IMG/VR virus record: IMGVR_UViG_3300035670_000178
Location: 1 to 64,000 of that record
DNA length: 64,000 bases
Origin: a virus
Direction: 5' to 3' (one strand)
A program made the position numbers and the translations under genes. The notes under the pieces are model-generated. The model was given only the letters and a program-made list of their open reading frames with translations, did no database searches and was not told the origin of the DNA. Positions 1 through 64,000 of the stretch are shown piece by piece (position 1 is the stretch's first letter; each line of letters starts with the position of its first letter).

Positions 1-17
1 ACGCAAACATAAATCAT
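1..17 (-). CDS. Start of a further leftward gene (partial)
   Basis: Only five codons are visible before the window ends. An ATG overlaps the TGA stop of the preceding gene (ATGA), and a GGAG lies six bases upstream of it, the same junction style used throughout this operon. No function can be proposed. Confidence 0.4.
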
Positions 18-364
18 GTCCATCTCCTTAAGTTGACAGGTTGAATCAAACTATGCGACAGCAAGTGCTTATTTTCGTCGGAAATCGACGGCCACCAGTA
101 TCCATACTTATCACTTCGAGCGTAGACCCCACCGTGGTACGTACAGTATTTGACGCTCAAAGGAACGGCATCGATATCCTGCATCTTCCCGTGAGGGACG
201 ATCCGAAGAGACTCTGCTTTCACTTTCTCGATTTCAGCTTGCGCCTCTTCGAGCTTGTTCTGCAAAGCATAGTAGCTCGACAGATGAACGTAGAACCCAT
301 CTCCGTGTTCCTCCATAGCCGGGTCGCCTCGCTTAATGCAAGGCATGAATCGCTTAACGTCCAC
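14..364 (-). CDS. Coiled-coil protein, SLRIV/PVNL modular family
   Basis: Unknown function, about 116 residues. It has an N-terminal motif YVHLSSYYALQNKLEEA leading into a short coiled coil. Then comes SLRIVPHG, and the C terminus reads QPVNLRRW. The same three pieces recur in the genes ending at 1168, 1629 and 2327, so this is one member of a local paralogous family. I chose a GTG start because a GGAG lies seven bases upstream of it; the TTG two codons earlier would sit on top of that Shine-Dalgarno site. The start lies inside the end of the upstream gene. Confidence 0.7.
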   Translation of the reverse strand: MDVKRFMPCIKRGDPAMEEHGDGFYVHLSSYYALQNKLEEAQAEIEKVKAESLRIVPHGKMQDIDAVPLSVKYCTYHGGVYARSDKYGYWWPSISDENKHLLSHSLIQPVNLRRWT

Positions 365-770
365 TTTCAAGCTCCGGGATCAGTTCAAAGAAAGCCTCGG
401 CTGAAGAGTACTTATCCGTCTCAGCATGTTCCAAAATCCACTGGACCGCCGCTTCCCGTGAAGGTTCCAAGTGACCGTTGTACACAAGATCCCGGACAAG
501 CTCGAACGTGCTGCCATCGCCGTAGTCGTAAGCAGCTTGAAAAGAGTCACATCCGGTGCAAGATCCGAAGTAGTCGCTGATTAGCAACACACTTCCGTCG
601 GCGAACTCATACGCCCAGGCACAAACACCTTGGTAGTCATCAGTCCAGTAGCTGGCTATGCGGTCAGCCACGCCCTCGAACACGTTCGCCAAACAGTAGT
701 CACGATCACACGTGAACTCAAAGTTACGCTTAGTTTCCACCAAATTTACAAGATCACTGCGTTGAATCAT
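354..770 (-). CDS. Hypothetical protein with Cys-containing core
   Basis: 138 residues, not recognised. It is acidic and aromatic-rich, with the motif DYFGSCTGCDSFQAAYDYGD in the middle and a predicted helical C terminus. There is no signal peptide or membrane segment. It overlaps the next gene by a few bases and belongs to the leftward small-gene operon. The CxxC could bind a metal, but a single pair is weak evidence. Confidence 0.75.
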   Translation of the reverse strand: MIQRSDLVNLVETKRNFEFTCDRDYCLANVFEGVADRIASYWTDDYQGVCAWAYEFADGSVLLISDYFGSCTGCDSFQAAYDYGDGSTFELVRDLVYNGHLEPSREAAVQWILEHAETDKYSSAEAFFELIPELESGR

Positions 771-771
771 T

Positions 772-1002
772 TTAAACTCTCCCTTCTTCGATTTCTCTTA
801 ATCGATAGTCGTTGTTGCCGAGTCTCTCGACCCTTCCATCCCATATGTGGACGACCCTCACCACTGCATCTGTGTTAGAGAGGTCTACATCAAAGAAAGA
901 TAACAAACATTCAAGCCCCGGCTTCTCCTGCCACCAAGCTACCAAGTTATTGTCAGGCTGATCGTAGTTATTTTCTATAGCGAACAAACACCAGATCTTC
1001 AT
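772..1002 (-). CDS. Small hypothetical protein
   Basis: 76 residues, acidic, starting MKIWCLFAIENNYDQPDNN and containing WDGRVERLG near the C terminus. The ATG overlaps the stop of the 58-residue gene upstream (GAGATGA), which suggests translational coupling. No domain recognised. Confidence 0.7.
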   Translation of the reverse strand: MKIWCLFAIENNYDQPDNNLVAWWQEKPGLECLLSFFDVDLSNTDAVVRVVHIWDGRVERLGNNDYRLREIEEGRV

Positions 1003-1175
1003 CTCTTTTTCACCTCAAGGTAACTTTCTTGTTCATCGACCACAATCAACTCCATGTCGATCAAGTCACGCTTGTGGAGGTCCAAAAGCAGCGGCATCCA
1101 CTTCCCGACGCTCCGCTTATCGTAAAAGAATATAGGACCATCTTCCAAGTCTTTAAGAATCTCTTCTTCATTCAT
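999..1175 (-). CDS. Small acidic hypothetical protein
   Basis: 58 residues, an open frame read directly from the sequence. It starts MNEEEILKDLEDGPIFFYDK and ends ESYLEVKKR. It fills what would otherwise be a 170-base gap, overlaps the stop of the upstream gene by eight bases and the start of the downstream gene by four, and has no internal stop. The tight overlaps at both ends are the main support. Confidence 0.6.
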   Translation of the reverse strand: MNEEEILKDLEDGPIFFYDKRSVGKWMPLLLDLHKRDLIDMELIVVDEQESYLEVKKR

Positions 1176-1407
1176 GATCCATAACCCTTCTTATTTCAGT
1201 TTCCGCCCTGCACCGGCTACACTCACCGTTACACCCAGGTGTACAAGCGATTGTGTTGAAGATCTCCAAAATAGCCTCAAGTTTTCTTTCAAGAGCTTCG
1301 TAACTAGATACATGCACATAGTTCCCGTCTTCTTCCTCGTCCATCACTACATGTGGTTCGTCAGACCAGTCTTCATAATTGACGTAGGGGCTGTATCGTT
1401 TCAACAT
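1168..1407 (-). CDS. Small Cys-rich protein with YVHVSSYEAL module
   Basis: 79 residues from an ATG preceded by AAGGAG ten bases upstream; a longer reading to 1440 would lack this site. The N-terminal half carries DGNYVHVSSYEALERKLEAI, matching the N-terminal module of the gene ending at 14. The C-terminal tail holds CTPGCNGECSRC, four cysteines that could bind zinc. It has no C-terminal SLRIV/PVRL module, so it looks like a shortened relative of that family. It overlaps the upstream gene by about 35 bases. Confidence 0.65.
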   Translation of the reverse strand: MLKRYSPYVNYEDWSDEPHVVMDEEEDGNYVHVSSYEALERKLEAILEIFNTIACTPGCNGECSRCRAETEIRRVMDHE

Positions 1408-1651
1408 TTTCTTTCTTCTCCTTACATTTAGGGCAGACACTATAACTCCACCCCAGAGATTTTAGAGTTTCCACATCATGGCGCGGCAGCGTATCATTGC
1501 CGTCTTCGTAAGACTTTTCCAAAACAAACAGCTTTACGAAGTCAGGGCAAGTATTGCAGTAAATTGTTTCCATCACATTAGCGCCAGACGCTTCGAATCC
1601 AACAGGCATCGGATCTGGATGCTTGTAGTTAATCAACACTCGCGTTCCCAT
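1373..1651 (-). CDS. Small zinc-ribbon-like protein
   Basis: 92 residues. Two CxxC pairs (IYCNTCPDF and SVCPKCKEK) lie about 40 residues apart, an arrangement typical of a zinc ribbon. The specific role is unknown; such small proteins often bind nucleic acid or a protein partner. The C terminus overlaps the next gene. Confidence 0.65.
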   Translation of the reverse strand: MGTRVLINYKHPDPMPVGFEASGANVMETIYCNTCPDFVKLFVLEKSYEDGNDTLPRHDVETLKSLGWSYSVCPKCKEKKENVETIQPLRQL

Positions 1652-2327
1652 CGCTCATCCCCCATTTCACTAACCGCACAGGCTGAACGACGGTGTCGTC
1701 ATAGATGTCACAGAATCCAAGCCTTTCCTCGTCAGGGCCAGCAAGGAGAATCAGATCTTCGTCGCTGTATTGAATACCTAGGTATCCGGTTGTGGTCAAC
1801 AGCAACCGGAAGGAGTGTCTGATGTTTCGGGGGTGGCATTCTTCGCCATCTTTTACGATCCTAAGCGATTCGGCCTTGACGCGGGCGAGTTCGGGTACAA
1901 GGAAGTCATGCATATCACGCAACAACGCGAATTCTTTTTTTAACCGCTCTAGCGCACCTACTGCCCTGACACACCTATCTATCGCGTTGCCGAGCGGCTC
2001 GTCAGGGTTGTAGGCATCTTCCCGCTTCAGTCCGTCGCACCAGCGATTAACGATAGCCAACCTATCGGCCTTGAGGCGAGCGAGTTCGGCTTCCAGCCAA
2101 TCGATCTGCTGCCGCAGGCTAACCCGCTCCTCTGGCGTGTCGCCAATTTCCGAGATCGCGTATTCAAGGTTTTCGTTTTCGGCCTCCAGGATCGCGGCCC
2201 GTTCTTCGAGCGCGGCGTAGTCGGATGCGAGGACGTAATCAGCGCCAAGATTCATGTGTGATTCGTGTTCTTGCATGCCGCAACAAGTGCAGCCATCGCT
2301 GTTATAGAATTCGTATCCTTTTACCAT
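1629..2327 (-). CDS. Coiled-coil protein, SLRIV/PVRLVKW modular family
   Basis: 232 residues. It opens with a Cys-rich stretch (DGCTCCGMQEH), then YVLASDYAALEERAAILEAE and a long coiled coil that includes an internal half-copy LARLKADRLAIVNRW. It then has LARVKAESLRIVKDG and ends with VVQPVRLVKW. The ATG was preferred to the GTG one codon earlier because GGAGG is seven bases upstream and the ATG forms TGATG with the upstream stop. DNA encoding the SLRIV and PVRLVKW segments is nearly identical to that in the next gene upstream, which points to recent duplication. Confidence 0.7.
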   Translation of the reverse strand: MVKGYEFYNSDGCTCCGMQEHESHMNLGADYVLASDYAALEERAAILEAENENLEYAISEIGDTPEERVSLRQQIDWLEAELARLKADRLAIVNRWCDGLKREDAYNPDEPLGNAIDRCVRAVGALERLKKEFALLRDMHDFLVPELARVKAESLRIVKDGEECHPRNIRHSFRLLLTTTGYLGIQYSDEDLILLAGPDEERLGFCDIYDDTVVQPVRLVKWGMSDGNASVD

Positions 2328-2902
2328 CACTCACCCTCCCACTTCACTAACCGCACAGGCTGGACTATGTCATCGGATCTAACATCCGATATAAGCCCGT
2401 CTATCTGTACCCACCCATAAAACGCATACTCTGTTGAGCACACAACTCCATTACAAATCGCAAAGTTATGCGCGGCATGGGCATCCTCTGATTTCAACGC
2501 CTCACCATCTTTCACGATCCTAAGCGATTTGGCCTTGACACGGGCGAGTTCGGTTTCTAACTCACGTATCTTCTCCTCTCGTGCGGCTGCTTGTGCGCTA
2601 ATCACGGGGTCCGCAGCATATGCGATAGCCTGAGCGATGAGTTTGTGCAGGCACCTAATGTAGTCTGTTTCATCGCTCGCCTCGTAGGTCCAATTCACGA
2701 CAGCGTACTCCATCATCGCGTCGTGAAATGGTTTGTATTTGGCGATATCGGCCTCCAGTTCCGCGATGCGGGTCTCGTAGGCGTCACAGCGCTCAGCCAG
2801 GGTCTCGGCGTCGCTCAGTAGGTGCTGGTATCTGTCTTCGAGATCACAACACATGTCTTCGTCGTCGGCGATGTCCGCGCGTAGTTTGTCGAGTGTGTTC
2901 AT
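2327..2902 (-). CDS. Coiled-coil protein, SLRIV/PVRLVKW modular family
   Basis: 191 residues. A long coiled coil (roughly residues 5-125) leads to LETELARVKAKSLRIVKDG and a C-terminal DIVQPVRLVKW. The start is the ATG with GGAG eight bases upstream; longer readings run into the neighbour. This is the closest relative of the gene ending at 1629. Function unknown; the family looks like oligomeric adaptors, but that is inference. Confidence 0.7.
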   Translation of the reverse strand: MNTLDKLRADIADDEDMCCDLEDRYQHLLSDAETLAERCDAYETRIAELEADIAKYKPFHDAMMEYAVVNWTYEASDETDYIRCLHKLIAQAIAYAADPVISAQAAAREEKIRELETELARVKAKSLRIVKDGEALKSEDAHAAHNFAICNGVVCSTEYAFYGWVQIDGLISDVRSDDIVQPVRLVKWEGE

Positions 2903-3168
2903 TCCGGCGCTCCTTTCTGCACGGAGGAGGGACAGGCGGGCCACGATGGACGAACCGCACACCAACCAGCCCAATTTTTGGTTTCTCCCCTGCCTACCCG
3001 ACGACAAGGTGCGAATTCGCAGGTAGTGTCGATTGGCGCAGACCACGCACATTCCCCACACACCCGCCCATGAAACGGAGCTGCACGACGAGGGGCTTGC
3101 TCTTCTTGCCAGCGTCGTTGGAGTTTCTCCCGCTGTTCTTCGTTCATAGAGTCATCATTAGTGTTCAT
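2899..3168 (-). CDS. Small Cys-rich, probably zinc-binding protein
   Basis: 89 residues, with charged helical residues 1-30 followed by a cysteine-rich core (CGECAWSAPIDTTC, then CRR, WCAV, ACPS). Spacing of the first four cysteines suggests a metal site. The C terminus KGAPE and the overlapping ATGA are encoded by the ribosome-binding site of the next gene; the same junction recurs 270 bases upstream. Confidence 0.6.
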   Translation of the reverse strand: MNTNDDSMNEEQREKLQRRWQEEQAPRRAAPFHGRVCGECAWSAPIDTTCEFAPCRRVGRGETKNWAGWCAVRPSWPACPSSVQKGAPE

Positions 3169-3452
3169 TCCGGCGCTCCTTTCTTGATCACGCCAAGCCG
3201 GACCAGCCACGCGGGCACCTTGTGATCGCGCACAAACAGCGCAAGCAGGTGCATGAACGGGTGAAGCCAGACCTGAACAAAGATGTACCACGGGCGAAAC
3301 TTGGGCAAGTAGTGCTTTTGCACCTCCGGCCTCTTCAACCATTTGTGCATTCGCAGCGATTCATAGATCCACCACCACCACAGGAAGATCACGACGATCA
3401 GGCCCATGGGCCAGCGCAGGTCAATCGATAAAACGGGCCAGTCGATCCACAT
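3165..3452 (-). CDS. Small Trp-rich membrane protein
   Basis: 95 residues from an ATG with GGAGG eight bases upstream; the longer reading is Arg/Pro-rich and belongs to another frame. Residues 13-30 are strongly hydrophobic (LIVVIFLWWWWIYESL) and a second hydrophobic stretch lies near residue 60 (FVQVWLHPFMHLLALF), so it is probably a two-span inner-membrane protein. It ends KKGAPE, overlapping the next start. Confidence 0.65.
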   Translation of the reverse strand: MWIDWPVLSIDLRWPMGLIVVIFLWWWWIYESLRMHKWLKRPEVQKHYLPKFRPWYIFVQVWLHPFMHLLALFVRDHKVPAWLVRLGVIKKGAPE

Positions 3453-3631
3453 TAGACCCCCCTCCCCTTCCCGCGCTCGCCTACCGGCACGCGGTTTCCG
3501 GTCTTGCGGCCCCGCCGGTTCGCCCGGTTTGCGCCCGCCATGCGGTTTTCTCGGGCGATCAGCCACGTAACCCGCTCCACGTAGCGCACGACGGCGCACA
3601 GGGCCGTGGAAGCCCACTCCAGCGCCATCAT
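3452..3631 (-). CDS. Small basic hypothetical protein
   Basis: 59 residues, found by reading the gap. It starts MMALEWASTALCAVV and has a very basic C-terminal half (RANRRGRKTGNR). The start overlaps the upstream stop as ATGATG, and the TAA overlaps the next ATG by one base. Coupling at both ends and a clean frame support it; the basic tail suggests nucleic-acid contact. Confidence 0.55.
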   Translation of the reverse strand: MMALEWASTALCAVVRYVERVTWLIARENRMAGANRANRRGRKTGNRVPVGERGKGRGV

Positions 3632-4152
3632 GGGGCCACGGGTCCGGTCGGCAGCGGCGCACCCTCAGAGGGCTCATCGAAGGGACTCGCATCCATCGCG
3701 TCCATGATCTCCTTGGTGGTGTACCGGATCTTGAGGCCGTCAACGATGTACTGGAGGCTTTTCGGGATCCCCGCGCCTGGCGGTGGCGCGGCGGCCGGCT
3801 CGAAGTGCAGGCCGGGGACCACGAATTGCTGTAGGGCTTCGTGCCAGATCTCCGGGGTATGTCGCACGTAAGCCCAGCGGTGAGGCCCGCGCCAGATATT
3901 TCCGCTCGCGCTGCGCCAGCGCCCTTCCCAGTAGTAGAGGATCACGGGCTTGGGGTCGCCCTCGTAGTAGGCCAGGATCGGCCATTTCAGGGAGCGATCT
4001 CCGGTTTCGTCGATCTGCCCGTCGGGTCGGTCCGGGATGGCGTTCCACGGCTGCCACGGGTAGGCCGCAAAGTCGAGGTAGTGCGTCATGGGCCCGGTCG
4101 GGTGGTTCGTGGTGTGCAGGGTCAGGCGCTGCACGCCGTTGCTGTTCATCAT
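3628..4152 (-). CDS. Hypothetical protein, Pro/Trp-rich
   Basis: 174 residues with GGAG seven bases before the ATG. Rich in Trp, Tyr and Pro, with a Pro/Ala linker (AAAPPPGAG) separating a beta-rich N-terminal part from a short helical C terminus. No family recognised, no export signal. Confidence 0.7.
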   Translation of the reverse strand: MMNSNGVQRLTLHTTNHPTGPMTHYLDFAAYPWQPWNAIPDRPDGQIDETGDRSLKWPILAYYEGDPKPVILYYWEGRWRSASGNIWRGPHRWAYVRHTPEIWHEALQQFVVPGLHFEPAAAPPPGAGIPKSLQYIVDGLKIRYTTKEIMDAMDASPFDEPSEGAPLPTGPVAP

Positions 4153-4192
4153 GGTTCGTCTCCGTTGGTTGTTCCTGTTGCCAGACAGGGGA

Positions 4193-4396
4193 TCAGGGGG
4201 CTTCGGGCGCGAAGGGGTTGAGTTCGGCGAAGGCGATGATCATATCGGTATGCGCAATAGCTGCTATCACGTCTCCACTCGCCACTATATGGTTGAGTCC
4301 TTTCGTCGCTACGACGTACTCTTTGCCCGGCTCCGCACTCTCCACGTCGGTTCGCCACGGCCCGGCGGCGGCTTTGTCGTCTTTCGGCTTACCCAT
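4193..4396 (-). CDS. Small hypothetical protein
   Basis: 67 residues beginning MGKPKDDKAAAGPWRTDVES; the ATG has AAGGAG eight bases upstream and overlaps the upstream stop. It resembles the short Trp-containing proteins common in phage early regions, but no function can be given. Confidence 0.6.
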   Translation of the reverse strand: MGKPKDDKAAAGPWRTDVESAEPGKEYVVATKGLNHIVASGDVIAAIAHTDMIIAFAELNPFAPEAP

Positions 4397-4610
4397 TCCG
4401 CTTCTCCTTGTCGCGCTCGATTTCGGTTGCGATTTCGTCCGCAAATTGTTTTGCAATCTTCACGCTGCTATAAGGACCAAACGTGTCAGGCCCGACGCCG
4501 AGCACTACGCACCGCGAATTTGCTGCGACAATATGAAATGAATAGCCCTCGTATTCGGCGCGGTAGGCCGTGAAAATTGACTTATCGTCTTTTTTCCAAC
4601 CGAGCTTCAT
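4389..4610 (-). CDS. Small hypothetical protein
   Basis: 73 residues starting MKLGWKKDDKSIFTAYRAEY; a beta-strand-rich first half and a charged C-terminal helix (FADEIATEIERDKEKRNG). Overlaps neighbours on both sides by about 4-8 bases. Not recognised. Confidence 0.65.
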   Translation of the reverse strand: MKLGWKKDDKSIFTAYRAEYEGYSFHIVAANSRCVVLGVGPDTFGPYSSVKIAKQFADEIATEIERDKEKRNG

Positions 4611-4852
4611 TTATCTTCCTCCAGTATTGCCCTGATGGCGTCTAGTCTTTGTGTGGTGAGTTCAAGTCTTCCGCCAGACTCTACGATATCCGCCCAGCCG
4701 GGCAGACTCACCAGCGCGGCGATGCGGGCGATGCGTGCCTCCAACTCCGCGATCCGCGCCTCGTAGGCGTCGCAGTCGGCGTTGTGGCGGTCGCACAGGT
4801 CGGACCAGTCGGTGAATTCGCGCTGTGTTTCGTAATCTATCCACTTACTCAT
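4607..4852 (-). CDS. Small coiled-coil protein
   Basis: 81 residues starting MSKWIDYETQREFTDWSDL, followed by ARIAELEARIARIAALV, a short leucine/isoleucine-heptad coiled coil. The ATG has GGAG six bases upstream. It shares the DAYEARIAELEA phrase with the coiled coil of the gene ending at 2327, another sign of exchange between these small genes. Confidence 0.65.
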   Translation of the reverse strand: MSKWIDYETQREFTDWSDLCDRHNADCDAYEARIAELEARIARIAALVSLPGWADIVESGGRLELTTQRLDAIRAILEEDK

Positions 4853-4916
4853 TAGTATCTCCTTTCTCCACGAATGCGGGGCAGGCGGGCGTGCCATCCA
4901 TGTCGCAGAGCAGCGG

Positions 4917-5111
4917 CTACTCGGGGCCACGTGACGGCGTGTCGAGGGCGCTGCCGCCGCCTACGCGCCGCCAGTCTTCCGTGGCGAAGAACTTATACAC
5001 TGTCAACGATCCGAACTGAGCGGGCTTCAATACCGCCAAATCCCATCTAATGATTTGGGCACCGGCACAAATCGTTCCAGCCACTGTTAGTGCAATAATC
5101 GTTCTTTTCAT
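4917..5111 (-). CDS. Small exported or membrane-anchored protein
   Basis: 64 residues. The N terminus MKRTIIALTVAGTICAGAQ is a typical signal peptide or anchor (Lys/Arg, then a hydrophobic stretch, then AGA). GGAG precedes the ATG by eight bases. Function unknown; its position next to a 35-residue membrane peptide suggests an envelope role. Confidence 0.6.
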   Translation of the reverse strand: MKRTIIALTVAGTICAGAQIIRWDLAVLKPAQFGSLTVYKFFATEDWRRVGGGSALDTPSRGPE

Positions 5112-5218
5112 TAGAGATTCTCCAGATAAGTCAGCATGTTGAAGATGCAGTTAGTGAGCGTCACAATCCAAATGGCGAATAAAGTTGTGTGGATATCTTT
5201 CAAAAGTTTGTCTGTCAT
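5111..5218 (-). CDS. 35-residue membrane peptide
   Basis: Starts MTDKLLKDIHTTLFAIWIVT with a hydrophobic stretch of about 18 residues, followed by LTNCIFNMLTYLENL. A strong AAGGAGG lies upstream of the ATG, which overlaps the preceding stop (TAATG), and its own TAA overlaps the next ATG. Short, but signals at both ends are excellent. Confidence 0.6.
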   Translation of the reverse strand: MTDKLLKDIHTTLFAIWIVTLTNCIFNMLTYLENL

Positions 5219-5478
5219 TAGGATTCCTCCTTATACGGGTTGTGTTTGCGTCGGAATTTGAGTGCCTCGTTGAATTCGCTCAGGGTCTCAACGTCTGCGC
5301 GTTGTTTGGCTGCGTAGAGTTCTAAAGCGTACCGAAGTTTGTCTAGTTCGGATTCAATTTCGGTGACTTCTGCTTCAAGACGGTTAGCGAGATCTTCCAA
5401 TACCCCCGCTGTGTAATCGTCCGTGTGCAGTCGCTCTTCATCTGCCAGCGCCCGCATTTCTTCGATGATGTCTTTCAT
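5218..5478 (-). CDS. Coiled-coil protein, MKDII family
   Basis: 86 residues starting MKDIIEEMRALADEERLHTD, continuing as an amphipathic helix (LANRLEAEVTEIESELDKL). AAGGAG is eight bases before the ATG. The N terminus matches that of the gene ending at 5669 (MKDIIKEMRDCAKCL), so the two are paralogues at least in this module. Confidence 0.65.
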   Translation of the reverse strand: MKDIIEEMRALADEERLHTDDYTAGVLEDLANRLEAEVTEIESELDKLRYALELYAAKQRADVETLSEFNEALKFRRKHNPYKEES

Positions 5479-5483
5479 GCTTC

Positions 5484-5672
5484 TCACTCCTTCCGAAACG
5501 TCCCGTAGAACTGTTTTGCCTGTCGGTCTTGAAATCGCCGAGTGATTTCTTCGTTTAGCGCGTCAAAAGGTGCCTTGTATCCAGCGGCGATCCGTTCGAG
5601 GTCATCGATTCGGGCTTGCATTTTCGCTAGTTCGCGTTCGTGCTGTCGTCGGGTCATGATGGGGAGCTTCAT
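5484..5672 (-). CDS. Small coiled-coil protein
   Basis: 62 residues starting MKLPIMTRRQHERELAKMQA; nearly all helical with basic residues. GGAGG lies seven bases before the chosen ATG. Not recognised. Confidence 0.6.
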   Translation of the reverse strand: MKLPIMTRRQHERELAKMQARIDDLERIAAGYKAPFDALNEEITRRFQDRQAKQFYGTFRKE

Positions 5673-6103
5673 TTCCATTCCTCCACGTTGAACCCGGCGG
5701 CGGCGAAGGCGGCAAAGGCAAGGCAACGCCACAGACTTGCGTGATTTTCAAACGGCACGACAAATATTCCGTTTCTGCAAAAGTAGTTCTCGTGCGACTT
5801 GTGCAGCGCCTTCGCTAGCGCCACTACCTGCTCCGCCGTGACGGTGCGCGGCTGGAGCCACGGGGAGAGGTGGGAGAGGATGGCGTTGGCGATATCGTCC
5901 CAGTCTCCCGCGAAATCACCAAAAGCATTACTAACGACGTCTGCCAATTCCTCCGCGCTCGGCACGTCGGCGGGATGCATGGCTTCGAGGCGGGATGCCC
6001 AACGATCCATAGCTTTCACGACGTGGTCTGGGATGTCGCTAAACGCTGGAGTGTCGCGAAGGCATTTCGCGCAATCTCGCATCTCTTTGATGATGTCCTT
6101 CAT
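5669..6103 (-). CDS. Hypothetical protein, MKDII family with DVPSAE module
   Basis: 144 residues. The N terminus is the MKDII.EM module shared with the gene at 5218-5478. The middle contains HPADVPSAEELADVV followed by WDDIANAILSHL, a helical phrase frequent in small phage proteins of unknown role. The DVPSAE segment, also at DNA level, recurs in the next gene upstream. The final residues form a hydrophobic Ala/Phe stretch that could be membrane-associated. Confidence 0.65.
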   Translation of the reverse strand: MKDIIKEMRDCAKCLRDTPAFSDIPDHVVKAMDRWASRLEAMHPADVPSAEELADVVSNAFGDFAGDWDDIANAILSHLSPWLQPRTVTAEQVVALAKALHKSHENYFCRNGIFVVPFENHASLWRCLAFAAFAAAGFNVEEWK

Positions 6104-7038
6104 AGCTCATCCTCCTCTTGTATCGCCGGCATTCCGTCTACCGCTTGCCTTATAGCGTCCTTCAGGTTTTCTGCTGCCTCTTGGGCCATCTCGCATGTCT
6201 CAAGATAGCCAAGATCCACATCTCCTACAAACAGAGAGTCGTCTTGAACGTTGATGCTTTGATATAGGGCCTCAAGCCTTTTGTTCAGGCCAGAAAGCTC
6301 TTCGGTGATTACGTCGCAGCAGTGATTTAGCGTAATCACATCGTTGTTATGGGCGATGACTATATCATCGCGCCAAAACTCGTCGTTTGAGTCTATCGAC
6401 CTATCATTACTGATCGATATTTTTGTCTCGCTAAACGCAGGAACAGACCAACGTCTTGCGTTGCGCAGCCCAGCTAATACCCTTTGCCGGCGAAGCTGCG
6501 ATAGCCGCTCTTCTAGCTGGTCCCTTTCCGCTTGTAGCTGTTTCATTTGCTCCGCGCTCGGCACGTCTCCGCCCACTTCGATCACGGCGCGAGAGGCGAG
6601 GTAGGACATGATTCGAGTGGCCTCTTCGATGCGTTGTTGGCCGTGGTGTCCGTAGATGAATTGCGCCACTTCCTCCGGCTTCGCATCGAACCGCACCTTC
6701 ACGGTGCGCGAACAACGCGGAAAGCCCTGGACTTCATCCGGGTGACGCAGCCATGCCATCTCCTGTCTTATATGTTCGTAGGCCACCCGTGCCTCCGCTA
6801 GATATCCTTTTTTCGACGAGCATTCCTCCCAGGTCTTTGGCGGCAAGCCTTTGGCTTCTGTGAAAGCAGCAAACATTTTCTTCGCCAACTCGACGTGCTC
6901 TTTTTCCTCGCGCGCTTCCAAGACAGCCCGGACAACATTGCGCCATATATCATCATTCTTCCCGCTCACTTCGGAATTGAAGAAAGCGTCACAGGCAGCT
7001 TCCGCCATGCGATCAATTTGATCGTCTGTTGCTTTCAT
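6100..7038 (-). CDS. Multi-module helical protein
   Basis: 312 residues. Residues 1-45 hold DDQIDRMAEAACDAFF..W..VVRAVLEA, a helical phrase common in phage small proteins, and a looser second version seems to follow. The middle carries GGDVPSAEQMKQLQ leading into a coiled coil; the C-terminal third is acidic. It looks like a mosaic of modules used elsewhere in this operon (DVPSAE also at 5669). No enzymatic motif seen. Confidence 0.65.
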   Translation of the reverse strand: MKATDDQIDRMAEAACDAFFNSEVSGKNDDIWRNVVRAVLEAREEKEHVELAKKMFAAFTEAKGLPPKTWEECSSKKGYLAEARVAYEHIRQEMAWLRHPDEVQGFPRCSRTVKVRFDAKPEEVAQFIYGHHGQQRIEEATRIMSYLASRAVIEVGGDVPSAEQMKQLQAERDQLEERLSQLRRQRVLAGLRNARRWSVPAFSETKISISNDRSIDSNDEFWRDDIVIAHNNDVITLNHCCDVITEELSGLNKRLEALYQSINVQDDSLFVGDVDLGYLETCEMAQEAAENLKDAIRQAVDGMPAIQEEDEL

Positions 7039-7337
7039 TTAGCACCTCGTTTCATCGCCGCGCGGGCCACGCGGAGCCAGTCGCACCGGTTCATCTCACT
7101 CCATTCACTGTAAGGGTCGGCCGGTATATCACCAAGCCACACTTCCCGTAACGCCTCCGCCATTTCAATCTCCTCTTCCGTAGGTCGAGCTAAATATTCG
7201 TCCAACCAGTCCCTCAATTCTATGGCCTGTTCACGGCTATGAACGTTGCTTTTGAGCTTGAATCGCCCGTCTCTAAATGCCTGAACGATCGTCTCGTCTG
7301 AAGGGGCGCTTGTGCATTTCAGCCTCAGTTGTCTCAT
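7035..7337 (-). CDS. Small hypothetical protein
   Basis: 100 residues. Contains EQAIELRDWLDEYLARPTEEEIEMAEALREVW, helical, and CDWLRVARAAMKR at the C terminus. The ATG has AAGGAAG upstream. Not recognised. Confidence 0.65.
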   Translation of the reverse strand: MRQLRLKCTSAPSDETIVQAFRDGRFKLKSNVHSREQAIELRDWLDEYLARPTEEEIEMAEALREVWLGDIPADPYSEWSEMNRCDWLRVARAAMKRGAK

Positions 7338-7367
7338 ACCTCTACTTCCTTTCTTAGATCAAATGAC

Positions 7368-7451
7368 CTAGGTTCCAATGGACGCACAGGCCACCCCGTA
7401 GTCAGCTATTCTTTGCACATCCTCAATCGGTGGTTCATAGACTAATCTCAC
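7368..7451 (-). CDS. Possible 27-residue peptide
   Basis: A GTG-initiated frame MRLVYEPPIEDVQRIADYGV ending CASIGT overlaps the upstream stop as GTGA, with GGAG seven bases upstream. It fills most of a 110-base gap in a region where gaps are otherwise rare. Small size makes this tentative. Confidence 0.35.
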   Translation of the reverse strand: MRLVYEPPIEDVQRIADYGVACASIGT

Positions 7452-7816
7452 CGCCACTCTCCTTCTCTGAAGTGAATCATCTTCCAAGCAGCCTGTTTTC
7501 GGATCTTCGGATCCGGGATGAACTCCTCAAGCAGCCGGTTCATGTAGTCAGTCACGCAGTCCGACTCATACCACGCAAGGAAATCGGCCATGTCCTCCTC
7601 TGTCGAAGTCGATCGGTCCTGCAACTCCTCCCAAGTTTTGACGCACGCCTCGATCGACTTTCGCCGCGGACGATCATAGGAAGGAAGCCAGTCTTTCAGC
7701 CCGTCGATCACGGCCCTGTTCGACACGACGTAGCTCACGTCGTCGACCACGATCACCAGACCGGCGTCCGTCATCTTGAACGAAATAGGAAGATTCACAA
7801 TCTCGAAATTACTCAT
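7448..7816 (-). CDS. Hypothetical protein
   Basis: 122 residues. Beta-rich N-terminal third (FKMTDAGLVIVVDDVSYVV) and an acidic helical remainder. No motif recognised; overlaps both neighbours. Confidence 0.65.
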   Translation of the reverse strand: MSNFEIVNLPISFKMTDAGLVIVVDDVSYVVSNRAVIDGLKDWLPSYDRPRRKSIEACVKTWEELQDRSTSTEEDMADFLAWYESDCVTDYMNRLLEEFIPDPKIRKQAAWKMIHFREGEWR

Positions 7817-8129
7817 AAGGCAACACCTTCACAAGGAAATCCACGATCTCCTTAGTAAGCGGAACGTCATTCGCCTCACCCCAGTAGTCGATATAACATT
7901 CCGTCCGTTCAGTCATCAAGTAAGTACCGCCCTTGTACCCCGTGAACTCCTTTCCGAGGGCGAACTCCGCATGAAACAACATCTTCCTAATCGTGGTGCG
8001 CCTGCCAGGACGAAACATCAAGCACGCATAGTCCCCACGGTAAGAGTCAGGATACTCAAGCCCGATAGGCAATTCAAGATCCGGCTCGACAAAATCTTTC
8101 AGATAGGCAATGTATTCACCTAAGCGCAT
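7809..8129 (-). CDS. Hypothetical protein
   Basis: 106 residues from MRLGEYIAYLKDFVEPDLEL, with GGAG seven bases upstream of this ATG. Contains YIDYWGEANDVPL. Phage proteins of the type 'LGEYI..L...P.....IG...P.SYRG.Y..L' are widespread but functionally unassigned; I recognise the pattern only loosely. Confidence 0.65.
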   Translation of the reverse strand: MRLGEYIAYLKDFVEPDLELPIGLEYPDSYRGDYACLMFRPGRRTTIRKMLFHAEFALGKEFTGYKGGTYLMTERTECYIDYWGEANDVPLTKEIVDFLVKVLPYE

Positions 8130-8364
8130 CTTCGATCTCCCTTTTGCGAAACTGCAAGTACAACCCGTACTCAGAATCGCCGTACAAGTTATTGACAATG
8201 GCCTCTTCGACTTTGCGAAGCTGATATTTCAAGCACCCTTCATATGATAGATGATCAAAATAATCGCCCAAAAGACGCTCAAACTCTTCTTCAAAGTTCT
8301 CCTCATTTCGTGTAGCTTGCTCGAATATCTTACCGATCCTCACCGTCGAGACTTTCACGATCAA
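8116..8364 (-). CDS. Small hypothetical protein
   Basis: 82 residues, charged and helical (NEENFEEEFERLLGDYFDHL). Overlaps neighbours on both sides. Not recognised. Confidence 0.6.
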   Translation of the reverse strand: MIVKVSTVRIGKIFEQATRNEENFEEEFERLLGDYFDHLSYEGCLKYQLRKVEEAIVNNLYGDSEYGLYLQFRKREIEDALR

Positions 8365-8555
8365 CCCTCCTTAACGAGGACACGCCCGTGATCGTCCACG
8401 GTCAGTCCAGTAAACTCAGGCAAAAAGCGGACCAACTCCAAGTGATCGTCCACCAAACGCAACACGGCGGCACCCTCCACGTGAAGGGAGCAAACGCCAT
8501 CTTCAAACACCAGCTCCACTTCCCGTGGCTTAGCAACTCCTACAGGTACAAACAT
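8361..8555 (-). CDS. Small beta-rich hypothetical protein
   Basis: 64 residues, mostly alternating hydrophobic/charged (VELVFEDGVCSLHVEGAAVL), suggesting a small beta fold. Stop overlaps the next start. Not recognised. Confidence 0.6.
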   Translation of the reverse strand: MFVPVGVAKPREVELVFEDGVCSLHVEGAAVLRLVDDHLELVRFLPEFTGLTVDDHGRVLVKEG

Positions 8556-8558
8556 GGT

Positions 8559-8969
8559 TCAACTCCTAACTATTTTGTAAGGGATCTCAGCAATCCCTAC
8601 TTTACGGGCGACTTGAACTCTCAAGTTTCCGTCGATCACCCTTCCATCCTCAGTCACGTGTATTTCTTTGCAAATACCTTCGTGCAGGTACAGTTCGATA
8701 AATTTCAACACCTCCTCTTCACTATGTGTGATTGTGAGTTTAAAACTGCCAACATCAAACACAGGACCATACTTGACCGGCACCCGTTCCCATTCTAGAA
8801 ATCGCATAGCAAGCAATCGCAGTGTACCATCAACAACCCAGTTGCTTAGATTGACCACGATCGGTTCACGTAGTCCATTATTCTTCAAGTCATGGACCAT
8901 ACGCAATACTTGGTGAGGCTTGTAATCTTTCCCGGCGGTAATCTTGAGATCACAACAGTTCAAGAACAT
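8559..8969 (-). CDS. ParB-like protein with two ParB-type half-sites
   Basis: 136 residues. LREPIVVNLSNWVVDGTLRL, then LAMRFLEWERVPVKY, closely resembles the ParB N-terminal core (hydrophobic strand, DG..R...A, then a strand ending in V.). A second, similar stretch follows at the C terminus: VTEDGRVIDGNLRVQVARK then VGIAEIPYKIV. ParB/Srx-fold domains bind CTP or DNA, or act as partition or regulatory proteins; which applies here is unknown. No helix-turn-helix is present. ATG chosen with GGAGG seven bases upstream. A full-length ParB is encoded at 60470-61441. Confidence 0.6.
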   Translation of the reverse strand: MFLNCCDLKITAGKDYKPHQVLRMVHDLKNNGLREPIVVNLSNWVVDGTLRLLAMRFLEWERVPVKYGPVFDVGSFKLTITHSEEEVLKFIELYLHEGICKEIHVTEDGRVIDGNLRVQVARKVGIAEIPYKIVRS

Positions 8970-9231
8970 CAATTACCCTCCTTATGGTCCCTCCTCCAGT
9001 CGTACGTTGCTCGTACAAAGCATCGGCTTTAGTTCGCCACGATCTGGCGGACACGCCGCCGGAGGGGAACACCACGATCCACTCTGACAGGTCGTACATC
9101 CGATAGCCGGCCGCGGCGAAGTCGGAGAGTTCATCTCGCGTGATCGTTTTGCAACGTGGCGACAGCTTCGATCCGTCAATGCCGCGAAACTCGAACACAA
9201 TCTTCTTGACCAAATCAACTTTCAGATTCAT
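8950..9231 (-). CDS. Hypothetical protein
   Basis: 93 residues starting MNLKVDLVKKIVFEFRGIDG; GGAG lies seven bases before the ATG. Contains a possible strand-helix core (EWIVVFPSGGVSARSW). Not recognised. Confidence 0.6.
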   Translation of the reverse strand: MNLKVDLVKKIVFEFRGIDGSKLSPRCKTITRDELSDFAAAGYRMYDLSEWIVVFPSGGVSARSWRTKADALYEQRTTGGGTIRRVIDVLELL

Positions 9232-9427
9232 CGAACAACTCCATAATCTTCTCGGCCTTGCTCTTCGCGTGGCCCACCAACTCTTCCTCGAAGAAAAAGG
9301 CACAAATACGTCCGCACCCCGTGACTCGGTACTTCTCACCGGTAAAGGCACAGATTACATACCACACCCCGTCATCAAATACCTGATGGAATCCATAGTC
9401 ATAGTCGAGCTTAGTCTTCCAGCTCAT
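9215..9427 (-). CDS. Small hypothetical protein
   Basis: 70 residues starting MSWKTKLDYDYGFHQVFDDG; contains YVICAFTGEKYRVTGCGRIC. ATG chosen over a GTG two codons earlier for better spacing from AAGGTGG. Not recognised. Confidence 0.6.
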   Translation of the reverse strand: MSWKTKLDYDYGFHQVFDDGVWYVICAFTGEKYRVTGCGRICAFFFEEELVGHAKSKAEKIMELFDESES

Positions 9428-9677
9428 ATCCACCTTCCTTCACGATCCGGGCAAACAGCTTCTGCCGTTGCTTGTTGAGCCTCATTCCATCATTCAGCAA
9501 AGTCACCTCCCAAATATTCAATTCAGGAAACAACGTATGCACCGCTTCGCATATACGATCAGGTTGGTAGTCACGCACACCGATCTGATGGGCGAGATGG
9601 CCTATGACACAGCAAGGTTCACCATCTACTTCAAACATGGCCCTTCTGCCGATTTTCTCAGGTACCTTGAACTTCAT
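9411..9677 (-). CDS. DGEPCC-motif small protein
   Basis: 88 residues. Contains FEVDGEPCCVIGHLAHQIGV; the motif DGEPCC...H occurs again in the gene at 9791-10114 (YCDGEPCCPLAHVRSQL). The paired cysteines plus histidine suggest a shared fold or metal site. Function unknown. Confidence 0.65.
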   Translation of the reverse strand: MKFKVPEKIGRRAMFEVDGEPCCVIGHLAHQIGVRDYQPDRICEAVHTLFPELNIWEVTLLNDGMRLNKQRQKLFARIVKEGGYELED

Positions 9678-9867
9678 TGATCCAACTCCTTACAGCGGGC
9701 AACACCGCGTAAGCCGGCAGAATCAGCGTCTCTCCGGCCATAGTCATGATCGTTACTTCTCGTGCTCCGGCACAGTATTCACGAAGAAACTCACTTGCTT
9801 CGTGAGCTTTCTCTTGCTCGCAGCTCTTGAGAAAGCTGCGTTCCTTCAAGGTCAAGTATGTACTCAA
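9658..9867 (-). CDS. Small hypothetical protein, TTG start
   Basis: 69 residues. A TTG start is supported by AAGGAG seven bases upstream. It overlaps the upstream gene by 77 bases, the longest overlap in this block. Sequence STYLTLKERSFLKSCEQEKA then a beta-rich second half. Not recognised. Confidence 0.55.
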   Translation of the reverse strand: MSTYLTLKERSFLKSCEQEKAHEASEFLREYCAGAREVTIMTMAGETLILPAYAVLPAVRSWINEVQGT

Positions 9868-10114
9868 TGTTGTTCTCCTTACAGAACTCGATCGTGAGTT
9901 CGATCACTTCTACTTGTTTCGTACATTGATCGACATGATCAATAAAGTCCCACAGGTAGTCAGAGCTAACATCCAATTCCTCTTCGAGGATATCAACTAC
10001 TCCTCCCTTGCGATCAGGAAACAACTGGCTCCTTACATGGGCCAGCGGGCAGCACGGCTCTCCATCACAATAGTAGAAGTTACCAAACGTGATCTCTGGG
10101 TTAATCCGAAACAT
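9791..10114 (-). CDS. DGEPCC-motif protein
   Basis: 107 residues. N-terminal FYYCDGEPCCPLAHVRSQL matches the core of the gene at 9411-9677; the remainder is acidic and helical. Start MFRINPEITFG chosen because longer readings overlap the upstream gene and lack a ribosome-binding site. Confidence 0.6.
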   Translation of the reverse strand: MFRINPEITFGNFYYCDGEPCCPLAHVRSQLFPDRKGGVVDILEEELDVSSDYLWDFIDHVDQCTKQVEVIELTIEFCKENNIEYILDLEGTQLSQELRARESSRSK

Positions 10115-10304
10115 AGAGCAGTTCCATAGCGGAAAACACCTTGGGTTCCCCGCATTCCTCACACTTGTACCGTCGGGCATCCGGCTCAAGCCCGTCATGG
10201 ATCGTGCCGCACACCGTGCAGATCCCCGGTTGAACCGAGTCTAGCATCATGGCCTGCAAATCTTCTTCACCGTATTCTTCATACAATTCTTCAAGTCCGA
10301 ACAT
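10101..10304 (-). CDS. Small zinc-ribbon protein
   Basis: 67 residues. CTVCGTIHDGLEP followed by YKCEECGEPK gives the CxxC-(about 15)-CxxC spacing of a zinc ribbon. Such proteins often bind nucleic acid or RNA polymerase; no specific role can be assigned. GGAG precedes the ATG by seven bases. Confidence 0.65.
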   Translation of the reverse strand: MFGLEELYEEYGEEDLQAMMLDSVQPGICTVCGTIHDGLEPDARRYKCEECGEPKVFSAMELLYVSD

Positions 10305-10803
10305 CGTAGATCTCCAGTGGTGCCAAAGAAACAAACAGGCACCCGTTGTAGTTGAACCGGCGGGATTGCTTCCAGTGGGCGAACACCCACACTTCTGGAA
10401 GCGGCATCTCCGCCAGTTTCAGTTCAAATTCAGTTGCTTGATACCCGGCGGGGTCCATGATTTCCCCGACACTCGCCGGGCATTCATGGCTCAACACTAC
10501 ACGGACGCCTTTCCACCGGGACTTGACGAACGACCACTCCGGGCCCCACAAACTAGATCCCACGATCAAGGCCCCGTTCAACCGTTCACCGTCCGTGATC
10601 CACTGATCGCACTTGACCACGTCCTCGTAACGATCTTTGTTCCCGCGAAGGAACTTATGCCCCTTCCGTGGTAACTGGGACCTCACGAAACTGAGATCCC
10701 CAAGGTCGCCTAATTGACAAGTAACATAGGGGCTTTCCTCCACTATCTTGAAGTACTCGCCCCAGGCGCCATTCACGACACCCACACATCGGATCGTCGT
10801 CAT
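10291..10803 (-). CDS. Hypothetical protein
   Basis: 170 residues starting MTTIRCVGVVNGAWGEYFKI; longer readings belong to another frame. Compact mixed alpha/beta composition with many aromatic residues, several Cys and a beta-rich C terminus (YNGCLFVSLAPLEIYDV). No motif recognised. Confidence 0.65.
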   Translation of the reverse strand: MTTIRCVGVVNGAWGEYFKIVEESPYVTCQLGDLGDLSFVRSQLPRKGHKFLRGNKDRYEDVVKCDQWITDGERLNGALIVGSSLWGPEWSFVKSRWKGVRVVLSHECPASVGEIMDPAGYQATEFELKLAEMPLPEVWVFAHWKQSRRFNYNGCLFVSLAPLEIYDVRT

Positions 10804-11108
10804 TGTAGGAAGATCCTCCGGCCCTCTAACACTTCGATAATCTGACTCTTCACGTTGGCCTGCTTCGTAAACGGGAAGTGCCGGTCGACATATTGGTCGA
10901 CCGCTAAGTGCCACTTCTTGGCAGCATCCTGGAACTTCTCTTCACCGAGAGCCCACGACACAAGCTCGAAGCGATCTCTGACCGTCTGGTCATCGACCAG
11001 CTGAGAGTACAAGTACTCCAGCCGGTCCTTCCCGGCACCTACCGTGAGATCCTCGGGATCCCACAGTTCGGCCATGACTTTCTTGATTCTCACCCAACGA
11101 TAGAACAT
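10800..11108 (-). CDS. Hypothetical helical protein
   Basis: 102 residues, Trp-rich and mostly helical (WALGEEKFQDAAKKWHLAVD). The stop overlaps the next ATG. Not recognised. Confidence 0.6.
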   Translation of the reverse strand: MFYRWVRIKKVMAELWDPEDLTVGAGKDRLEYLYSQLVDDQTVRDRFELVSWALGEEKFQDAAKKWHLAVDQYVDRHFPFTKQANVKSQIIEVLEGRRIFLQ

Positions 11109-11110
11109 AT

Positions 11111-11356
11111 TCAGTTCCTCCGAGGATCTATCAGAGATCCGCTCATCCAGTTGAGGTCCAATTCCAGCGCAAGCTGAAGCAACAACGCTCCACTGTTCCG
11201 GCAGTTGCTAATAACCGCCAGATTACCCTTCGTGTGATTGGCGGCCACCCATTCCAACACTTCGATTTTATCGAAGTCGTCAGTCCGGGCAGTGTATTTA
11301 TAACCGCCATTCTTGGCATAGGCGATGCCAAGATCTAAATCGTCACTTATGAGCAT
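11111..11356 (-). CDS. Hypothetical protein
   Basis: 81 residues from the ATG forming TAATG with the upstream stop. Contains DLGIAYAKNGGYKYTARTDD and a C-terminal helix. Not recognised. Confidence 0.55.
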   Translation of the reverse strand: MLISDDLDLGIAYAKNGGYKYTARTDDFDKIEVLEWVAANHTKGNLAVISNCRNSGALLLQLALELDLNWMSGSLIDPRRN

Positions 11357-11733
11357 TAGCAGGTGATGTCTTCCCATCTTTCCTCCATTTTCTGCCGGAC
11401 ATGCTCCGGCACGTTGGTCTCACCCCTACCCGTGAGTGTGATGATCTTTAGATCCGCCCCGAGATGTCGGGCCATCAATCGGTAAGGGCGAATCTCGCAT
11501 TCCCGTGTAAAGGGCGAAACTACGATCACCTGTCCATCCCGGTTCAAGATCCGGGTGGCTTCGGCCAGGCACCACTCACGTGCCTGGCGGACCAGACTGT
11601 AGTTGAACGGAGCATCCCGAAAGAAGTGCTCCGGCTCGACATACTCGACGCCGAACCCCTTGCCCAGATTGCGGGCAAACTGGGATTTTCCCGAACCGGG
11701 GAGTCCCCGGATCAACAGGATTTCACGGGCCAT
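11356..11733 (-). CDS. P-loop kinase-like protein (polynucleotide-kinase/AAA_33 type)
   Basis: 125 residues. Walker A GLPGSGKS at residues 10-17 directly after strand MAREILLIR, then a DxEHFF-like region, WCLAEATRILNRDGQVIVVS (strand preceding the second motif) and a C-terminal NVPEHVRQKMEERWED lid-type helix. This order is that of small P-loop kinases related to T4 polynucleotide kinase. The substrate is unknown: nucleic-acid ends, nucleotides or protein are all possible. It sits among unknown small genes, so context does not help. Confidence 0.75.
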   Translation of the reverse strand: MAREILLIRGLPGSGKSQFARNLGKGFGVEYVEPEHFFRDAPFNYSLVRQAREWCLAEATRILNRDGQVIVVSPFTRECEIRPYRLMARHLGADLKIITLTGRGETNVPEHVRQKMEERWEDITC

Positions 11734-12002
11734 TCTTTTGCCTCCCATCGGACCCTGAGATCCTCCGCTCTGCTTTTAAGCTCTTTAACAGAGTCCCACA
11801 CGAGGTCCTGAAGCTCAGGCGGCAGATGCCCCACAGTAGTGCGGGCACACGCCACGGTGTGTTCGTAGTAGCTAAGTTCCCCGTGAAGCTCATGGGCCTT
11901 TTCATAGAGATCAGTATTTACCCGAATCTCGAAATTGTATTTATTCGATAGTCGGATCAGATTTTTGACGTCGGAATGGTATTCTTTCAGGCTGACTTTC
12001 AT
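11712..12002 (-). CDS. Hypothetical helical protein
   Basis: 96 residues starting MKVSLKEYHSDVKNLIRLSN, almost fully helical. GGGGA lies about seven bases before the ATG. Overlaps the kinase start. Not recognised. Confidence 0.6.
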   Translation of the reverse strand: MKVSLKEYHSDVKNLIRLSNKYNFEIRVNTDLYEKAHELHGELSYYEHTVACARTTVGHLPPELQDLVWDSVKELKSRAEDLRVRWEAKEWPVKSC

Positions 12003-12003
12003 G

Positions 12004-12405
12004 TTAGTTCCCCATCCGGTGAAGGGCAGCATTTATGCTGACCCAGGTTCCGCCCAGCCGGCACAGCGCCACTATGGCATTGCACCGAGCCGGGGTCAGA
12101 TGCTCGATTTCGGCTGCCCGTGAGAGGGCCGCCTCCAGTCCGACGCCAGACTCGATCTGGTGTCGAAAGAAAGTGACCTCTTTCAACTCGAAAAGGCCGG
12201 CTTCGTACTGGTCTTGAAGGTCAAAGAAGCTCACTTCTTCGCAGCCCCGCAACCGTTCGTGCAACCCATCTAGGGCCGCGAGATCTTCAGGCTCGTAGCC
12301 TTGAAGGCTACACTTCTCTTCGATTGCCTCGATCCGTCGAGCATACCCCTCCAGATGCTCAGGGATATATTTCACCCGGTTCGTGATTTGTTCAAACTTA
12401 AGCAT
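12004..12405 (-). CDS. Hypothetical helical protein
   Basis: 133 residues starting MLKFEQITNRVKYIPEHLEG, with GGAG seven bases upstream. Helical throughout. The longer reading includes the translated hairpin repeat upstream and is rejected. Confidence 0.65.
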   Translation of the reverse strand: MLKFEQITNRVKYIPEHLEGYARRIEAIEEKCSLQGYEPEDLAALDGLHERLRGCEEVSFFDLQDQYEAGLFELKEVTFFRHQIESGVGLEAALSRAAEIEHLTPARCNAIVALCRLGGTWVSINAALHRMGN

Positions 12406-12430
12406 GATATTTCTCCAGGGCGCAATCCGC

Positions 12431-12488
12431 CCATTCTTCAGGACCCAATGTCCTGCATGGCGCACTCACGTGATCGAGTGCGCCAGCC
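12431..12488 (-). repeat. Intercistronic two-hairpin element, copy 1
   Basis: Hairpin A is AGGAC-ccaat-GTCCT (12440-12454). Hairpin B is a perfect 10-bp stem, TGGCGCACTC (12458-12467) with GAGTGCGCCA (12476-12485), and an 8-base loop. A second copy lies at 13210-13266. Between copies the stem of B differs by paired, compensatory changes while pairing is kept, which indicates selection on RNA structure. No T-run follows, so a simple terminator is unlikely; mRNA processing, stability or partial attenuation are options. Confidence 0.65.
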
Positions 12489-12494
12489 AGGAAA

Positions 12495-12626
12495 CTAGAT
12501 GCCGTAGATTTGGACCAGTTTCACAAATTCTTTGAACAGAGTATTCTGTTTTTCTGTATACTTCCCTCGAAGAGGGCAGTTACGGCGGAGGTGCAGGATG
12601 TGAGCGCGAACACTAAACAGACCCAT
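12495..12626 (-). CDS. 43-residue basic peptide
   Basis: Starts MGLFSVRAHILHLRRNCPLR and ends FKEFVKLVQIYGI. GGGAG lies seven bases upstream of the ATG; the long upstream extension is another frame's shadow. Lies between the 86-residue gene and hairpin element copy 1. Confidence 0.5.
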   Translation of the reverse strand: MGLFSVRAHILHLRRNCPLRGKYTEKQNTLFKEFVKLVQIYGI

Positions 12627-12657
12627 GGTATTACTCCCTGTGACGACTGCGAAGCAG

Positions 12658-12918
12658 TCAACAATAGCTGCGATCCGCCCAGCAGCGGGCGGCCTCTTCT
12701 GTGAACCCACGCCCCACCAGCTCTCGAATTGCGGAGCCGTGAGTATTCCGCCCGAGAAAGGCGCATTCTTCGTCCATCTCTTTGAGCCAGCGGTCGATAC
12801 CGTTGGCCTCGATTTCCCGACCGATTCTCCCGGAACAGCCGTGGAATTTAATACTATCAGAAGGCCACTTCGTGGTAGCAAAACTGAGATCGTCTCTACG
12901 CGCTACGGAGATTATCAT
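12658..12918 (-). CDS. Hypothetical protein
   Basis: 86 residues. Contains EIEANGIDRWLKEMDEECAF and RELVGRGFTEEAARCWADR; the last phrase resembles a short helix-loop-helix. ATGA overlap with the upstream gene. Not recognised. Confidence 0.6.
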   Translation of the reverse strand: MIISVARRDDLSFATTKWPSDSIKFHGCSGRIGREIEANGIDRWLKEMDEECAFLGRNTHGSAIRELVGRGFTEEAARCWADRSYC

Positions 12919-13121
12919 TTTTCTACCTCCTTTGCGATCTCAATGATCGCGTCGTTACCTTCATCACACAAAATAGTCGCCCAGTAGTCTTGGGTGCCGA
13001 TTTGAACCTCCCGGCACGATCCGGCACTATGCCGCCGGGACACTTCAACAATCACGTGAGAGAACACACGGAATTCTTCCGCGTGAATTTCAAATGGCAT
13101 GGAGTCAATGTACAGAATCAT
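12915..13121 (-). CDS. Small hypothetical protein
   Basis: 68 residues starting MILYIDSMPFEIHAEEFRVF; GGAG is eight bases upstream of this ATG. Beta-rich. The longer reading runs into hairpin element copy 2 and is rejected. Confidence 0.6.
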   Translation of the reverse strand: MILYIDSMPFEIHAEEFRVFSHVIVEVSRRHSAGSCREVQIGTQDYWATILCDEGNDAIIEIAKEVEK

Positions 13122-13209
13122 TGTGATTTCTCCTCGGGTGCAGTTCACCCGCGTTTCGGCGTAGCTATTACGCCATTCGACGATCCAATACCCCACACTT
13201 GGGTACCGG

Positions 13210-13266
13210 CCATTCAGGACCCAATGTCCTGCACGGCGCTCTCGACTATCCGAGAGCGCCGGCCAG
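13210..13266 (-). repeat. Intercistronic two-hairpin element, copy 2
   Basis: Hairpin A is identical to copy 1 (13216-13230). Hairpin B is a perfect 11-bp stem, CGGCGCTCTCG (13234-13244) with CGAGAGCGCCG (13251-13261), and a 6-base loop. It lies between the 52-residue gene and the gene starting at 13121. See copy 1 at 12431. Confidence 0.65.
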
Positions 13267-13270
13267 GGCA

Positions 13271-13429
13271 TTAGAGCTTGTCCAAAGCCTCCAGGGCTTT
13301 GGTGTACCTATCTACCGACAGGTTAAATCCCCGATCGGGGAATTCCCGGTCCATGGTGCGGGCATGGTCAAGCCCGGCCACAAGCGCCCGCATAAGATCG
13401 GGCTTCGAAAGTCCTAGAAAAATTTCCAC
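13271..13429 (-). CDS. 52-residue hypothetical protein, GTG start
   Basis: MEIFLGLSKPDLMRALVAGL is followed by DHARTMDREFPDRGFNLSVD and ends TKALEALDKL. AGGAG lies seven bases before the GTG. Helical and acidic; clean frame filling the interval. Not recognised. Confidence 0.6.
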   Translation of the reverse strand: MEIFLGLSKPDLMRALVAGLDHARTMDREFPDRGFNLSVDRYTKALEALDKL

Positions 13430-13438
13430 GGTATTCTC

Positions 13439-13798
13439 CTATTGTCCACGTTTAACATTCCCCGCATGGGCGAGGAATTCCCCGCGGGCGATCGCTTCCT
13501 TACGTCGGCGAAGCTCGTACGGGTGCGAATCACTTTTGAAGGGAGTGTCATATTCCCGAGTTTTCCCCCTAGAAAGATCTTTATAGATCTGTCTCATTCT
13601 CAACTCCGCCCGCCGATTTTCCTCGCGTTTGATCGCGAGATTCCACCTTTTTTCCCACTTCCCGATCCCCGGAAGATGGAACGGGTCTATCCCCAAAGAT
13701 AGCCCGTGCGCGAAAAATCCCCCGCAAAACAGTTCATCCAGAATTTCCAGGGATTCCCCCGGAAATTCCCCCTTTAACTCTTTTAATTTCCCGATCAT
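13439..13798 (-). CDS. Hypothetical basic protein
   Basis: 119 residues, starting MIGKLKELKGEFPGESLEIL; strongly basic second half (KWEKRWNLAIKREENRRAEL). AGGAG precedes the ATG. Its 5' leader contains two small inverted repeats (next entry), unlike the rest of the block. Not recognised. Confidence 0.65.
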   Translation of the reverse strand: MIGKLKELKGEFPGESLEILDELFCGGFFAHGLSLGIDPFHLPGIGKWEKRWNLAIKREENRRAELRMRQIYKDLSRGKTREYDTPFKSDSHPYELRRRKEAIARGEFLAHAGNVKRGQ

Positions 13799-13812
13799 CG
13801 GCTTTCTCCTAT

Positions 13813-13858
13813 GGGGATAAATTCCCCCTGATAAAAAATCCTTTAATTTCTTATCAGG
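13813..13858 (-). promoter_or_regulatory. 5' leader with two inverted repeats
   Basis: GGGGA/TCCCC (13813-13817 with 13823-13827) and CCTGATAA/TTATCAGG (13827-13834 with 13851-13858) lie just upstream of the 119-residue gene. They could be operator half-sites or leader hairpins. No convincing -35/-10 pair was identified. Confidence 0.3.
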
Positions 13859-13875
13859 AAAAACTTACACTTCAC

Positions 13876-13969
13876 GCGCACGCGCACGCCTGGGCGCACG
13901 CCTGGGCGCACGCCCGCCTGGGCGCACGCCCGCCTGGGCGCACGCCCGCCTGGGCGCACGCGCACGCGA
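13876..13969. repeat. GC-rich tandem repeat
   Basis: Five imperfect copies of a unit CTGGGCGCACGC with CC/CGC spacers, flanked by CACGCG runs. Base composition is far from its AT-rich neighbours. It lies just past the minus-strand terminator at 13973 and before the next leftward gene. No gene is supported here. Confidence 0.7.
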
Positions 13970-13972
13970 GGC

Positions 13973-14011
13973 AAAAAAATGGCGCTAGGAAATTTTTTCC
14001 TAGCGCCATTT
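13973..14011 (-). terminator. Intrinsic terminator for the low-complexity gene
   Basis: A perfect 16-bp stem (13977-13992 with 13996-14011, loop TTT) contains TGGCGCTAGGAAA. On the minus strand it runs into seven Ts. It directly follows the stop at 14018, so it ends transcription of the Ala/Lys/Glu-rich gene and separates it from the leftward small-gene operon. Confidence 0.85.
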
Positions 14012-14017
14012 GGGTCG

Positions 14018-14878
14018 CTATTCCGCCGCCCGCTCCGCCGCATATCGCGCACGGAGGAAAGCCAGCTCATCCGCCTCCGCCGCCGCCTTCGCCTCCGCCG
14101 CCGCCGCCGCCTCCGCCGCCGCCGCCTTCGCCGCCGCCTTCGCCTCCTTCACATAGAATTCCACTTTTGGGTAAAAACTGGCGAAAGTATCATCATCCGC
14201 GAAGTGTTCTACCATTGGTGCACCATGGTCACGGTATAGCGCGAGTATACGGTCCAATGGACCGCGGAGGCTATTGTATGCGTCGCCGCCTTTTGCCTTC
14301 TCCGTGGAAATTTGCATTTTCTCGCACACGGCTTGACGGGCATGACGAATTTTTTCCGCTTCCTCTTTGCGAATGGACCGCCAAACAGCCCAAAGAAACA
14401 GAGCGGCGATGGCAGGCGCGATTTTATTCCGCCCCGACTTAATTTCCGCCTGCGCTGCGAAAATTGCCTCCGCCTCTGTCTTGAAATTGATACTCACTTC
14501 CGCCGCCTCCACCGCCCGGAAGGCGATGGCATAGGCTCTATTTTCTTCCGCCGCCGCCGCCTCCGCCGCCGCCGCCGCCGCCTTCGCCTTCGCCGCCGCC
14601 TTCGCCTTCGCCTTCGCCTCCGCCGCCGCCTTCGCCTTCGCCTTCGCCGCCGCCTCCTTCGCCGCCTTCGCCTCCGCCTTCGCCTTCGCCTTCGCCGCCG
14701 CCTCCGCCTCCGCCTTCGCCGCCTTCGCCTTCGCCGCCGCCTCCGCTCGTTCAAGACGGTTATTTTCCGCCTCCGCCGCCGCCTTCGCCTCCGCCGCCGC
14801 CTTCGCCGCCGCCTCCGCCTCCGCCTTCGCCGCCAGCATAGGTTTAGCGTTCTCGAATGCCTCTTTGAGTGTATTCAT
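14018..14878 (-). CDS. Ala/Lys/Glu-rich low-complexity helical protein
   Basis: 286 residues. Residues about 20-115 are almost entirely A, K and E in short repeats (AEAKAAAEAKA). A unique middle part (about 120-240) includes a hydrophobic stretch IAPAIAALFLWAVW and is followed by a second A/K/E block (about 250-275). At DNA level the blocks are near-perfect GCC/TTC/CTC triplet mixtures, so length probably changes by slippage. The family resembles TolA- or late-embryogenesis-like rods only in composition. A single hydrophobic stretch may anchor it in a membrane. ATG with GGAG nine bases upstream. It has its own terminator and is the first leftward gene after the control region, so may be expressed separately. 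Confidence 0.7.
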   Translation of the reverse strand: MNTLKEAFENAKPMLAAKAEAEAAAKAAAEAKAAAEAENNRLERAEAAAKAKAAKAEAEAAAKAKAKAEAKAAKEAAAKAKAKAAAEAKAKAKAAAKAKAAAAAAEAAAAEENRAYAIAFRAVEAAEVSINFKTEAEAIFAAQAEIKSGRNKIAPAIAALFLWAVWRSIRKEEAEKIRHARQAVCEKMQISTEKAKGGDAYNSLRGPLDRILALYRDHGAPMVEHFADDDTFASFYPKVEFYVKEAKAAAKAAAAEAAAAAEAKAAAEADELAFLRARYAAERAAE

Positions 14879-14893
14879 GGGGTATTTCTCCAT

Positions 14894-14910
14894 TTTGCAC
14901 GTTGTGCAAA
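14894..14910. promoter_or_regulatory. Inverted repeat TTTGCAC-GTT-GTGCAAA
   Basis: A 7-bp perfect inverted repeat with a 3-base spacer sits immediately upstream of the start of the low-complexity gene, inside its leader. It is a good candidate operator for a dimeric repressor, or a small leader hairpin. Confidence 0.45.
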
Positions 14911-15217
14911 TTTTGCGCTATTTTTGGGTACAGTTGACCAGTCCCAAAACTTAGCACGTTTAAGGTTTAGCGGTATTGATTCAACTATCAATCGAGTCCA
15001 TCGCGCCTAGTTGGTATCACTCGTGCGCGATAGGCGCAGTCATGGCGAGGGCTAGGATTCAGGAACTCGGTTCAAGTGGTAACGGTGGATACTATCCACG
15101 TTCTAAGTCTAGCAGAAACGAGCCACCGTGTCAAGCCCCATGGCGCATTATTTTTCCGCCAGGGTACAGGGTCGTTTTTGAGAATGAATTATCAGCAACG
15201 GATCTTGCGCGCGATCC

Positions 15218-15277
15218 AACTGTACTACCAGTGTAGGGAAAATCTATACTATTGCGGCCTGGGAAAACTGTACTAGT
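15218..15277. repeat. 60-bp direct repeat, copy A
   Basis: Runs from AACTGTACTACC to CTGTACTAGT. The copy at 15396-15455 differs at one base. Each copy contains AACTGTACT at both ends, a possible pair of protein sites. Confidence 0.85.
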
Positions 15278-15298
15278 ATCGCAGGATCTTGGATGCCT

Positions 15299-15390
15299 TC
15301 GTCCCTCGTCCCTCGTCCCTCGTCCCTCGTCCCTCGTCCCTCGTCCCTCGTCCCTCGTCCCTCGTCCTTCGTCCCTCGTCCTTCGCCCTG
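15299..15390. repeat. Heptamer tandem array, G-quadruplex-capable
   Basis: Twelve regular copies of CGTCC at 7-base spacing (CTCGTCC unit), plus a degenerate last one. Nine consecutive CCC runs separated by TCGT (15303-15361) mean the minus strand reads GGGACGA repeated, meeting the G3-N4 rule for G-quadruplex formation. Confidence 0.85.
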
Positions 15391-15395
15391 GCTGG

Positions 15396-15455
15396 AACTG
15401 TACTACCAGTGTAGGGAAAATCTATATTATTGCGGCCTGGGAAAACTGTACTAGT
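15396..15455. repeat. 60-bp direct repeat, copy B
   Basis: Matches copy A (15218-15277) at 59 of 60 bases. The two copies flank the heptamer array symmetrically, 178 bases apart start to start. Confidence 0.85.
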
Positions 15456-15524
15456 GTGGTAGTAGGGGAGGGTAGTAACTGTGTCACACCCATAGTACAG
15501 TGAACGCGCGGAATTTAATACCAT

Positions 15525-15581
15525 GACATTCCCCCCAAGACATTCCGGGATCAGACATTCCCCCAAGACATTCCGGGATCA
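15525..15581. repeat. 28/29-bp tandem duplication
   Basis: GACATTCCCCCAAGACATTC followed by CGGGATCA, present twice in tandem; the first copy has one extra C. GACATTCC occurs twice within each unit. Possible binding site for terminase small subunit or a regulator. Confidence 0.75.
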
Positions 15582-15600
15582 ACTAATTTACTAAGATCCA

Positions 15601-15642
15601 GATAGATCGGATAATATCTAGTTAAATAGTGTATTATAGAGT
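15601..15642 (+). promoter_or_regulatory. AT-rich leader of the late operon
   Basis: Contains GATAAT (15609-15614) and TATTAT (15632-15637) just before the first rightward gene, without a clear TTGACA. It may be recognised by the phage sigma factor encoded at 52697-53302; that is inference. Confidence 0.3.
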
Positions 15643-16221
15643 ATGAGGTACGAATTCGTTCGCGCAACGAGTGAGGACGATCGGTGCGCTAAGTCTAATT
15701 GTCCATATGAAAAAGTAGAGGGTGCCGACTACTGTCCTCGGCACGGTGCAAACAAACAGATCGAAAAGAAGGCTCGACTGATGAAATATCAATTTCAAAA
15801 AGAGCGAGTTCGAGCGTCTGTCGCACTATTGGCCGCCGATCCAGAGCGCTACCGACTGGACGAAGAGTTGGCGATCATGCGGCTCACTCTTCAGGACACG
15901 ATCAATGCAATCACTACCGAATCTGATCGCGAGTATGCGCTCATGCAGGCGAGCGACACGATTCGGAATCTAGTAGCAACAATCGAAAAGACATCTCAAA
16001 CATGTCTTCAACAAAGCGTCAATCTCGGACTCCTCCTCACAAAAGAGGATCTCATGGAGCACATCCAGAAGATAGTAGACGTACTAGCCGAAGAGATAGA
16101 AGATGAAGAAACGCTACTCCGAATTGCCAACCGAATCGATCGGGTCCTTAGTGGCTCAAGGGATTCGGGATCGAGCAACAACCAGTCCTTGCAATTGGAC
16201 GGCCCAGTATCGACGGATTGA
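15643..16221 (+). CDS. Putative terminase small subunit-position protein with zinc finger
   Basis: 192 residues. The N terminus carries CAKSNCPY...YCPRHG (C-x4-C...C-x2-H), a small zinc finger. A helical middle follows, with an acidic end (EEIEDEETLLRIANRIDRV). It lies first in the late operon and overlaps the large terminase, the usual place of a DNA-recognising small subunit. The sequence itself does not match a classical TerS helix-turn-helix, so the assignment rests on position. The last 40 codons overlap the terminase frame. Confidence 0.5.
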   Translation: MRYEFVRATSEDDRCAKSNCPYEKVEGADYCPRHGANKQIEKKARLMKYQFQKERVRASVALLAADPERYRLDEELAIMRLTLQDTINAITTESDREYALMQASDTIRNLVATIEKTSQTCLQQSVNLGLLLTKEDLMEHIQKIVDVLAEEIEDEETLLRIANRIDRVLSGSRDSGSSNNQSLQLDGPVSTD

Positions 16222-17779
16222 AGATCCGCGGGACAAGACTAAGGTAATCAACTGGAAGTTCGATCTACATCCTTGGACCAAGGAAATGACGAATAGTCAA
16301 GATCGACACTGGGTCGGCCAAAAAGCCGCGCAGATGGGCTTCAGCGAAGTGCTGATGAATCTCGCGTTCTACATGGTAACTCAGAAGAAAACGGCGACGT
16401 TGTACGGCCTCCCATCGGAACGGCCCGACGCCCGTGACTTCTCTGCGACTCGCTTCGATCCGGCGATCCAACATTCGCCATATCTCAAATCGATGCTTTC
16501 AGCGTCCGTATCTAACAACTTCTTGAAGATGTTCGGCGGCATTCCACTGTACATCCGCGGCTCGCGTGGTACAGCATCCTTCCACTCCATTCCCGTGGGC
16601 TGCGTTCTGCTGGACGAAGTGGACAAGATGTCGGAAAAGGCCGTTCGTGAAGCTATCGAACGTCTGTCCGGCCAGATCGAATTCTGGCTTCGGCAAGCAT
16701 CCACTCCGTCACTCCCAGGGGTGGGCATCAGCAAGACATTCCAAACGTCGACCCAGGACTTCTACACATTCCAGTGTCCGGGTTGCTCACGATGGACCGA
16801 ATTAGTATTTCCCGACTGCCTGGTAATCCCTACGGATGATCCAAAAAGTCCAGCAATCAACAATTCATACATCAAGTGCAAAGACTGCGGTATTCACTTA
16901 CGCCACGAAGAAAAGCCATCCTTCCTCTCGTCCGGGAAATGGGAACCCCGCTTCCGTGATCGTAACATCCGCGGTTTCAAAATTTCTCAGCTTTATTCTT
17001 GCACTTTGCACCCTGCTCGTCTGGCCGAGTCGTATCTTAACTCTCTGACGAATCCGGCCGACGAGCAGGTGCTCTATAATTCTAAGTTGGGCGAAGATCA
17101 CATCGTAGCCGGCGCCGCCGTGACCGAGGAACATATTCACAACTGCATTCGTCCATTCAATATTCGATCCGCGGCCACATCACCCGTCGTCACGATGGGC
17201 GTCGACGTGGGCTCTTATCTTCACTTCAAGATAATCGAATATCGTTTCCAGCCTAATGCAGTCGATCCGAATACAGACTCAGAGGCTAAGTTACTGTATT
17301 ACGACAAGATCAAGAACACCGAACCGGGGTTCGGCAACTTGATGCCGATTGTTCAAGAATACAACCCGCTCGCCATCTGTATCGACGCAGCTCCGGAACG
17401 TATTTCTTCGGAGAAATTCGCCAAGTCATTGTTCGGCCGCGCGTTCACCGTGAACTACAATGATCATACGGACGGCAAGACTATTTCAGACACGGATTTC
17501 TTCAAATTGACCGTCAATCGTACGTACTGGATCGATCAATATCTTGGACGTTACATGAACGGCACTATTCATATCCCTGTACAAATCAACGAAGAGTTCA
17601 GGGTCCACATGAAAAGTCTGAAGAAGTTCTACGAAAAAGATCGCTTCGGTGAGACGATCGGGCGCTACGTGAAAACAGAGGGCCGAACAGACTATGCTCA
17701 CTGCGGTGTGTATTGCGAAATCGCACTGCGTAAGGCATATCAGTCCGGTCACCTCAGCAACTTGAGAGTGAAAGTATGA
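16103..17779 (+). CDS. terL: Terminase large subunit (GpA-like)
   Basis: 558 residues. Packages DNA into proheads: an N-terminal ATPase motor and a C-terminal nuclease. Visible are WTAQYRRIE and DLHPWTKEM (typical N-terminal phrases), the ATPase Q-G-F-S region (residues 73-82) and Walker B CVLLDEVDK (D171, E172). Zinc-ribbon pairs CPGC (225-228) and CKDC (259-262) are characteristic of the lambda GpA class. Nuclease acids lie in MGVDVG (D368) and CIDAAP (D428), with DYAHCG near the end. The start overlaps the upstream gene by 119 bases; the conserved N-terminal phrases lie partly in the overlap, so at least most of it is translated. Confidence 0.9.
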   Translation: MKKRYSELPTESIGSLVAQGIRDRATTSPCNWTAQYRRIEDPRDKTKVINWKFDLHPWTKEMTNSQDRHWVGQKAAQMGFSEVLMNLAFYMVTQKKTATLYGLPSERPDARDFSATRFDPAIQHSPYLKSMLSASVSNNFLKMFGGIPLYIRGSRGTASFHSIPVGCVLLDEVDKMSEKAVREAIERLSGQIEFWLRQASTPSLPGVGISKTFQTSTQDFYTFQCPGCSRWTELVFPDCLVIPTDDPKSPAINNSYIKCKDCGIHLRHEEKPSFLSSGKWEPRFRDRNIRGFKISQLYSCTLHPARLAESYLNSLTNPADEQVLYNSKLGEDHIVAGAAVTEEHIHNCIRPFNIRSAATSPVVTMGVDVGSYLHFKIIEYRFQPNAVDPNTDSEAKLLYYDKIKNTEPGFGNLMPIVQEYNPLAICIDAAPERISSEKFAKSLFGRAFTVNYNDHTDGKTISDTDFFKLTVNRTYWIDQYLGRYMNGTIHIPVQINEEFRVHMKSLKKFYEKDRFGETIGRYVKTEGRTDYAHCGVYCEIALRKAYQSGHLSNLRVKV

Positions 17780-19398
17780 ATCCACATCCTAGTATCGACT
17801 CTGAGTTGATCGAGCGTTGGCGTCTCATCAAGAACGGCGGCGACGACTTCATCGAAGAGTTTCTCACTGCCCGTGAGAAAGAGAATCCACTCTCTTTCGG
17901 CACGCGCCGCGCAATGACTTACGATCCGGCAACCGCGTCATCGGCCATCGACGACGTGGTCAACTCACTTTCCGCTCGCCTCGACGTGACTCGAACCGGC
18001 GGGTCTATGGAGTATCAGAATATCGTAGCCGGCATGGACGGCGGCGTGGATCGAAACGGATCTTCAATGAACGATTTCCTTATCAAGGAAACGATTCCCG
18101 AACTCTGTTTCATGCAGAAAGTTTGTTGGGTCATCCACAACGTGACCGACGACGACGATGTTCGGCAAGTACCGCACATCGTTCAGCATCCGGTCGAACA
18201 GATCTACAACTGGGCTTACCGTGACGGCCGTCTAACTGCTTTCGCTGTCAAGTTCCCGGCTGCCAAGATTGACGAAGAAACCGGCTTCATGACCGAAGAA
18301 GTCGAAGTCATCCGTGCTTTCAAACTAGTTGATGGCGGCGTAGAGACTTGGTTGCAGCTTGAAGATGACACGGAAATCGATCCACTGACTCTTGAAGAAG
18401 GGGATTCACGAACGACGCTGGAAATTGACGAAATTCCAGTTGTACTGTTCATGCTTCCCGTGGCTCTTCTGTCGAAAATCGACAAGATTCAGATCGCTGC
18501 GCTCAATCTCGAATCGGCTGACATCGAGTGGCTTCGAATCGCGAACATTACCTTGTACACAGAACAGGGTCACGCCAGCTTTCCTAGCTCTGCTCTCATC
18601 AAATCCGATGACGCCACCGAAACTGAAGACAGTTTCGAGGTCGTTCTTGGATCAGGCAGTGGCCGTAGGTATGCGCTCGGCACTGAACGTCCTGGCTTCA
18701 TCTCTCCTCCTGCCGATCCGATCATGGCAAGCATGAAAAAGCAGGAGCAACTCGAAGCAAAAACAAAGAACATCTTGAAGACTACTATGTCTTCAATGTC
18801 TCTGGCCTCCGCGGAAAGCATCCAGCTGCTCGGGCAAGGCATGGAATCCGGCCTATTCGTGATCGGAACTGTCTTGAAGCTGGGCGAAGATGCGTTTGCT
18901 CGCATCTTTCATAAGTATCTCAACCGTGATTACGTTCCGGTTAACATAAGCTATCCGAAAAAGTACGAACTTCGGACTGAAGACGATCGGATTAACAAAG
19001 CCAAGAACCTCAAAGAAATCGCCAAGACAGTCGGATCGAATACGGCTAAGAAATATTTGGAAATCGAAACAGTCAAGACTCTTCTCGACGGCAAAGTGCC
19101 ATACGAAGAGATGGCAAACATAGAGCAAGAAATCTTGAACTCCGATTTCTGTATTTACGAACCGGATACAGTCCGTGATCTAGTTGAAGGTGGTATCATC
19201 AGTCGAGCCACAGGCGCGACGGCAATCGGTGCTCCTGAAGGAGATTCGAAGACTGCCGAAGAGGAACATATTCGTCGAATCCTTGCTGTGAAGGTAAGCC
19301 AGACCAGCGGGATGGGTGAAGTAGATCCAGATCCTGCATTCTCCGAAAAAGTAAAGAAGGAGGCGTCCGATGAAGTACGTGCTGTTGGAGGAAGCTGA
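17776..19398 (+). CDS. Portal protein
   Basis: 540 residues. Forms the dodecameric ring at the capsid vertex through which DNA passes. The pattern agrees with portal proteins that follow terminase: a mostly beta/alpha N-terminal half, and a long helical region beginning near KKQEQLEAKTKNIL with the conserved-looking LASAESIQLLGQGMESG. An acidic C terminus follows. Starts as ATGA on the terminase stop. Identification rests on size, order and the helical crown region rather than a diagnostic motif. Confidence 0.8.
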   Translation: MNPHPSIDSELIERWRLIKNGGDDFIEEFLTAREKENPLSFGTRRAMTYDPATASSAIDDVVNSLSARLDVTRTGGSMEYQNIVAGMDGGVDRNGSSMNDFLIKETIPELCFMQKVCWVIHNVTDDDDVRQVPHIVQHPVEQIYNWAYRDGRLTAFAVKFPAAKIDEETGFMTEEVEVIRAFKLVDGGVETWLQLEDDTEIDPLTLEEGDSRTTLEIDEIPVVLFMLPVALLSKIDKIQIAALNLESADIEWLRIANITLYTEQGHASFPSSALIKSDDATETEDSFEVVLGSGSGRRYALGTERPGFISPPADPIMASMKKQEQLEAKTKNILKTTMSSMSLASAESIQLLGQGMESGLFVIGTVLKLGEDAFARIFHKYLNRDYVPVNISYPKKYELRTEDDRINKAKNLKEIAKTVGSNTAKKYLEIETVKTLLDGKVPYEEMANIEQEILNSDFCIYEPDTVRDLVEGGIISRATGATAIGAPEGDSKTAEEEHIRRILAVKVSQTSGMGEVDPDPAFSEKVKKEASDEVRAVGGS

Positions 19399-19804
19399 AC
19401 TTTATTTCGCATCCCGCATCGGATCTGATCCGTGGGATCAAGCTGCTGACATCCTAAAAGAAAAAGCTCTCAATCACGCTGAACGCAGTTTCGAACGTCT
19501 TGCGTATAAAGGTCTGGAAGTAACTGCTGGCTACATATTTCCCAGGGACGAGCAAACGGAAATACCTGTTCGCTTCAAAGAAGCAGTCTACGAGGAGGCC
19601 CTTAGCCTTCTTAACGGTAACAGTAACGAACGAGAGCTATCAGACCTGCATGTTAGTTCCTCATCTGTCGCAGGGTTCAGCACTAATGTAGATGTAACAA
19701 TTGAGCGACCTTGGATCGGTTGGGGTCTCACGTCTTCCGTGGCGTGGACTTTGATCGCTCCCTATCTGCTTGATACGAAAACATTCCGCATAGTGCCAGC
19801 TTAA
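19370..19804 (+). CDS. Head-tail adaptor/connector-like protein
   Basis: 144 residues. Contains DQAADILKEKALNHAERSFERL and FKEAVYEEALSLL, a helical arrangement typical of gp6-like adaptors or DnaT-like small head proteins encoded near the portal. AAGGAGG lies six bases before the ATG, within the end of the portal gene. Assignment is by fold-like pattern and position. Confidence 0.55.
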   Translation: MKYVLLEEAELYFASRIGSDPWDQAADILKEKALNHAERSFERLAYKGLEVTAGYIFPRDEQTEIPVRFKEAVYEEALSLLNGNSNERELSDLHVSSSSVAGFSTNVDVTIERPWIGWGLTSSVAWTLIAPYLLDTKTFRIVPA

Positions 19805-19817
19805 AGGAAAGTTTGTA

Positions 19818-20546
19818 ATGCTTTATTTTGTATTCGGTTACGAAGGTGAAAACGACGACGTCGATCCGGTGGTTGAAGAGAAGAAATTCAGCCAGAAAGA
19901 AGTAAATGAGTTCAACAAGAAAGAACGCCTCCGCCGTGAAGCTGCTGAACAAGAACTTCAGCGGCAGAAAGATCTGATTGAGAAACTTCAAAATCAGCAT
20001 CACATGACGGAAGCCGAAAAAGCTGAACTCGCTCAAAAGATCGATGAGTACGAAAAAGCCAAGATGACTGAAAAAGAACGGCTCGATCACGAACTCGCTA
20101 AGTTGCGTAAGCAAGCTGAAGAAGAGCGTAACACTCTTTCCAAGCAGCTCAACGAGATGAAGTCTAGCCGCGACAGTCTTATCATTACTCGCGCAATCAA
20201 AGAAGCTGCAATGGACGGCAAAGTAGTAGCCGCTGATGGTACCGGCCATCAGGTGTGGGCTGTCCTTCGCCACTCCGCAGAAGTCAATGATGAAGGCGAG
20301 GTTGTTATTAAAGGGTTCGAGTATACCGAAGATGGGAAGTCCTTCACGGCTGACCTACCCGTTGGTGAAGCCATCGAAAAGATGAAAGCCAGCGACAAGT
20401 GGGTCAACTTCTGGAAGGATCCGAAAATCAAAGGCTTCCCCGATCCCTTCAATTCAGGTGGTGCGCCGGGCAACAAAGATCCAAAAGACTTCAAGACTTA
20501 CCAGAAGCTCCGCCGCGAAGGCAAGCTCCCACATCAACGAGGGTAA
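19818..20546 (+). CDS. Capsid scaffolding protein
   Basis: 242 residues. A long charged coiled coil (about residues 20-115: QKEVNEFNKKERLRREAAEQ and onward) is followed by a small beta-rich region and a basic C terminus (DFKTYQKLRREGKLPHQRG), the usual coat-binding end of scaffolds. It directly precedes the coat gene. The N terminus is MLYFVFGY, a variant of the leader MYFIFGY found on the coat, the next gene and the tail tube. Confidence 0.8.
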   Translation: MLYFVFGYEGENDDVDPVVEEKKFSQKEVNEFNKKERLRREAAEQELQRQKDLIEKLQNQHHMTEAEKAELAQKIDEYEKAKMTEKERLDHELAKLRKQAEEERNTLSKQLNEMKSSRDSLIITRAIKEAAMDGKVVAADGTGHQVWAVLRHSAEVNDEGEVVIKGFEYTEDGKSFTADLPVGEAIEKMKASDKWVNFWKDPKIKGFPDPFNSGGAPGNKDPKDFKTYQKLRREGKLPHQRG

Positions 20547-20552
20547 ACAGTT

Positions 20553-21896
20553 ATGTACTTTATTTTTGGTTACAACGACACGACTGCTTTCAACATCGAT
20601 AAGATCGCCAACGAAGCTATGGCGATGTTCTTCGAGGAAGGCATCATTGCGAACTACGTAGCGACTGACTACGAGAACGAGTTCGCGTCTTGGGGCGATA
20701 CTCTTCGCATCCCTTACCCGGCCGAGATGGATGCTGACCGTACGCCTGAAGGCACCGCGGCTGGCGTCACCGCTCTCGACAGCTCCTACCACGATCTCAA
20801 GCTGAATCAGCGTCTCACGCTCGGCTTCACGATCGGCACCCGTGAGCAGCAGCGTTCGTTCCAGAACCTTGCCGAAACTTATCTTCGTCCGACTATGCGC
20901 GGCTTGGCTAAGCTCCGTGACCGCGTCATTCAGGGTGAAGTCTACAAGTCTTACGGTAACACGGCTGGCGCTCTGGGCGCTGCCCTCACGTTCGACGACA
21001 TCATCAATGCCGGCACGATCATGACCGAAAATCACGTCCCGACAATGGGCCGTAACGCCATCGTCGGACCGCGCATGGGTGGCTACATCCGCAAAATGGA
21101 TGAGTTCATCGCCAACGTGTCCAGCACGGACGACACCGTCATCCGCACCGGTCTGATTGGCGACATCAACGGCTTCGCCGTCCACGAAACGTCCAGCTTC
21201 GTGACCGTCGCGCAGTCCACCCGCGTGACCGGTGCCGTCAACAGTGCGTCTATGGTTGCTGGTACGACTGCTGTCATTGTCGACAGTTTCAGCGCGGCGA
21301 TCACTTCTGGCAGCTGGTGCACCATCGCTGGCGTGCCTTATCGCATCACGAGCACTGTTGGCGGCGCGACCCCGACCACGCTCAACATCGAAGGCGGCCT
21401 CCGTGATGATGTCGCCGATAATGCTGTGGTGTACGTCTACACTCCGTCCGTTGTTAACCACCCGACCGCCGGTAACTACGCTGCCGGTTACGAAGGTTGG
21501 ATCGGCTGGGACGGCGCCGTTACGCCGAAGGTCGGCCAGGGCGTCACGTTCGGTACGGACGGTCTGCCCTACTCGATCGTCCGCATTGATGGCGGTAACA
21601 TCCTGCTGAACCGCCCGCTTGACGTGGCTGTCAACAACGATGCCTCCATCTTCCTGATGCCTGGTGGTAACTACGGTGTTGCTCTCTCGAAGAACTCCAT
21701 CCAGATCGCCAATCGTCCTCTTGCCATTCCTGGCGAAGGCGAAGGTGTACGGGCTTCCGTCGTCGATGGCGGTGGCTGGTCGATCCGAGTCATGTCTGAG
21801 TACGACATGTACAAGGCTGAGACCACCTACATGTTCGACTTCATCATGGGCGCCAAGAGCCTTCAGCCGGCCCTCAACGTAATCTTCCTGGGATAA
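20553..21896 (+). CDS. Major capsid protein (P22 coat-like)
   Basis: 447 residues. After the leader MYFIFGY comes FNIDKIANEAMAMFFEEGII and YENEFASWGDTLRIPYP, the N-terminal pattern of the P22 gp5 family within the HK97 fold. A central region (about 215-380) rich in V, T and G looks like an inserted domain. The C terminus (AETTYMFDFIMGAKSLQPAL) closes the shell domain. Expected to be the most abundant virion protein. The 21-base leader DNA is identical to that of the next gene. Confidence 0.85.
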   Translation: MYFIFGYNDTTAFNIDKIANEAMAMFFEEGIIANYVATDYENEFASWGDTLRIPYPAEMDADRTPEGTAAGVTALDSSYHDLKLNQRLTLGFTIGTREQQRSFQNLAETYLRPTMRGLAKLRDRVIQGEVYKSYGNTAGALGAALTFDDIINAGTIMTENHVPTMGRNAIVGPRMGGYIRKMDEFIANVSSTDDTVIRTGLIGDINGFAVHETSSFVTVAQSTRVTGAVNSASMVAGTTAVIVDSFSAAITSGSWCTIAGVPYRITSTVGGATPTTLNIEGGLRDDVADNAVVYVYTPSVVNHPTAGNYAAGYEGWIGWDGAVTPKVGQGVTFGTDGLPYSIVRIDGGNILLNRPLDVAVNNDASIFLMPGGNYGVALSKNSIQIANRPLAIPGEGEGVRASVVDGGGWSIRVMSEYDMYKAETTYMFDFIMGAKSLQPALNVIFLG

Positions 21897-21901
21897 TCGC
21901 T

Positions 21902-22345
21902 ATGTACTTTATTTTTGGTTACGCAGAAACTGCGCTTGTCGAATGTGTTGCTCTTAGTTCCGCCGCTCCCGCAGGTATGAAAAGTCTGGCTCTGCCGACT
22001 GCCGCTAGTGTGGCACCTGCTGTTGCTGGCGCCACTTTCTGGAACGCCTACGACTCAGTGAACATGAACTACTTCACCTATGGCACCAAGAAGCAGTTGA
22101 AGGTGGTAAACACCAACGCAACTGGTTCTGTAACCCTCACTGTCAAGACTAAAGACGACACTGTCGCCGGGCTTGATCGTGTAGTCGAAGATTTGGTTAT
22201 CACTCTTGGGCCCGAAGAGGTCTGGGAATCTGGTATCCTGCCTTCAGTATTCAACGACGCTAACAAGGTCAAGATTGAGCTTGCCGACGTGGCAGCTGGT
22301 GACAGCCTTGCCGATTGCTTCATCGCAGTCGTGAATGTCACCTAA
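21902..22345 (+). CDS. Leader-tagged head protein, possible decoration protein
   Basis: 147 residues: MYFIFGY leader, then a beta-rich domain (LKVVNTNATGSVTLTVKTKD). Position right behind the coat gene and small beta-rich build fit a capsid decoration or cement protein. No family recognised. Sharing the leader with coat, scaffold and tail tube suggests high expression. Confidence 0.5.
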   Translation: MYFIFGYAETALVECVALSSAAPAGMKSLALPTAASVAPAVAGATFWNAYDSVNMNYFTYGTKKQLKVVNTNATGSVTLTVKTKDDTVAGLDRVVEDLVITLGPEEVWESGILPSVFNDANKVKIELADVAAGDSLADCFIAVVNVT

Positions 22346-22704
22346 TGAACCTTGACCCTGTATTCAGAAATCTAGGGACGTGGATCTATCTTGTTAGAGA
22401 AGAGGTTGGCGAGCTCGACTATGATACAGGGTTGCGTCCCAAAATTTATAGCTACGAAAGAGTACGTGCGCTAATTGGTCAGAAAAATTTCGGTTTCCAG
22501 TTGCATCTCAATTTGGATGAATCGATGGTAGCTCTGACCAAACAAGCAGACCTCGTGGTTCAAGATCAGGAAGCCTACCGACTTGAAGAGTTGAGTAGTG
22601 CATTTGGAGTTTACATTTACAAGAAAAACAAGGTGACTGGTGATGAGCTTAGATCCATTGTGGATGGCATCGCTTCAAAAAGCAGCCACGAAACATTTTC
22701 TTAA
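22345..22704 (+). CDS. Head-tail connector region protein
   Basis: 119 residues from the ATG overlapping the upstream stop (TAATG). Contains YLVREEVGELDYDTGLRPKI. Lies where head-completion or stopper proteins are normally encoded. Not recognised by motif. Its end overlaps the next gene by about 60 bases. Confidence 0.5.
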   Translation: MNLDPVFRNLGTWIYLVREEVGELDYDTGLRPKIYSYERVRALIGQKNFGFQLHLNLDESMVALTKQADLVVQDQEAYRLEELSSAFGVYIYKKNKVTGDELRSIVDGIASKSSHETFS

Positions 22705-23041
22705 CTACGATCTAGGCGTCCCGTGGGACTTTGACAATACAGTTGAAGGAGATAAAATCTCCGTCAAACTGATTGACTCTAGTCTAACTAAGCTGAACTC
22801 GGAAGAGTCTATGGCTGAGTTTACAGTGCGAATAACTTGCACTGTATCAACGGACGGTCTCTATGACTTAGCCGCCTTGTCAGGTAAAGTAGCTCTTGTG
22901 CTACAAGACGAACTACAAGTTGATGGATCCTGTGCAGCGTCACCGATCCAAGAAGACGTCAAGATAAGTTATTTTGACGAGATTCACGGCTACAAACAAT
23001 CCTTGATGATGAAGAAATTCATCGCAAGACTGCGAGGGTAA
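22643..23041 (+). CDS. Tail-completion region protein
   Basis: 132 residues starting MSLDPLWMASLQKAATKHFL; a mixed alpha/beta protein encoded just before the tail tube, the position of tail terminators. The pattern (helical start, then paired strands FTVRITCTVST) is compatible but not diagnostic. Confidence 0.5.
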   Translation: MSLDPLWMASLQKAATKHFLNYDLGVPWDFDNTVEGDKISVKLIDSSLTKLNSEESMAEFTVRITCTVSTDGLYDLAALSGKVALVLQDELQVDGSCAASPIQEDVKISYFDEIHGYKQSLMMKKFIARLRG

Positions 23042-23042
23042 T

Positions 23043-23543
23043 ATGTACTTTATTTTCGGTTACCTCGATGCGGATGCCCCCATCGAACTTCGTTATTGCA
23101 CCGTTCTCATCGAAGACGGTGCATCGGCCAGCGTTGAGCTTACGTTTGACGACGGTGATTTCTCTTACACGATTGCTCGTGAGTGGAACTACCGCCCCAA
23201 CCGTGGTCGCCTTGGCGCAGCTAATGGTGCTTCGGTCACGCAAGGTGACGATCAGCCGATGTCTCTCAGCTTTGAAGGCCGTTACTCGTTCTTCACTTCT
23301 GTCGCTGACACGAAGCCCAACCAGATCCTATTCAATATCGGCGGCGGTTTCACTTCTACGGACACGCAGAATTGCGCGACCTACGCTGTGAACATCACGC
23401 TGACTTATGAACCTCCCTGCGCGGACAGCGAAACTCTGCTGTTCCGTGACTTCCGAATTGATGAAGGACAGTACGGCATCCGGGACGGCCAGGCGTCGTT
23501 CTCCGGTCGCTGCAACGCAACCGAACCTGAGGTGGTATCTTAA
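23043..23543 (+). CDS. Major tail (tube) protein
   Basis: 166 residues. Leader MYFIFGY, then a beta-rich domain with TFDDGDFSYTIAREWNY and PMSLSFEGRYSFF, phrases seen in siphophage tube proteins. The next gene is a frameshifting chaperone and then the tape measure, the classical order. Should be assembled in hexameric rings around the tape measure. Confidence 0.75.
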   Translation: MYFIFGYLDADAPIELRYCTVLIEDGASASVELTFDDGDFSYTIAREWNYRPNRGRLGAANGASVTQGDDQPMSLSFEGRYSFFTSVADTKPNQILFNIGGGFTSTDTQNCATYAVNITLTYEPPCADSETLLFRDFRIDEGQYGIRDGQASFSGRCNATEPEVVS

Positions 23544-23544
23544 T

Positions 23545-24006
23545 ATGCTGATCAACGGTGAAAAAATCAATGCCCCTTTCCGTAGAGAGATCGTAATCCC
23601 ACGCGTGGAAGGAGACATTGTATTTAATGCCACGGCTGTTTCTGTAGAGCAGAAGTTTCTTGAACTCTGTCCTGTGATCGAGCCGAAAACGCAGAAAGAT
23701 GCAAAAGGCAATATCGTAAAGTATCTTTACGACGATCCCGACTACGTCAAGCGCTCGCAGGAGCGTTTGATGCGCAAGCTGGACCTTCAAGTCATCATGT
23801 CTCTTGAAAATGTCAAGTGGGAGACTGTTGTTCTTGAAGATCCGGAAACTTGGAAGAACTGGAAGACGGAGGCGGTTGAGTCCGGCTTGTCTGATTGGGA
23901 AGTAAACAGTCTTCAGAATCAGGTAGTCGAAACGCTCCAGCCTTCTCGTGAGCTAATCGACGAAATGAAAAAACGTTTTTTAGCTTCACAGGACCTAAAG
24001 GCGTAG
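23545..24006 (+). CDS. Tail assembly chaperone, unshifted form (gpG-like)
   Basis: 153 residues starting MLINGEKINAPFRREIVIPR. Acidic/helical C-terminal part. In lambda-like phages this product, with a longer frameshifted version, coats the tape measure before tube assembly. The site T_TTT_TTA lies at codons 144-146 (23976-23982), ten codons before the stop. Confidence 0.75.
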   Translation: MLINGEKINAPFRREIVIPRVEGDIVFNATAVSVEQKFLELCPVIEPKTQKDAKGNIVKYLYDDPDYVKRSQERLMRKLDLQVIMSLENVKWETVVLEDPETWKNWKTEAVESGLSDWEVNSLQNQVVETLQPSRELIDEMKKRFLASQDLKA

Positions 24007-24197
24007 CGGCTCCTCCCCTCCCTAAGTACCGAACAGTTTTCTATCAAGTCTATAGGGCTTGTGAAAGATTCGGGATAAAGCCCTGGTTGTGGGATGACTT
24101 AGACGTCACGACACAATCAGGGCTTTTAGCTTATGAGGAGATAAGGGCAGATGAGGAAAGCTACCATCCGAACAAAGGTGACGGTCCGCAAGTTTGA
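23545..24197 (+). CDS. Tail assembly chaperone, -1 frameshift product (gpGT-like)
   Basis: Joins frame 0 up to the slippery heptamer at 23976-23982 with the -1 frame to the TGA at 24195-24197. The extension of about 70 residues begins SFTGPKGVAAPPLPKYRTVF and contains KPWLWDDLDVTTQSGLLAYE then EIRADEESY. It looks like the T domain of tail chaperones (W..L......YE.IR..EE). It fully explains the otherwise empty 144 bases between stop 24006 and the next start. Confidence 0.8.
23976..23982 (+). promoter_or_regulatory. -1 ribosomal frameshift site T_TTT_TTA
   Basis: The heptamer is aligned X_XXY_YYZ with the zero frame (CGT TTT TTA), the strongest class of slippery site. GACCTAAAGGCGTAGCGGCT and CCTCCCCTCC follow, which may supply a stimulatory structure; none was clearly recognised. 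Confidence 0.8.
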
Positions 24198-24660
24198 TCT
24201 TCAATACACCGAACAGACGTTCAAAGATGAAGTGCAAAAATTATTCAGAAATGCGGCCATTGAGTTTGTAGAGACGGGCATAAAAAATTTCCCAGCTCTT
24301 ACAGGCCAAGCCAAAGCAGCAGTAATTAATGTTGCCGGTACACTAGGCTTACGAGTAGACTTCGATCCGATGTCTGAGCCTTACTCTGAATACATGCACT
24401 TAAGGCCAGCACTGATTGCTACAGGTAACGATATCCTACGTGGTTACAAAATGGGATCTTCAAAGATCCGTGATTACAAGTACACTGTGGCTTGGGAAAT
24501 TAAGTTAAGCATAACTGCTGCTTCAAATGAGTTCGACTACTTTACTTACTGGGATAATTCCCGTTGGCATTCGATGGAAGCTGCTATAGCTTCCGCCGAA
24601 GCATATGTCAGCCGCCACATGAGCGGTTTGTTGAAAGCGAGGCTTAAGAAAAATGGCTGA
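24151..24660 (+). CDS. Tail-region protein, gp10-like
   Basis: 169 residues. N-terminal part contains ALTGQAKAAVINVAG in a helical context, similar to HK97 gp10-type tail-completion proteins (helix, then TG..). The C terminus has DYFTYWDNSRWHSMEAAIAS. A gene between chaperone and tape measure is an unusual place for this class, so the call is tentative. GGAG lies about ten bases before the ATG. Confidence 0.45.
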   Translation: MRKATIRTKVTVRKFDLQYTEQTFKDEVQKLFRNAAIEFVETGIKNFPALTGQAKAAVINVAGTLGLRVDFDPMSEPYSEYMHLRPALIATGNDILRGYKMGSSKIRDYKYTVAWEIKLSITAASNEFDYFTYWDNSRWHSMEAAIASAEAYVSRHMSGLLKARLKKNG

Positions 24661-27600
24661 TGGATTTGATTATTCTATTTCTATTAAAGGCGGCCAGGAA
24701 GCTCTCACTTTCTTCAATACGTTGAATAACGTATTAGACGACACTTCGGCGACCGCCAGAACAAACGCTGATCGTTTAAATGCGATCGCTAGACGTGCGG
24801 AAGAACTGGCTGCACGCTACAATGACGGTGCAGAGGCAGCGGCTTTATTTTTTAAAGAAGCCGCAGATGGATCTAGCACTTTCATCGAAGCCAATCTTAA
24901 AATGACCAAGGCTCAAAAAGCCTTAACGAGGCGTACGGCTCAAGGTCTCGACGTTGCTGAAGCGATACGGCGTACCCTCGATCAGCTTACAAAAGAATAC
25001 GAGCAGCAAAACACCATACTAGTTGAAGCTGCAAAAGCTGGTGAAGCCGTAAATGCTTCTCAGAAAAAAGTAGCAAAGTCTACAGGTGAAGTCTCTGAGG
25101 CTCTCGAAAAAGTACCTCTCAACATTTATGCTCAGATGGCTGCTGAAGCTAAGGAAGCTCAAGAAAACATTGAAGCATACCATAAAGCAAATGCTGAATT
25201 TATGGATGACTTCGAGCGTAGACAAGCCGCTGCTCAGCTTCATACAGACGACGCTGGTGCTATTCGTCAAGTCATAGAGATCAACGAAGAACACGAGCGT
25301 ACGCGCCAAATAATGCTTAAGTCTTACTTGGAGCAAAAAGATCAGCTAGAAGCTATACGGAAGCAAGAAGAAAAAGATGAAAAAGAACGGCTAAATGCAA
25401 TTAAACGTGAAGAAAAAGCTCGTCAGAAAATGTACGAGAATATTTTCACGTCTAGAGAATCTTTGCAACAAGAAAAAGATATCGATGAGTACGGTAGCAT
25501 TGATCTTGCTAAGCAAGCACGTATGTATCAAGATCTTTTTGGATCAGCGGCTTCAGTAAAACAAGAAAGAAAAGCAGAGACAAAGCTGATCGAAGAAGAA
25601 ATGGCAGCTTTGAAAGCCAAAGAAGACTTGGCTGACCGTATCACTGCGGATTCTTGGGCTAGATACGTAGAAGAAGAAAAAGCTACAGAGGCTTTTGTGG
25701 AAGCCAGTATCAAGTCCTATAATAAGATGCATGCTGCTTTCATGAAGAATGTCGCCGAAGAAGAAGCAGCAAACGAGAAGAAGTTTCAAGAAGAACTTGC
25801 TTTGGCTAAGAAGTTTTTGAAATTTCAAGATGATGTCGCTAATGGTGCAAAATCTAGGCAAAGTCTTGGAAGTACTTCAGCGGCTGATCTTGTTGATGTT
25901 TCCCGCGGAGAAACGATCGTTAACCGTGAAGACGACGGTTCGGAACGTTACCGTCGAATGTCTGAAGCTATAGCAGACTACCGAAATCAGCTTACTCTAG
26001 CTCAAGCTATGAAGACTCGATTCATCGGGACTGCAAAAGACGCTAATGAAGTAATTAAAGATTTCACTCTTTCCTGGCAGACCATGGGTCGAATCATGGT
26101 TGCTCAGGCATTCAATGAAGTCTTTTTTGCGATGCAGAACGGCATTCGTGGTGCCGTCAGCGAAGCCACTGAACTTTACAAAGTCGTAGCTGAAATTCAG
26201 ACCATCGTCGATCCGGCTATGAGGACTCTTGGCGACTACTACGCTTCGTTGGAAGCAATTATTCAAGCATCCAACCAGCTTAACTTTGCCCCAGATGACG
26301 TAGGTCTTGCTTTTTATGAAACTCTGTCCAATCAGATTGGCGATAGCGTTGGAGAAATCCAAAATTTCATAAAAGAGTCGGCCAACCTTGCGAAGGTGAC
26401 AAGATCAACTCTTGCAGATTCGTCTGACGCCATTTCGTCGGTGATGAACGCTTTCAATCTCAGTTTGTCTGACACTAACAAGATTGCATCTGAACTGTTT
26501 TCAGTTGTAGACTTGGGTCGTGTTAAGCTCGAAGAGATTGCAAATCACATCGGTAACGTTGCTGTACCTGCTGCTCAGCTAGGTCTCACGATGGAAGATC
26601 TGTCAGCTTCGCTGGCCACGATCTCTATTGCGGGTATCCCTGCTAGCGAAACTATGACTTTGCAACGTAACTTGATGTATAAGTTGATCGACCCCACTGA
26701 AAAAATGACAGAGCTGATAAAAAGTTGGGGTGTTGACTCTGCGGATGCTGCTGTTCAAACTTTTGGTTTCTTAGGTATCCTTCAAAAGTTAGATGAAGCC
26801 GCCGCCAAAGGTAGTGAAGAGTTGGCCGGCATAGCTGGTACGACGCGAAGTTACCGTGGTATCCTGGGCCAAATTGGCACTAACCTTGAAGTTTACGAAA
26901 AGGCATTAGAGGCTACTAGGAAGGCGCAAGAAAACTACAACGAAGTTGTCGCAAAGTATGTTGAAAATCCAGGGGAACAGTTCTCCAAGCTCCAACAGCA
27001 AATCTCAAACGAAATGCTGCAAATGGGTCTTCGGATCGTAGAACTTGTTAACTATTGGGATAACTTGTTTGGAAAGACTGAAGACGGCAATAGAGCTTTG
27101 GCTGTGGCTATAGGCTATATGACAAAGCTCACTATGACGGTTACGGCTGGTGTTGTTGCTTTTCTTGTACTAGAAACAGCCATCGGCGCAGTCACACGTG
27201 CTCTTCTCGCTTTGAGCGTAGCGGAAAAGACAGTTACGACAATCTCAGGTATTGGTCTAGCTATTTCAGCTTTGATCGGCACAGTGACGTTGGCAACAGC
27301 TGCCTATGCTACTTTCTCGGATAGCGCCACGAAAAGTCTTTCCAGAATTAAAACTGCTGCCGCCGAAGCCAACAAAGATGTGGCAAAAAGTTTTAAAGAA
27401 GGAATCATCGGGGCTACAGATCAGTTGGTCGGTGGTCAAATGACTACGATCAATGACAATTTGAAAGATATGGCTGCTTACCTTCAAAAGGTAAATGAAG
27501 CTGCGAAAAGCCAAGAAGCGAAAAAAGCGTTTGAAGATCTAGAGGCTTCTTTGAATCTATTCATCGATGCTTTGGGCGGTGATGAAGCCTCTCAGAAAAT

Positions 27601-30205
27601 CACCCATCTATTCAAGTCTGCAAGTGAACTTCAGGACATCTACGGAGAGTCCGTTTGGTACACTAATGACGCTTTGAAAGAAGGAGCTGATCTTCACGAA
27701 AAGAATGCAAATGAAATGGAGCGTGAGCTTGATCTTCTTAGACAGCAAAGAGACATGGTTCTTGATCTAGCTGCTGCTAATAGATTGGCTTTGGCTCAGA
27801 GCGTAACTGAAAGAAATATTTCGGCCATCGCAGATCCAAAAGCCAGAGGCGTAGCACAGTTTAGGGCTGCTCAAGATGCCGCCTATCAAGCAGCCAACGT
27901 CGCCGACCCAGAAGAATCGCGTAAGCTCTTTGAAATTGCTAGGAAATTCCTAGCAGATTCAGAACGCAGTGCCTACGAATCTGGAGCTTTCGGAAATCTT
28001 CAAGCCCACATTTCTTTCTTCAATCGACAAGAATCTGAGCTTTATGCTTTGCAAGAGCGTAGGTTGCAAGCAGAATACAATGCAATCGACGCTCAAAGTG
28101 TCAGTCTTCAAAAACAGCAACAAGAGCATAAAGAAAGTCTTGACTGGTACAACAAAGAATCAAAGCTACGCGAAGAAAGATTGCAACAGTACGATCTTGA
28201 GCTTAAGTATCTCCAAGAGTATGTCAGACTGCGCGATCAAACTCTTAACAATAAAGAGCTTGGTGTCGACGAGCAAGTCCAAAGACTTAAAACTCTCAGA
28301 GATCAAGCTGAGATGGGCTTGAATGACATCAACGCTGGCGATCAAACCCGTGCAGCGTTTGCCCGTGAGTTCAATAAGACAGACCAGGAACTTCTAGGTT
28401 CAGCCGTATCTGCCGCCCAGACTCAAACTGCTATGGGTGCTAAAGATATTAAAGAAAAACAAAATGCACTTGATAGGGTTACCGATGATTTTGGGACGTC
28501 ATTAACAAACGCTGCCGCAAAAACAGAAGAAGCCATAAGAATCATTGCTGAGTCGGCCAAAGAACTTTATCGCTACGAAGGTCCGGCAAACGAGTACAGA
28601 AAACCGTCTGAAGTTTCTGAAATAGATACAATATTGTCTGAGTTTATTGCACTCAGAGATAGAGCTCAAACTGACAAATCTTTCACACCTCAAGATTACG
28701 AAGCATCGCTAGGTGCTCTGCAAACAAGGCTGGAAGATTTTATTAACCGAACTGGAACCGGATCGGACGATGCTAATTCTGCTTTGGCACTTGCTAAAGC
28801 AAATCTATCTCAGTTAGGGATTTTGAAAAACAGCATTGACAATCTCACGCAAGAAATTGAAAAGCAGACAAAAGCTCTAATTGAGTATAGTAATCGTTTC
28901 GTCGGCCCGGACGTTGACTATAGTCAAGGTGTCGGTTCTTCTGAAGCAGAAGAAATGTATCTCGCTGAAGAAAGTTCAACTGAAAAAAAGTTTTGGGAAA
29001 GAACAGAAGAACAGTGGAATAAATTCTTCGATCTGGCGCTAAATACTATAAGCACAAAAGCTGCCAAATATTGGGGAAGGGTTCCTAAAGCCGGCGGTCT
29101 TGCAAACTACCAAGCTCATGCTATGAGTAGTTTCACTCAAGAAAACTTTGACGATCCGGCCAATATGCAGAAAAAGATAAATAATCTAGTAGCTTCTGCT
29201 GAAATGGCCAATCCGTTAGCGTATAATAACAATACTCAAATGGGCGCTAACTTGAAATCCTTTTTGCAAGAAGATATGACAAACAAACAGCAAACTGGAA
29301 ATCAACCTTTTGAAAACTTGCCCAATCTAAATGAAACTTATCACAGATTTCAAGATCTTGGTCGCATAGCTGTAGAAGCGATGGCTGATGGCGCTACGAT
29401 AGCTATGGAGCAGGCACCTGCACCGGCTCCAGAGCAGGAAGCCCTGCTGTCGCAAGAACAAGCGCAAGCTAAGCAGAAGCAAACTATTCTAGATCAGGAA
29501 ATGGCAAATGCTCAGGCTCAAGCTCAGCGTACCAATCTCGAACCCTACATGTCTTACACAGATCCGCAAGGTAAGATAAACGGACAACCTGCTGTTGACG
29601 CTCTGGGGCCTGATCTTAAAGGTCCTCTAATTAACGGCCAACCTATGACAGATTTCTTGCCTGAAAGACACAATCAAGTATCTTCTGGCGGCTTTATAGA
29701 TGGCGTCCCTGCTGGATACATGACAAACGAAATCCAGAATGGAGTTAGTTGGGGAGCACAACAGTCGATCCCGCAAGCTATGGAACAAGGATCTATGTCT
29801 GTTCGTCAGGCTATTGTTGACGGTATGGCTCAAGCCTTCCGCGAAAATCAGATGAATCAAGGTATGATGAACTCTGAAGATCGTTATTACGATTATAGCC
29901 CTCGCAGATTTGCAAAAGGCGGACCTGTTGGCACAGACACGATCCCCGCTTGGCTTAGCCCTGGTGAGTATGTAGTGAATGCAAAAGCCTCTAAAGAAAA
30001 CTTTAGTTTGCTTCAGGCAATCAACTACGGTGGCGGAATGAAACGCTACTCACAAGGCGGCCCCGTGACGAGCAGCCAATCTTTCAGCAACACTTTCCAC
30101 ATTACATCTGCTAATCCGAATATGCAAGCATCGAATATCGCGACTGCACTGCGTAGGCAGATCGCACAAGGTAAGGCAACACTCTCAAAGAGAAGGCCCT
30201 ATTGA
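24653..30205 (+). CDS. Tape measure protein
   Basis: 1850 residues. Sets tail length and is probably released during DNA entry. Long coiled coils occupy residues about 30-420 and 1000-1350. A hydrophobic region around 820-890 (VVAFLVLETAIGAVTRALLA) is typical of tape measures. TSxxTMTLQRN-like phage-tail core sequence (IPASETMTLQRNLMYKLIDP) lies near residue 665. The C terminus (FAKGGPVGTDTIPAWLSPGE) is a phrase often found at tape-measure ends. At about 1.5 angstrom per residue a tail near 0.28 micrometre is expected (inference). Confidence 0.95.
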   Translation: MADGFDYSISIKGGQEALTFFNTLNNVLDDTSATARTNADRLNAIARRAEELAARYNDGAEAAALFFKEAADGSSTFIEANLKMTKAQKALTRRTAQGLDVAEAIRRTLDQLTKEYEQQNTILVEAAKAGEAVNASQKKVAKSTGEVSEALEKVPLNIYAQMAAEAKEAQENIEAYHKANAEFMDDFERRQAAAQLHTDDAGAIRQVIEINEEHERTRQIMLKSYLEQKDQLEAIRKQEEKDEKERLNAIKREEKARQKMYENIFTSRESLQQEKDIDEYGSIDLAKQARMYQDLFGSAASVKQERKAETKLIEEEMAALKAKEDLADRITADSWARYVEEEKATEAFVEASIKSYNKMHAAFMKNVAEEEAANEKKFQEELALAKKFLKFQDDVANGAKSRQSLGSTSAADLVDVSRGETIVNREDDGSERYRRMSEAIADYRNQLTLAQAMKTRFIGTAKDANEVIKDFTLSWQTMGRIMVAQAFNEVFFAMQNGIRGAVSEATELYKVVAEIQTIVDPAMRTLGDYYASLEAIIQASNQLNFAPDDVGLAFYETLSNQIGDSVGEIQNFIKESANLAKVTRSTLADSSDAISSVMNAFNLSLSDTNKIASELFSVVDLGRVKLEEIANHIGNVAVPAAQLGLTMEDLSASLATISIAGIPASETMTLQRNLMYKLIDPTEKMTELIKSWGVDSADAAVQTFGFLGILQKLDEAAAKGSEELAGIAGTTRSYRGILGQIGTNLEVYEKALEATRKAQENYNEVVAKYVENPGEQFSKLQQQISNEMLQMGLRIVELVNYWDNLFGKTEDGNRALAVAIGYMTKLTMTVTAGVVAFLVLETAIGAVTRALLALSVAEKTVTTISGIGLAISALIGTVTLATAAYATFSDSATKSLSRIKTAAAEANKDVAKSFKEGIIGATDQLVGGQMTTINDNLKDMAAYLQKVNEAAKSQEAKKAFEDLEASLNLFIDALGGDEASQKITHLFKSASELQDIYGESVWYTNDALKEGADLHEKNANEMERELDLLRQQRDMVLDLAAANRLALAQSVTERNISAIADPKARGVAQFRAAQDAAYQAANVADPEESRKLFEIARKFLADSERSAYESGAFGNLQAHISFFNRQESELYALQERRLQAEYNAIDAQSVSLQKQQQEHKESLDWYNKESKLREERLQQYDLELKYLQEYVRLRDQTLNNKELGVDEQVQRLKTLRDQAEMGLNDINAGDQTRAAFAREFNKTDQELLGSAVSAAQTQTAMGAKDIKEKQNALDRVTDDFGTSLTNAAAKTEEAIRIIAESAKELYRYEGPANEYRKPSEVSEIDTILSEFIALRDRAQTDKSFTPQDYEASLGALQTRLEDFINRTGTGSDDANSALALAKANLSQLGILKNSIDNLTQEIEKQTKALIEYSNRFVGPDVDYSQGVGSSEAEEMYLAEESSTEKKFWERTEEQWNKFFDLALNTISTKAAKYWGRVPKAGGLANYQAHAMSSFTQENFDDPANMQKKINNLVASAEMANPLAYNNNTQMGANLKSFLQEDMTNKQQTGNQPFENLPNLNETYHRFQDLGRIAVEAMADGATIAMEQAPAPAPEQEALLSQEQAQAKQKQTILDQEMANAQAQAQRTNLEPYMSYTDPQGKINGQPAVDALGPDLKGPLINGQPMTDFLPERHNQVSSGGFIDGVPAGYMTNEIQNGVSWGAQQSIPQAMEQGSMSVRQAIVDGMAQAFRENQMNQGMMNSEDRYYDYSPRRFAKGGPVGTDTIPAWLSPGEYVVNAKASKENFSLLQAINYGGGMKRYSQGGPVTSSQSFSNTFHITSANPNMQASNIATALRRQIAQGKATLSKRRPY

Positions 30206-30206
30206 T

Positions 30207-30899
30207 ATGTTACAGTACAATTTGAGTCTTGTAGCGCACGCGCAACTTGCTGCCACCTTGTCAGACTCTGGTACTACGCTTCAAGTAATGCCTGGACAGG
30301 GGGCTGCTTTCACGCAGCCCCCTGCCATAGGGGTTCTTGCTCGTAGCCGGGCCTACAGGGATCTAGCAGTCGCAGAGCACGTCAAGCTAGTTTCACGATC
30401 CACAGACATCATCACAATCGAAAGAGGAATTATCGGCACTCCACAAGAGTGGCCAACCGGTACTCTTCTTCTAGGGTACTGGTCCCCTGCTCTGCTAGAT
30501 CAGGTCTTTAATAACCTCGATGCGCTTGAGTACACGCTCAATCTCACAGTCGGGGGAGGAAAGCAGAATGTTGTATTCAAACGTACTGGTAAAGATTTCG
30601 CGGCGTCTGCCGGATCTGGACTTAGTGTCAATGTCACTTCTGGCTCTGCTTTTGCAAATTACAAACTAGTCACTACTTTGACTACAACGAATCTTGCTTT
30701 CACAGCGCCAGCCAGCGCAACCCGCATCGACTTGATTCAAGCCAATGCTCTCAAACAAACGGTAGAAGTTAAGCTAGGAACCGAAGGAGGTTCCGCTCCT
30801 TCTGCGGATACTGACTGTATCGGACTCTGGCAAGTAACTACTACGGTAGGCCAGGCAACAAGAATAAGTGGAGACCTAGCCGATGTCCGCGTCTACTAA
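30207..30899 (+). CDS. Tail-appendage protein
   Basis: 230 residues. Helical N-terminal part, then a Gly/Ser/Thr-rich domain (SAGSGLSVNVTSGSAFANYK) of the kind found in receptor-binding or fibre-attachment proteins. No export signal, unlike the next three genes. Specific role unknown. Confidence 0.5.
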   Translation: MLQYNLSLVAHAQLAATLSDSGTTLQVMPGQGAAFTQPPAIGVLARSRAYRDLAVAEHVKLVSRSTDIITIERGIIGTPQEWPTGTLLLGYWSPALLDQVFNNLDALEYTLNLTVGGGKQNVVFKRTGKDFAASAGSGLSVNVTSGSAFANYKLVTTLTTTNLAFTAPASATRIDLIQANALKQTVEVKLGTEGGSAPSADTDCIGLWQVTTTVGQATRISGDLADVRVY

Positions 30900-33699
30900 G
30901 AAGTTCCTTCTTGCTACGCTAATGCTCATACCGATCTTTGCGATCGGCCAAACGTACATCCCTTCCGGTGGACTGGAAATACTCAACAATCTCGGGCAGA
31001 CTGTAATCAGTTTGTTCGACACTGGCGACGCTGAGTTTGATGGCACGATCACCGCAACAGCTTTCGTCGGTGACGGTTCGGCCCTCACCGGGGTGGGTAT
31101 CACACCGGAGTTCATCGAAGCCCTCGATCCAGCTTCTCCAGCCGCATTGGATCTTCTTGTAGGTGTCGATGCGACAGATGGCGCACTTAAACAGTATGAC
31201 ATTGGCGACATCCTAGGCGCTGGCGGCGGCATCACAGACGGCGCGACTCTTGTTACTGGGCTTACTTTCCCTAACACCGGTCTTCACTTACTTGATACAA
31301 ACGCAAGCCACGATCTAATCTTGTCGCCCGGCTCAGACCTCACAGCTGACCGCACTCTGACGATCATGACTGCCGATCTCAATCGTACGCTCACACTCTC
31401 CGGTGACTCTACGATCAGTGGAGCTAACTCCGGCGACATCACGCTTAGTGGAACTCCTGACTACCTGAGCTTGACAAATCAAGTCCTCACGCTGAACGGC
31501 ATCGATATGAATGACATCGATGCAACAGGCACTCCAAGCGCCAGCACTTATCTTCGCGGCGACGGATCGTGGGCTGCCGTTTCGGGCAGCGGAATAACTG
31601 ATGGCGACACTCTAACTACTGGGCTTACTTTCCCCAACACTGGACTCAAAGCTCTTGACACAGATGCGAGTCACGCACTCACTCTTCGATATAACGAAAA
31701 TGCATCTGCTGCTAGGACGCTCAATCTAGTCCTTGGAAATACTGATCGAACTCTCACTCTGAGTGCAGACGCAACTGTCGGTGGCACAAACAGCGGTGAC
31801 GTCACGCTAAGTGGTACTCCTGATTACTTGAGCCTCACTAATCAGGTACTTACGCTTAATACCGTTGACATGAACGATATCGATGCAACGGGTACGCCGA
31901 GTGCAAGTACCTACCTTCGTGGCGATGGCTCTTGGACCGCGTTGGTTGGCGGAGATCCGACTTACGGAAGCGCTGGCGGAGCAACTGACAATGCTGTATA
32001 CGTAGACGCAGACAATCAGTTAGGCTTGGGTATTCTAGCTCCTCTGTCAAGCATCCACATCTACGACGAAACGCTGCCTCCGACGATCACTTACCAATAC
32101 TTTAATGAAAGCGTAGGCGACGTCACTCAATATGCCGGTACTGGCACCGGCATGGCAGACGGAGCCGGCGGAACTTGGAACAATCCTAGTAACATTTCTG
32201 CGAACGACGGTAATTTTACTCAGACGATCAATCTATTTACAGACGATTCGGAGAGTAATTCTTTTAAAGCCACTAACTTTTCGTTTGCCATACCGGCTGA
32301 AGCCGTTATTGACGGCGTCGAAGTAGACGTAGAAGTTTGGTCTAGCGAAGCAGACACCGAAGATTACGTCACTAAGTTAATTATCGGAGGCGTAGTTCAA
32401 GAAGCTAACAAAGCCACAGGCGCTCTTCTAGGAACAACCCCTGCTGTTAAAACTTACGGCGGCCCGGCAGACACTTGGTCAGAGAGTTTGACACCTGCGA
32501 TTATCAACTCTTCTGACTTCGGTGTTTCTTGGCAGGGTTGGTATGGCGTCGCGGCCAACATCTCGATCGACTACATCACGATCACTATTTACTATACTAC
32601 AACTGCTGGCGATCATACTTGGGCCACAGGACTCAGCCTTGCTGACGGATCGTTCAACTTCCGTGAGAATGCAATCGATCATTTCAGCATCGCAAAGACT
32701 ACCGGCAACGCAACGTTTCAAGGCAACGTGACTGCTGATGCGTTTATAGGTGACGGTTCCGGTTTGACTGGACTTCCTGCCCCTACTATCGCAGATGGTT
32801 CAATCAGCCGTGCCAAGCTGGCTGACATGGTCGCTGATCGAATTATGGGCCGTAATGGAACAACCGGCGCACCTGAAGATCTAACACCCGCTGAAGTACG
32901 CACCATGCTCAACGTAGCTGACGGCGCGACAGCTAACGCTGGTACAGTGACTAGCGTCGGAATCATAGGCACCGACGGCATTGACGTTGATTCTGGCTCG
33001 CCCGTCACGTCGAGTGGATCGATCACTTTGGGTCTGAATAGCAATACTATTTGGACCAACTTAGTATCCACTGCCTCCACCGTGACCCCCGGCACAGAAG
33101 ATTCTTTGCTTATTGCCGATGAAAGTGCTTTGGGCGCTGTAGCTGAAGTCAGTCTAACTAACTTTGTTTTGACTGGCACCGGTAACGATAACTACCTCTA
33201 CAAAAAGAACGGAACGTCAGGACAGTTTGATCGTACCGACATAATCGTTGACGACTCAAACAATGTCACCGGACTTGGCACGATCAACGGTCACACTCTT
33301 CCGACAGGAACTTACACTCTAGCAACTACTTCCAAAGCTGAAGTGCTTACAAACAAAGAAGTAGTCAAAAGAGAATACGTAACAAACGGAAGCTCTGCCA
33401 CAGTAGATATTGATTCTTACGATCAAATGACCATTACAGGAGTATCTAGCAGCCCGATTACTATCGGTGCTCCTACAGGCACCAAGTACAACGGTCAAGA
33501 GTTGATTATTTGGATCAATCAAAACGCAACACCGGCAGTGTTTAACTTCAACGCTGTCTTTGTATCTTCGGCGGAGTGGGGTCTCAGCGGAGCTATCCCC
33601 GCGCCGTCGACCACGAATGATGCTTGGGATTACTACAAGTTCGTCTGGAACGAGTATGAACTTCAATGGCACCTTTTGGCGCATAGCGCAGGGAACTGA
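30883..33699 (+). CDS. Exported fibre-like repeat protein
   Basis: 938 residues. The N terminus STKKFLLATLMLIPIFAIGQ is a Sec-type signal peptide. The body is fibre-like: FVGDGSALTGVG and FIGDGSGLTGLP knobs, and two long tandem repeats (about residues 110-355) each ending DIDATGTPSASTYLRGDGSW, then collagen-free beta-rich domains. The repeat chemistry is that of tail fibres and of bacterial surface proteins. A signal peptide is unexpected for a virion protein assembled in the cytoplasm. It may be displayed on the host or the envelope, or the leader may serve another purpose. Confidence 0.7.
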   Translation: MSASTKKFLLATLMLIPIFAIGQTYIPSGGLEILNNLGQTVISLFDTGDAEFDGTITATAFVGDGSALTGVGITPEFIEALDPASPAALDLLVGVDATDGALKQYDIGDILGAGGGITDGATLVTGLTFPNTGLHLLDTNASHDLILSPGSDLTADRTLTIMTADLNRTLTLSGDSTISGANSGDITLSGTPDYLSLTNQVLTLNGIDMNDIDATGTPSASTYLRGDGSWAAVSGSGITDGDTLTTGLTFPNTGLKALDTDASHALTLRYNENASAARTLNLVLGNTDRTLTLSADATVGGTNSGDVTLSGTPDYLSLTNQVLTLNTVDMNDIDATGTPSASTYLRGDGSWTALVGGDPTYGSAGGATDNAVYVDADNQLGLGILAPLSSIHIYDETLPPTITYQYFNESVGDVTQYAGTGTGMADGAGGTWNNPSNISANDGNFTQTINLFTDDSESNSFKATNFSFAIPAEAVIDGVEVDVEVWSSEADTEDYVTKLIIGGVVQEANKATGALLGTTPAVKTYGGPADTWSESLTPAIINSSDFGVSWQGWYGVAANISIDYITITIYYTTTAGDHTWATGLSLADGSFNFRENAIDHFSIAKTTGNATFQGNVTADAFIGDGSGLTGLPAPTIADGSISRAKLADMVADRIMGRNGTTGAPEDLTPAEVRTMLNVADGATANAGTVTSVGIIGTDGIDVDSGSPVTSSGSITLGLNSNTIWTNLVSTASTVTPGTEDSLLIADESALGAVAEVSLTNFVLTGTGNDNYLYKKNGTSGQFDRTDIIVDDSNNVTGLGTINGHTLPTGTYTLATTSKAEVLTNKEVVKREYVTNGSSATVDIDSYDQMTITGVSSSPITIGAPTGTKYNGQELIIWINQNATPAVFNFNAVFVSSAEWGLSGAIPAPSTTNDAWDYYKFVWNEYELQWHLLAHSAGN

Positions 33700-33701
33700 T
33701 C

Positions 33702-34241
33702 ATGAAAAAGTACATTCTAATCTTTGCACTTGCTCTGCCTTGTTTCGCGACGACTCTCGAAGAGAGAGTCGCCGCTCTGGCCGAAGCTCCCGGCGTAGCC
33801 GTGGCCGAGGTTCAAACCGACGCTCAGGGCCGCCCCGCGGTCAAGCCCATGCCTGGGTTTCCCAAGTACGGTACCGTCGAAGTTCGATATCTTTACGTGG
33901 CTGACGGGGTAGTCGAAGATAACTCTGTTACTTTGATTATCACCCCTGACGAGCAAGCTCTGTGGCATCGAAGGCTGCCCGCTCCTTTAGAGCAAGTGAG
34001 GCAGACTACCACGATCCAAACTATCGGCACGGACGAAGAGATTCGTTTGGCAATTAACACGTCTCAAAAAGTTACTTTGCTCGACAAGATCAGTGTCGAG
34101 CGCAGTGACTTGAGTGCTGATGTTCACGGCTATATCGAAGTAGCCGGCTTGCTAACGCCGGTGCATTACTATGTAGCTCGTAACATCAAAACTCAAGAAT
34201 GGATCGTGAAGCCTTACGATACTACGGCGGTGACAAAATGA
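33702..34241 (+). CDS. Small exported protein
   Basis: 179 residues. Signal peptide MKKYILIFALALPCFATTLE, probably cleaved after CFA or FATT. The mature part has a short helix then a beta-rich domain. Overlaps the next gene by four bases. Function unknown; likely a partner of the neighbouring exported proteins. Confidence 0.65.
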   Translation: MKKYILIFALALPCFATTLEERVAALAEAPGVAVAEVQTDAQGRPAVKPMPGFPKYGTVEVRYLYVADGVVEDNSVTLIITPDEQALWHRRLPAPLEQVRQTTTIQTIGTDEEIRLAINTSQKVTLLDKISVERSDLSADVHGYIEVAGLLTPVHYYVARNIKTQEWIVKPYDTTAVTK

Positions 34242-35365
34242 TCAAGCGTCTCCTGTTTGTAGCCTTGCTACTCGCTACGACTAGAGTCGAGGCTGCTTGG
34301 CCGTCAACAGGCAGCTATACGGCTTGGTCAAAATGTTTCAAAATCACAACGCAAGCATCAAAAATTGACGGCGCCCTAGATTGGTACTGGCTGGATCTCG
34401 ATGATATGCCCATCGAGTTCTGGAACACAGTCAAGACTGACGGTGGGGATCTTCGATTCGTAGAAGATGATCTTGAGACAGCGATCAATCACCGTCTGAT
34501 TTTCATTGACACAGTCACGGACACAGGGCTAGTAGCTGTAGCCCAGCCTCACGGGGGCAGCGGCGCAACAGTAGACATAGACAGTTACGTCTTCGTCGGA
34601 AACGCCGCTGCCGCCGATCCAGGAATCTCACCGTTTCCTGGAACCGTTGAAGCTCTTTGGATGTTGCAAGAAGCACCCACTTCTACGACAGCCATCACAG
34701 ACTACAGCGGTAACTCTCGTGGCTCAACTAACATTGCTGGCGTGATGACTAGCGGTGACTTGATTGCTGCCGGGCCTCACTCTAGTCTAAAGTGCATAGA
34801 CTTTGATAGCAACGATCGAATAACTTTTCCTGCTACAATCTTCAACGACATCGAATCAAGTTTGACCTTCACTTTTTGGTCTTGGGCCAAAGTAGAAGAC
34901 GAAGATACCGACCGTGGATTGTTCGGTTCAGCGGGCAACCAGTTCGCGACAAGACATAAATTAACGGGTGCCGGTGAAGCTCTAATCCGTAGCAGCACGA
35001 ACGCTTCTAACTTTACTGTGAACACTTCTCCTGCATTTGAAGAATGGTTCTTAGATGTTTGGGTAATGGTCCATGTAGTTTGGGACGGATCGACGCTTAA
35101 GTTTTACCACAACGGCGTCGAAAAAGGATCTGCATCTGCTCTGTCTTTAAGATCCGTAGACTTGAATTACTTTCTTGGCTCCGACAACACTACTTATTGG
35201 AATGGAAAGATCGGAGAAACTGGGATAGCGTCTAATGCGCTGACAGCCAATCAAATTGCTACTATGCATACAAACTCAACAGACTCAACTTTTTGGGTTA
35301 TTGCAGAACACACGGGCGGTGGTGGCGGAATGACAGTGCAACAGAGAACTAGAGGATTCTTCTAA
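34238..35365 (+). CDS. Exported LamG/ConA-like lectin-domain protein
   Basis: 375 residues. Signal peptide MIKRLLFVALLLATTRVEAA. Residues about 25-120 contain DDMPIEFWNTVKTDGGDLRF, resembling the DUF2341-type module that often precedes lectin domains. Residues about 150-350 form a concanavalin-like sandwich (FTFWSWAKVED, LKFYHNGVEKGSA, GKIGETGIASNALTANQI). Such domains bind glycans. Start chosen at the ATG overlapping the upstream stop. A sugar-binding surface protein is the best guess. Confidence 0.7.
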   Translation: MIKRLLFVALLLATTRVEAAWPSTGSYTAWSKCFKITTQASKIDGALDWYWLDLDDMPIEFWNTVKTDGGDLRFVEDDLETAINHRLIFIDTVTDTGLVAVAQPHGGSGATVDIDSYVFVGNAAAADPGISPFPGTVEALWMLQEAPTSTTAITDYSGNSRGSTNIAGVMTSGDLIAAGPHSSLKCIDFDSNDRITFPATIFNDIESSLTFTFWSWAKVEDEDTDRGLFGSAGNQFATRHKLTGAGEALIRSSTNASNFTVNTSPAFEEWFLDVWVMVHVVWDGSTLKFYHNGVEKGSASALSLRSVDLNYFLGSDNTTYWNGKIGETGIASNALTANQIATMHTNSTDSTFWVIAEHTGGGGGMTVQQRTRGFF

Positions 35366-35889
35366 TGTCGTTAGCGGAACTTAGCCTTAGATGCGCCAAA
35401 GAGATCTACGGCTCGATTGCACCCAACACCAACTATATTGATCGAACACATCGGCTGCTTCTTGGAACAGCCGCTACCGAGTCTCACTTCAAGTATCGAA
35501 GGCAAGGCGGTTTCAGTTTCGATTCTGACAAAGGTGCTTGGGGTCTTTGGCAAACAGAAAAAGACAGCGTCGAAGATAATCTTCGACTGCTGTCTAGGCG
35601 AGAAGACATACGATCAAGAGTCGCAAACTTCTTGGTTGGGCACGAAAATATCGACGGGCTTCTTGCAATGAATTCGTCTGCCGTTCTTCGTCTAATCTAT
35701 TCTTGGGATGCGTTAGCCGTCGTGATGTGCAGGCTTCATTACTTCCACAAACGACCACCGATCCCTGAGTCTCTCGAAGCCCAGGCTGAATACTACAAGA
35801 TATACTACAACAGTATGCTTGGCAAAGGTTCACCTGAGAAGTACATTCGTGACTGGAACACATTTGTCAAAGGAAAACTCTATGGTTAG
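35365..35889 (+). CDS. Lysozyme-like muralytic enzyme (candidate endolysin)
   Basis: 174 residues. GTAATESHFKYRRQGGFSFD with a likely catalytic Glu39 and KGAWGLWQTE at 56-65 follow the lysozyme/transglycosylase plan (catalytic E, then a G..Q substrate loop). A helical C-terminal half follows. No signal peptide. It is followed by a holin-like gene, a 23-residue membrane peptide and a lipoprotein, so a role in host lysis is likely. A second peptidoglycan enzyme is encoded at 42186. Confidence 0.65.
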   Translation: MSLAELSLRCAKEIYGSIAPNTNYIDRTHRLLLGTAATESHFKYRRQGGFSFDSDKGAWGLWQTEKDSVEDNLRLLSRREDIRSRVANFLVGHENIDGLLAMNSSAVLRLIYSWDALAVVMCRLHYFHKRPPIPESLEAQAEYYKIYYNSMLGKGSPEKYIRDWNTFVKGKLYG

Positions 35890-36097
35890 TTCACGCACCA
35901 CACAAAACGCTGTACTCGGGGCCGGGTTAGCCGGCACTGTACTGTTGTCTCTGTTCACGTTGCTTCGCAACCGTTGGCCTGATGTGATGTGGCCGCAAGA
36001 ACACGACAACGCGATCATCGTATATCTGACGGCTGTTCTCGGACCTCTGTTGGCCCGAAAGATAGCTTTCATTCGTAACCCGGAGAAAAAGAAATGA
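35882..36097 (+). CDS. Holin-like membrane protein
   Basis: 71 residues from the ATG inside the end of the lysozyme-like gene. Two hydrophobic segments (VLGAGLAGTVLLSLFTLL and IVYLTAVLGPLLARKIAFI) and a basic tail RNPEKKK give a class II holin plan. Position right after the muralytic enzyme supports the role. Confidence 0.6.
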   Translation: MVSSRTTQNAVLGAGLAGTVLLSLFTLLRNRWPDVMWPQEHDNAIIVYLTAVLGPLLARKIAFIRNPEKKK

Positions 36098-36165
36098 TTG
36101 AGTTCATCGAATACATCATCTGGCTGCTCAACACGATCCTCGAAGCTCTCGGTCTTTTCGTATGA
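36094..36165 (+). CDS. 23-residue membrane peptide in lysis cassette
   Basis: A complete frame starting MIEFIEYIIWLLNTILEALG, starting ATGA on the holin stop and ending in the next gene's ATG (TATGA). Almost entirely hydrophobic with two acids near the start. Overlaps at both ends make it credible despite its size. It could be an antiholin or pinholin-like regulator; that is speculation. Confidence 0.5.
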   Translation: MIEFIEYIIWLLNTILEALGLFV

Positions 36166-36524
36166 AAGCCATCGCCGGTTTCCTACTCGCAGCTTCGTTA
36201 AGCGGCTGCGTCGGCCTAGCGCCGGCAATGGCAGGGAAGACTCACTACAACGTAGAGTTCACGGATACTACTCTCGATCAGAACACTCAGTACAAAATGA
36301 ACATCAAAGCACCGGCCGGCGTCGATCTAGCTTCCGTGACTGGAATGACTTACGATTGGCAGCCGGACGGCTCTGGTAACATTTCGGTATCGAATGACTC
36401 TACCGTGAACACTCAAGCTCAAGCCGAAGCTCTAGTCAAGATCAACGAGCAGCAGACTATGATCCTCGGCGAAACCGTAAAGGCTCTAACGAGCGCTTTG
36501 GAAATGTTGAAGAATGAAGATTAA
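36162..36524 (+). CDS. Lipoprotein of the lysis cassette
   Basis: 120 residues. Signal with lipobox LSGC (Cys16) after MKAIAGFLLAAS. The mature part is beta-like, then Gln/Ala-rich helical (TQAQAEALVKINEQQTMILG). Location next to a holin suggests an outer-membrane spanin component, but the size and helical end are not decisive. Confidence 0.6.
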   Translation: MKAIAGFLLAASLSGCVGLAPAMAGKTHYNVEFTDTTLDQNTQYKMNIKAPAGVDLASVTGMTYDWQPDGSGNISVSNDSTVNTQAQAEALVKINEQQTMILGETVKALTSALEMLKNED

Positions 36525-36945
36525 ATATTGGAACTTTAGGAACCCAACCCAAGAACAGATAATCAAAGATCTGATAGAAGAGTTGGGTGAATTGATTCCC
36601 AGATATGTACTTAAGTTGGACGTCTACAATTGGGACGACGACGGTAACTGCTACGCATCGGTCGAGCACGACATCAAGTACATGCTTGTCAAATTGAACA
36701 TCTACAATCTTTTCTTTGCCGGCACACGGGAAGAAATGCGTGAAAGGCTGATACATGAACTAACCCATTTGCACACCAATAGTCTGTTCACCTTTATTGA
36801 ACTCGACATATTGGATTATGTGCGTGAAAGTAATGCGCCTCTAGCAGAGCATTTTCGGAGGCAACTCAATTTGCTGGAGGAGGGTCTTGTAGTACAAGTG
36901 TCACACTTTATAGCGGAGTCTACTCGTGGAAGTAAACGGAACTGA
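36514..36945 (+). CDS. Zincin-type putative metallopeptidase
   Basis: 143 residues. LIHELTHLHT at about 79-88 contains HExxH (H81, E82, H85), the zinc-binding signature of gluzincin/metzincin proteases. A third ligand was not identified. No signal peptide. Could process a virion or host protein, or be a catalytically silent relative. Overlaps the lipoprotein gene by 11 bases. Confidence 0.55.
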   Translation: MKIKYWNFRNPTQEQIIKDLIEELGELIPRYVLKLDVYNWDDDGNCYASVEHDIKYMLVKLNIYNLFFAGTREEMRERLIHELTHLHTNSLFTFIELDILDYVRESNAPLAEHFRRQLNLLEEGLVVQVSHFIAESTRGSKRN

Positions 36946-37267
36946 CGTTGGACTGGGGTTTGGGGCTTTCATAACATCAGTACTAGCTTACTTAGGATTC
37001 AGACCAAAAAAGGACGATCCGATGGCTGAGCTAAAGAAAGAAATAGAGGAGATTAAGGGGAGGCAAAATCGATTTGAAGAAGCTCTTCACTCGCTGACTG
37101 AACTGACTAAACGCGACATCAAAGAAATTAATGAAGATGTGAAAGAGATGAAAGAGGGCGTAAAAGAAATGTCCCATGCGATACAAAATATCGCAACAAG
37201 TGTCACTAGGTTAAATACCCTTTATGAGGTAGCCGCCAATGCGACAAAATCTTCAAGACACTCGTAA
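36926..37267 (+). CDS. N-terminal membrane anchor plus coiled coil
   Basis: 113 residues, GTG start with GGAG seven bases upstream. Residues 8-24 hydrophobic (GLGFGAFITSVLAYLGF), followed by a highly charged coiled coil (ELKKEIEEIKGRQNRFEEAL onward). This layout fits an i-spanin or an accessory holin. Lies two genes after the lipoprotein. Confidence 0.55.
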   Translation: MEVNGTDVGLGFGAFITSVLAYLGFRPKKDDPMAELKKEIEEIKGRQNRFEEALHSLTELTKRDIKEINEDVKEMKEGVKEMSHAIQNIATSVTRLNTLYEVAANATKSSRHS

Positions 37268-37568
37268 GGCGCAGCAAACACGCGACGCTATCCGCGCGAT
37301 CCGCGGCAACATCGAAACTATCTTTTGGATGTTGCGAAACATGAACACGAGCGCGGCGTCGGGCACAGGCGACGGCACGGGAACTAGCTTTTCAGTTGAA
37401 GTCGTAGAGTCGTTGCCGGCCATACCTACCGTGGCTTACAAAATGGTGTTCTGGACCTCAGCCGGTGCTGGCACGGGAGACGATCAGACTTGGGAAGCAT
37501 TCCCCGGCCAGACCCGCTGGTACCCGTGTCAGAAACCGACTACACTTAGTGGAGCACCTGGAGCATGA
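37239..37568 (+). CDS. Hypothetical structural protein
   Basis: 109 residues. Basic helical start (QDTRKAQQTRDAIRAIRGNI), then Gly/Ser/Thr linker and a small Trp-rich C-terminal domain. Not recognised. Probably virion-associated by neighbourhood. Confidence 0.55.
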   Translation: MRQNLQDTRKAQQTRDAIRAIRGNIETIFWMLRNMNTSAASGTGDGTGTSFSVEVVESLPAIPTVAYKMVFWTSAGAGTGDDQTWEAFPGQTRWYPCQKPTTLSGAPGA

Positions 37569-38830
37569 GTTGCTACAGCAGTGAAACAGAACCTACAGGG
37601 GATACCGTCGGCGGTTGGCATGATCTTGAATCTTTCTACGATTCTTTGACAGGCAAAAGCCCGCTTATGCATCTGTGTCGGATGTGCCACGATCGATCTG
37701 AAGCATTGAAGATGCCAGCGCTTTCTTTCTCAAAAGTAGGCGTCAATCCTTCCGATACTGCTTTCGCTAGTGTAGCGTACAGTAGCAACCCTTCGTGGAA
37801 CCCTCTTCAAGATATACAAGTTATACTGAATCAAATTCACACACGGATAACAGACTTAGCTGGTATTTCTCTCGATACAGAAACTTGCATAAAATGGTAT
37901 TACATTCCTACGGCTACTGTTTCGTCTCTGCTTTCAGCTTATAATTCTGCAATAAGTGGATCTTCACTCAGTAACAAAGAAGATTGGTTGATTTATGTAA
38001 ATGCAATGAAAGACTTCTTAGAAGGTCTTTCAGGTCTAGACATCGAATCGGTACCGTGGACTTCTACAACCGGAAGCCTAAATGCTGATTCAGGTGTCAG
38101 AGTAGGAACTGTTACAGCAGACATAGCCGGTATAAATAAAACTGGTGCGAATACAGGTGCTGCTATCACAGGAGACTGCCCGCCATTCGGTGATCCGTCT
38201 AACGGTTACTGGGCAGTAGATTATGGTGTAGATCAAAATTATGGCGCCATAACTTGGAATGTCACGGCAGGGGTTGCGGCTCAAACTGGAAGTCTTGATC
38301 TTTCTGTAGGAATTCAAAACCATCCCGACAACCTTGCAGATCCTGTCATAGGCGAGGCTTTCCTAGTCTCCTACCCTACCTGCTCAACGATAACTGAAGA
38401 TGAGCTTTTTCAAATTTACGCCTACACAGGTTGGTTCCAAGTAACTAGATCTAAAAGAAGATTTACTGTCAGCGTGAGTACCACAGGAGGTATGCCTAGT
38501 TCTATCTTGAACGGAAAAACTTTTAACTGGGAAGCTAAATTAAAAGAGTACAATGGAAGCGGCCCCTCATCGATTGACTCAGACATACCTCATTCTTTTA
38601 TAGGAGCTTCTACTGGTACTTTCACAATAGGTGCTTTGCCTTCCTATATTGATGTCGAAGTAGAGCTAAGCGGGGCGATCATCGCAGACACAGCGGAGCC
38701 TTTTGTCGGTGGCTACTACGAAGATGATAGTGTCTGGATTGCAAAAGCCGGTATTTTGGTTATTGAAATAACACCAGATAATTACCCTTACTGTAAAACT
38801 GGTTGTAATACCTACATCGAGGATGTGTAG
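37565..38830 (+). CDS. Hypothetical virion-associated protein
   Basis: 421 residues. Helical first third with CRMCHD, then beta-rich domains (YWAVDYGVDQNYGAITWNVT). No signal peptide. No family recognised; sits between lysis and baseplate genes. Confidence 0.6.
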   Translation: MSCYSSETEPTGDTVGGWHDLESFYDSLTGKSPLMHLCRMCHDRSEALKMPALSFSKVGVNPSDTAFASVAYSSNPSWNPLQDIQVILNQIHTRITDLAGISLDTETCIKWYYIPTATVSSLLSAYNSAISGSSLSNKEDWLIYVNAMKDFLEGLSGLDIESVPWTSTTGSLNADSGVRVGTVTADIAGINKTGANTGAAITGDCPPFGDPSNGYWAVDYGVDQNYGAITWNVTAGVAAQTGSLDLSVGIQNHPDNLADPVIGEAFLVSYPTCSTITEDELFQIYAYTGWFQVTRSKRRFTVSVSTTGGMPSSILNGKTFNWEAKLKEYNGSGPSSIDSDIPHSFIGASTGTFTIGALPSYIDVEVELSGAIIADTAEPFVGGYYEDDSVWIAKAGILVIEITPDNYPYCKTGCNTYIEDV

Positions 38831-38831
38831 A

Positions 38832-39128
38832 ATGGCAAAAGCATATGTAGGTGACATTGGGACAGCCATTGAGATCAATACTTTCATAGATCTCACACTG
38901 GCCACTACCAAAGAGTTCAAAGTCAAGAAGCCTGACGGAACAATCCATACTTGGGATGTCGACATCCCTGATGGACTGACCGCCGCGGACGGGAGGATTG
39001 TACACTTCACAGTGGAAGACGATTTCGATCAAGCTGGAAAGTACTACATCCAACCTCACGTCATAACCGGATCTTCCGATCACTTGGGAGATACCGAGTC
39101 ATTCGAGGTGTTCGATGCTTTTCAATGA
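38832..39128 (+). CDS. Baseplate Ig-like protein (BppU-N type)
   Basis: 98 residues from the ATG with GAGG nine bases upstream. AYVGDIGTAIEINTFIDLTL and VKKPDGTIHTWDVDI, then a strand ending GKYYIQPHV, follow the known immunoglobulin-like small baseplate/tail protein pattern. Probably a linker or stabiliser in the tail tip. Confidence 0.6.
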   Translation: MAKAYVGDIGTAIEINTFIDLTLATTKEFKVKKPDGTIHTWDVDIPDGLTAADGRIVHFTVEDDFDQAGKYYIQPHVITGSSDHLGDTESFEVFDAFQ

Positions 39129-39297
39129 TCTATATGTAGGTGTGCCTCCTGGCCAGCCCTACCCTGATCTCACAGAAATCATTCGCTTGACTTGTAGATT
39201 GACCGACAAGACAATCGAACTCGATTGCCCGATCGGACTAGATCTAGAGTCTGATATGAATAAGGAGATCGACATTGCCTCAAGGATTTATTCTTAG
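39115..39297 (+). CDS. Small tail-region protein
   Basis: 60 residues starting MLFNDLYVGVPPGQPYPDLT; overlaps both neighbours. Not recognised. Confidence 0.55.
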   Translation: MLFNDLYVGVPPGQPYPDLTEIIRLTCRLTDKTIELDCPIGLDLESDMNKEIDIASRIYS

Positions 39298-39679
39298 ATA
39301 TCCGATTGACGTTCCGGACGCGACTTATTTGTCCACGTCTATGATTCTGAATGATACATTCATCATCAGAAACGTAGCAAAAGAAACGTCGATCGAGATG
39401 AGCCTCTTCCGGACAGGCCGCCCTCTGCCGCCACGCAGACGTCAACGCCCCGTGAAACGAACGTTCACAGCGCAAGACATCTGCAACAAAGAAGAGTTCA
39501 AGCAGTTCTACTTCGACAACTTAGGTAAGTCTGTGAAGATGGACTTCGAGGGTCATACTTACTACGGCTATCTTCAAGATATTGTAGTAGGCGAGCATGA
39601 CATCGAGTTCTCTTACACTTACATTTCGAAGATCCAACAACCAACCGAAGAAGACGAAGATAGGCTCTTCCCACTATGA
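39275..39679 (+). CDS. Tail-tip region protein, TTG start
   Basis: 134 residues. A TTG start has AAGGAG seven bases upstream and is the only good site. N-terminal beta hairpins, a basic stretch PLPPRRRQRPVKR, and a final domain (DFEGHTYYGYLQDIVVGEHD) resembling tail-tip proteins in small-domain style. Function inferred from position. Confidence 0.55.
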   Translation: MPQGFILRYPIDVPDATYLSTSMILNDTFIIRNVAKETSIEMSLFRTGRPLPPRRRQRPVKRTFTAQDICNKEEFKQFYFDNLGKSVKMDFEGHTYYGYLQDIVVGEHDIEFSYTYISKIQQPTEEDEDRLFPL

Positions 39680-40044
39680 TTACTTTCCAGTATCCAGGGT
39701 ACAACCCAACACATTCGATCAATCTGCCTTCGCCCGAACGCGGCGACGACGAAGTTGACCTTTCAACTATCCATCTGCACGAAACGGAAAGCGGGCAGTT
39801 CAAATCAAATGTGAATCGATCCTGTCTGAGAGAGTACGAGAGATCTCTTAACTTCACAGGCTTGTGTCAAGCTCAAATCGATGAGTTCATGCAATTCATC
39901 GTCGATTCGACAGGGCACTACATCAAGTACATTGACTACAACGGCGTCGAGTGGATGACTCAAATCACCGATGAAGTCATCAACATCGTTGAGGAACCAT
40001 TCGGTTATACGATCAACATGACGTTGCTCGTATGGGAGGTCTAA
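39676..40044 (+). CDS. Tail-tip region protein
   Basis: 122 residues. Contains LCQAQIDEFMQFIVDSTGHY and IKYIDYNGVEWMTQITDEVI, typical of small tail-tip/baseplate hub-adjacent proteins. Overlaps the previous stop (TATGA). Not assigned more precisely. Confidence 0.55.
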   Translation: MITFQYPGYNPTHSINLPSPERGDDEVDLSTIHLHETESGQFKSNVNRSCLREYERSLNFTGLCQAQIDEFMQFIVDSTGHYIKYIDYNGVEWMTQITDEVINIVEEPFGYTINMTLLVWEV

Positions 40045-42186
40045 ATGCGAACCATTCCCCCTAACATGCTTGCTGCATTCCAAGAGCAGCAAGGACTCGA
40101 CTTGAAGTTCATAGTCGAAGTAATCTGGGACGAGGGCGAAGATCCGATCATGTATTCAACTTGCGAATACGACGGGTTGGAAGTCTACCCTTACGTCAAA
40201 GAGTTCGGCACTTTTCAGTCCGTCTCTCACGTAGAGGGGCTCGGCGCCGTGAGTTCAATGGAAGTAGTGTTCTATGATCAATTCGGCCACTTCAAAGAGA
40301 AGTTGAACAACGTTGATCTTGTCGAGCGAGCCACCGCCACGGTCTATTTGACGTTGGACGGCTCGGAACTGTTCGACTTGTTCGAGGGCAAGATTAGCGA
40401 TAGCGCTTCGTGGGCTAACAACGAATTCAAAATCGAAGTGCTCAGTGAAAACATCGATAAAGAAGTCGGCTATCAGCCCAGTATCGACGACGTCGACGAA
40501 ACCGAACCAGACTATGAGTTCCTCGAACGGCACCTCAACACATCGTCGGCTTGGCCCGCCGTCTTCGGCACGGTTAAGAACTACGAGATTCCCATTATCT
40601 GGACTCAACGTGAAGCCGTAACCGAAGAAGACATCAGTTACGAACCGGGTTCCGACCCGCCGTACTATGAACTCAAGATTGACCAGCATGATGATTTCAC
40701 CCTTGACACAGAATACTTCGTGAACATCGTCGGCAAGATCAATTCTGTATTCTCAATCCTCGGCTACGGTGTATTCACGGACAATGAAGACGGCGATCCT
40801 GTCTTTCGACTCACGAAAGAAGGAGTACACTCTAACTGGTACAAGAACATCGCCTTCACGATCCTCGATAACAACGGAATCGTAGGCGACACCGATCAAC
40901 CCACTACACGAATAACGATCGAACCCGGCCCAGTAACAATCGACGAAGTCGAATTACACACGCTCGGCCCCGACGGTGAAGAGACGACTTCCGTCTGGCT
41001 TCAGTTCATGAAGTTAGAGATCCGTTACTCTTTCATGGCGTTATCCGGCCCCGGAGCTTCCAGCAAGATAACACTTTCTAAGTATGTCAATTGCTCTAGG
41101 CAGCAAGGCAATGTGATTACTTTAAATGAAAACTTGTCTTTAGTTGGCGGAGCATTTGATATATACATTCGCACCGTGAGTAAAGCCAACGACATCATCT
41201 ATCAGATCCCTTCGGGTTCTAAGATATACATCATGGGTGATCGAATCGGCTACGCCGTAGACACAAAGACAGATACAGTAATCGATCGAATCGCAATCAA
41301 GCACGGCGACGAACTTGTAACAATCGATCCGGCTGCTTACGAAGTCAGCACGGCTGCTCTCTGGATCGGCACCCACCCTCCCGTGAAGTACATTCATATG
41401 CTCGGTGAAGTCTACATGCGCTACATCGAACATTATGCTTTGGAAGGGAACAGCAACGAAGGCTTGCTTGCTTCGGCACACAATACTTACAATAGCGAAG
41501 CCGAGGCCATAGCACAACTGACCGACATTCCTACGATCGATCTGGTGCCGAATGAAACGAACTTCGTATATCTTTCCGTAGAAGACGCGCAGGATGTCGT
41601 ACCGGAGATCGCTTGGCAAGCGAACAAAGCTGTCCGGTACACCCGTGAAAACAACGATGACGTGCTCGAACTGATCGACTTGACAGACACAACGACACCT
41701 GCTGTGTATTCGTTCACAGAAGATAACATTCTGTTCGGTAGCGTAGAGTACGGGTTCACGTCGAAAGACAATCTCTACACCGTGTTCAAAGCATCGTTTC
41801 AGACCAACAATCTATTGAAGGATCTCGAAACGATTCGCATGAAAAAGAACAATGACATCTACGGTGAGGAAGTCCTCGAAACAGACTATTACATCTTCAA
41901 GAGCAAGACTGTAGCGAAACAAAAACTTTCCTGGTGGAAGGACAAACTAAGCCGGTTCTATTACACAATCAAACTGACCGGGTTCATGGATGCCTTCGGG
42001 CTGGAAGTTTGGGATAGGGTTCATGTGAGCCTCGATCCCTCTACGTTCTACGATCCGGCTGACGGCACTCCTTACACCCACACTCACGACGCAGATCCAC
42101 AGCCGATCATCGGCTATGGCAGAATCAAAGAGATAGCACCAGACTTGACAACTGGTCTGGTCGAATTCACAATCGAGGTAGAGTAA
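40045..42186 (+). CDS. Tail hub/baseplate protein (Tal-like)
   Basis: 713 residues. First 150 residues (DLKFIVEVIWDEGEDPIMYS, FEGKISDSASWANNEFKIEV) resemble the N-terminal hub domains of siphophage tail-tip proteins. The remainder is beta-rich without a visible enzymatic domain. A free-standing endopeptidase gene follows immediately, which in other phages can be fused to the hub. Confidence 0.65.
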   Translation: MRTIPPNMLAAFQEQQGLDLKFIVEVIWDEGEDPIMYSTCEYDGLEVYPYVKEFGTFQSVSHVEGLGAVSSMEVVFYDQFGHFKEKLNNVDLVERATATVYLTLDGSELFDLFEGKISDSASWANNEFKIEVLSENIDKEVGYQPSIDDVDETEPDYEFLERHLNTSSAWPAVFGTVKNYEIPIIWTQREAVTEEDISYEPGSDPPYYELKIDQHDDFTLDTEYFVNIVGKINSVFSILGYGVFTDNEDGDPVFRLTKEGVHSNWYKNIAFTILDNNGIVGDTDQPTTRITIEPGPVTIDEVELHTLGPDGEETTSVWLQFMKLEIRYSFMALSGPGASSKITLSKYVNCSRQQGNVITLNENLSLVGGAFDIYIRTVSKANDIIYQIPSGSKIYIMGDRIGYAVDTKTDTVIDRIAIKHGDELVTIDPAAYEVSTAALWIGTHPPVKYIHMLGEVYMRYIEHYALEGNSNEGLLASAHNTYNSEAEAIAQLTDIPTIDLVPNETNFVYLSVEDAQDVVPEIAWQANKAVRYTRENNDDVLELIDLTDTTTPAVYSFTEDNILFGSVEYGFTSKDNLYTVFKASFQTNNLLKDLETIRMKKNNDIYGEEVLETDYYIFKSKTVAKQKLSWWKDKLSRFYYTIKLTGFMDAFGLEVWDRVHVSLDPSTFYDPADGTPYTHTHDADPQPIIGYGRIKEIAPDLTTGLVEFTIEVE

Positions 42187-42698
42187 TGGCATCCCGTGAC
42201 ATCAACAAATTAAAGCCCGGCTGTAAAGAAAAAGCGTACGCCCTCCTTGAACGCGCACCATTTGAGGTGCTCATTTATTGCACAGGACGATCCGCTGTAG
42301 AGCAAGCGAAGCTGTACCGGCAAAGCCGCACCAAGGCCGTGATCGAGCACAAGATCAGCGTCTACGAAAAGTACGGTCACTATGAGCTTGCGAAGATCCT
42401 TCGTGATGTTGGCCCACAACATGGGCCACACGTCACTAAGGCCGGCCCTGGTGAATCCATCCATCAGTACTGGTTGGCGTTCGACGCTGTACCAATCATC
42501 AACGGCAAACTTGCTTGGGACACCAAGAAGTACGCCGACCAATGGTCGGTCATCGGAAAGATCGCCACTGAGCTTGGGTTGAACTGGGGCGGCAATTGGC
42601 CGAAGTGGGCGGACTTCCCGCACTTCCAAGACGCGCCATCAGGCAATCCTCTTAAGCTAGGCTGGAAAGACTGCATCTTTACGGAAGACGATCTATGA
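42186..42698 (+). CDS. M15 family peptidoglycan endopeptidase (L-Ala-D-Glu type)
   Basis: 170 residues. Zinc ligands of the VanY/T5-lysin family are seen: SIHQYWLAFD (H93, D100) and DFPHFQ (H146), with GLNWGGNWPKWADF between them. Cuts the peptide stem of peptidoglycan. No signal peptide, so either a holin releases it or it acts in the virion at entry. Position after the hub gene supports a tail-associated role, while similarity to T5 endolysin supports lysis. Confidence 0.85.
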   Translation: MASRDINKLKPGCKEKAYALLERAPFEVLIYCTGRSAVEQAKLYRQSRTKAVIEHKISVYEKYGHYELAKILRDVGPQHGPHVTKAGPGESIHQYWLAFDAVPIINGKLAWDTKKYADQWSVIGKIATELGLNWGGNWPKWADFPHFQDAPSGNPLKLGWKDCIFTEDDL

Positions 42699-43288
42699 AT
42701 GTTTTGCTGGCCTGTGAAGAATCTCAAGAAGTTTGTCTAGCTTTTAGGGAGAAAGGCCACTTTGCTTACAGCTGCGATCTTCAGGAATGTTCTGGCGGAC
42801 ATCCAGAATGGCATTTGCAAATGGATGTATTCGATGCCTTTAACGAGTTAGACTGGGATCTAGTGATTGCATTCCCTCCTTGCACGCACTTAGCAACTAG
42901 TGGCGCTCGTTGGTTCAAGGAAAAGCAAAGAGATGGCAGACAGTACCAAGCCTATAAGTTTTTCATAGAAATGGCCAGCACGAAGTTTGAACGGTTAGCC
43001 ATTGAAAATCCGATAGGCATCATGTCTAAGCTGTACCGTAAGCCAGATCAAATCGTCCACCCGTGGATGTTTGGCGATCCTTATTCTAAGGCTACTTGTT
43101 TGTGGCTGAGAGGGCTTCCTCTGCTACAGCCTACGAATATAGTCGATAAAGGTGATTATGAGTTGACGAACGGCGGTAATCTCATACCGAGTTGGTACAA
43201 TCTTCCGCCATCCGAAGATAGAGCAAAGATGAGAAGTAAAACATTCCCAGGCTTAGCTAAAGCTATGGCCGATCAATGGAGTTTCTAA
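42695..43288 (+). CDS. Small C5-cytosine methyltransferase-like protein
   Basis: 197 residues. FPPCTHLATSGARWF contains the PPC motif IV of C5 methyltransferases, and RLAIENPIGIMS resembles motif VI (EN-). The N terminus MNVLLACEESQEVCLAF resembles motif I. Target-recognition and C-terminal motifs IX/X are not seen, so it is much shorter than classical enzymes (over 300 residues). Phages carry many such compact relatives of unproven activity. DNA methylation, or another pyrimidine modification, is likely. Confidence 0.65.
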   Translation: MNVLLACEESQEVCLAFREKGHFAYSCDLQECSGGHPEWHLQMDVFDAFNELDWDLVIAFPPCTHLATSGARWFKEKQRDGRQYQAYKFFIEMASTKFERLAIENPIGIMSKLYRKPDQIVHPWMFGDPYSKATCLWLRGLPLLQPTNIVDKGDYELTNGGNLIPSWYNLPPSEDRAKMRSKTFPGLAKAMADQWSF

Positions 43289-43289
43289 C

Positions 43290-43538
43290 GTGATCACCTT
43301 ACCAAATGGAAACAAGTTTCGGGACAAAGCTGGCGACCCTCTGACGCTCGAAGGTTACATTCCCGATCCCAACAATCCGAAAATGCTCATTCAACAGTTT
43401 CTCCCATGCAAGTATCGGGAGATGAAAGTATGCGCCACGTGTCCCGCGTCAAAAGCAAAAAAACTGCGACCTTCTTGTAAACTCAAGAAGATCGCAGTCA
43501 GGTTGACTTGCGTCGGCTGCCTAGAACGGAAAACGTAA
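43290..43538 (+). CDS. Small Cys-rich basic protein
   Basis: 82 residues, GTG start. Cysteines in PCKY, VCATC, PSC and TCVGC suggest two metal sites, in a Lys-rich protein that may bind nucleic acid. It is the last rightward gene and overlaps the last leftward gene tail to tail by 18 bases. A minus-strand terminator is embedded in its codons 57-70. Confidence 0.55.
   Translation: MITLPNGNKFRDKAGDPLTLEGYIPDPNNPKMLIQQFLPCKYREMKVCATCPASKAKKLRPSCKLKKIAVRLTCVGCLERKT
43457..43497 (-). terminator. Terminator of the leftward replication unit
   Basis: Arms CTGCGA-c-CTTCTTG (43464-43477) and CAAGAAG-a-TCGCAG (43484-43497): 13 pairs with one mismatch, six-base loop. On the minus strand it is followed by seven Ts (43457-43463). 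It lies just past the stop of the last leftward gene but inside the coding sequence of the convergent plus-strand gene. Confidence 0.85.
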
Positions 43539-44090
43539 CATTCTCTTATACGCCTTCGACATAGCCATCGCTTGCTGCAAAGCCGTATACTTGAGATCAA
43601 GCGGCGCTTCACAGTTGTTCAAGATATACCGTAAGGTAGTCTTCGAGAACGGGATAACTTTATCTTCCCCTTCGTGAAGATCATTCATGTACAACGAAAC
43701 AGCTTTCAAGTCTCTAGCCTTATCGCAGAACGCAAGTTTGAACCCAGACTCAGAGACAAAGCTAGTCAAGAATTCTTTAGTCACAGGCCAGTCATACACT
43801 AGTGGTATGATCTGGCCTTTTTTTATGTGCAAATCAAACCACTCATCAAACAAATCCCATACTTCCGTGTGGCGCTTAGCGAAGATTCGGTCTTGCAGCT
43901 TCAACTTCTTTTCGTGCTCTGGGCTGACTCGAATATACTTCTCAAAGATTTGCTTGAAGATAGGGTTGTAGTTCAAATCCAACGGCAATATGCAGATGTG
44001 ATATATTTCATCCGTCTTTGGATCTTTACCAGTGGTACGAATACCAATGGAACACATCACATTACCGTTGAGTGTTTTACCCATACGCAT
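43521..44090 (-). CDS. DnaQ-fold protein, degenerate exonuclease-like
   Basis: 189 residues. CSIGIRTTGKDPKTDEIYHI copies the first motif of DnaQ exonucleases (IDTETTG) but the catalytic D-x-E is I-G-I-R. Later, LVYDWPVTKEFLTSF stands where GHN..FD occurs. So the fold seems kept but the first metal ligands are lost. Two relatives are at 48979 and 49813. Start MRMG has AAAGGACG eight bases upstream, a site that lies in the 3' end of the methyltransferase gene. Confidence 0.55.
   Translation of the reverse strand: MRMGKTLNGNVMCSIGIRTTGKDPKTDEIYHICILPLDLNYNPIFKQIFEKYIRVSPEHEKKLKLQDRIFAKRHTEVWDLFDEWFDLHIKKGQIIPLVYDWPVTKEFLTSFVSESGFKLAFCDKARDLKAVSLYMNDLHEGEDKVIPFSKTTLRYILNNCEAPLDLKYTALQQAMAMSKAYKRMLRFPF
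43785..43824 (+). terminator. Terminator of the rightward late unit
   Basis: Left arm AGGCCAGTCATAC (43785-43797), loop ACTAGTG, right arm GTATGA-t-CTGGCCT (43805-43818) with one bulged T, followed by a run of seven Ts. It is oriented for the plus strand but lies inside the coding sequence of the convergent minus-strand gene, about 250 bases beyond the last rightward stop. Confidence 0.85.
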
Positions 44091-44848
44091 TCGTACCGTC
44101 CTTTCTCTCTAGACCCTATGTTTGCTTGGGCTTGCCAACATTCTCGGTAATCCCAATACTTCATTTCATCATAGTAGTCACAAGGCTCGCCACTGAGTAT
44201 CACCTTCCCATCAATATCACCGATCAATTGAAGTAACCTTCTGTGCTCACGTTCGCCAAAGTCTTCTTCGTCGTACATCCCATTGTATGCGCTAACGTAA
44301 GGTGGATCGATATAAAAGATTGTACTTTCTGAGTCATACTTTTCTATGACTTCAAAACAATCTTTATTCAACACCTTAACATCTAGCAACCTCTCGTGAA
44401 TCTTTCTGAAGAATGGAAGACGATCATATATTTTCTTCGCGTCGGAAGAATTCTCCATTCTTCTCCCGAAGTGCTGACCTTTCTTAGAAAATGATGCTAT
44501 CGTCAAGTACCAGAAAGCAACAGCAGCGTCCAGCCCTTCAAGTTCACTGTTCAGATAATCTTGGAACTGCTCTCTAGAGTATGGGTGCATTTCCATCTTG
44601 AACAGCAACTCTTCAAGTGTGTCCGGATCTTGAAGAACCTTAAAGAAGTTGACTACATTCTTGTTGAGATCGTTAAGGACATCGCAGAAATGAGGTTCCG
44701 TGTTTAACAGGACTACTCCGCTTCCAGCAAAAGGCTCCACATAGTAGTCGGGTTCATAATCAATGTGTTTCAAGATCTTGTCTAGAAACTTTTCTTTATT
44801 ACCAACCCAACCGAATGGACTCTTTATGCGTTCTTGACCCATACGCAT
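44057..44848 (-). CDS. dam: D12-class adenine-N6 DNA methyltransferase (Dam-like)
   Basis: 263 residues. Motif I EPFAGSG (38-44) binds S-adenosylmethionine and motif IV DPPY (180-183) is catalytic; SPFGWVGNKEKFLDKI at the N terminus is typical of Dam. Expected to methylate adenine, probably in GATC, which is frequent in this window. A paralogue follows upstream. The sequence that codes its start (MRMG) repeats at the next gene because both 3' ends encode KGRYECVWV. Confidence 0.88.
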   Translation of the reverse strand: MRMGQERIKSPFGWVGNKEKFLDKILKHIDYEPDYYVEPFAGSGVVLLNTEPHFCDVLNDLNKNVVNFFKVLQDPDTLEELLFKMEMHPYSREQFQDYLNSELEGLDAAVAFWYLTIASFSKKGQHFGRRMENSSDAKKIYDRLPFFRKIHERLLDVKVLNKDCFEVIEKYDSESTIFYIDPPYVSAYNGMYDEEDFGEREHRRLLQLIGDIDGKVILSGEPCDYYDEMKYWDYRECWQAQANIGSREKGRYECVWVKHSTVM

Positions 44849-45600
44849 TCGTACCGTCCTTTATGTCTCGACTCAGACTTGATCCTGACCGGAGCCGGCC
44901 ACTTGTCTGTGTAGTCCCAGTAATCCATGTCATCATAGTAGTCACAAGGTTCGCCGCTGAGAATCACCGTTCCTTGAACTTCACCAATCAAAGCAAGCAA
45001 AGCCTTGTGATCTTCTTCACTGAACTGAGGTCCACTGTACGTTCCATGTTGCGTCCCCGTGTAAGGGGGATCTAGGTAGAAAACTGTTTCAGGGTGATCG
45101 AACTCGCGGATAATGTCAAATGCATTCTTACATTCAATGTAACAGTTTCGGATCCTGAGATGGATTTGTTCAAGCCCCGGAAGGCGTTCGTATACGCGAC
45201 GCGTCTCGGCAGATGCTTGCATATTGCGACCGTAGTGTCGCCCAAGCCTGGAAAATGAAGTTTCAATTGTGTAGTACCAGGCGACAGCACGATCCACTGG
45301 ATCAGGAAGGGTATGTCTATTGATGACATATTCATCAAATTGCTCCCGTGAATGCGCATGCAGCTCCATCTTATGCACAAACTCATCGAGAGTTTCTTTC
45401 TCTCGAATGACTCTGAAGAAGTTGACGACATTCCCGTTCAAGTCATTGTAAACATCCAAGATGTGAAATGGAGTGTTCAACAACACAATACCCGATCCAC
45501 CGAACGCATCGACAAATCGACTAGTATACGGAATCAACGGCAGGATCTTGTCAAGATGTGCCTTCTTCGATCCCGGCCAAACAAACGGTGCTTCAATCAT
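44824..45600 (-). CDS. dam: D12-class adenine-N6 DNA methyltransferase, paralogue
   Basis: 258 residues from MIEAPFVWPGSKKAHLDKIL with GGAG eight bases upstream; the longer reading enters the upstream membrane-protein gene. Motif I DAFGGSG (31-37, EPF replaced by DAF), DPPY at 177-180, and the C terminus HKGRYECVWVK almost identical to the neighbour's. Clear tandem duplication. Different substitutions in motif I suggest some specialisation, perhaps in target or modification state. Confidence 0.88.
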   Translation of the reverse strand: MIEAPFVWPGSKKAHLDKILPLIPYTSRFVDAFGGSGIVLLNTPFHILDVYNDLNGNVVNFFRVIREKETLDEFVHKMELHAHSREQFDEYVINRHTLPDPVDRAVAWYYTIETSFSRLGRHYGRNMQASAETRRVYERLPGLEQIHLRIRNCYIECKNAFDIIREFDHPETVFYLDPPYTGTQHGTYSGPQFSEEDHKALLALIGEVQGTVILSGEPCDYYDDMDYWDYTDKWPAPVRIKSESRHKGRYECVWVKNA

Positions 45601-45770
45601 TTCGAGTACTCCAACAACAGAGCCAAGCCGAGTAGAATCAAGAACATCCAAACAACCAAAAATGTAGGGAAGCACTTGGTGTGCTTGAAATAATCGCAAA
45701 CTCGTCGGGAAGCGTCACTAAGGAGAAGGCCCAAGAAAAACAACCCGCAAGCAAATATAAAAGAACTCAT
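45597..45770 (-). CDS. Small two-span membrane protein
   Basis: 57 residues, seen by direct reading. MSSFIFACGLFFLGLLL and FLVVWMFLILLGLALLL are two hydrophobic helices separated by a charged loop (DASRRVCDYFKHTKC). AGGAG precedes the ATG; the stop overlaps the next ATG as ATGA. Function unknown. Confidence 0.6.
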   Translation of the reverse strand: MSSFIFACGLFFLGLLLSDASRRVCDYFKHTKCFPTFLVVWMFLILLGLALLLEYSK

Positions 45771-46318
45771 TTGTTTCTCCTACCGAACATGTCGATCACC
45801 TTGCCTCGAAGGTCTTCAAGCGTTCCGTCGTTGACGATCACTTCATCCCAATCAGTCCACTCTTCCATAACATCGTCTACTGAGTCGCCCTCAACCATGA
45901 TGGTTGGCCGGACCACTTTGATGAGCACACCGCCTTTCTCACGAACCATCTTCGCCTCAACCGGGAAACGAAGATCAGATATGAGCATTCGTTCCCATTG
46001 CTCCAACTCTCGGCTAAGCACGGCCCGTGCAAAACAGTCGGGACCCAACGTCTGTTTCAGACTTTGACCTACATCGATCAAGATCTGCCTAGGCGACTTG
46101 CCAAGCCTATCTATCTTCACTTCCTTTCTTTCAGGGTGAGCGTCGTAGAAAGACTTGCTGAAGAACTCAGGGACAAGTTCTTTACAACACGCATACAAGG
46201 GACGGGCGAACGAACAAATGACAGGATCAACCATCGTGTGTTTGTTCATGTAGTCTGCTAGAATGTTGACGCAAGTATCCTTACCCTGCTGTTTCCTGTG
46301 GCCGAATGCGAAGATCAT
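45767..46318 (-). CDS. Deoxynucleoside monophosphate kinase
   Basis: 183 residues. GHRKQQGKDTC (residues 6-16) is the P-loop variant G-x-x-x-x-G-K-D of phage dNMP kinases (T4 gene 1, T5 dnk). The middle region KSPRQILIDVGQSLKQTLGP and LISDLRFPVEAKMV match the family's lid and strand regions. Raises dNDP supply for phage DNA synthesis. Confidence 0.85.
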   Translation of the reverse strand: MIFAFGHRKQQGKDTCVNILADYMNKHTMVDPVICSFARPLYACCKELVPEFFSKSFYDAHPERKEVKIDRLGKSPRQILIDVGQSLKQTLGPDCFARAVLSRELEQWERMLISDLRFPVEAKMVREKGGVLIKVVRPTIMVEGDSVDDVMEEWTDWDEVIVNDGTLEDLRGKVIDMFGRRNK

Positions 46319-46319
46319 A

Positions 46320-48989
46320 TCAGATGCCTTTCTTCAAGTAACCGTTAATCACGGTGTAAGGATCGCTGGGCGGCTCTTCGGAATTAAGAGAGACGTTCGC
46401 CCAGTGCATAGTTTTGGCAAGCCCGTACTTACCGCGGACTGCACCGGTAAGCAACGCAACTTGTTTGTTGAATATACCCATAGTCAAGTGAGTCGTATCA
46501 TTCTGACTAGAGAACGATTCCCACATGTCATTGACCGACACGCAAGCACCGTCAATCTTGAACACATCGGACTGAACAAATCGTTCTATGTCGCTCACAT
46601 TAGAATCAGCCAGCAACTCTTTACTGTCTGTTTCAATCACGGGGATGCGAAGGCGGCCAGCAGTCTCTGGAATCTCAAGGTCAAGCAATTCTGTTGTGAA
46701 GTCTTGAGCTTCTTCTTCTAGCCGTCGGGTCATCTCCATCTTCGGAATTTCATTCTCCAAAGGATAGACAGGAATCACTACGATCCGAGTGTCGCCTGAG
46801 AAGACAGGCGCTGCGTTGGGATCGTTACTGAACTGAGCAAAGTGCATCGTATTTTCATTCATGAAGGGCGTCTCTCCCTTGCGGTGAATACTGATCTTCC
46901 GACTAGTCACCCAGTCTTTGATCTTGTTAATCACAGGGCCGCCGCGTTTGTTAGACAGGTTCAACTCTTCAATGATCCCGAGAACCGCGCCTTCAACTTC
47001 GCCGTTGAAGTTGCTCGAACTTTCTAGAGCCGTCGAGACTCGCATCACTCCCTTCGTCATCAACAAGTCAATCGCTTCGTGAAACGTCGACTTACCTGTA
47101 TTCTCCTTACCGTAGAAAAACAAGTAAGGCAACGGCTGCTTCGGGTACTGAATTATCGAAGCGATCCAACACTTCAAGTAGTCACCGCCCGTGCTGAGCC
47201 CGTGCTGCATACACCAAGAATTCTCACGAATGGCTTCATCAAGTCCGCGGCCCAAGTGATTGAGAACAGCCATCCAAGTCGGGTAATGAAGGTTCGTCGC
47301 GTCCTCACGTCTAGTATACCGCAACTGCGCCGCGTTCTTGTTCCAACGTCGTCCACCGGGGTACTCAGGCTTGAACGGTTCGTTCACCAAGATCCAGTAG
47401 TTCTTAGTGAGACGACCAATCTCCATTTCACGTTCACGCAACGTGTACCCCATAGAACTGATAACGCTCAGAACGTTTGTCCTAGGCTCTTCGATCCAAG
47501 TGTCTCCGAGTCCACGAATGAAGAATCCCGCGTCAGCACCTTCCGGCGTGACGCAGTGTCGAATATCTTCCTCACTCGTGTCTGTTTCGATCTTGTCAAC
47601 GTTACGCACAGTCTCATGAGACATGAACTGGTACGACTTCGGCTTCTTGATCCAGCCGGATACAGTTTGATCTTGAGGGAACGCATCGACTTCAAAGATC
47701 AGCTTATCGGTCTTCGCGTGCAAGCTAAGCCTCGCACTACGGTTAGTCATATTCGGCGCAAGATTGACCTCGACTTCCATCGCTCTCGCCGCGGCAGCCG
47801 CATCTTCTACTTTCTCGAAGTAGAAGCTGCCATCTTTGTCCTCCAACCCACCGTGAATCTTGCAAGCAGTAGGGAAGTCTGGAACCCTGTTGTAATAGCA
47901 CTGAGTCCAATCACCGGAGTCCCTCGTCCAAGTAAGTGCTTCAGTTACACCGCGGCCATGGCGGCGGACGCTCCACGATCCATCTTCCAGCGGGAACGCA
48001 AAGCAATTCTTTGTACTACTTCCCGTGGTCGCAGTCTCGAACGGGCCTTTCAGGCTCAGCTTCGTGTGAACTTCCTTCAAGGCCAACGTGTGCGTAATCA
48101 ACATACCGTAATCACAGTTCCAGTATGTATCATACTCGGTGATCTTGTTAAGCTCCTCGATCACGCGGCGGTGCTTGTCGTCGAGCGGAGTCATCAATCG
48201 ACGCTTAGCCAACTCATTGAAGTTGTCTATCTCCGAGTCATCAATAAGATCCGGACGCAGACGCGAACGACGGCCGGTAACGACGCCGGAGTGCTCCCTC
48301 CAGTTAAGCGGTATCTCTTTGAGTACCTCACCTTTCTTAACTAGTTGAAGTCCTTCCGGCGTCATTTTGCTGGCCCACACCCAAAGGATCTGACCGAACT
48401 GATCTACCTTGGCTTGCAAGTCAAGCCCAGTGTCGACCGACATTTTCGACAGAATCGAACGTGCAAGCGACTGATGTTCGGTATGCGTCTTGGAATCTGC
48501 GCCTTCGACGTACACGTAGATATGGTATCCACTGCCCGTGGTCGAAGTACGAATTGTAGCATATGGAAGGTTCTTAATCTTCTCGTAGATCTCAGCAAGC
48601 TCTTCTTTTGAAAGACCCTGCTTGTGATTCAAGAGAGAGTCGAAGTCGTAACCGACCCAAACAGATTGCTTGTTCTTCCAGTCCCACCCAGTCAATCCAA
48701 TGCCTACCGCATACTCGGCCAAATCGAATGTCATTGGCGGATCGTCGTAGTGAGCACCTTCATTCATTGAGTCCCACGGAATGCGGAAAGGCTTGTAAAT
48801 GACTCCGGTTTCTCGGCACTGGTAGGTCATGTACTTCTCGCCGCGAAACTCGTTGTCTTTGATGACGATGCTGTCTCGTTTGTCTACATATACTTGGCAC
48901 TCCATATTCTCATTGTAATGCGCCACAAGATCCGCGGGCGCTCCGCAGTTGGCCAGGAAGGCTTTGATTGCCTGTGTTCTAGTTACCAC
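46320..48989 (-). CDS. Primase-helicase (AEP-type primase plus SF3 helicase)
   Basis: 889 residues. GTG start with AGGAG upstream; longer ATG reading belongs to another frame. N-terminal part has VGYDFDSL (D115, D117) and TGSGYHIYVYV (H156), the acid pair and GxH of archaeo-eukaryotic primases. The C-terminal part has LFFYGKENTGKSTF (Walker A 627-634) and LGIIEELN (Walker B near 674) as in superfamily 3/D5-like helicases. Probably unwinds and primes the fork for the family A polymerase at 57155. Confidence 0.8.
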   Translation of the reverse strand: MVTRTQAIKAFLANCGAPADLVAHYNENMECQVYVDKRDSIVIKDNEFRGEKYMTYQCRETGVIYKPFRIPWDSMNEGAHYDDPPMTFDLAEYAVGIGLTGWDWKNKQSVWVGYDFDSLLNHKQGLSKEELAEIYEKIKNLPYATIRTSTTGSGYHIYVYVEGADSKTHTEHQSLARSILSKMSVDTGLDLQAKVDQFGQILWVWASKMTPEGLQLVKKGEVLKEIPLNWREHSGVVTGRRSRLRPDLIDDSEIDNFNELAKRRLMTPLDDKHRRVIEELNKITEYDTYWNCDYGMLITHTLALKEVHTKLSLKGPFETATTGSSTKNCFAFPLEDGSWSVRRHGRGVTEALTWTRDSGDWTQCYYNRVPDFPTACKIHGGLEDKDGSFYFEKVEDAAAAARAMEVEVNLAPNMTNRSARLSLHAKTDKLIFEVDAFPQDQTVSGWIKKPKSYQFMSHETVRNVDKIETDTSEEDIRHCVTPEGADAGFFIRGLGDTWIEEPRTNVLSVISSMGYTLREREMEIGRLTKNYWILVNEPFKPEYPGGRRWNKNAAQLRYTRREDATNLHYPTWMAVLNHLGRGLDEAIRENSWCMQHGLSTGGDYLKCWIASIIQYPKQPLPYLFFYGKENTGKSTFHEAIDLLMTKGVMRVSTALESSSNFNGEVEGAVLGIIEELNLSNKRGGPVINKIKDWVTSRKISIHRKGETPFMNENTMHFAQFSNDPNAAPVFSGDTRIVVIPVYPLENEIPKMEMTRRLEEEAQDFTTELLDLEIPETAGRLRIPVIETDSKELLADSNVSDIERFVQSDVFKIDGACVSVNDMWESFSSQNDTTHLTMGIFNKQVALLTGAVRGKYGLAKTMHWANVSLNSEEPPSDPYTVINGYLKKGI

Positions 48990-49485
48990 CACCCAGTCTC
49001 CTGTAGACTTCTTCGATCCGTTCCACTTTAACTTTCGTGTCGATTTCCAACACCTTACAGATGTTGTCGAGACGAAGATTCTTGAACAACGGCGGCTCGC
49101 TCCGCATACAACGGTTAAGGTTGTCCGTCTCAGCAAGCACCATCGTATCGATCATTCTGTTCTTGCCAAAGAACTCGACGGCAAACTTGGAGCCCAACGT
49201 GTTCACGATCATGTCGAAATCAAATCTGATATTATGCCCAATTGCCGTGATGTCCTTGAATTGAGACAAGATCATTTCTTTCACTTGTTCTTTCTCAAGG
49301 AACCCGCCGGCTACAACCGCTGAGATGCCATTCATTTCTTGAGCTTTCGCGTCGTAAATGTCCAGTCTCTCCGGCTTCATACGGTAGGTCACAGCGCCGA
49401 GCGCAAAGGGCTTGATTGAAAGCTCGATCACTTCATGTGACCCTTGCTTCAACCCTGTGGTCTTTGTAGCAATGCTGCAAATCAT
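48979..49485 (-). CDS. DnaQ-fold protein with altered first motif
   Basis: 168 residues. MICSIATKTTGLKQGSHEVI aligns with IDTETTG but the D-x-E is replaced by A-T-K. The second motif IGHNIRFDFDMI is intact and MIDTMVLAE is as in active enzymes. The first two metal-binding residues are therefore missing, so it is probably inactive or uses other ligands. Overlaps the primase start. Confidence 0.65.
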   Translation of the reverse strand: MICSIATKTTGLKQGSHEVIELSIKPFALGAVTYRMKPERLDIYDAKAQEMNGISAVVAGGFLEKEQVKEMILSQFKDITAIGHNIRFDFDMIVNTLGSKFAVEFFGKNRMIDTMVLAETDNLNRCMRSEPPLFKNLRLDNICKVLEIDTKVKVERIEEVYRRLGGGN

Positions 49486-49841
49486 TTAAGCTCTCCTAGT
49501 TTCTTTATTGCGGCTTTCGTCAAACAAATGCTTCCGCCCGTCTCAATGTCGTACACTCGAAACATACTCTTCTCAGGTACTACTATGTGTCTGCTGGAAA
49601 TCTTGTACTTCGTGAATTCCTTGTACATCTTGACTGCGGTCTCTTCGATCTTTTCTTTGAGCACGCCGGACTTCGATTGAATTATGTTTCTTGGGTTGTC
49701 AATGTAAAGCCAGATCGTTCCAGTCGGCAAGCTGTCAGGCATCCAATAGTCCACACAAACTTTCCCGATCCCTCTACCGTAATGGCTCGTTCCGGTGAGG
49801 TTCTCGAAAATGTCATACGTATCTTGTGCCTCGAATTTCAT
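49482..49841 (-). CDS. Hypothetical protein between two DnaQ-like genes
   Basis: 119 residues. Starts MKFEAQDTYDIFENLTGTSH; a beta-rich domain with FRVYDIETGGSICLTKAAIK at the C terminus. The latter mimics D-I-E-T-G of exonucleases but lacks the rest. No function recognised. Confidence 0.6.
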   Translation of the reverse strand: MKFEAQDTYDIFENLTGTSHYGRGIGKVCVDYWMPDSLPTGTIWLYIDNPRNIIQSKSGVLKEKIEETAVKMYKEFTKYKISSRHIVVPEKSMFRVYDIETGGSICLTKAAIKKLGELK

Positions 49842-50367
49842 ACAACAACTCCTTAATAATTACAGCCGTGGACTCGGCATCAACCAAAGCAGTATGCGCT
49901 CCTACATTTGACACTTTAAATTTCTCTCTAAGCGCATTGAGAGAGGTGCCGGCAGAAAATCCTGGCCTAGCTATGTTCAGAGCCAAAGCCAAACTTGCAG
50001 TGTCGATCATTCGATAGTTAAAGAACTTATCGTAAATATCACGACCGAACACTTGACGTGTAAGGAAAGACTGATCGAAAGGATAATTATGCCCAACAGG
50101 TGTTGCCTTAGCAAACTTAGAGAAGAAGTCCCAGATTCTCGGGATGACCTCTACTCTGTCAGGCCAAGAATTAATTTCTTCTTCCGTATAGCCGTTGACT
50201 TCAAGTGCCTTAGGATCGATTGCAAATCCTTTAGGGTTGATCTTGAACTCAGCCCTAGCTAAAGCGTAATCTTCTCTAAGATCAGACTTAATAACTGCAC
50301 CGACACTAATCACAGCGTGCTTCTCGGGGTCTAAGCCGGTAGTCTCGGTATCTATTATCGCGTACAT
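49813..50367 (-). CDS. DnaQ-family 3'-5' exonuclease
   Basis: 184 residues. All three exonuclease motifs: IDTETTG, VGHNYPFDQSF and NVGAHTALVDAEST (HxxxxxD). Likely a proofreading or end-trimming nuclease acting on phage DNA. ATG chosen with GGAG five bases upstream rather than the GTG two codons earlier. It is the catalytically complete member of three DnaQ-fold genes in this block. Confidence 0.85.
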   Translation of the reverse strand: MYAIIDTETTGLDPEKHAVISVGAVIKSDLREDYALARAEFKINPKGFAIDPKALEVNGYTEEEINSWPDRVEVIPRIWDFFSKFAKATPVGHNYPFDQSFLTRQVFGRDIYDKFFNYRMIDTASLALALNIARPGFSAGTSLNALREKFKVSNVGAHTALVDAESTAVIIKELLYEIRGTRYV

Positions 50368-50378
50368 CTTCACTCCTT

Positions 50379-51254
50379 TCAGAAGTATACATCTCTAAGA
50401 GGGCCTTCGAGATTGGCGATCATCTGATCACTTTCTTCTCTCGTCTTACCCATCTGCCTAAACACATATCCAGAGTTAATGTCCTCCCACATTTCTTTCA
50501 GTCCAACGGCGCATTCAATCTGAAACTTCTTCGACAAGTGAGCGCGGTAAGTGTAGAACGAAGGACCGTTAGTCACCTGGTCGATCGAAGTAATGAACTG
50601 ATCTCCGATTGATGATCCCAGCCCAATCGCATAGACAAACTGCTGGAACGCCCAACTTTCGTCCACGTCTTCCAGTCCCTTATTGACGCAAACCGGCAGT
50701 CCAGAGTCATTGACGATCACGACGCCCTTGGCCGGCGCGCCAGTCTGATGGTCCGTTACGTAGTGCTTACGCTTAGCGTTCACACTGCTGAAAATAGAAT
50801 TCACCTTCCAGTCCAAAATAACCGGCGTTCCGTGTTGATTGATGTAGAAAGCGTCAGGCTTGCCGTAACACGGAACTCCAAGGATCGTCGCGTCTACGCC
50901 GAATTCAAACCGCGGTTCGAGATTCGCTAGTCCCATGTCAGCTACTGCGATCCCATACGCACCACACTCCTTATACAAGTGAAGCCAGTATTCAGCCTTA
51001 GGCCAAAGTTCTTCGCGAAACTGCGGATCTACCTGTTCTTCAAAAAGTTGCCGGGCATCAAAGCGAGTCGCAGTTTGCAGATCATTCGTTATCTGAGCTT
51101 TGACCAACGCGTCGAACGCCGATCCCGCGGCCATGTAAATAGTCTGCGGTTCACGAACTTCCAGACGATCAGAAAGATAGTTCACGAAATATCGCAAAGG
51201 TTCTTTCTTGAAACACTGGTATGCACTAGGGCTGATATACTTCGGTATTCTCAT
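50379..51254 (-). CDS. PD-(D/E)XK exonuclease (RecB/Cas4-like)
   Basis: 291 residues. YGKPDAFYINQHGTPVILDW then K gives D134, D148, K150, the D...DxK site of PD-(D/E)XK nucleases. ISPSAYQCFKKEPLRYFVNY at the N terminus and SWAFQQFVYAIGL (QxxxY) match the family used in phage recombination. Likely a 5'-3' resecting nuclease acting with recombination or genome repair. Confidence 0.8.
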   Translation of the reverse strand: MRIPKYISPSAYQCFKKEPLRYFVNYLSDRLEVREPQTIYMAAGSAFDALVKAQITNDLQTATRFDARQLFEEQVDPQFREELWPKAEYWLHLYKECGAYGIAVADMGLANLEPRFEFGVDATILGVPCYGKPDAFYINQHGTPVILDWKVNSIFSSVNAKRKHYVTDHQTGAPAKGVVIVNDSGLPVCVNKGLEDVDESWAFQQFVYAIGLGSSIGDQFITSIDQVTNGPSFYTYRAHLSKKFQIECAVGLKEMWEDINSGYVFRQMGKTREESDQMIANLEGPLRDVYF

Positions 51255-51439
51255 TCTCGGGGCCTCGTGATTCTGGAGAAATAGTCAATGCCCTTTACAT
51301 TAGGGATAGGCACAACCCCTTGACTCAGCTTAGCATACCATTTGCCTTCGATCTTCAGCAACAATCCCATGCTCTCATTCTTTATGATGTAAGTCAAGTA
51401 AGTCCCGTCTTTCTTTGGCTCACTCTTTGTCCACTTCAT
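51251..51439 (-). CDS. Small hypothetical protein
   Basis: 62 residues starting MKWTKSEPKKDGTYLTYIIK; beta-rich and basic. Overlaps the nuclease start and the stop of the 37-residue gene. Resembles the short W..... P..DG.YL class of phage proteins of unknown role. Confidence 0.6.
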   Translation of the reverse strand: MKWTKSEPKKDGTYLTYIIKNESMGLLLKIEGKWYAKLSQGVVPIPNVKGIDYFSRITRPRE

Positions 51440-51549
51440 TTCTTTATCTTCCCGTCTACTTTATCGACGATCTTCTCTTTCTTCAGGTTGTCTTGAATAC
51501 GCTGAGCTTCGGCCAGACTCTTCGCAACATACCTCTTAGGTACGGTCAT
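51436..51549 (-). CDS. 37-residue basic peptide
   Basis: MTVPKRYVAKSLAEAQRIQD is followed by NLKKEKIVDKVDGKIKK. GGAGG lies six bases upstream of the ATG and the stop overlaps the next ATG (AAATGA). Fills the gap before the ligase; helical and basic. Confidence 0.6.
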   Translation of the reverse strand: MTVPKRYVAKSLAEAQRIQDNLKKEKIVDKVDGKIKK

Positions 51550-52456
51550 AACGTGCCTCCTTAGGAATCCCACCTTTCGTGAGTTCTCGATATTTAATAG
51601 TTATCTTCGATCCATTCTCAAACATACAGTCATCACGATCCGATCGATGGAACGGAAAGCCAACCGAACGAATCTTTCTTTCTTCGTCTGTGAACCCGGA
51701 CACTTTAAAGATCCGGCCAACGTCGTCTTGCACTTCGAGTGCGCCCATCATTCCGTAATACTTGCCATCGCCGTAGTAATACCCTGTGACTGTGACTTCC
51801 ATCTTTTCATAGGGCTTGACTTTCAGCAGGTTGTTTGAACGGCATTGCTCCCACTTGCTGTAAGGTTCGCGCAGCATCAACCCTTCGCCGCCGCGAGACA
51901 TCACTTCGCCCAGCATTTCACTGAGATGTTCTTCGTCTCTGACTAGAGTCTGTTCGACTACTTTGAAGATCTCATTTTGCTCTAGCTTAGACAGCAGATG
52001 GTACGCAAATCGAAAAGGCAATTGATCTTTGATGGTGGGGTGAAGTTGGATCTCAGGAATCAGCTTCTCTGCTTTGCGGAAACGCACAAGCCCGGTATCC
52101 ATCTTTACAGGCATATCGAACGCCATGAACTTAACGTGTTGCCACTCCAAAACAATAGGGGTCTTCTTGCGAACAACAGACATAGTTTCTTGAAACATCT
52201 GACGATCAATGTAAAGTTCACCGTCCAGCGGCATGTTCTCAGGCAAGTGCTTCAGCCACCACTTAGGAGCATGTACCACTTTACCGTCACGGGTCCAAAG
52301 CCCCGTCGGCTCGATGTCAGGGTCGTTGCTGAATTCCTTCGGGAAGTTGGGAAGCCAGAGACCGCGGCAGCCGTCTAGCTTTTCGCTAGCATACCAACCA
52401 GCCACCTTCTGATCTTCGTACATCTTACCGAGCATAGCGAAAGTCTTAAGAGCCAT
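51536..52456 (-). CDS. ATP-dependent DNA ligase
   Basis: 306 residues from MALKTFAMLGKMYEDQKVAG. Motif I SEKLDGCRG with adenylated Lys26, motif III PLDGELYI, motif IV RGGEGLMLREP and motif V LLKVKPYEKMEV. Compact phage type without extra domains. Seals nicks during replication and recombination. Confidence 0.9.
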   Translation of the reverse strand: MALKTFAMLGKMYEDQKVAGWYASEKLDGCRGLWLPNFPKEFSNDPDIEPTGLWTRDGKVVHAPKWWLKHLPENMPLDGELYIDRQMFQETMSVVRKKTPIVLEWQHVKFMAFDMPVKMDTGLVRFRKAEKLIPEIQLHPTIKDQLPFRFAYHLLSKLEQNEIFKVVEQTLVRDEEHLSEMLGEVMSRGGEGLMLREPYSKWEQCRSNNLLKVKPYEKMEVTVTGYYYGDGKYYGMMGALEVQDDVGRIFKVSGFTDEERKIRSVGFPFHRSDRDDCMFENGSKITIKYRELTKGGIPKEARYDRT

Positions 52457-52700
52457 TTTCAAGCCAATCCAGTTTGTCGTTGACGGCATCATTCAAATCG
52501 ATGTGCATAGCCGAAGCTATCAACGCCGTGATAATAACAATGTCTGCGAGTTCGGAGCTCAGCCCGACAGGCTTGTCATTGTAGCTAGCCTTAATGAACT
52601 TATTGCTGTAGTCCACGGTAGCTTCGATCACTTCCGTGGACAAGTGTTTCAGCATTTCTTCGACATTCTTGAACCCGCCTTTCTTGGGCTTGAGATTCAA
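52446..52700 (-). CDS. MazG-like nucleotide pyrophosphohydrolase
   Basis: 84 residues from a TTG that overlaps the upstream stop (TTGA), with GGAG four bases before it. LSSELADIVIITALIASAMH followed by IDLNDAVNDKLDWLE matches the second half of MazG-like domains (E..D...). The first Glu pair is less clear. May lower noncanonical or alarmone nucleotide levels; activity uncertain. Confidence 0.65.
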   Translation of the reverse strand: MNLKPKKGGFKNVEEMLKHLSTEVIEATVDYSNKFIKASYNDKPVGLSSELADIVIITALIASAMHIDLNDAVNDKLDWLENGS

Positions 52701-53302
52701 TAATCTCCGTCCAATACTTTCACGACTCTGTTTTTCATGCCTTGAAGAATCCTGTGTATTTGCACATACGGGATCTTGCATTCTACTGATACCTCCTCTA
52801 GTGTGTAACCGTCAACCCTCATTTGAATGATCTTCTTTTCTATATCGGAGAAAAGAAAGTTACTTACAAGATCGTCACGGACAATGGTATCTTCGTGTTT
52901 CTCGTCCCAACATTGCTTTGGCGTGCCTCGATTGGCTGACACAGATTCTTCATTGTCGTCGCATCCGAATTCAGAGTCAAACACATCGCAGTCAAATGGA
53001 TTGTACATCAGATCTTCGCCGTCGGGCGTCTTGATCAGATGCGATCGTTTGACGAAATTGATTATATGTCCTTTAATCTTTTCACGCAGAAATGCTCTCG
53101 GATTCGGGTGTCCTTTCAGTACGTTCACGCCAGCTATCAGAGCCACGTAGGCTTCTCCTCGAATATCGACACGTTCATGTGTGAAGCTACGCTGTGAAAC
53201 ACGATCCGCTAAGTAGTTAGCAAAAGGAATGTAGTTCAGTATAACGATTTCGAGTTCGCCTTCTTGAATTTTGTCAATCACTTGCTTGTCGGTTAGATAC
53301 AT
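52697..53302 (-). CDS. RNA polymerase sigma factor (sigma-70 family)
   Basis: 201 residues from MYLTDKQVIDKIQEGELEIV. Region 2-like: NYIPFANYLADRVSQR then VDIRGEAYVALIAGV and PRAFLREKIKGHIINFVKRS. Region 4-like: LFSDIEKKIIQMRVDGYTLE then EVSVECKIPYVQIHRILQGM, a helix-turn-helix. An acidic linker (FDCDVFDSEFGCDDNEE) separates them. Likely redirects host RNA polymerase to late promoters. Confidence 0.75.
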   Translation of the reverse strand: MYLTDKQVIDKIQEGELEIVILNYIPFANYLADRVSQRSFTHERVDIRGEAYVALIAGVNVLKGHPNPRAFLREKIKGHIINFVKRSHLIKTPDGEDLMYNPFDCDVFDSEFGCDDNEESVSANRGTPKQCWDEKHEDTIVRDDLVSNFLFSDIEKKIIQMRVDGYTLEEVSVECKIPYVQIHRILQGMKNRVVKVLDGDY

Positions 53303-53768
53303 CTTTGCAGATCCTATACATTGGGTGGAACCCCGATAGGCGCGTCGTGTAGAAATCACTGATCTCGCCATTTGAAGGGTTGTACACTTTGTTTCCGTCC
53401 CACGCACAAAAATGATTCTGATACTGCAACAGGCCCACGTTGCCTTCCGTGAGCAAATCTCCTTCCTCCCAACGTCCTTTGAATTTCCCCGATCCACCAC
53501 ACAGCAAACACTTGCTCGAATGAAAATGAATGGCCGGCCAACGACCGTAGTTAATTACGAGCGCCCATCCTTTGTCTTGTAAATACTTTGTAAAGTCCTG
53601 CGGGTGATGGCCTCGAAACTTCATGCTGCCTTGCGCGCCAAAATGTATAACGTCTTTGTAAGGCTTATTGATTTCCTCGATCAACTCCTGAACGGGAACG
53701 TCAATCACCATGGCAATCGCTGTGACCATGCAACTAGCAGGGTCAGGTTGTATTTGAATCTTTAGCAT
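53274..53768 (-). CDS. C39-like papain-fold protein
   Basis: 164 residues. QPDPASCMVTAIAMV with Cys13 in the papain/C39-type position, NHFCAWDGNKVYNPSNG near the end with His119 and Asn130 where H and D/N would complete the triad. An insertion CLLCGGSGKFKGRW has a CxxCGG that looks like a small zinc site. Known phage versions are unassigned. Could be a protease or an inactive adaptor. Overlaps the sigma gene's start. Confidence 0.6.
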   Translation of the reverse strand: MLKIQIQPDPASCMVTAIAMVIDVPVQELIEEINKPYKDVIHFGAQGSMKFRGHHPQDFTKYLQDKGWALVINYGRWPAIHFHSSKCLLCGGSGKFKGRWEEGDLLTEGNVGLLQYQNHFCAWDGNKVYNPSNGEISDFYTTRLSGFHPMYRICKDVSNRQASD

Positions 53769-54034
53769 AGCTTAATTCTCTCCGATCTTATGTTACGCAT
53801 GACAACACTCTCAGGAAATACAGAACCTTCTGCAATCACTACATCTTCTAGTCCATTTATCCAAACTCTTTTATACATATTTTCCTGTATACAAAGAGAA
53901 TTAATTCCTAGTTGAATGTATAGATCGACGCAGCTAAACACAAGAATCTGCCCCGAAGATAGTTCAGCATGTAGTATACCGTCGTGGCACGTCAAAGTAA
54001 CTACGCCCGCTCTATGAAAAGATCTGTCAAACAT
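53762..54034 (-). CDS. Hypothetical beta-rich protein
   Basis: 90 residues, starting MFDRSFHRAGVVTLTCHDGI. Beta-rich with several Cys. No family recognised. Confidence 0.6.
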   Translation of the reverse strand: MFDRSFHRAGVVTLTCHDGILHAELSSGQILVFSCVDLYIQLGINSLCIQENMYKRVWINGLEDVVIAEGSVFPESVVMRNIRSERIKLC

Positions 54035-54221
54035 TTTGTAAATCCAGATCTACAAAATAAATCTCAAGATCCTTACCGTCTCTCAGCCTGAACTCAGCCA
54101 CAGAAAAATTAGGCTTACTCTTGATGTGTTTGAGTTCATCAAACTCATACAAAACACCAGCACCAGTGATCGCTTGCTTGCTTAGCAAATTTATCTTCAA
54201 ATAAACGACGTTTGCTTTCAT
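54027..54221 (-). CDS. Small hypothetical protein
   Basis: 64 residues starting MKANVVYLKINLLSKQAITG. Mixed strand/helix; overlaps the next start by eight bases. Not recognised. Confidence 0.55.
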   Translation of the reverse strand: MKANVVYLKINLLSKQAITGAGVLYEFDELKHIKSKPNFSVAEFRLRDGKDLEIYFVDLDLQNV

Positions 54222-54422
54222 CTAGTCCTCCCACACAAGTTCGCCAGCGAACACTTGACCTTCAAACTTACAATGAACACCATTCTTGTCGACCCACTCT
54301 ACTTTCATATCCCAGAGAGGGCCCGGCGTCACGCGATCAAATTCGTAGTAGAGAATGCCGGCAGCAATATATTCGTTACCGTTGATGTTCAGTTTGTTAC
54401 CGATTCTAATAACTTGGTCCAC
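54222..54422 (-). CDS. Small hypothetical protein, GTG start
   Basis: 66 residues from a GTG with AAAGGG eight bases upstream (longer readings overlap the upstream gene). IRIGNKLNINGNEYIAAGIL is a beta-hairpin-rich start. Not recognised. Confidence 0.55.
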   Translation of the reverse strand: MDQVIRIGNKLNINGNEYIAAGILYYEFDRVTPGPLWDMKVEWVDKNGVHCKFEGQVFAGELVWED

Positions 54423-54427
54423 TGTAT

Positions 54428-54547
54428 CTACCCTTTCACAAAACTGACTCCACCTGAGCATTTGAGCTGAACTTCAGGATCTTTGAATCTCACCACAACT
54501 GCCGTGTTCCAATCACCGATCACATCTTGAAAAGACTCGAACTTCAT
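54428..54547 (-). CDS. 39-residue hypothetical peptide
   Basis: Starts MKFESFQDVIGDWNTAVVVR and ends CSGGVSFVKG. GGGGAG lies eight bases before the ATG; the longer frame overlaps the upstream gene in the wrong frame. Not recognised. Confidence 0.55.
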   Translation of the reverse strand: MKFESFQDVIGDWNTAVVVRFKDPEVQLKCSGGVSFVKG

Positions 54548-54584
54548 TATAGTCTCCCCATTCGAGTACACGAATCCGGCTAAG

Positions 54585-54773
54585 TCAACTATCACATGGG
54601 TTGATATCTCTCGAAGGATGGATCGTTCCACCACATTGCTCCGCAATACGTTCAGCCTTTGCCAGATCCTTAGTAGTACACACTACTCGCATATCTGGCA
54701 TCACGACTCTGTAGTCTATCTGAGTCCTCCCACGATCAACCCAACCGTGGTACATTACATCTTTGACGTTCAT
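54585..54773 (-). CDS. Small hypothetical protein
   Basis: 62 residues starting MNVKDVMYHGWVDRGRTQID; contains VCTTKDLAKAERIAEQCGGT, a strand-helix phrase common in small phage proteins. Not recognised. Confidence 0.6.
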   Translation of the reverse strand: MNVKDVMYHGWVDRGRTQIDYRVVMPDMRVVCTTKDLAKAERIAEQCGGTIHPSRDINPCDS

Positions 54774-54949
54774 TTGCCTACCACCTTAAGGACAAGTAAC
54801 AAGATTAACAGACAACCCAAGATGCCGAGGACGCCTATCAATGGCGCCGCAACAACATACCAACTAATGTTTGGAAACGCCGTCACTTTCAGCGCCGTGA
54901 ACAAAGTTACCCACGTAAAAATAAGAATACTACTTAGCTGCTCTTTCAT
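54770..54949 (-). CDS. Small two-span membrane protein
   Basis: 59 residues from MKEQLSSILIFTWVTLFTAL. Two hydrophobic helices (ILIFTWVTLFTALKVTAF and GVLGILGCLLILLLVLKVV). Overlaps the upstream end. Function unknown; the compact size would fit an envelope-associated role. Confidence 0.6.
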   Translation of the reverse strand: MKEQLSSILIFTWVTLFTALKVTAFPNISWYVVAAPLIGVLGILGCLLILLLVLKVVGK

Positions 54950-55289
54950 TAAGGATACCCTCATCTATTTCAATTTCTTGCAACAGTTCCAACGCGCAAG
55001 CTTTTCGATTCTTTAATTCCGAAAGAAGGTGAGCTCTTAGCTCTTCCTTAAGGATGCTTAGAGCTTCTTCTAAGCTAAGCCCTACACGCTCAACAATGTA
55101 TCTTCCTTTTAGATATCCTACCTCCAGCTCTCCCTCCGCGTCTTTGATCTCTTTTACGAACTCATAGAGCATAACTTTATCTCGGCTGAACTCCGACCAC
55201 ATTACAGACAAAACTGTTGCTTTGACAAAGGGCTCCACTGTAACATCTAATTGAGTTCCAAGAGCACTGTGAGATAATCGGTATTCCAT
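54930..55289 (-). CDS. Hypothetical helical protein
   Basis: 119 residues starting MEYRLSHSALGTQLDVTVEP; beta-rich start then long acidic helix (EEALSILKEELRAHLLSELK). Not recognised. Confidence 0.6.
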   Translation of the reverse strand: MEYRLSHSALGTQLDVTVEPFVKATVLSVMWSEFSRDKVMLYEFVKEIKDAEGELEVGYLKGRYIVERVGLSLEEALSILKEELRAHLLSELKNRKACALELLQEIEIDEGILNERAAK

Positions 55290-55290
55290 A

Positions 55291-55479
55291 TCAAAGATCC
55301 CATTTCGTTATCTCAATCCCTTTGCAAACTTCGATGCCATCGATCAGCATCCGAGGCCAAGCAATCCCATGCCAGTCACAACTACAATCCCTTTCGCTAG
55401 CTTCACAACAATCGAAGCCAATGCTCGTGATATTGTGCTTTTCCATCAACGCTTTAAGTTCTTGCTTGAACTCTTTCAT
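55291..55479 (-). CDS. Small Cys-rich protein
   Basis: 62 residues from MKEFKQELKALMEKHNITSI. Cysteines in GFDCCEASERDCSCDWHG suggest a metal site. It begins 17 bases after the tRNA-like element. Not recognised. Confidence 0.55.
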   Translation of the reverse strand: MKEFKQELKALMEKHNITSIGFDCCEASERDCSCDWHGIAWPRMLIDGIEVCKGIEITKWDL

Positions 55480-55495
55480 CTTTAATTCCTTTAAA

Positions 55496-55563
55496 AAGCC
55501 CTGGTAGGGCACGATCCTACATCCCACTCGATTCAGTGGCTACTTACTTAGACGACAGGGCTT
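55496..55563 (-). tRNA. tRNA-like element, possibly degenerate
   Basis: Minus strand: acceptor stem AAGCCCTG/CAGGGCTT (8 bp), an anticodon-type hairpin CCACT-GAATCG-AGTGG, and a T-type arm GTAGG-ATCGTGC-CCTAC. The D arm is weak, the anticodon loop is not clearly 7 bases and no CCA is encoded. It lies five bases after the better tRNA at 55569, so it may be a second, decayed tRNA. Isotype unassigned. Confidence 0.35.
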
Positions 55564-55568
55564 AAAAT

Positions 55569-55642
55569 TGGTGAACTCCAGCAGGATTTGAACCTGCGTT
55601 CCAGGTGGCCGACCCGATCCTATCCGCTAGAAGATGGAGTTC
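55569..55642 (-). tRNA. Probable tRNA
   Basis: 74 bases with encoded CCA. Acceptor stem GAACTCC/GGAGTTC, T arm GCAGG-TTCAAAT-CCTGC, and a D loop with AGCGGATA. The anticodon arm TCGGG-TCGGCCA-CCTGG would give anticodon GGC (Ala), but with C at position 33, which is unusual, and spacing is not ideal. Isotype therefore uncertain. It lies inside the leftward unit between two coding genes. Confidence 0.6.
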
Positions 55643-55646
55643 AAAA

Positions 55647-56303
55647 TCAGAGCATGTATTCTTTCAAGTTTGCTTCGCGATCCAAGATGCTCAAATCGTA
55701 AGTGCCTCCACTCACGTCAAGAAGCCATATGGGGATCTTGCAGCCAAGCATTCTAGGAAAGTTTTCAACTTGAGCTGGTGTGAAAGAGAGTTCACGTTTC
55801 AGCTCAAGCCATTGACGTTTCGTTCGCTTGAGAAGATAAAGATCCGGCAACCCTTTCTGGATATTGTTGCCGTAAGTAGGCATCACCGTGTATCCTTTGG
55901 CTTCAAGCTCTTTCGTCACTTCTATTTGAATCTGCCCTTCGTAGTGCGACTGCACTTCGTGAGGCTTAGGCTTTGCGTTGCCCCCTAAATAGTTAAGGTA
56001 GTTAGGGTTCTGGAAAAGCCTAAGATATTCTTCACGTGTCGTACCTCGAAGGAGCCACACGTTTCGGATCTTGGGGAAGTAGAAGTTCTGGTACTCGGTA
56101 AATGTTTCCTTACCCGGCCGTTTGACTTCTACCCATCGCTCGCCGTACTTGTGATGAAAGCAGTAAAGATCTGGGAACCCGCCCTGAAACTTGTTCCCGT
56201 GAGTGTTAATTACGTTCCACTCCTGAATCCTCAGCATCTTTATTATCTTGTCTTGCAGTATTGCCTCGGGCTGTCTGTTGCTCTTCGGCGAAAACGGCTT
56301 CAT
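55647..56303 (-). CDS. Tandem VRR-NUC nuclease-like protein
   Basis: 218 residues. Two copies of the VRR-NUC fold (PD-(D/E)XK superfamily). Copy 1: GGFPDLYCFHHKYGERWVEV then KR, with Q72. Copy 2: KGLPDLYLLKRTKRQWLELK then R, with Q178. Each has the GxPD...ExK...Q signature; D45, E59, K61 and D154, E167, K169 are the likely active-site sets. Phage VRR-NUC proteins normally carry one domain. Start chosen with GGAG nine bases upstream; it overlaps the upstream gene by 98 bases. Confidence 0.8.
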   Translation of the reverse strand: MKPFSPKSNRQPEAILQDKIIKMLRIQEWNVINTHGNKFQGGFPDLYCFHHKYGERWVEVKRPGKETFTEYQNFYFPKIRNVWLLRGTTREEYLRLFQNPNYLNYLGGNAKPKPHEVQSHYEGQIQIEVTKELEAKGYTVMPTYGNNIQKGLPDLYLLKRTKRQWLELKRELSFTPAQVENFPRMLGCKIPIWLLDVSGGTYDLSILDREANLKEYML

Positions 56304-56517
56304 GCTTGTAAACTCCACACGCCAAATGCCAGCCGGCCTCGATCAAAGATTCAGGGCCTCGAACACCTTCAATGAAATAGGTAATCAACATCCGCGCTCT
56401 TTGGATATGGGCCATAGCGTGCATGTCACGAGCCTGAATATGCCACTCTGTGCTCTTGTCTTTCGGGTCAACGGCGAAAGACTTGAGAGCCTTACGAATG
56501 TGGGTGATCTTCAACAT
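56206..56517 (-). CDS. Hypothetical protein
   Basis: 103 residues from MLKITHIRKALKSFAVDPKD with AAAGG upstream. Helical (AMAHIQRARMLITYFIEGV) with an acidic, low-complexity tail that overlaps the VRR-NUC gene. Not recognised. Confidence 0.55.
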   Translation of the reverse strand: MLKITHIRKALKSFAVDPKDKSTEWHIQARDMHAMAHIQRARMLITYFIEGVRGPESLIEAGWHLACGVYKHEAVFAEEQQTARGNTARQDNKDAEDSGVERN

Positions 56518-56857
56518 CTTTAACAACCTTTCGTTTGATGCTTTCAGGCATCGTTCTACGGAAATCAGCACGGAATACTTCGAGTCTATATTTCAGCTTT
56601 TGATACTCTGCCAAGTGAGGGTAGAGCTTTTGCTTCCTCAGCCACACATCGAGATCAGCTTCTTTATATAACTTAAGTAGAGACTTGTAACTGTCTCGCT
56701 CAAACAACGAAACATACCAATCTCGAACTTCAACCACCTGATCTTCTTCAAGATCCCTGAGGTTCTTGAACGTAACTTTAACTAGAGGAAATCCTTTTAC
56801 GCTCTTTCTCAAACTTTCGTCGAGTGACCTCACCTCTTTTATAACGTTCGATTTCAA
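56492..56857 (-). CDS. Hypothetical helical protein
   Basis: 121 residues, basic and helical (YKSLLKLYKEADLDVWLRKQ). Overlaps both neighbours. May bind nucleic acid, but no motif is visible. Confidence 0.6.
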   Translation of the reverse strand: MKSNVIKEVRSLDESLRKSVKGFPLVKVTFKNLRDLEEDQVVEVRDWYVSLFERDSYKSLLKLYKEADLDVWLRKQKLYPHLAEYQKLKYRLEVFRADFRRTMPESIKRKVVKDVEDHPHS

Positions 56858-57191
56858 TCTTTAGCTCCTTTTTCGTAAGCAAGCCGTAGTTTCTTACGTT
56901 AAGCCTCCTGGCTTCCTTAATCAGATCGACGATCATCGGATCATTCTCACGCCAGGCTTTCTTGAGTCCTTCAAAATCGCCCGCCTCAATCAACTGCCTG
57001 TGTGGTTCTAGATCGTCGAACTTCGCCACTAGGCGTACTACTTTCTGCCAACGACTTATCTCTGACTTGCACATCTTTAAGTCCGCGGCTGTGAAATCAA
57101 CGCCGTAACTCGCAGACATTGCTCTCAAATTGCGCCTCCACTCAGCCAACTTATCTAGTGGATAGCGTGCCAGTTCGGGCCGGCGACCCAT
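56778..57191 (-). CDS. Hypothetical basic helical protein
   Basis: 137 residues. MGRRPELARYPLDKLAEWRR at the start, with several short helices and a basic tail (EVTRRKFEKERKR). Start overlaps the end of the polymerase gene, so it is probably translated with it. Not recognised. Confidence 0.6.
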   Translation of the reverse strand: MGRRPELARYPLDKLAEWRRNLRAMSASYGVDFTAADLKMCKSEISRWQKVVRLVAKFDDLEPHRQLIEAGDFEGLKKAWRENDPMIVDLIKEARRLNVRNYGLLTKKELKIEIERYKRGEVTRRKFEKERKRISSS

Positions 57192-59401
57192 TTCATTTCT
57201 AGTAATGGTACCTTCTCCCTAAGTTCCTCTATCCTCGCAAGGACAGTCTCCTCTACTTTCCCGATCAGACTCGGATCATGCACCACGGCTACGATTTCGT
57301 CGTGAATGTTCAACGTCTGCACTTTCCAGTCTTGAATACCAGCAGGTTGCAAGTCGTAGATAGATCGCTGTACTTCTTTCGTGATGTCTGCGCCGGGACT
57401 TTGGATCTCATGATTGATTGCTGCACGTGATGCTTTCTTCTGAATACGTCGTATAGTTTGATAGAGAGCAGTGCGTAGCGCATTCGACACGGTTTGCGTC
57501 CGTCCTTCGTATCTCTGACAAGTCGGTTCGTCTTTATACTCGAATGGCATGTTCTGCGCTAGATTGTACAACATCCGGCAGATCTTCCACTCAAGCATGA
57601 AGTACCGCCTGTGACCCATGAAAGACTCAATATAGGGTAAAGGCTCCTCCCAAGTATAGTCGTCTCTCAAGGGTCTGTAATGCTTGTAGATTTCTTCCCG
57701 TCGTTTCAAGAACTGTGGGAAGTTCTTGAAGAACTCTTTCTCTGCACGCTTGGATTGCTCCGACGTGGCTTCGAGTTTGTATTCGATCGCGTCAGCCGTC
57801 CCGCCGTACACGAGGGCAAACAACCCTGACTTTGCTTTGCCATACTTATCTTTGTCTTCCATGACTTCATCGTAAGACATACCGTACAATCCAGCGCCAA
57901 ACACGGCGTGTACTTTCTTACCCGTCGTGAGCATCTCATGCCAGTTAGGATCGTCGTACACAGCATCGCAGATCGTCAACTCGAATCCGTCGAAGTCACC
58001 GCCAGCCATGTTCGGCCCGAACGTGAAGCACTCACGAAACGATGCTTCACGATCAAAGCCCTGCGGGTTAAGTCCGCCCGCGCCCGACATTCGGGAACTC
58101 TTCGTACCGATAACGTTGTACCCCGGATACAAACGTTCGGCCAACAACAATTTCTTTAGTACGCGCAACTTCGCGTTCATCTTCCGTGACTTCTTGATAT
58201 GCTTGGCTCGCTTAGCCACCTCGTGAGGCGGACAGTTCGGGCAGCCGTCAAGATCATTTTCGAGGCAGTCGTCGCAAGGCTCAATCCACTTTTCAAGCTG
58301 ATCTAGCGCGGGTTTGTTTGTGCTGCCTTCGACTTTTTCTTCACGCATAAATCTGTCCACTTCAAAGTCGGACATGGCTTCCATTAGATAACGCTTGGCT
58401 TTGCGTGCGTCGATCACCGAAGCGTCAATCTCATCGATAATCGAATCTCTAAGTAGCTCAAGTTTCTCGTAATCAAGATCGAACCCACGCCAACGACACG
58501 ACGCAACAGAGCAAGTCAATACGCTATCTGTCGTTTCTTCAGGTTCACCGAATGCCCGGTACAACTTACGGGTCCATATCACGTCTTCAGTTGCGTACTT
58601 CATAGGCAAGCCCATCTTCCAATGGGCGACATGTGATCTCACGTGAGCCGGCCATGTACCTTTGTAAGCACCGATCATATTTGGCGGCGCGGCTTTGGTG
58701 GGCCACGACTCCATCTCGACGATCCGTTTAGCATAAGGTATGTAGCCTAGTTCAACGGGCTTGTTCTCAGGCATCATTTCCGGGAACGACTTAGTCGGCA
58801 ACCCGAACACATAAGCGCAGAGCGGTTTCAACCCGCCGGACGACTTGGCCCGGCCAATGACGTCCCGCCAGTCGCGATCAATCCAATTACCTTTTTTGTC
58901 GAAGATCGGTTCGGAGTGCCAAATCGGCGTCGGATCGATATGCAAATAACTCTCTAGCTTCGTGTTCATGTTCAGGTAGTCAATCAACTTGTGAACTACA
59001 CTCACGTGGACCTTATGGATTCGCCACTCTTTCTTACCCATAGACTGCTGCAATTCATTCTTGCGAGCAACCATCATGAGATCAACGACTTCGTAAGGCT
59101 TGACGCACTTGCCAAATCTCCCGTCGGCTTCGGCTTCGTACATCATGTTGATGTTCTTGATTGGGATCGTATCCTCCGGCACCAAGGACAGCATGTTGTA
59201 GATCTTTTGAATGTGAAAGTGGTCGAACGTGAGATTGAACCCGCAGACGCCTTCGTTCATCATTCGCTCGATCAACTCAAGCGTGTTTCCCGCAGGCTCA
59301 TTCCACACGTCGTGAATCACAACCGGCCCATCGTCCTGGGCATATTGGATTATGACTGGGACTCCGTGGAATCCGATTGTTTCTGTATCATAGAAGTACA
59401 T
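57155..59401 (-). CDS. DNA polymerase family A with 3'-5' exonuclease
   Basis: 748 residues. Exonuclease: YDTET (D5, E7) and FNLTFD (D60). Polymerase: motif A reads GGDFDGFEL (about 467-475, instead of DYSQIEL), motif B KAKSGLFALVYGG (about 522-534), and motif C NIHDE (H700, D701, E702). A CDDC...CPNC pair at 376-390, between exonuclease and polymerase parts, suggests an inserted zinc site, unusual for the family. Replicative polymerase of this phage. Confidence 0.9.
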   Translation of the reverse strand: MYFYDTETIGFHGVPVIIQYAQDDGPVVIHDVWNEPAGNTLELIERMMNEGVCGFNLTFDHFHIQKIYNMLSLVPEDTIPIKNINMMYEAEADGRFGKCVKPYEVVDLMMVARKNELQQSMGKKEWRIHKVHVSVVHKLIDYLNMNTKLESYLHIDPTPIWHSEPIFDKKGNWIDRDWRDVIGRAKSSGGLKPLCAYVFGLPTKSFPEMMPENKPVELGYIPYAKRIVEMESWPTKAAPPNMIGAYKGTWPAHVRSHVAHWKMGLPMKYATEDVIWTRKLYRAFGEPEETTDSVLTCSVASCRWRGFDLDYEKLELLRDSIIDEIDASVIDARKAKRYLMEAMSDFEVDRFMREEKVEGSTNKPALDQLEKWIEPCDDCLENDLDGCPNCPPHEVAKRAKHIKKSRKMNAKLRVLKKLLLAERLYPGYNVIGTKSSRMSGAGGLNPQGFDREASFRECFTFGPNMAGGDFDGFELTICDAVYDDPNWHEMLTTGKKVHAVFGAGLYGMSYDEVMEDKDKYGKAKSGLFALVYGGTADAIEYKLEATSEQSKRAEKEFFKNFPQFLKRREEIYKHYRPLRDDYTWEEPLPYIESFMGHRRYFMLEWKICRMLYNLAQNMPFEYKDEPTCQRYEGRTQTVSNALRTALYQTIRRIQKKASRAAINHEIQSPGADITKEVQRSIYDLQPAGIQDWKVQTLNIHDEIVAVVHDPSLIGKVEETVLARIEELREKVPLLEMKWVAGPNWHAIH

Positions 59402-59729
59402 CCATTCGATCCTCGTTCACAAAGAGCACGTTAAGTCTACTGCCCATAAGCAAAGGCACGAGCTTAGGGCCATTCTGACTAATTCTCCAAGATCCGATTC
59501 CTGTGATGTCAGGCTCGAAGTTCTTGATGCTCACGATCCCTTTGATTGTGACTGGAACAGACTGACCGGCCTTTGCATTCTCAAGAGCGACGCCGAACAA
59601 ATCACCAAGATAATTGCGGACTGAATAGTTTCCTAAGTGTGTGACAGGATCTCCTTTTGCAATGTCGCATTCAGCAAGGCAAGTGATAATCAGTTGACTA
59701 CATGAACCTCCAATATCACCGTACGGCAT
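59388..59729 (-). CDS. DUF2190-like (capsid cement-type) protein
   Basis: 113 residues. DIAKGDPVTHLGNYSVRNYL then LFGVALENAKAGQSVPVTIK and GIVSIKNF follow the DUF2190 pattern (strand-GD-strand-GVA..DA..G..V.V...G). In other phages such proteins stabilise capsids, but here the gene lies in the replication unit between polymerase and an ATPase, so its role is open. Confidence 0.65.
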   Translation of the reverse strand: MPYGDIGGSCSQLIITCLAECDIAKGDPVTHLGNYSVRNYLGDLFGVALENAKAGQSVPVTIKGIVSIKNFEPDITGIGSWRISQNGPKLVPLLMGSRLNVLFVNEDRMDVLL

Positions 59730-59898
59730 TAAATTTCTCCCAGTTGTCTAGCCAGTGTTTTCTGATCCACACATCCACATCTTTGCCAACTACTTTCAAG
59801 AAGGCGTTAAATCTGTGGCGATCCATTTTTAGGATGCCTTCTGTGAATGGCGGAGTGGTGTTCTTTCTCGCTGTGATGACGTAGAATTCAAGAGACAT
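59716..59898 (-). CDS. Small hypothetical protein
   Basis: 60 residues from MSLEFYVITARKNTTPPFTE; basic, Trp-containing C terminus. Not recognised. Confidence 0.55.
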   Translation of the reverse strand: MSLEFYVITARKNTTPPFTEGILKMDRHRFNAFLKVVGKDVDVWIRKHWLDNWEKFNAVR

Positions 59899-60313
59899 CC
59901 TCACCCCAGTTTTCTGAATCGATCATAACTTCCCCTGGCCCCATCAACTCTAACTTGTATCTGAGTCTTGGGTTGTCGAAGTATTTCTTGATCTTTCCGT
60001 CAATGACCAACATCAACCCTTCGATAGCTTCTTCATCCGTCATGTAGTTGACGAAGACAGGATTGTGCACGCTCACCCACACATCATGCTTGCACGATAT
60101 AAGAGAGTTCATCAACTCTTCAATCTTGTCTATGTCGATGTGAGCGTCAACATCGTCAATAATTAGCGTGTCGGTGGCCCGTGCACAAAGACTTTTGATT
60201 GCTTGGAGTCTCGCATATCCGGATCTAGAATCCGACAGGTACCGCATCCCTTCCAAGTTAGCTAGATACTTGCTCTTTCCGCCTCTATTTGGACCTATCA
60301 GTACTCTCAGCAT
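59888..60313 (-). CDS. Small P-loop ATPase
   Basis: 141 residues from MLRVLIGPNRGGKSKYLANL: Walker A GPNRGGKS (7-14), Walker B LIIDDVDAHI (D53, D54), then VSVHNPVF resembling the H-loop of ABC/SMC-type ATPases. Much smaller than full-length relatives (AAA_21/OLD-like), so it may be a single-domain regulator. It sits among ParB, polymerase and DUF2190 genes. Confidence 0.7.
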   Translation of the reverse strand: MLRVLIGPNRGGKSKYLANLEGMRYLSDSRSGYARLQAIKSLCARATDTLIIDDVDAHIDIDKIEELMNSLISCKHDVWVSVHNPVFVNYMTDEEAIEGLMLVIDGKIKKYFDNPRLRYKLELMGPGEVMIDSENWGEDVS

Positions 60314-60489
60314 TTCCATCTCCCAGCCGGACACTTATGAGCTTTGTGCAGTACGGCTGCCGGAATATGGCAGCCGCACAGCAAGCAAAACTCATCGTCA
60401 TTGAATTCACACGTGGCGCACACATTCAAACGATCAATCATCTTCTCGTTACCGAAAAGAATGTACTGACTATTTTTGAGGAAACCCAT
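60307..60489 (-). CDS. Small zinc-binding protein
   Basis: 60 residues from MGFLKNSQYILFGNEKMIDR. Cys pattern CATC...FCLLCGCH...KCPAGRWKC is a known small phage zinc domain layout (C..C......C..CGC....CP.GKW). Overlaps the ParB gene's end. Role unknown. Confidence 0.6.
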   Translation of the reverse strand: MGFLKNSQYILFGNEKMIDRLNVCATCEFNDDEFCLLCGCHIPAAVLHKAHKCPAGRWKC

Positions 60490-61441
60490 TAACAGGACGC
60501 TCGTAGGTGCGCTCCGCAGCGTTCTCTTTAATAGCGGCCAGTTTCGCATAAAGGAGCTGAGTGTTTTCTTTGTACGATTCCAAATCATCGAAGATGTCCT
60601 TAAGTTCAGAGTCTTGCCGCGGATCGTGAATCAGTTCGTCGAACCAATCCATCAAGTCATAGTCGTTAATCACACCGTTAGTCCAGGCGATCACTTTCGA
60701 CCACCCTTCGTAAGGCACCTGCTTACCGAACGCCCACTCCGTGAGTGCAGCACGCATAGGCTTGGTGCGCTCCATGAGCATGGTGGCTACATTCTGCTTC
60801 GTCTTGACGTCAGTCTTCGTGACTTTCGGCTTCTTGATGCCGTGCTCAAGCTGAAGCAGGATTTCGTCCAGCTTGTCGTTAAGATCAGCCGGGTCGGAGA
60901 TGCTGTTCAACGTACGCACCAGAGCGTAGTCGAAGTTCATCTTACGGGCGATGTCGTTGATCTTGGTGTGACCACGCAGGACCATTTTCGCCAGCATCAC
61001 GCGGGGCTGCACCCACGAACGGGACTTACCAAGCGTGCTCATAATGTCCTGCTCGGAATAGCCCTTCTTCACGAAGTGCATCAGAGCTTTCGATTCTTCG
61101 TAGAAGCTCAGCGCCTGACGTGAATCGTTCTCACGGAAGTTGGCCGCAACCCATTCGTCTTCGGACATCGACGGCTTGACAGTCGCCTTGTAAGTCGGAA
61201 TGCCAGCTTCCTTACAAGCCTTGTACCGGCGAAAGCCGTTCACGAGAATGTACTTACATCCCGTGGCCGCTTGCTGCTCAGCAGTAGCCAAGCACACAGT
61301 ACCCGGCTGATCTTGCCCGCCATTCTTGATGGACACCTTCAGCTCGGTGACATCAATGTTTGCCAGTTCACGGCTGTTCTTGTCGAAGTCAGCGTAGATC
61401 TCGTTCAGCGGAAGAGCGTAAATTCCTTCAAGTTCGATCAT
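60470..61441 (-). CDS. parB: ParB/RepB-family DNA-binding protein
   Basis: 323 residues. KYILVNGFRRYKACKEAGIP is the conserved core of the ParB N-terminal CTPase/nuclease fold (GxRR). A helix-turn-helix follows (YSEQDIMSTLGKSRSWVQPR). The last third is helical and acidic. In phages ParB relatives act in partition, replication control or DNA binding; no parA was seen nearby. It lies in the replication unit, so a role in replication or gene control is more likely than plasmid partition. Confidence 0.8.
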   Translation of the reverse strand: MIELEGIYALPLNEIYADFDKNSRELANIDVTELKVSIKNGGQDQPGTVCLATAEQQAATGCKYILVNGFRRYKACKEAGIPTYKATVKPSMSEDEWVAANFRENDSRQALSFYEESKALMHFVKKGYSEQDIMSTLGKSRSWVQPRVMLAKMVLRGHTKINDIARKMNFDYALVRTLNSISDPADLNDKLDEILLQLEHGIKKPKVTKTDVKTKQNVATMLMERTKPMRAALTEWAFGKQVPYEGWSKVIAWTNGVINDYDLMDWFDELIHDPRQDSELKDIFDDLESYKENTQLLYAKLAAIKENAAERTYERPVNGFPQK

Positions 61442-61442
61442 T

Positions 61443-63245
61443 TTAAAGTTCCTCTAATGCAATGCTTTGCAGGTTGACTTTCTTGTCAAGATTTTCCAAA
61501 ATGTACTTGTCCACAGGGAGTTGTACAAGATCAACTATGCGACATCCACGAGTCATGTCCATACCCATATCTGTGCCGCGCTCAATAGACTGCATTCGAG
61601 CAGCGCCATCGAACGGGTTATGCCAATACATGATCGTCGGACTTGCACTGTAACTCACACCCGTACCGCCAGTGGCCGGATGTGCAACAACACATAACTT
61701 ATCAGGGTATTCTTCGATATTGGCGAAAGCCTTGAGGGCTTCGCCGTTACTCTCGAAATCATGCTTAAATCCACGGCCGTCGATCTTTATGACCTTCCAG
61801 CCCTGTCTCAAAGCGATTTGTTCCATTCGATCAATACAGCCAAGGAATCCACCGAATGCCACAAAACGAGCGGCACTCTCTGCTTCGTCGAGCAACTCGA
61901 TCATCTTGTCTTCTTTCGGGCACTCGACTTGTTCCGTGACTCGCTTCATCGGATGGACTCTTCCATTACCTTCGCAGCGTGTACATGTCGTATTGTCAGC
62001 AACATCCTTTCCTGTTGTCCAGCATTTGGGGCAATCAACCCACCGTGTTTCGTCCGGCACTTCTTTGTAGTAGAACCCGGCACTAAGCTGCGCGAGTTCG
62101 TTGAGTGCCACGGCGGGGCTTGATGCGGATCTTTTGATTTGAGCCGCGTATTTGAGAATCGTCCGTGAGGGCTTGAGTTCGATCATCTCGTAGATCTTCT
62201 CAGGCAGGTTCATACAATCACGCTTAAGGAACTTAATCGAAATACCCCTAAGACGTTCACCCAACAACTTAACTTCGTTGCGGGCCGGTACATAGCCGTG
62301 ATCCGAATCATCGTGCCCATTCTTCGACCGCCCGCACTCGTCACATATATTGTCCGAGTTGCGGCAGAATGCTTTCACGGGGAATTGACCGCCGGTTTCG
62401 TTGTCCTTATATTCTATCTTGTAAATCTTTTCTTCCAAGTCTTTGAAACTATTCTCAGCTAGGAAGCCAGGACGTACAACTTCGATTTGGGACCAGAAAT
62501 CAGCGGGGTTCTTAGGGCTGGGCGTACCGGTCATAGCAACTATATACGGCTGGTCATGACAACGCCGCATTTCATTGCATACATGAAACGCGGCTTGTGT
62601 GCGAAGAGTAGTCCAAGTCTTCAATGCGTGGCTCTCGTCGAACACGATCACTTCGGGCGGTATCAGTTTGTCACCATACTCCTTCAAGCTACTCACGAGT
62701 GCATCGTAAGTCATTAGACTAAGTTGTAAGTTAAAGCCCCAATTCCAGATCTCAACTTCGACGCCGGCAATAGCCGACTTGGGGCCGATGTACCAAGCAC
62801 GTTTGCCTAGTCGTTCGATCACGCTCAGTACAGGCAAAGTCTTACCTGTACGCATCTCAGCCGCTATGTGGCATTGCTCTCGTGCCCACCAGTGTGAAGC
62901 CATAGCTTCCTGATGTGGCATCGGATCGAGAACTTTGCCTTTAGCTTTGCTGAACCGTGGCTGCATACCAAAAGGTTCGACTTGCTTAGTATACTTCGTG
63001 TATGGGCTAGGCGTGTGCGCGTCGAAGTAATCGAGCACCCACAAATTTCGTGGGTTGACCGGGGCTTCGTAGTGCATTGAATCTTTACGCCAGTTAGGCG
63101 GTGCCCCACCTTTCCATACTCTTCCCGAGAATGAATTGATGAACCGTTCTTTGACTACTTTGTTGTAGTGGCTAGGGATAATGATCTTATCCCCGGCCAC
63201 CCGAACATCCATCTGTATAATGGAGTTACCTATTTTGACATCCAC
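61443..63245 (-). CDS. SF2 helicase (SNF2/DEAD-like) with zinc insertion
   Basis: 600 residues. Motif I EMRTGKT (130-136), II DESH (203-206), III MTGTP (238-242), VI SIERGTDMG near the end. Zinc-type inserts between the two helicase lobes: CDECG near 306 and CPKCW, CTRCEGNG (DnaJ-like) near 400. Likely DNA translocase acting in replication, recombination or origin opening. Confidence 0.85.
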   Translation of the reverse strand: MDVKIGNSIIQMDVRVAGDKIIIPSHYNKVVKERFINSFSGRVWKGGAPPNWRKDSMHYEAPVNPRNLWVLDYFDAHTPSPYTKYTKQVEPFGMQPRFSKAKGKVLDPMPHQEAMASHWWAREQCHIAAEMRTGKTLPVLSVIERLGKRAWYIGPKSAIAGVEVEIWNWGFNLQLSLMTYDALVSSLKEYGDKLIPPEVIVFDESHALKTWTTLRTQAAFHVCNEMRRCHDQPYIVAMTGTPSPKNPADFWSQIEVVRPGFLAENSFKDLEEKIYKIEYKDNETGGQFPVKAFCRNSDNICDECGRSKNGHDDSDHGYVPARNEVKLLGERLRGISIKFLKRDCMNLPEKIYEMIELKPSRTILKYAAQIKRSASSPAVALNELAQLSAGFYYKEVPDETRWVDCPKCWTTGKDVADNTTCTRCEGNGRVHPMKRVTEQVECPKEDKMIELLDEAESAARFVAFGGFLGCIDRMEQIALRQGWKVIKIDGRGFKHDFESNGEALKAFANIEEYPDKLCVVAHPATGGTGVSYSASPTIMYWHNPFDGAARMQSIERGTDMGMDMTRGCRIVDLVQLPVDKYILENLDKKVNLQSIALEEL

Positions 63246-63481
63246 TTTTCGTGCTCCTTTTTCACCCTTAACACCTGCGACAAGACATAATAAAACGGAT
63301 CAAGATCAATTGGCGGGTTGCTTAAGAACAACTCCCGCCATGCATCGATCGATCCGTAGTACACATAGTTTCCTTCTTTCTCAATTACGCTCACAGGTGT
63401 CAAGTCCAGTAGGGCGTCTGCCACCACAGCGAATGATAAGCACTGTGGTGGCAGACGAAGCGGGGAGGAGGCCCCTAACAT
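63230..63481 (-). CDS. Small protein with start codon in a hairpin loop
   Basis: 83 residues from MLGASSPLRLPPQCLSFAVV. The ATG is preceded by GGAGG, whose last G is eight bases upstream, giving ideal spacing. That Shine-Dalgarno site pairs with codons 3-6 in an 11-bp stem while the ATG sits in the loop (next entry). A longer reading to 63646 overlaps the real upstream gene and is rejected; a GTG at 63394 would avoid the hairpins but has a poor ribosome-binding site. Compact mixed fold; not recognised. Overlaps the helicase start. Confidence 0.6.
   Translation of the reverse strand: MLGASSPLRLPPQCLSFAVVADALLDLTPVSVIEKEGNYVYYGSIDAWRELFLSNPPIDLDPFYYVLSQVLRVKKEHEKWMSK
63415..63457 (-). promoter_or_regulatory. 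15-bp hairpin in early codons
   Basis: A perfect 15-bp stem (63415-63429 with 63443-63457, loop 13 bases) built around CTGCCACCACAG/CTGTGGTGGCAG lies at codons 9-23 of the 83-residue gene, directly downstream of the start-codon hairpin. Perfect pairing is unlikely by chance in coding sequence and points to RNA-level regulation. Confidence 0.6.
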
Positions 63482-63497
63482 TATAAGGGCCTCCTCC
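63464..63497 (-). promoter_or_regulatory. Hairpin hiding Shine-Dalgarno, ATG in loop
   Basis: On the minus strand GGAGGAGGCCC (63487-63497) pairs with GGGCCTCCTCC (63464-63474), with loop TTATAATGTTAG containing the ATG of the 83-residue gene. The left arm is the Shine-Dalgarno site, so folding should block initiation. A typical design for translational control by protein, RNA or coupling. Confidence 0.65.
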
Positions 63498-63521
63498 GCT
63501 ATCTCAGGCTTACATAGTAGC

Positions 63522-64000
63522 TTAGCTACGTACGTCACCGGGATCGCTAATGAAGGCCGGAGGATTTCGGAATCGATGGATTGCATCGCGAACTTCTTCC
63601 TGTTCCGGCTCGTTGTGGATCTCAAAGTCACCCTGGCGAGCGGCAATCACCGTGCGCTTGTACTTGGCCTTGGGGCCAGTGGGCTGACTGTACAAAATGA
63701 ACTTGTTGTTCTGGGCGTCGAGGCCGTCAAGGATCTTGGACGATCCCACGCTACGCTCGAAGTCAGTGCCGTGGAACACGGTCACGTACTCGCCGAATTC
63801 GGGGAGGTAGAACAGCCATTCGATACCGTACTTGTAACCGTTGACGCGGGCCTTAGCCTTCGCACGGTAATCAGCGTACTTGATCGGATCGCCACCCGAA
63901 TCGACACCGGAAAGAACCGTCTCGAATTCACCTTCAGTGTAGAAGGAAGCCTTCGAGCGGTAGGCCAGACAGACGGCATCAACTTCTTTGCCGACAAGTT
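63522..64000 (-). CDS. Hypothetical protein (5' part outside window)
   Basis: At least 158 residues; the frame stays open to the window edge, so an apparent GTG start at 63785 is internal. Visible sequence: LVGKEVDAVCLAYRSKASFY then EGEFETVLSGVDSGGDPIKY and YGIEWLFYLPEFGEYVTVFH. The acidic C terminus (PEQEEVRDAIHRF) resembles the tail of single-strand binding proteins only in composition. It precedes the SF2 helicase, so it is probably part of the replication machinery. Not recognised. Confidence 0.65.
   Translation of the reverse strand, partial: LVGKEVDAVCLAYRSKASFYTEGEFETVLSGVDSGGDPIKYADYRAKAKARVNGYKYGIEWLFYLPEFGEYVTVFHGTDFERSVGSSKILDGLDAQNNKFILYSQPTGPKAKYKRTVIAARQGDFEIHNEPEQEEVRDAIHRFRNPPAFISDPGDVRS

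Follow-up and report, generated by a model that had tools for sequence, protein, structure and literature searches.

Genes and leader copies in the window

The window (the whole stretch of 64,000 nt that was analysed) encodes on its plus strand a terminase large subunit (16103..17779; PHROG 675, E=4e-76), used as a leader-independent bait for relatives, a portal protein (17776..19398; PHROG 145) and a head-tail adaptor, Ad1 (19370..19804; PHROG 477), whose homologues were used as a negative control. Neither the portal nor Ad1 has a leader. The genes that carry one, also on the plus strand, begin at 19818, 20553, 21902 and 23043. The scaffold gene (19818..20546, 242 aa) matches PHROG 206, head scaffolding protein (E=2e-9), and aligns with the scaffolds of relatives L210-L213; it opens with the leader MLYFVFGY (19818..19841), and the acidic linker EGENDDVDPVVEEK (19842..19883) lies between this leader and the coiled-coil body. 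The major capsid protein (MCP; 20553..21896, 447 aa) has a P22-like coat fold (PHROG 283, E=2e-44; Pfam P22_CoatProtein; Foldseek to Sf6/P22 coat, E=6e-16) and begins with MYFIFGY (20553..20573). The same heptapeptide (21902..21922) opens a small, virion-type protein of 147 aa directly 3′ of the capsid gene (21902..22345), which by its place may be a decoration protein; it matched no PHROG or Pfam family, and the label of head protein that a sequence-only reading had given it is unproven. The last copy (23043..23063) opens a 166-aa protein (23043..23543) that is homologous to the tubes of more than 60 relative loci and resembles tail tube proteins weakly in structure, in agreement with its earlier naming as tail tube. 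All four leaders begin at the positions that that reading had given.

A search of both strands for the leader 20-mer, allowing up to 3 mismatches, matched 20553 and 21902 with no mismatch and 23043 with one, so that the earlier count of 20-21 of 21 bases common to these three copies stands; 100 shuffles of the sequence gave no match. The scaffold copy differs from the others in the third base of three codons and the first base of one, and has one codon extra. Among the ORF starts in the window, none beyond these four scores near them. TTT encodes 6 of the 8 phenylalanines in the leaders, versus 2 of 38 in the remainder of these genes.

Matching of leaders within phages of the family

Searches with single sequences gave no relatives, but alignment-based searches did, and more than 100 distinct phages were collected, all of them metagenome contigs with inferred gene starts. 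About 40 were collected by terminase alone, because the earlier search pattern touched the last residue of the leader. In nearly all relatives a leader of about 12 residues is present on both scaffold and capsid, and in many on the tail tube too. Of the 18 readable tubes in the terminase-selected set, 8 are leaderless; since leaderless tubes are this common, the tube does not depend on having one. In five relatives known over a long stretch (52-94 kb) the leader is confined to the scaffold and MCP, plus the tube in two of them. The peptide varies from phage to phage and matches inside one phage. Looking for the window's own leader at gene starts of other phages, as had been proposed, returned only chance matches (MYF[IV]FGY or MxYFxFGY, viral and genome collections), and the exact MYFIFGY-type peptide is peculiar to this phage. 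A search for the host in about 890 bacterial genomes from three groups yielded distant relatives only.

Similarity between scaffold and MCP leaders was 30.9 within a phage versus 15.9 between phages (63 phages; 0 of 10,000 permutations), and the result was replicated in 40 further phages chosen by terminase only (35.7 versus 19.2; 0 of 10,000). The MCP and tube leaders (33.6 within versus 19.0 between) and the scaffold and tube leaders (27.6 versus 18.0) behaved likewise, each with 0 of 10,000 permutations. Two controls were flat: the 16 residues that follow the leader (11.1 versus 10.8; 1277 of 10,000) and the N-termini of Ad1 (10.1 versus 10.0; 3756 of 10,000). By position, coupling was.69 at P1,.65 at P2,.56 at P3,.29 at P4 and.47 at P5; weaker coupling extends to P11, and from P1′ onward only background is seen, the end of the leader being the limit of the within-phage match. 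Judged from their sequences, the copies on the non-homologous scaffold and capsid, often on the tube and here also on the 21902 protein, change in concert.

The sequence-only reading had taken the leader to be conserved at the level of DNA, silent positions included. The relatives speak against this: identical codons encode 45% of the residues shared between scaffold and MCP (49% expected from codon usage) and 42% of those shared between tube and MCP (46% expected). Since codon identity is at chance while residues match, selection acts on the peptide. In L212 none of six shared residues has the same codon, and in L213 the scaffold and capsid leaders match in residues while five codons differ; L313, with the same codon at six of six, is the only pair with near-identical silent sites. 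In the window, near-identity at silent sites is weak evidence for a DNA element, because there are few synonymous codons for Y, F, I and G and because first codons are AU-biased across the family. Codon bias of this usual 5′ kind, with AU-rich synonyms preferred where a gene begins, is present, GC3 being 0.52 in MCP leaders of the family (0.67 expected) and 0.45 in the late genes of the window (0.54 expected); it is a separate, known layer that accounts for the choice of codons and not for the shared peptide. Base conservation beyond the needs of the residues, of the kind that a nucleotide-level gene-start repeat would leave, was not seen, and promoter and RNA-fold scans found nothing at the leaders and no unusual structure at the four starts.

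Boundary, gain and character of the leader

The leader separates the start methionine from the conserved residue with which the folded protein begins. Leaderless outgroup homologues of the MCP begin 'M-A-N..' exactly at the leader end, bearing out the earlier remark that family-typical sequence starts only after the leader. Leaderless relatives also came from the first capsid alignment, and in one of the leaderless kin, L468, neither scaffold nor capsid has a leader. Tubes without the leader begin MAQIDLK, and those with it M-leader-AQIDLK; of the closely related tubes of L309 and L318, the former carries 27 nt inserted after the ATG. Spread of a 5′ module, another of the earlier suggestions, fits only as the leader's route into a gene; it leaves the continued matching of diverged copies unexplained. 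In the AlphaFold model of the capsid protein pLDDT is below 50 at exactly residues 1-7, and in that of the tail tube residues 1-3 and 5-9 are disordered. The scaffold linkers of relatives are of low complexity (A/G/D/P/E; median 30 aa).

Acidic residues make up only 11 of 705 in the leaders, the mean charge is +1.3, and the boundary is an abrupt switch from basic-hydrophobic to acidic. Of 57 capsid leaders, 50 have Y or F as their last residue, and other end residues include G, H, S and C; the ends of scaffold leaders are not independent, having been set by a rule that admits only Y, F or H. The end of the leader approximates the motif W/F-x-P/A-V/A/C-F/Y, after which comes A or an acidic residue. 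Alanine at P1′ was considered as a sign of cleavage and dropped, as it is the ancestral residue 2. The basic-hydrophobic composition is similar to that of Sec signal peptides, which direct export and have an n-region, a hydrophobic core of about 7-15 residues and an A-x-A cleavage site. The leaders do not fit this pattern in sequence: at a mean length of 12 residues they frequently contain W, P, N or K, and D or E is common at P1′.

Peptidase_S78 was found in none of 20 records; the absence of Peptidase_S77 from 14 records shows little, since the control search matched nowhere. No endoprotease was seen among the window proteins scanned with Pfam, a search that a divergent one might escape. The last residue of the leader is inconstant, which is unusual for one protease. 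A three-copy gene family of the window, tried as a possible partner, was rejected as an exonuclease family.

A probable shared tag and the alternatives to it

We regard the leader, with some reserve, as probably a short linear address and/or processing tag that is read by one shared putative partner. Of the roles suggested earlier, the co-variation of amino-acid sequence between genes agrees with one, an N-terminal tag that serves assembly, localisation or processing. A single common reader is suggested because scaffold, capsid and tube are not all in contact, yet their peptides co-vary. The putative recognition peptide opens the assembly proteins that this family makes in high copy; on the scaffold the leader, which is predicted to be disordered, hangs from the flexible acidic linker. 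One partner, encoded by phage or host, would read all copies within a given phage, and could gather or hold subunits, or order their assembly. The leader may, less certainly, then be removed at its end, where co-variation drops to background. More tentatively, it could act as a barcode specific to each phage, an address by which the phage's own building blocks of head and tail sort themselves to a single assembly hub, and it would then drive the concerted evolution of three or four unrelated structural genes. We know of no phage system that uses such an address.

The leader might instead be mainly a propeptide, the shared cleavage site of one maturation protease without a docking role, whose removal frees polymerisation-competent scaffold, capsid and tube subunits. 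Coupling that is strongest at P1-P3 and P5 and lacking on the prime side fits this, as do the boundary itself, where basic-hydrophobic sequence gives way sharply to acidic, and the precedent of SPN3US, in which one protease cuts many head proteins at a shared motif (PMC10052503). We nevertheless consider it unlikely, given that Pfam searches gave no prohead protease, that weaker coupling reaches P11, that the last residue differs among phages and that a flexible scaffold linker would be pointless if cutting alone were needed. Rather more doubtful still is a scheme with no third partner, in which scaffold and capsid leaders bind the same capsid groove, the scaffold mimicking the capsid N-arm until maturation, and the tube and 21902 copies are later borrowings. 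Scaffold and capsid do touch each other in procapsids, nearly every member has the leader on both while tubes have it only partly, and the disordered tag sits on a flexible linker; however, tubes assemble apart from heads and their leaders still co-vary with those of scaffold and capsid (0 of 10,000), and in the model of the capsid protein the leader is not folded back onto the rest of the chain.

Explanations without a function for the peptide fare worse. Recent exchange between gene starts, by copying or gene conversion, would account for the clean 27-nt insertion after the ATG of one tube, but residues keep matching in step where silent sites are random, and no match extends into the adjoining 16 residues, so we hold it to be very improbable. 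Least probable is a nucleotide-level element, that is, a 5′-coding translation enhancer, as the sequence-only reading had offered for the cause of sharing, or another RNA or DNA signal of strongly expressed genes. The AU-rich leaders of the window, the leader GC3 below expectation and the three nearly identical copies speak for it; for the family it is already contradicted by codons that are random relative to each other in the relatives (as in L212), and the peptides differ between phages and the starts have no unusual structure. In cluster K mycobacteriophages a start-associated short sequence is repeated at several gene starts per genome; those repeats are DNA upstream of the start codon, whereas here the match lies in the protein.

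By analogy, the tag on scaffold, capsid and tube would most likely be comparable in role to the capsid targeting sequences (CTS) of T4, about 10 N-terminal residues that are identical or similar on the unrelated proteins IPI-III and are needed to bring these internal proteins into the prohead core (PMC9026906). As in the T4 CTS and the substrates of gp21, a short N-terminal peptide is common to several structural proteins. The T4 peptides, however, sit on internal proteins and the gp21 substrates are confined to the head, while here scaffold, shell protein and tail tube carry the leader, each phage has a leader sequence of its own, and a T4-type motif and a gp21-type protease were both looked for and not found. 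In phiKZ and SPN3US one short motif on many structural proteins is likewise read by one factor (PMC10052503, PMC9026906). Like those propeptides, the leader is a short motif common to several structural proteins; but the phiKZ motif ends in Glu (S/A-x-E) on head proteins, while here the tail tube has the leader too and leaders end mostly in Tyr/Phe, with no Glu-ending motif of the phiKZ or T4 LIE-like kind, and no protease is recognised here. Encapsulin cargo-targeting peptides, which are short and often flexibly linked, dock proteins onto an HK97-fold shell and sit on the cargo, usually at the C-terminus; by this description they differ from the present case, where the peptide is N-terminal and belongs to the tail tube and to the very protein that forms the shell. 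We found no description in the literature of such a matching N-terminal peptide on unrelated phage assembly proteins.

The leader points to one factor that, across a large family of uncultured phages, would handle the subunits of scaffold, shell and tail tube together and, with co-variation spanning more than 100 phages, is a readable tag for finding that factor. Tags of this kind can be lost from view where a gene caller trims the N-terminus.

Late module of the window

The window comes from a 67 kb IMG/VR virus contig and carries a late module of terminase (16103), portal (17776), head-tail adaptor (19370), scaffold (19818), capsid (20553), a small gene (21902) followed by two more, tail tube (23043), a conserved 153-aa gene (23545) and tape measure (24653). 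The four starts at which the sequence-only reading had placed a shared leader, MYFIFGY (MLYFVFGY in the scaffold), namely 19818, 20553, 21902 and 23043, are correctly located, and no further ORF start of the window encodes a leader-like peptide. The capsid is modelled with a P22/Sf6-type fold, and the model of the 23043 product weakly resembles tail tubes. Residues 1-7 of the AlphaFold capsid model and 1-9 (except 4) of the tube model have pLDDT <50, while the remainder of each is mostly well ordered.

Elsewhere in the window, 13 copies of the 7-bp unit TCGTCCC form an intergenic array (15299-15389) adjoining a ~60-base near-repeat (near 15220 and 15400). The minus strand encodes an Ala/Lys/Glu-rich low-complexity gene with AEAKAAAEAKA repeats, based on a 6-bp repeat (14018-14893), a pair of adjoining D12-class adenine methyltransferase genes (44057-45699), and three mutually related genes (43521-44090, 48979-49485 and 49813-50373), with an RNase T-type exonuclease match that is clear for the 49813 gene and weak for the 48979 gene. 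The relative of the 43521 gene in G007, which shows one such gene, matches this exonuclease family too. A 113-aa protein (59388-59729, minus strand) has a weak Phage_cement_2 match, despite its position among replication genes.

Leader matching within phages

None of the collections scanned has the exact window peptide at another gene start. Terminase alignments led to relatives (L210-L213) with capsids ~30% identical, whose scaffolds and capsids also share a leader, but a different peptide: PEITVY on both proteins in L213, SVWILHY and SVFELHY in L212, and FYAVF and FVAVF in L210. A capsid alignment search gave 80 loci. The relatives are metagenome contigs in which starts were called as ATG with a Shine-Dalgarno-like site, and a few misassigned scaffolds or starts (for example in L298, L299, L310 and L316) lower the signal rather than raise it. 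Among the first 63 distinct phages the scaffold-capsid leader score was 30.9 within phages versus 15.9 between phages, and none of 10,000 permutations reached the observed mean, although shared kinship means that permutations are not independent draws. This caveat is partly answered by 21 of 55 capsid leaders, for which no capsid leader of another phage is a closer match than the scaffold leader of their own phage. Since one capsid-search pattern touched the last leader residue, we took a second sample of 41 further phages by terminase only (scaffold present in 40), with the same outcome (35.7 versus 19.2; 0/10,000). No within-phage match was seen in the 16 residues past the leader (1277/10,000 permutations reach the observed value) or in the N-termini of the leader-free adaptor (3756/10,000).

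In the first set ~20 distinct phages have a leader on the tail tube, as do 10 of 18 readable tubes of the terminase-chosen set, and these tube leaders resemble the capsid and scaffold leaders of their own phage. Tubes without a leader begin MAQIDLK or similar, whereas those with one read M-leader-AQIDLK; of two closely related tubes, that of L309 has 27 additional nucleotides immediately 3' of the ATG compared with L318. Around the leader end, marked by a slash, L465 reads RSWYG/VND in the capsid, RSWYG/EG in the scaffold and RRWYG/AQID in the tube; the corresponding pairs in L326 are IIAMAY/ANDVDAF and LLIMAY/ANEGE, and in L419 ADARPIAH/DN and ADARPIAH/DD. The Trp usual five residues from the leader end (P5) is replaced by Arg in the L339 capsid, scaffold and tube together. 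The portal of L315 (1303-1360) has an additional N-terminal stretch, AWQSAY/AADL versus PWKSAY/ANDL in its own capsid, and seems to be tagged as well. Five relatives of 52-94 kb yielded no further leader-bearing genes. A separate shared N-terminus was seen in neighbouring genes of L058 (9774 and 10824; MPTFVHGKRT and MPNFVHGKKT), possibly encoding paralogous tail proteins.

Peptide or DNA element

The leader had been proposed to be conserved at the DNA level. The scaffold copy in the window already departs from the others at silent sites, and the near-identity of the other three 21-mers is less surprising because few synonymous codons exist for Y, F, I and G, and because AU-ending codons are favoured at gene starts of the family. 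Codon comparison in relatives decisively argues against a DNA element: of 327 residues common to scaffold and capsid leaders, 148 have identical codons (159.6 expected from codon usage), as do 44 of 104 for tube leaders (48.3 expected). At the level of sequence comparison, these data show peptide-level, phage-specific and concerted conservation on non-homologous assembly proteins.

Leaders average 12 residues with a net charge of +1.3 and nearly no acidic residues, then switch abruptly to acidic or conserved sequence; in scaffolds they are attached via an A/G/D/P/E-rich linker (median 30 residues). Capsid-scaffold coupling is.69,.65,.56,.29 and.47 at P1 to P5, ~.25-.30 out to P11 and at background beyond the boundary, a drop that is partly by construction, because the mature sequences differ. 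The proposal that family-typical sequence begins after the leader holds: leaderless outgroup capsids (Vibrio phage MAR10, Dinoroseobacter phage R5C, Pseudanabaena phage Pan1, a Leptospira plasmid and Streptomyces phages) begin M-A-N where the leader ends.

A proposed common reader of the leaders

Tail tubes assemble independently of capsid and scaffold, and we therefore infer that one common reader would recognize the leaders of all three. With less confidence, the leader may be removed at the boundary. The window proteins scanned with Pfam included no prohead protease, and 20 records gave no Peptidase_S78 match; Peptidase_S77 gave no match in 14 records, a result of little weight because the control search also gave none. 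Thus a divergent protease or a host protease may act, or no cut is made. The nearest precedent is the capsid targeting sequence of T4, in which 10 N-terminal residues of IPIII route the protein into the prohead before being processed, and IPII has an identical propeptide (PMC9026906). In SPN3US one protease cuts many head proteins at a common motif (PMC10052503). We found no description in the open-access papers searched of a tag common to scaffold, shell and tail tube. Two capsids inside the family are leaderless. That of L413 accompanies a scaffold with an ambiguous N-terminus; in L468 scaffold and capsid (5582 and 6279) both lack the leader, a possible joint loss, and this phage is useful for tracing the putative reader.
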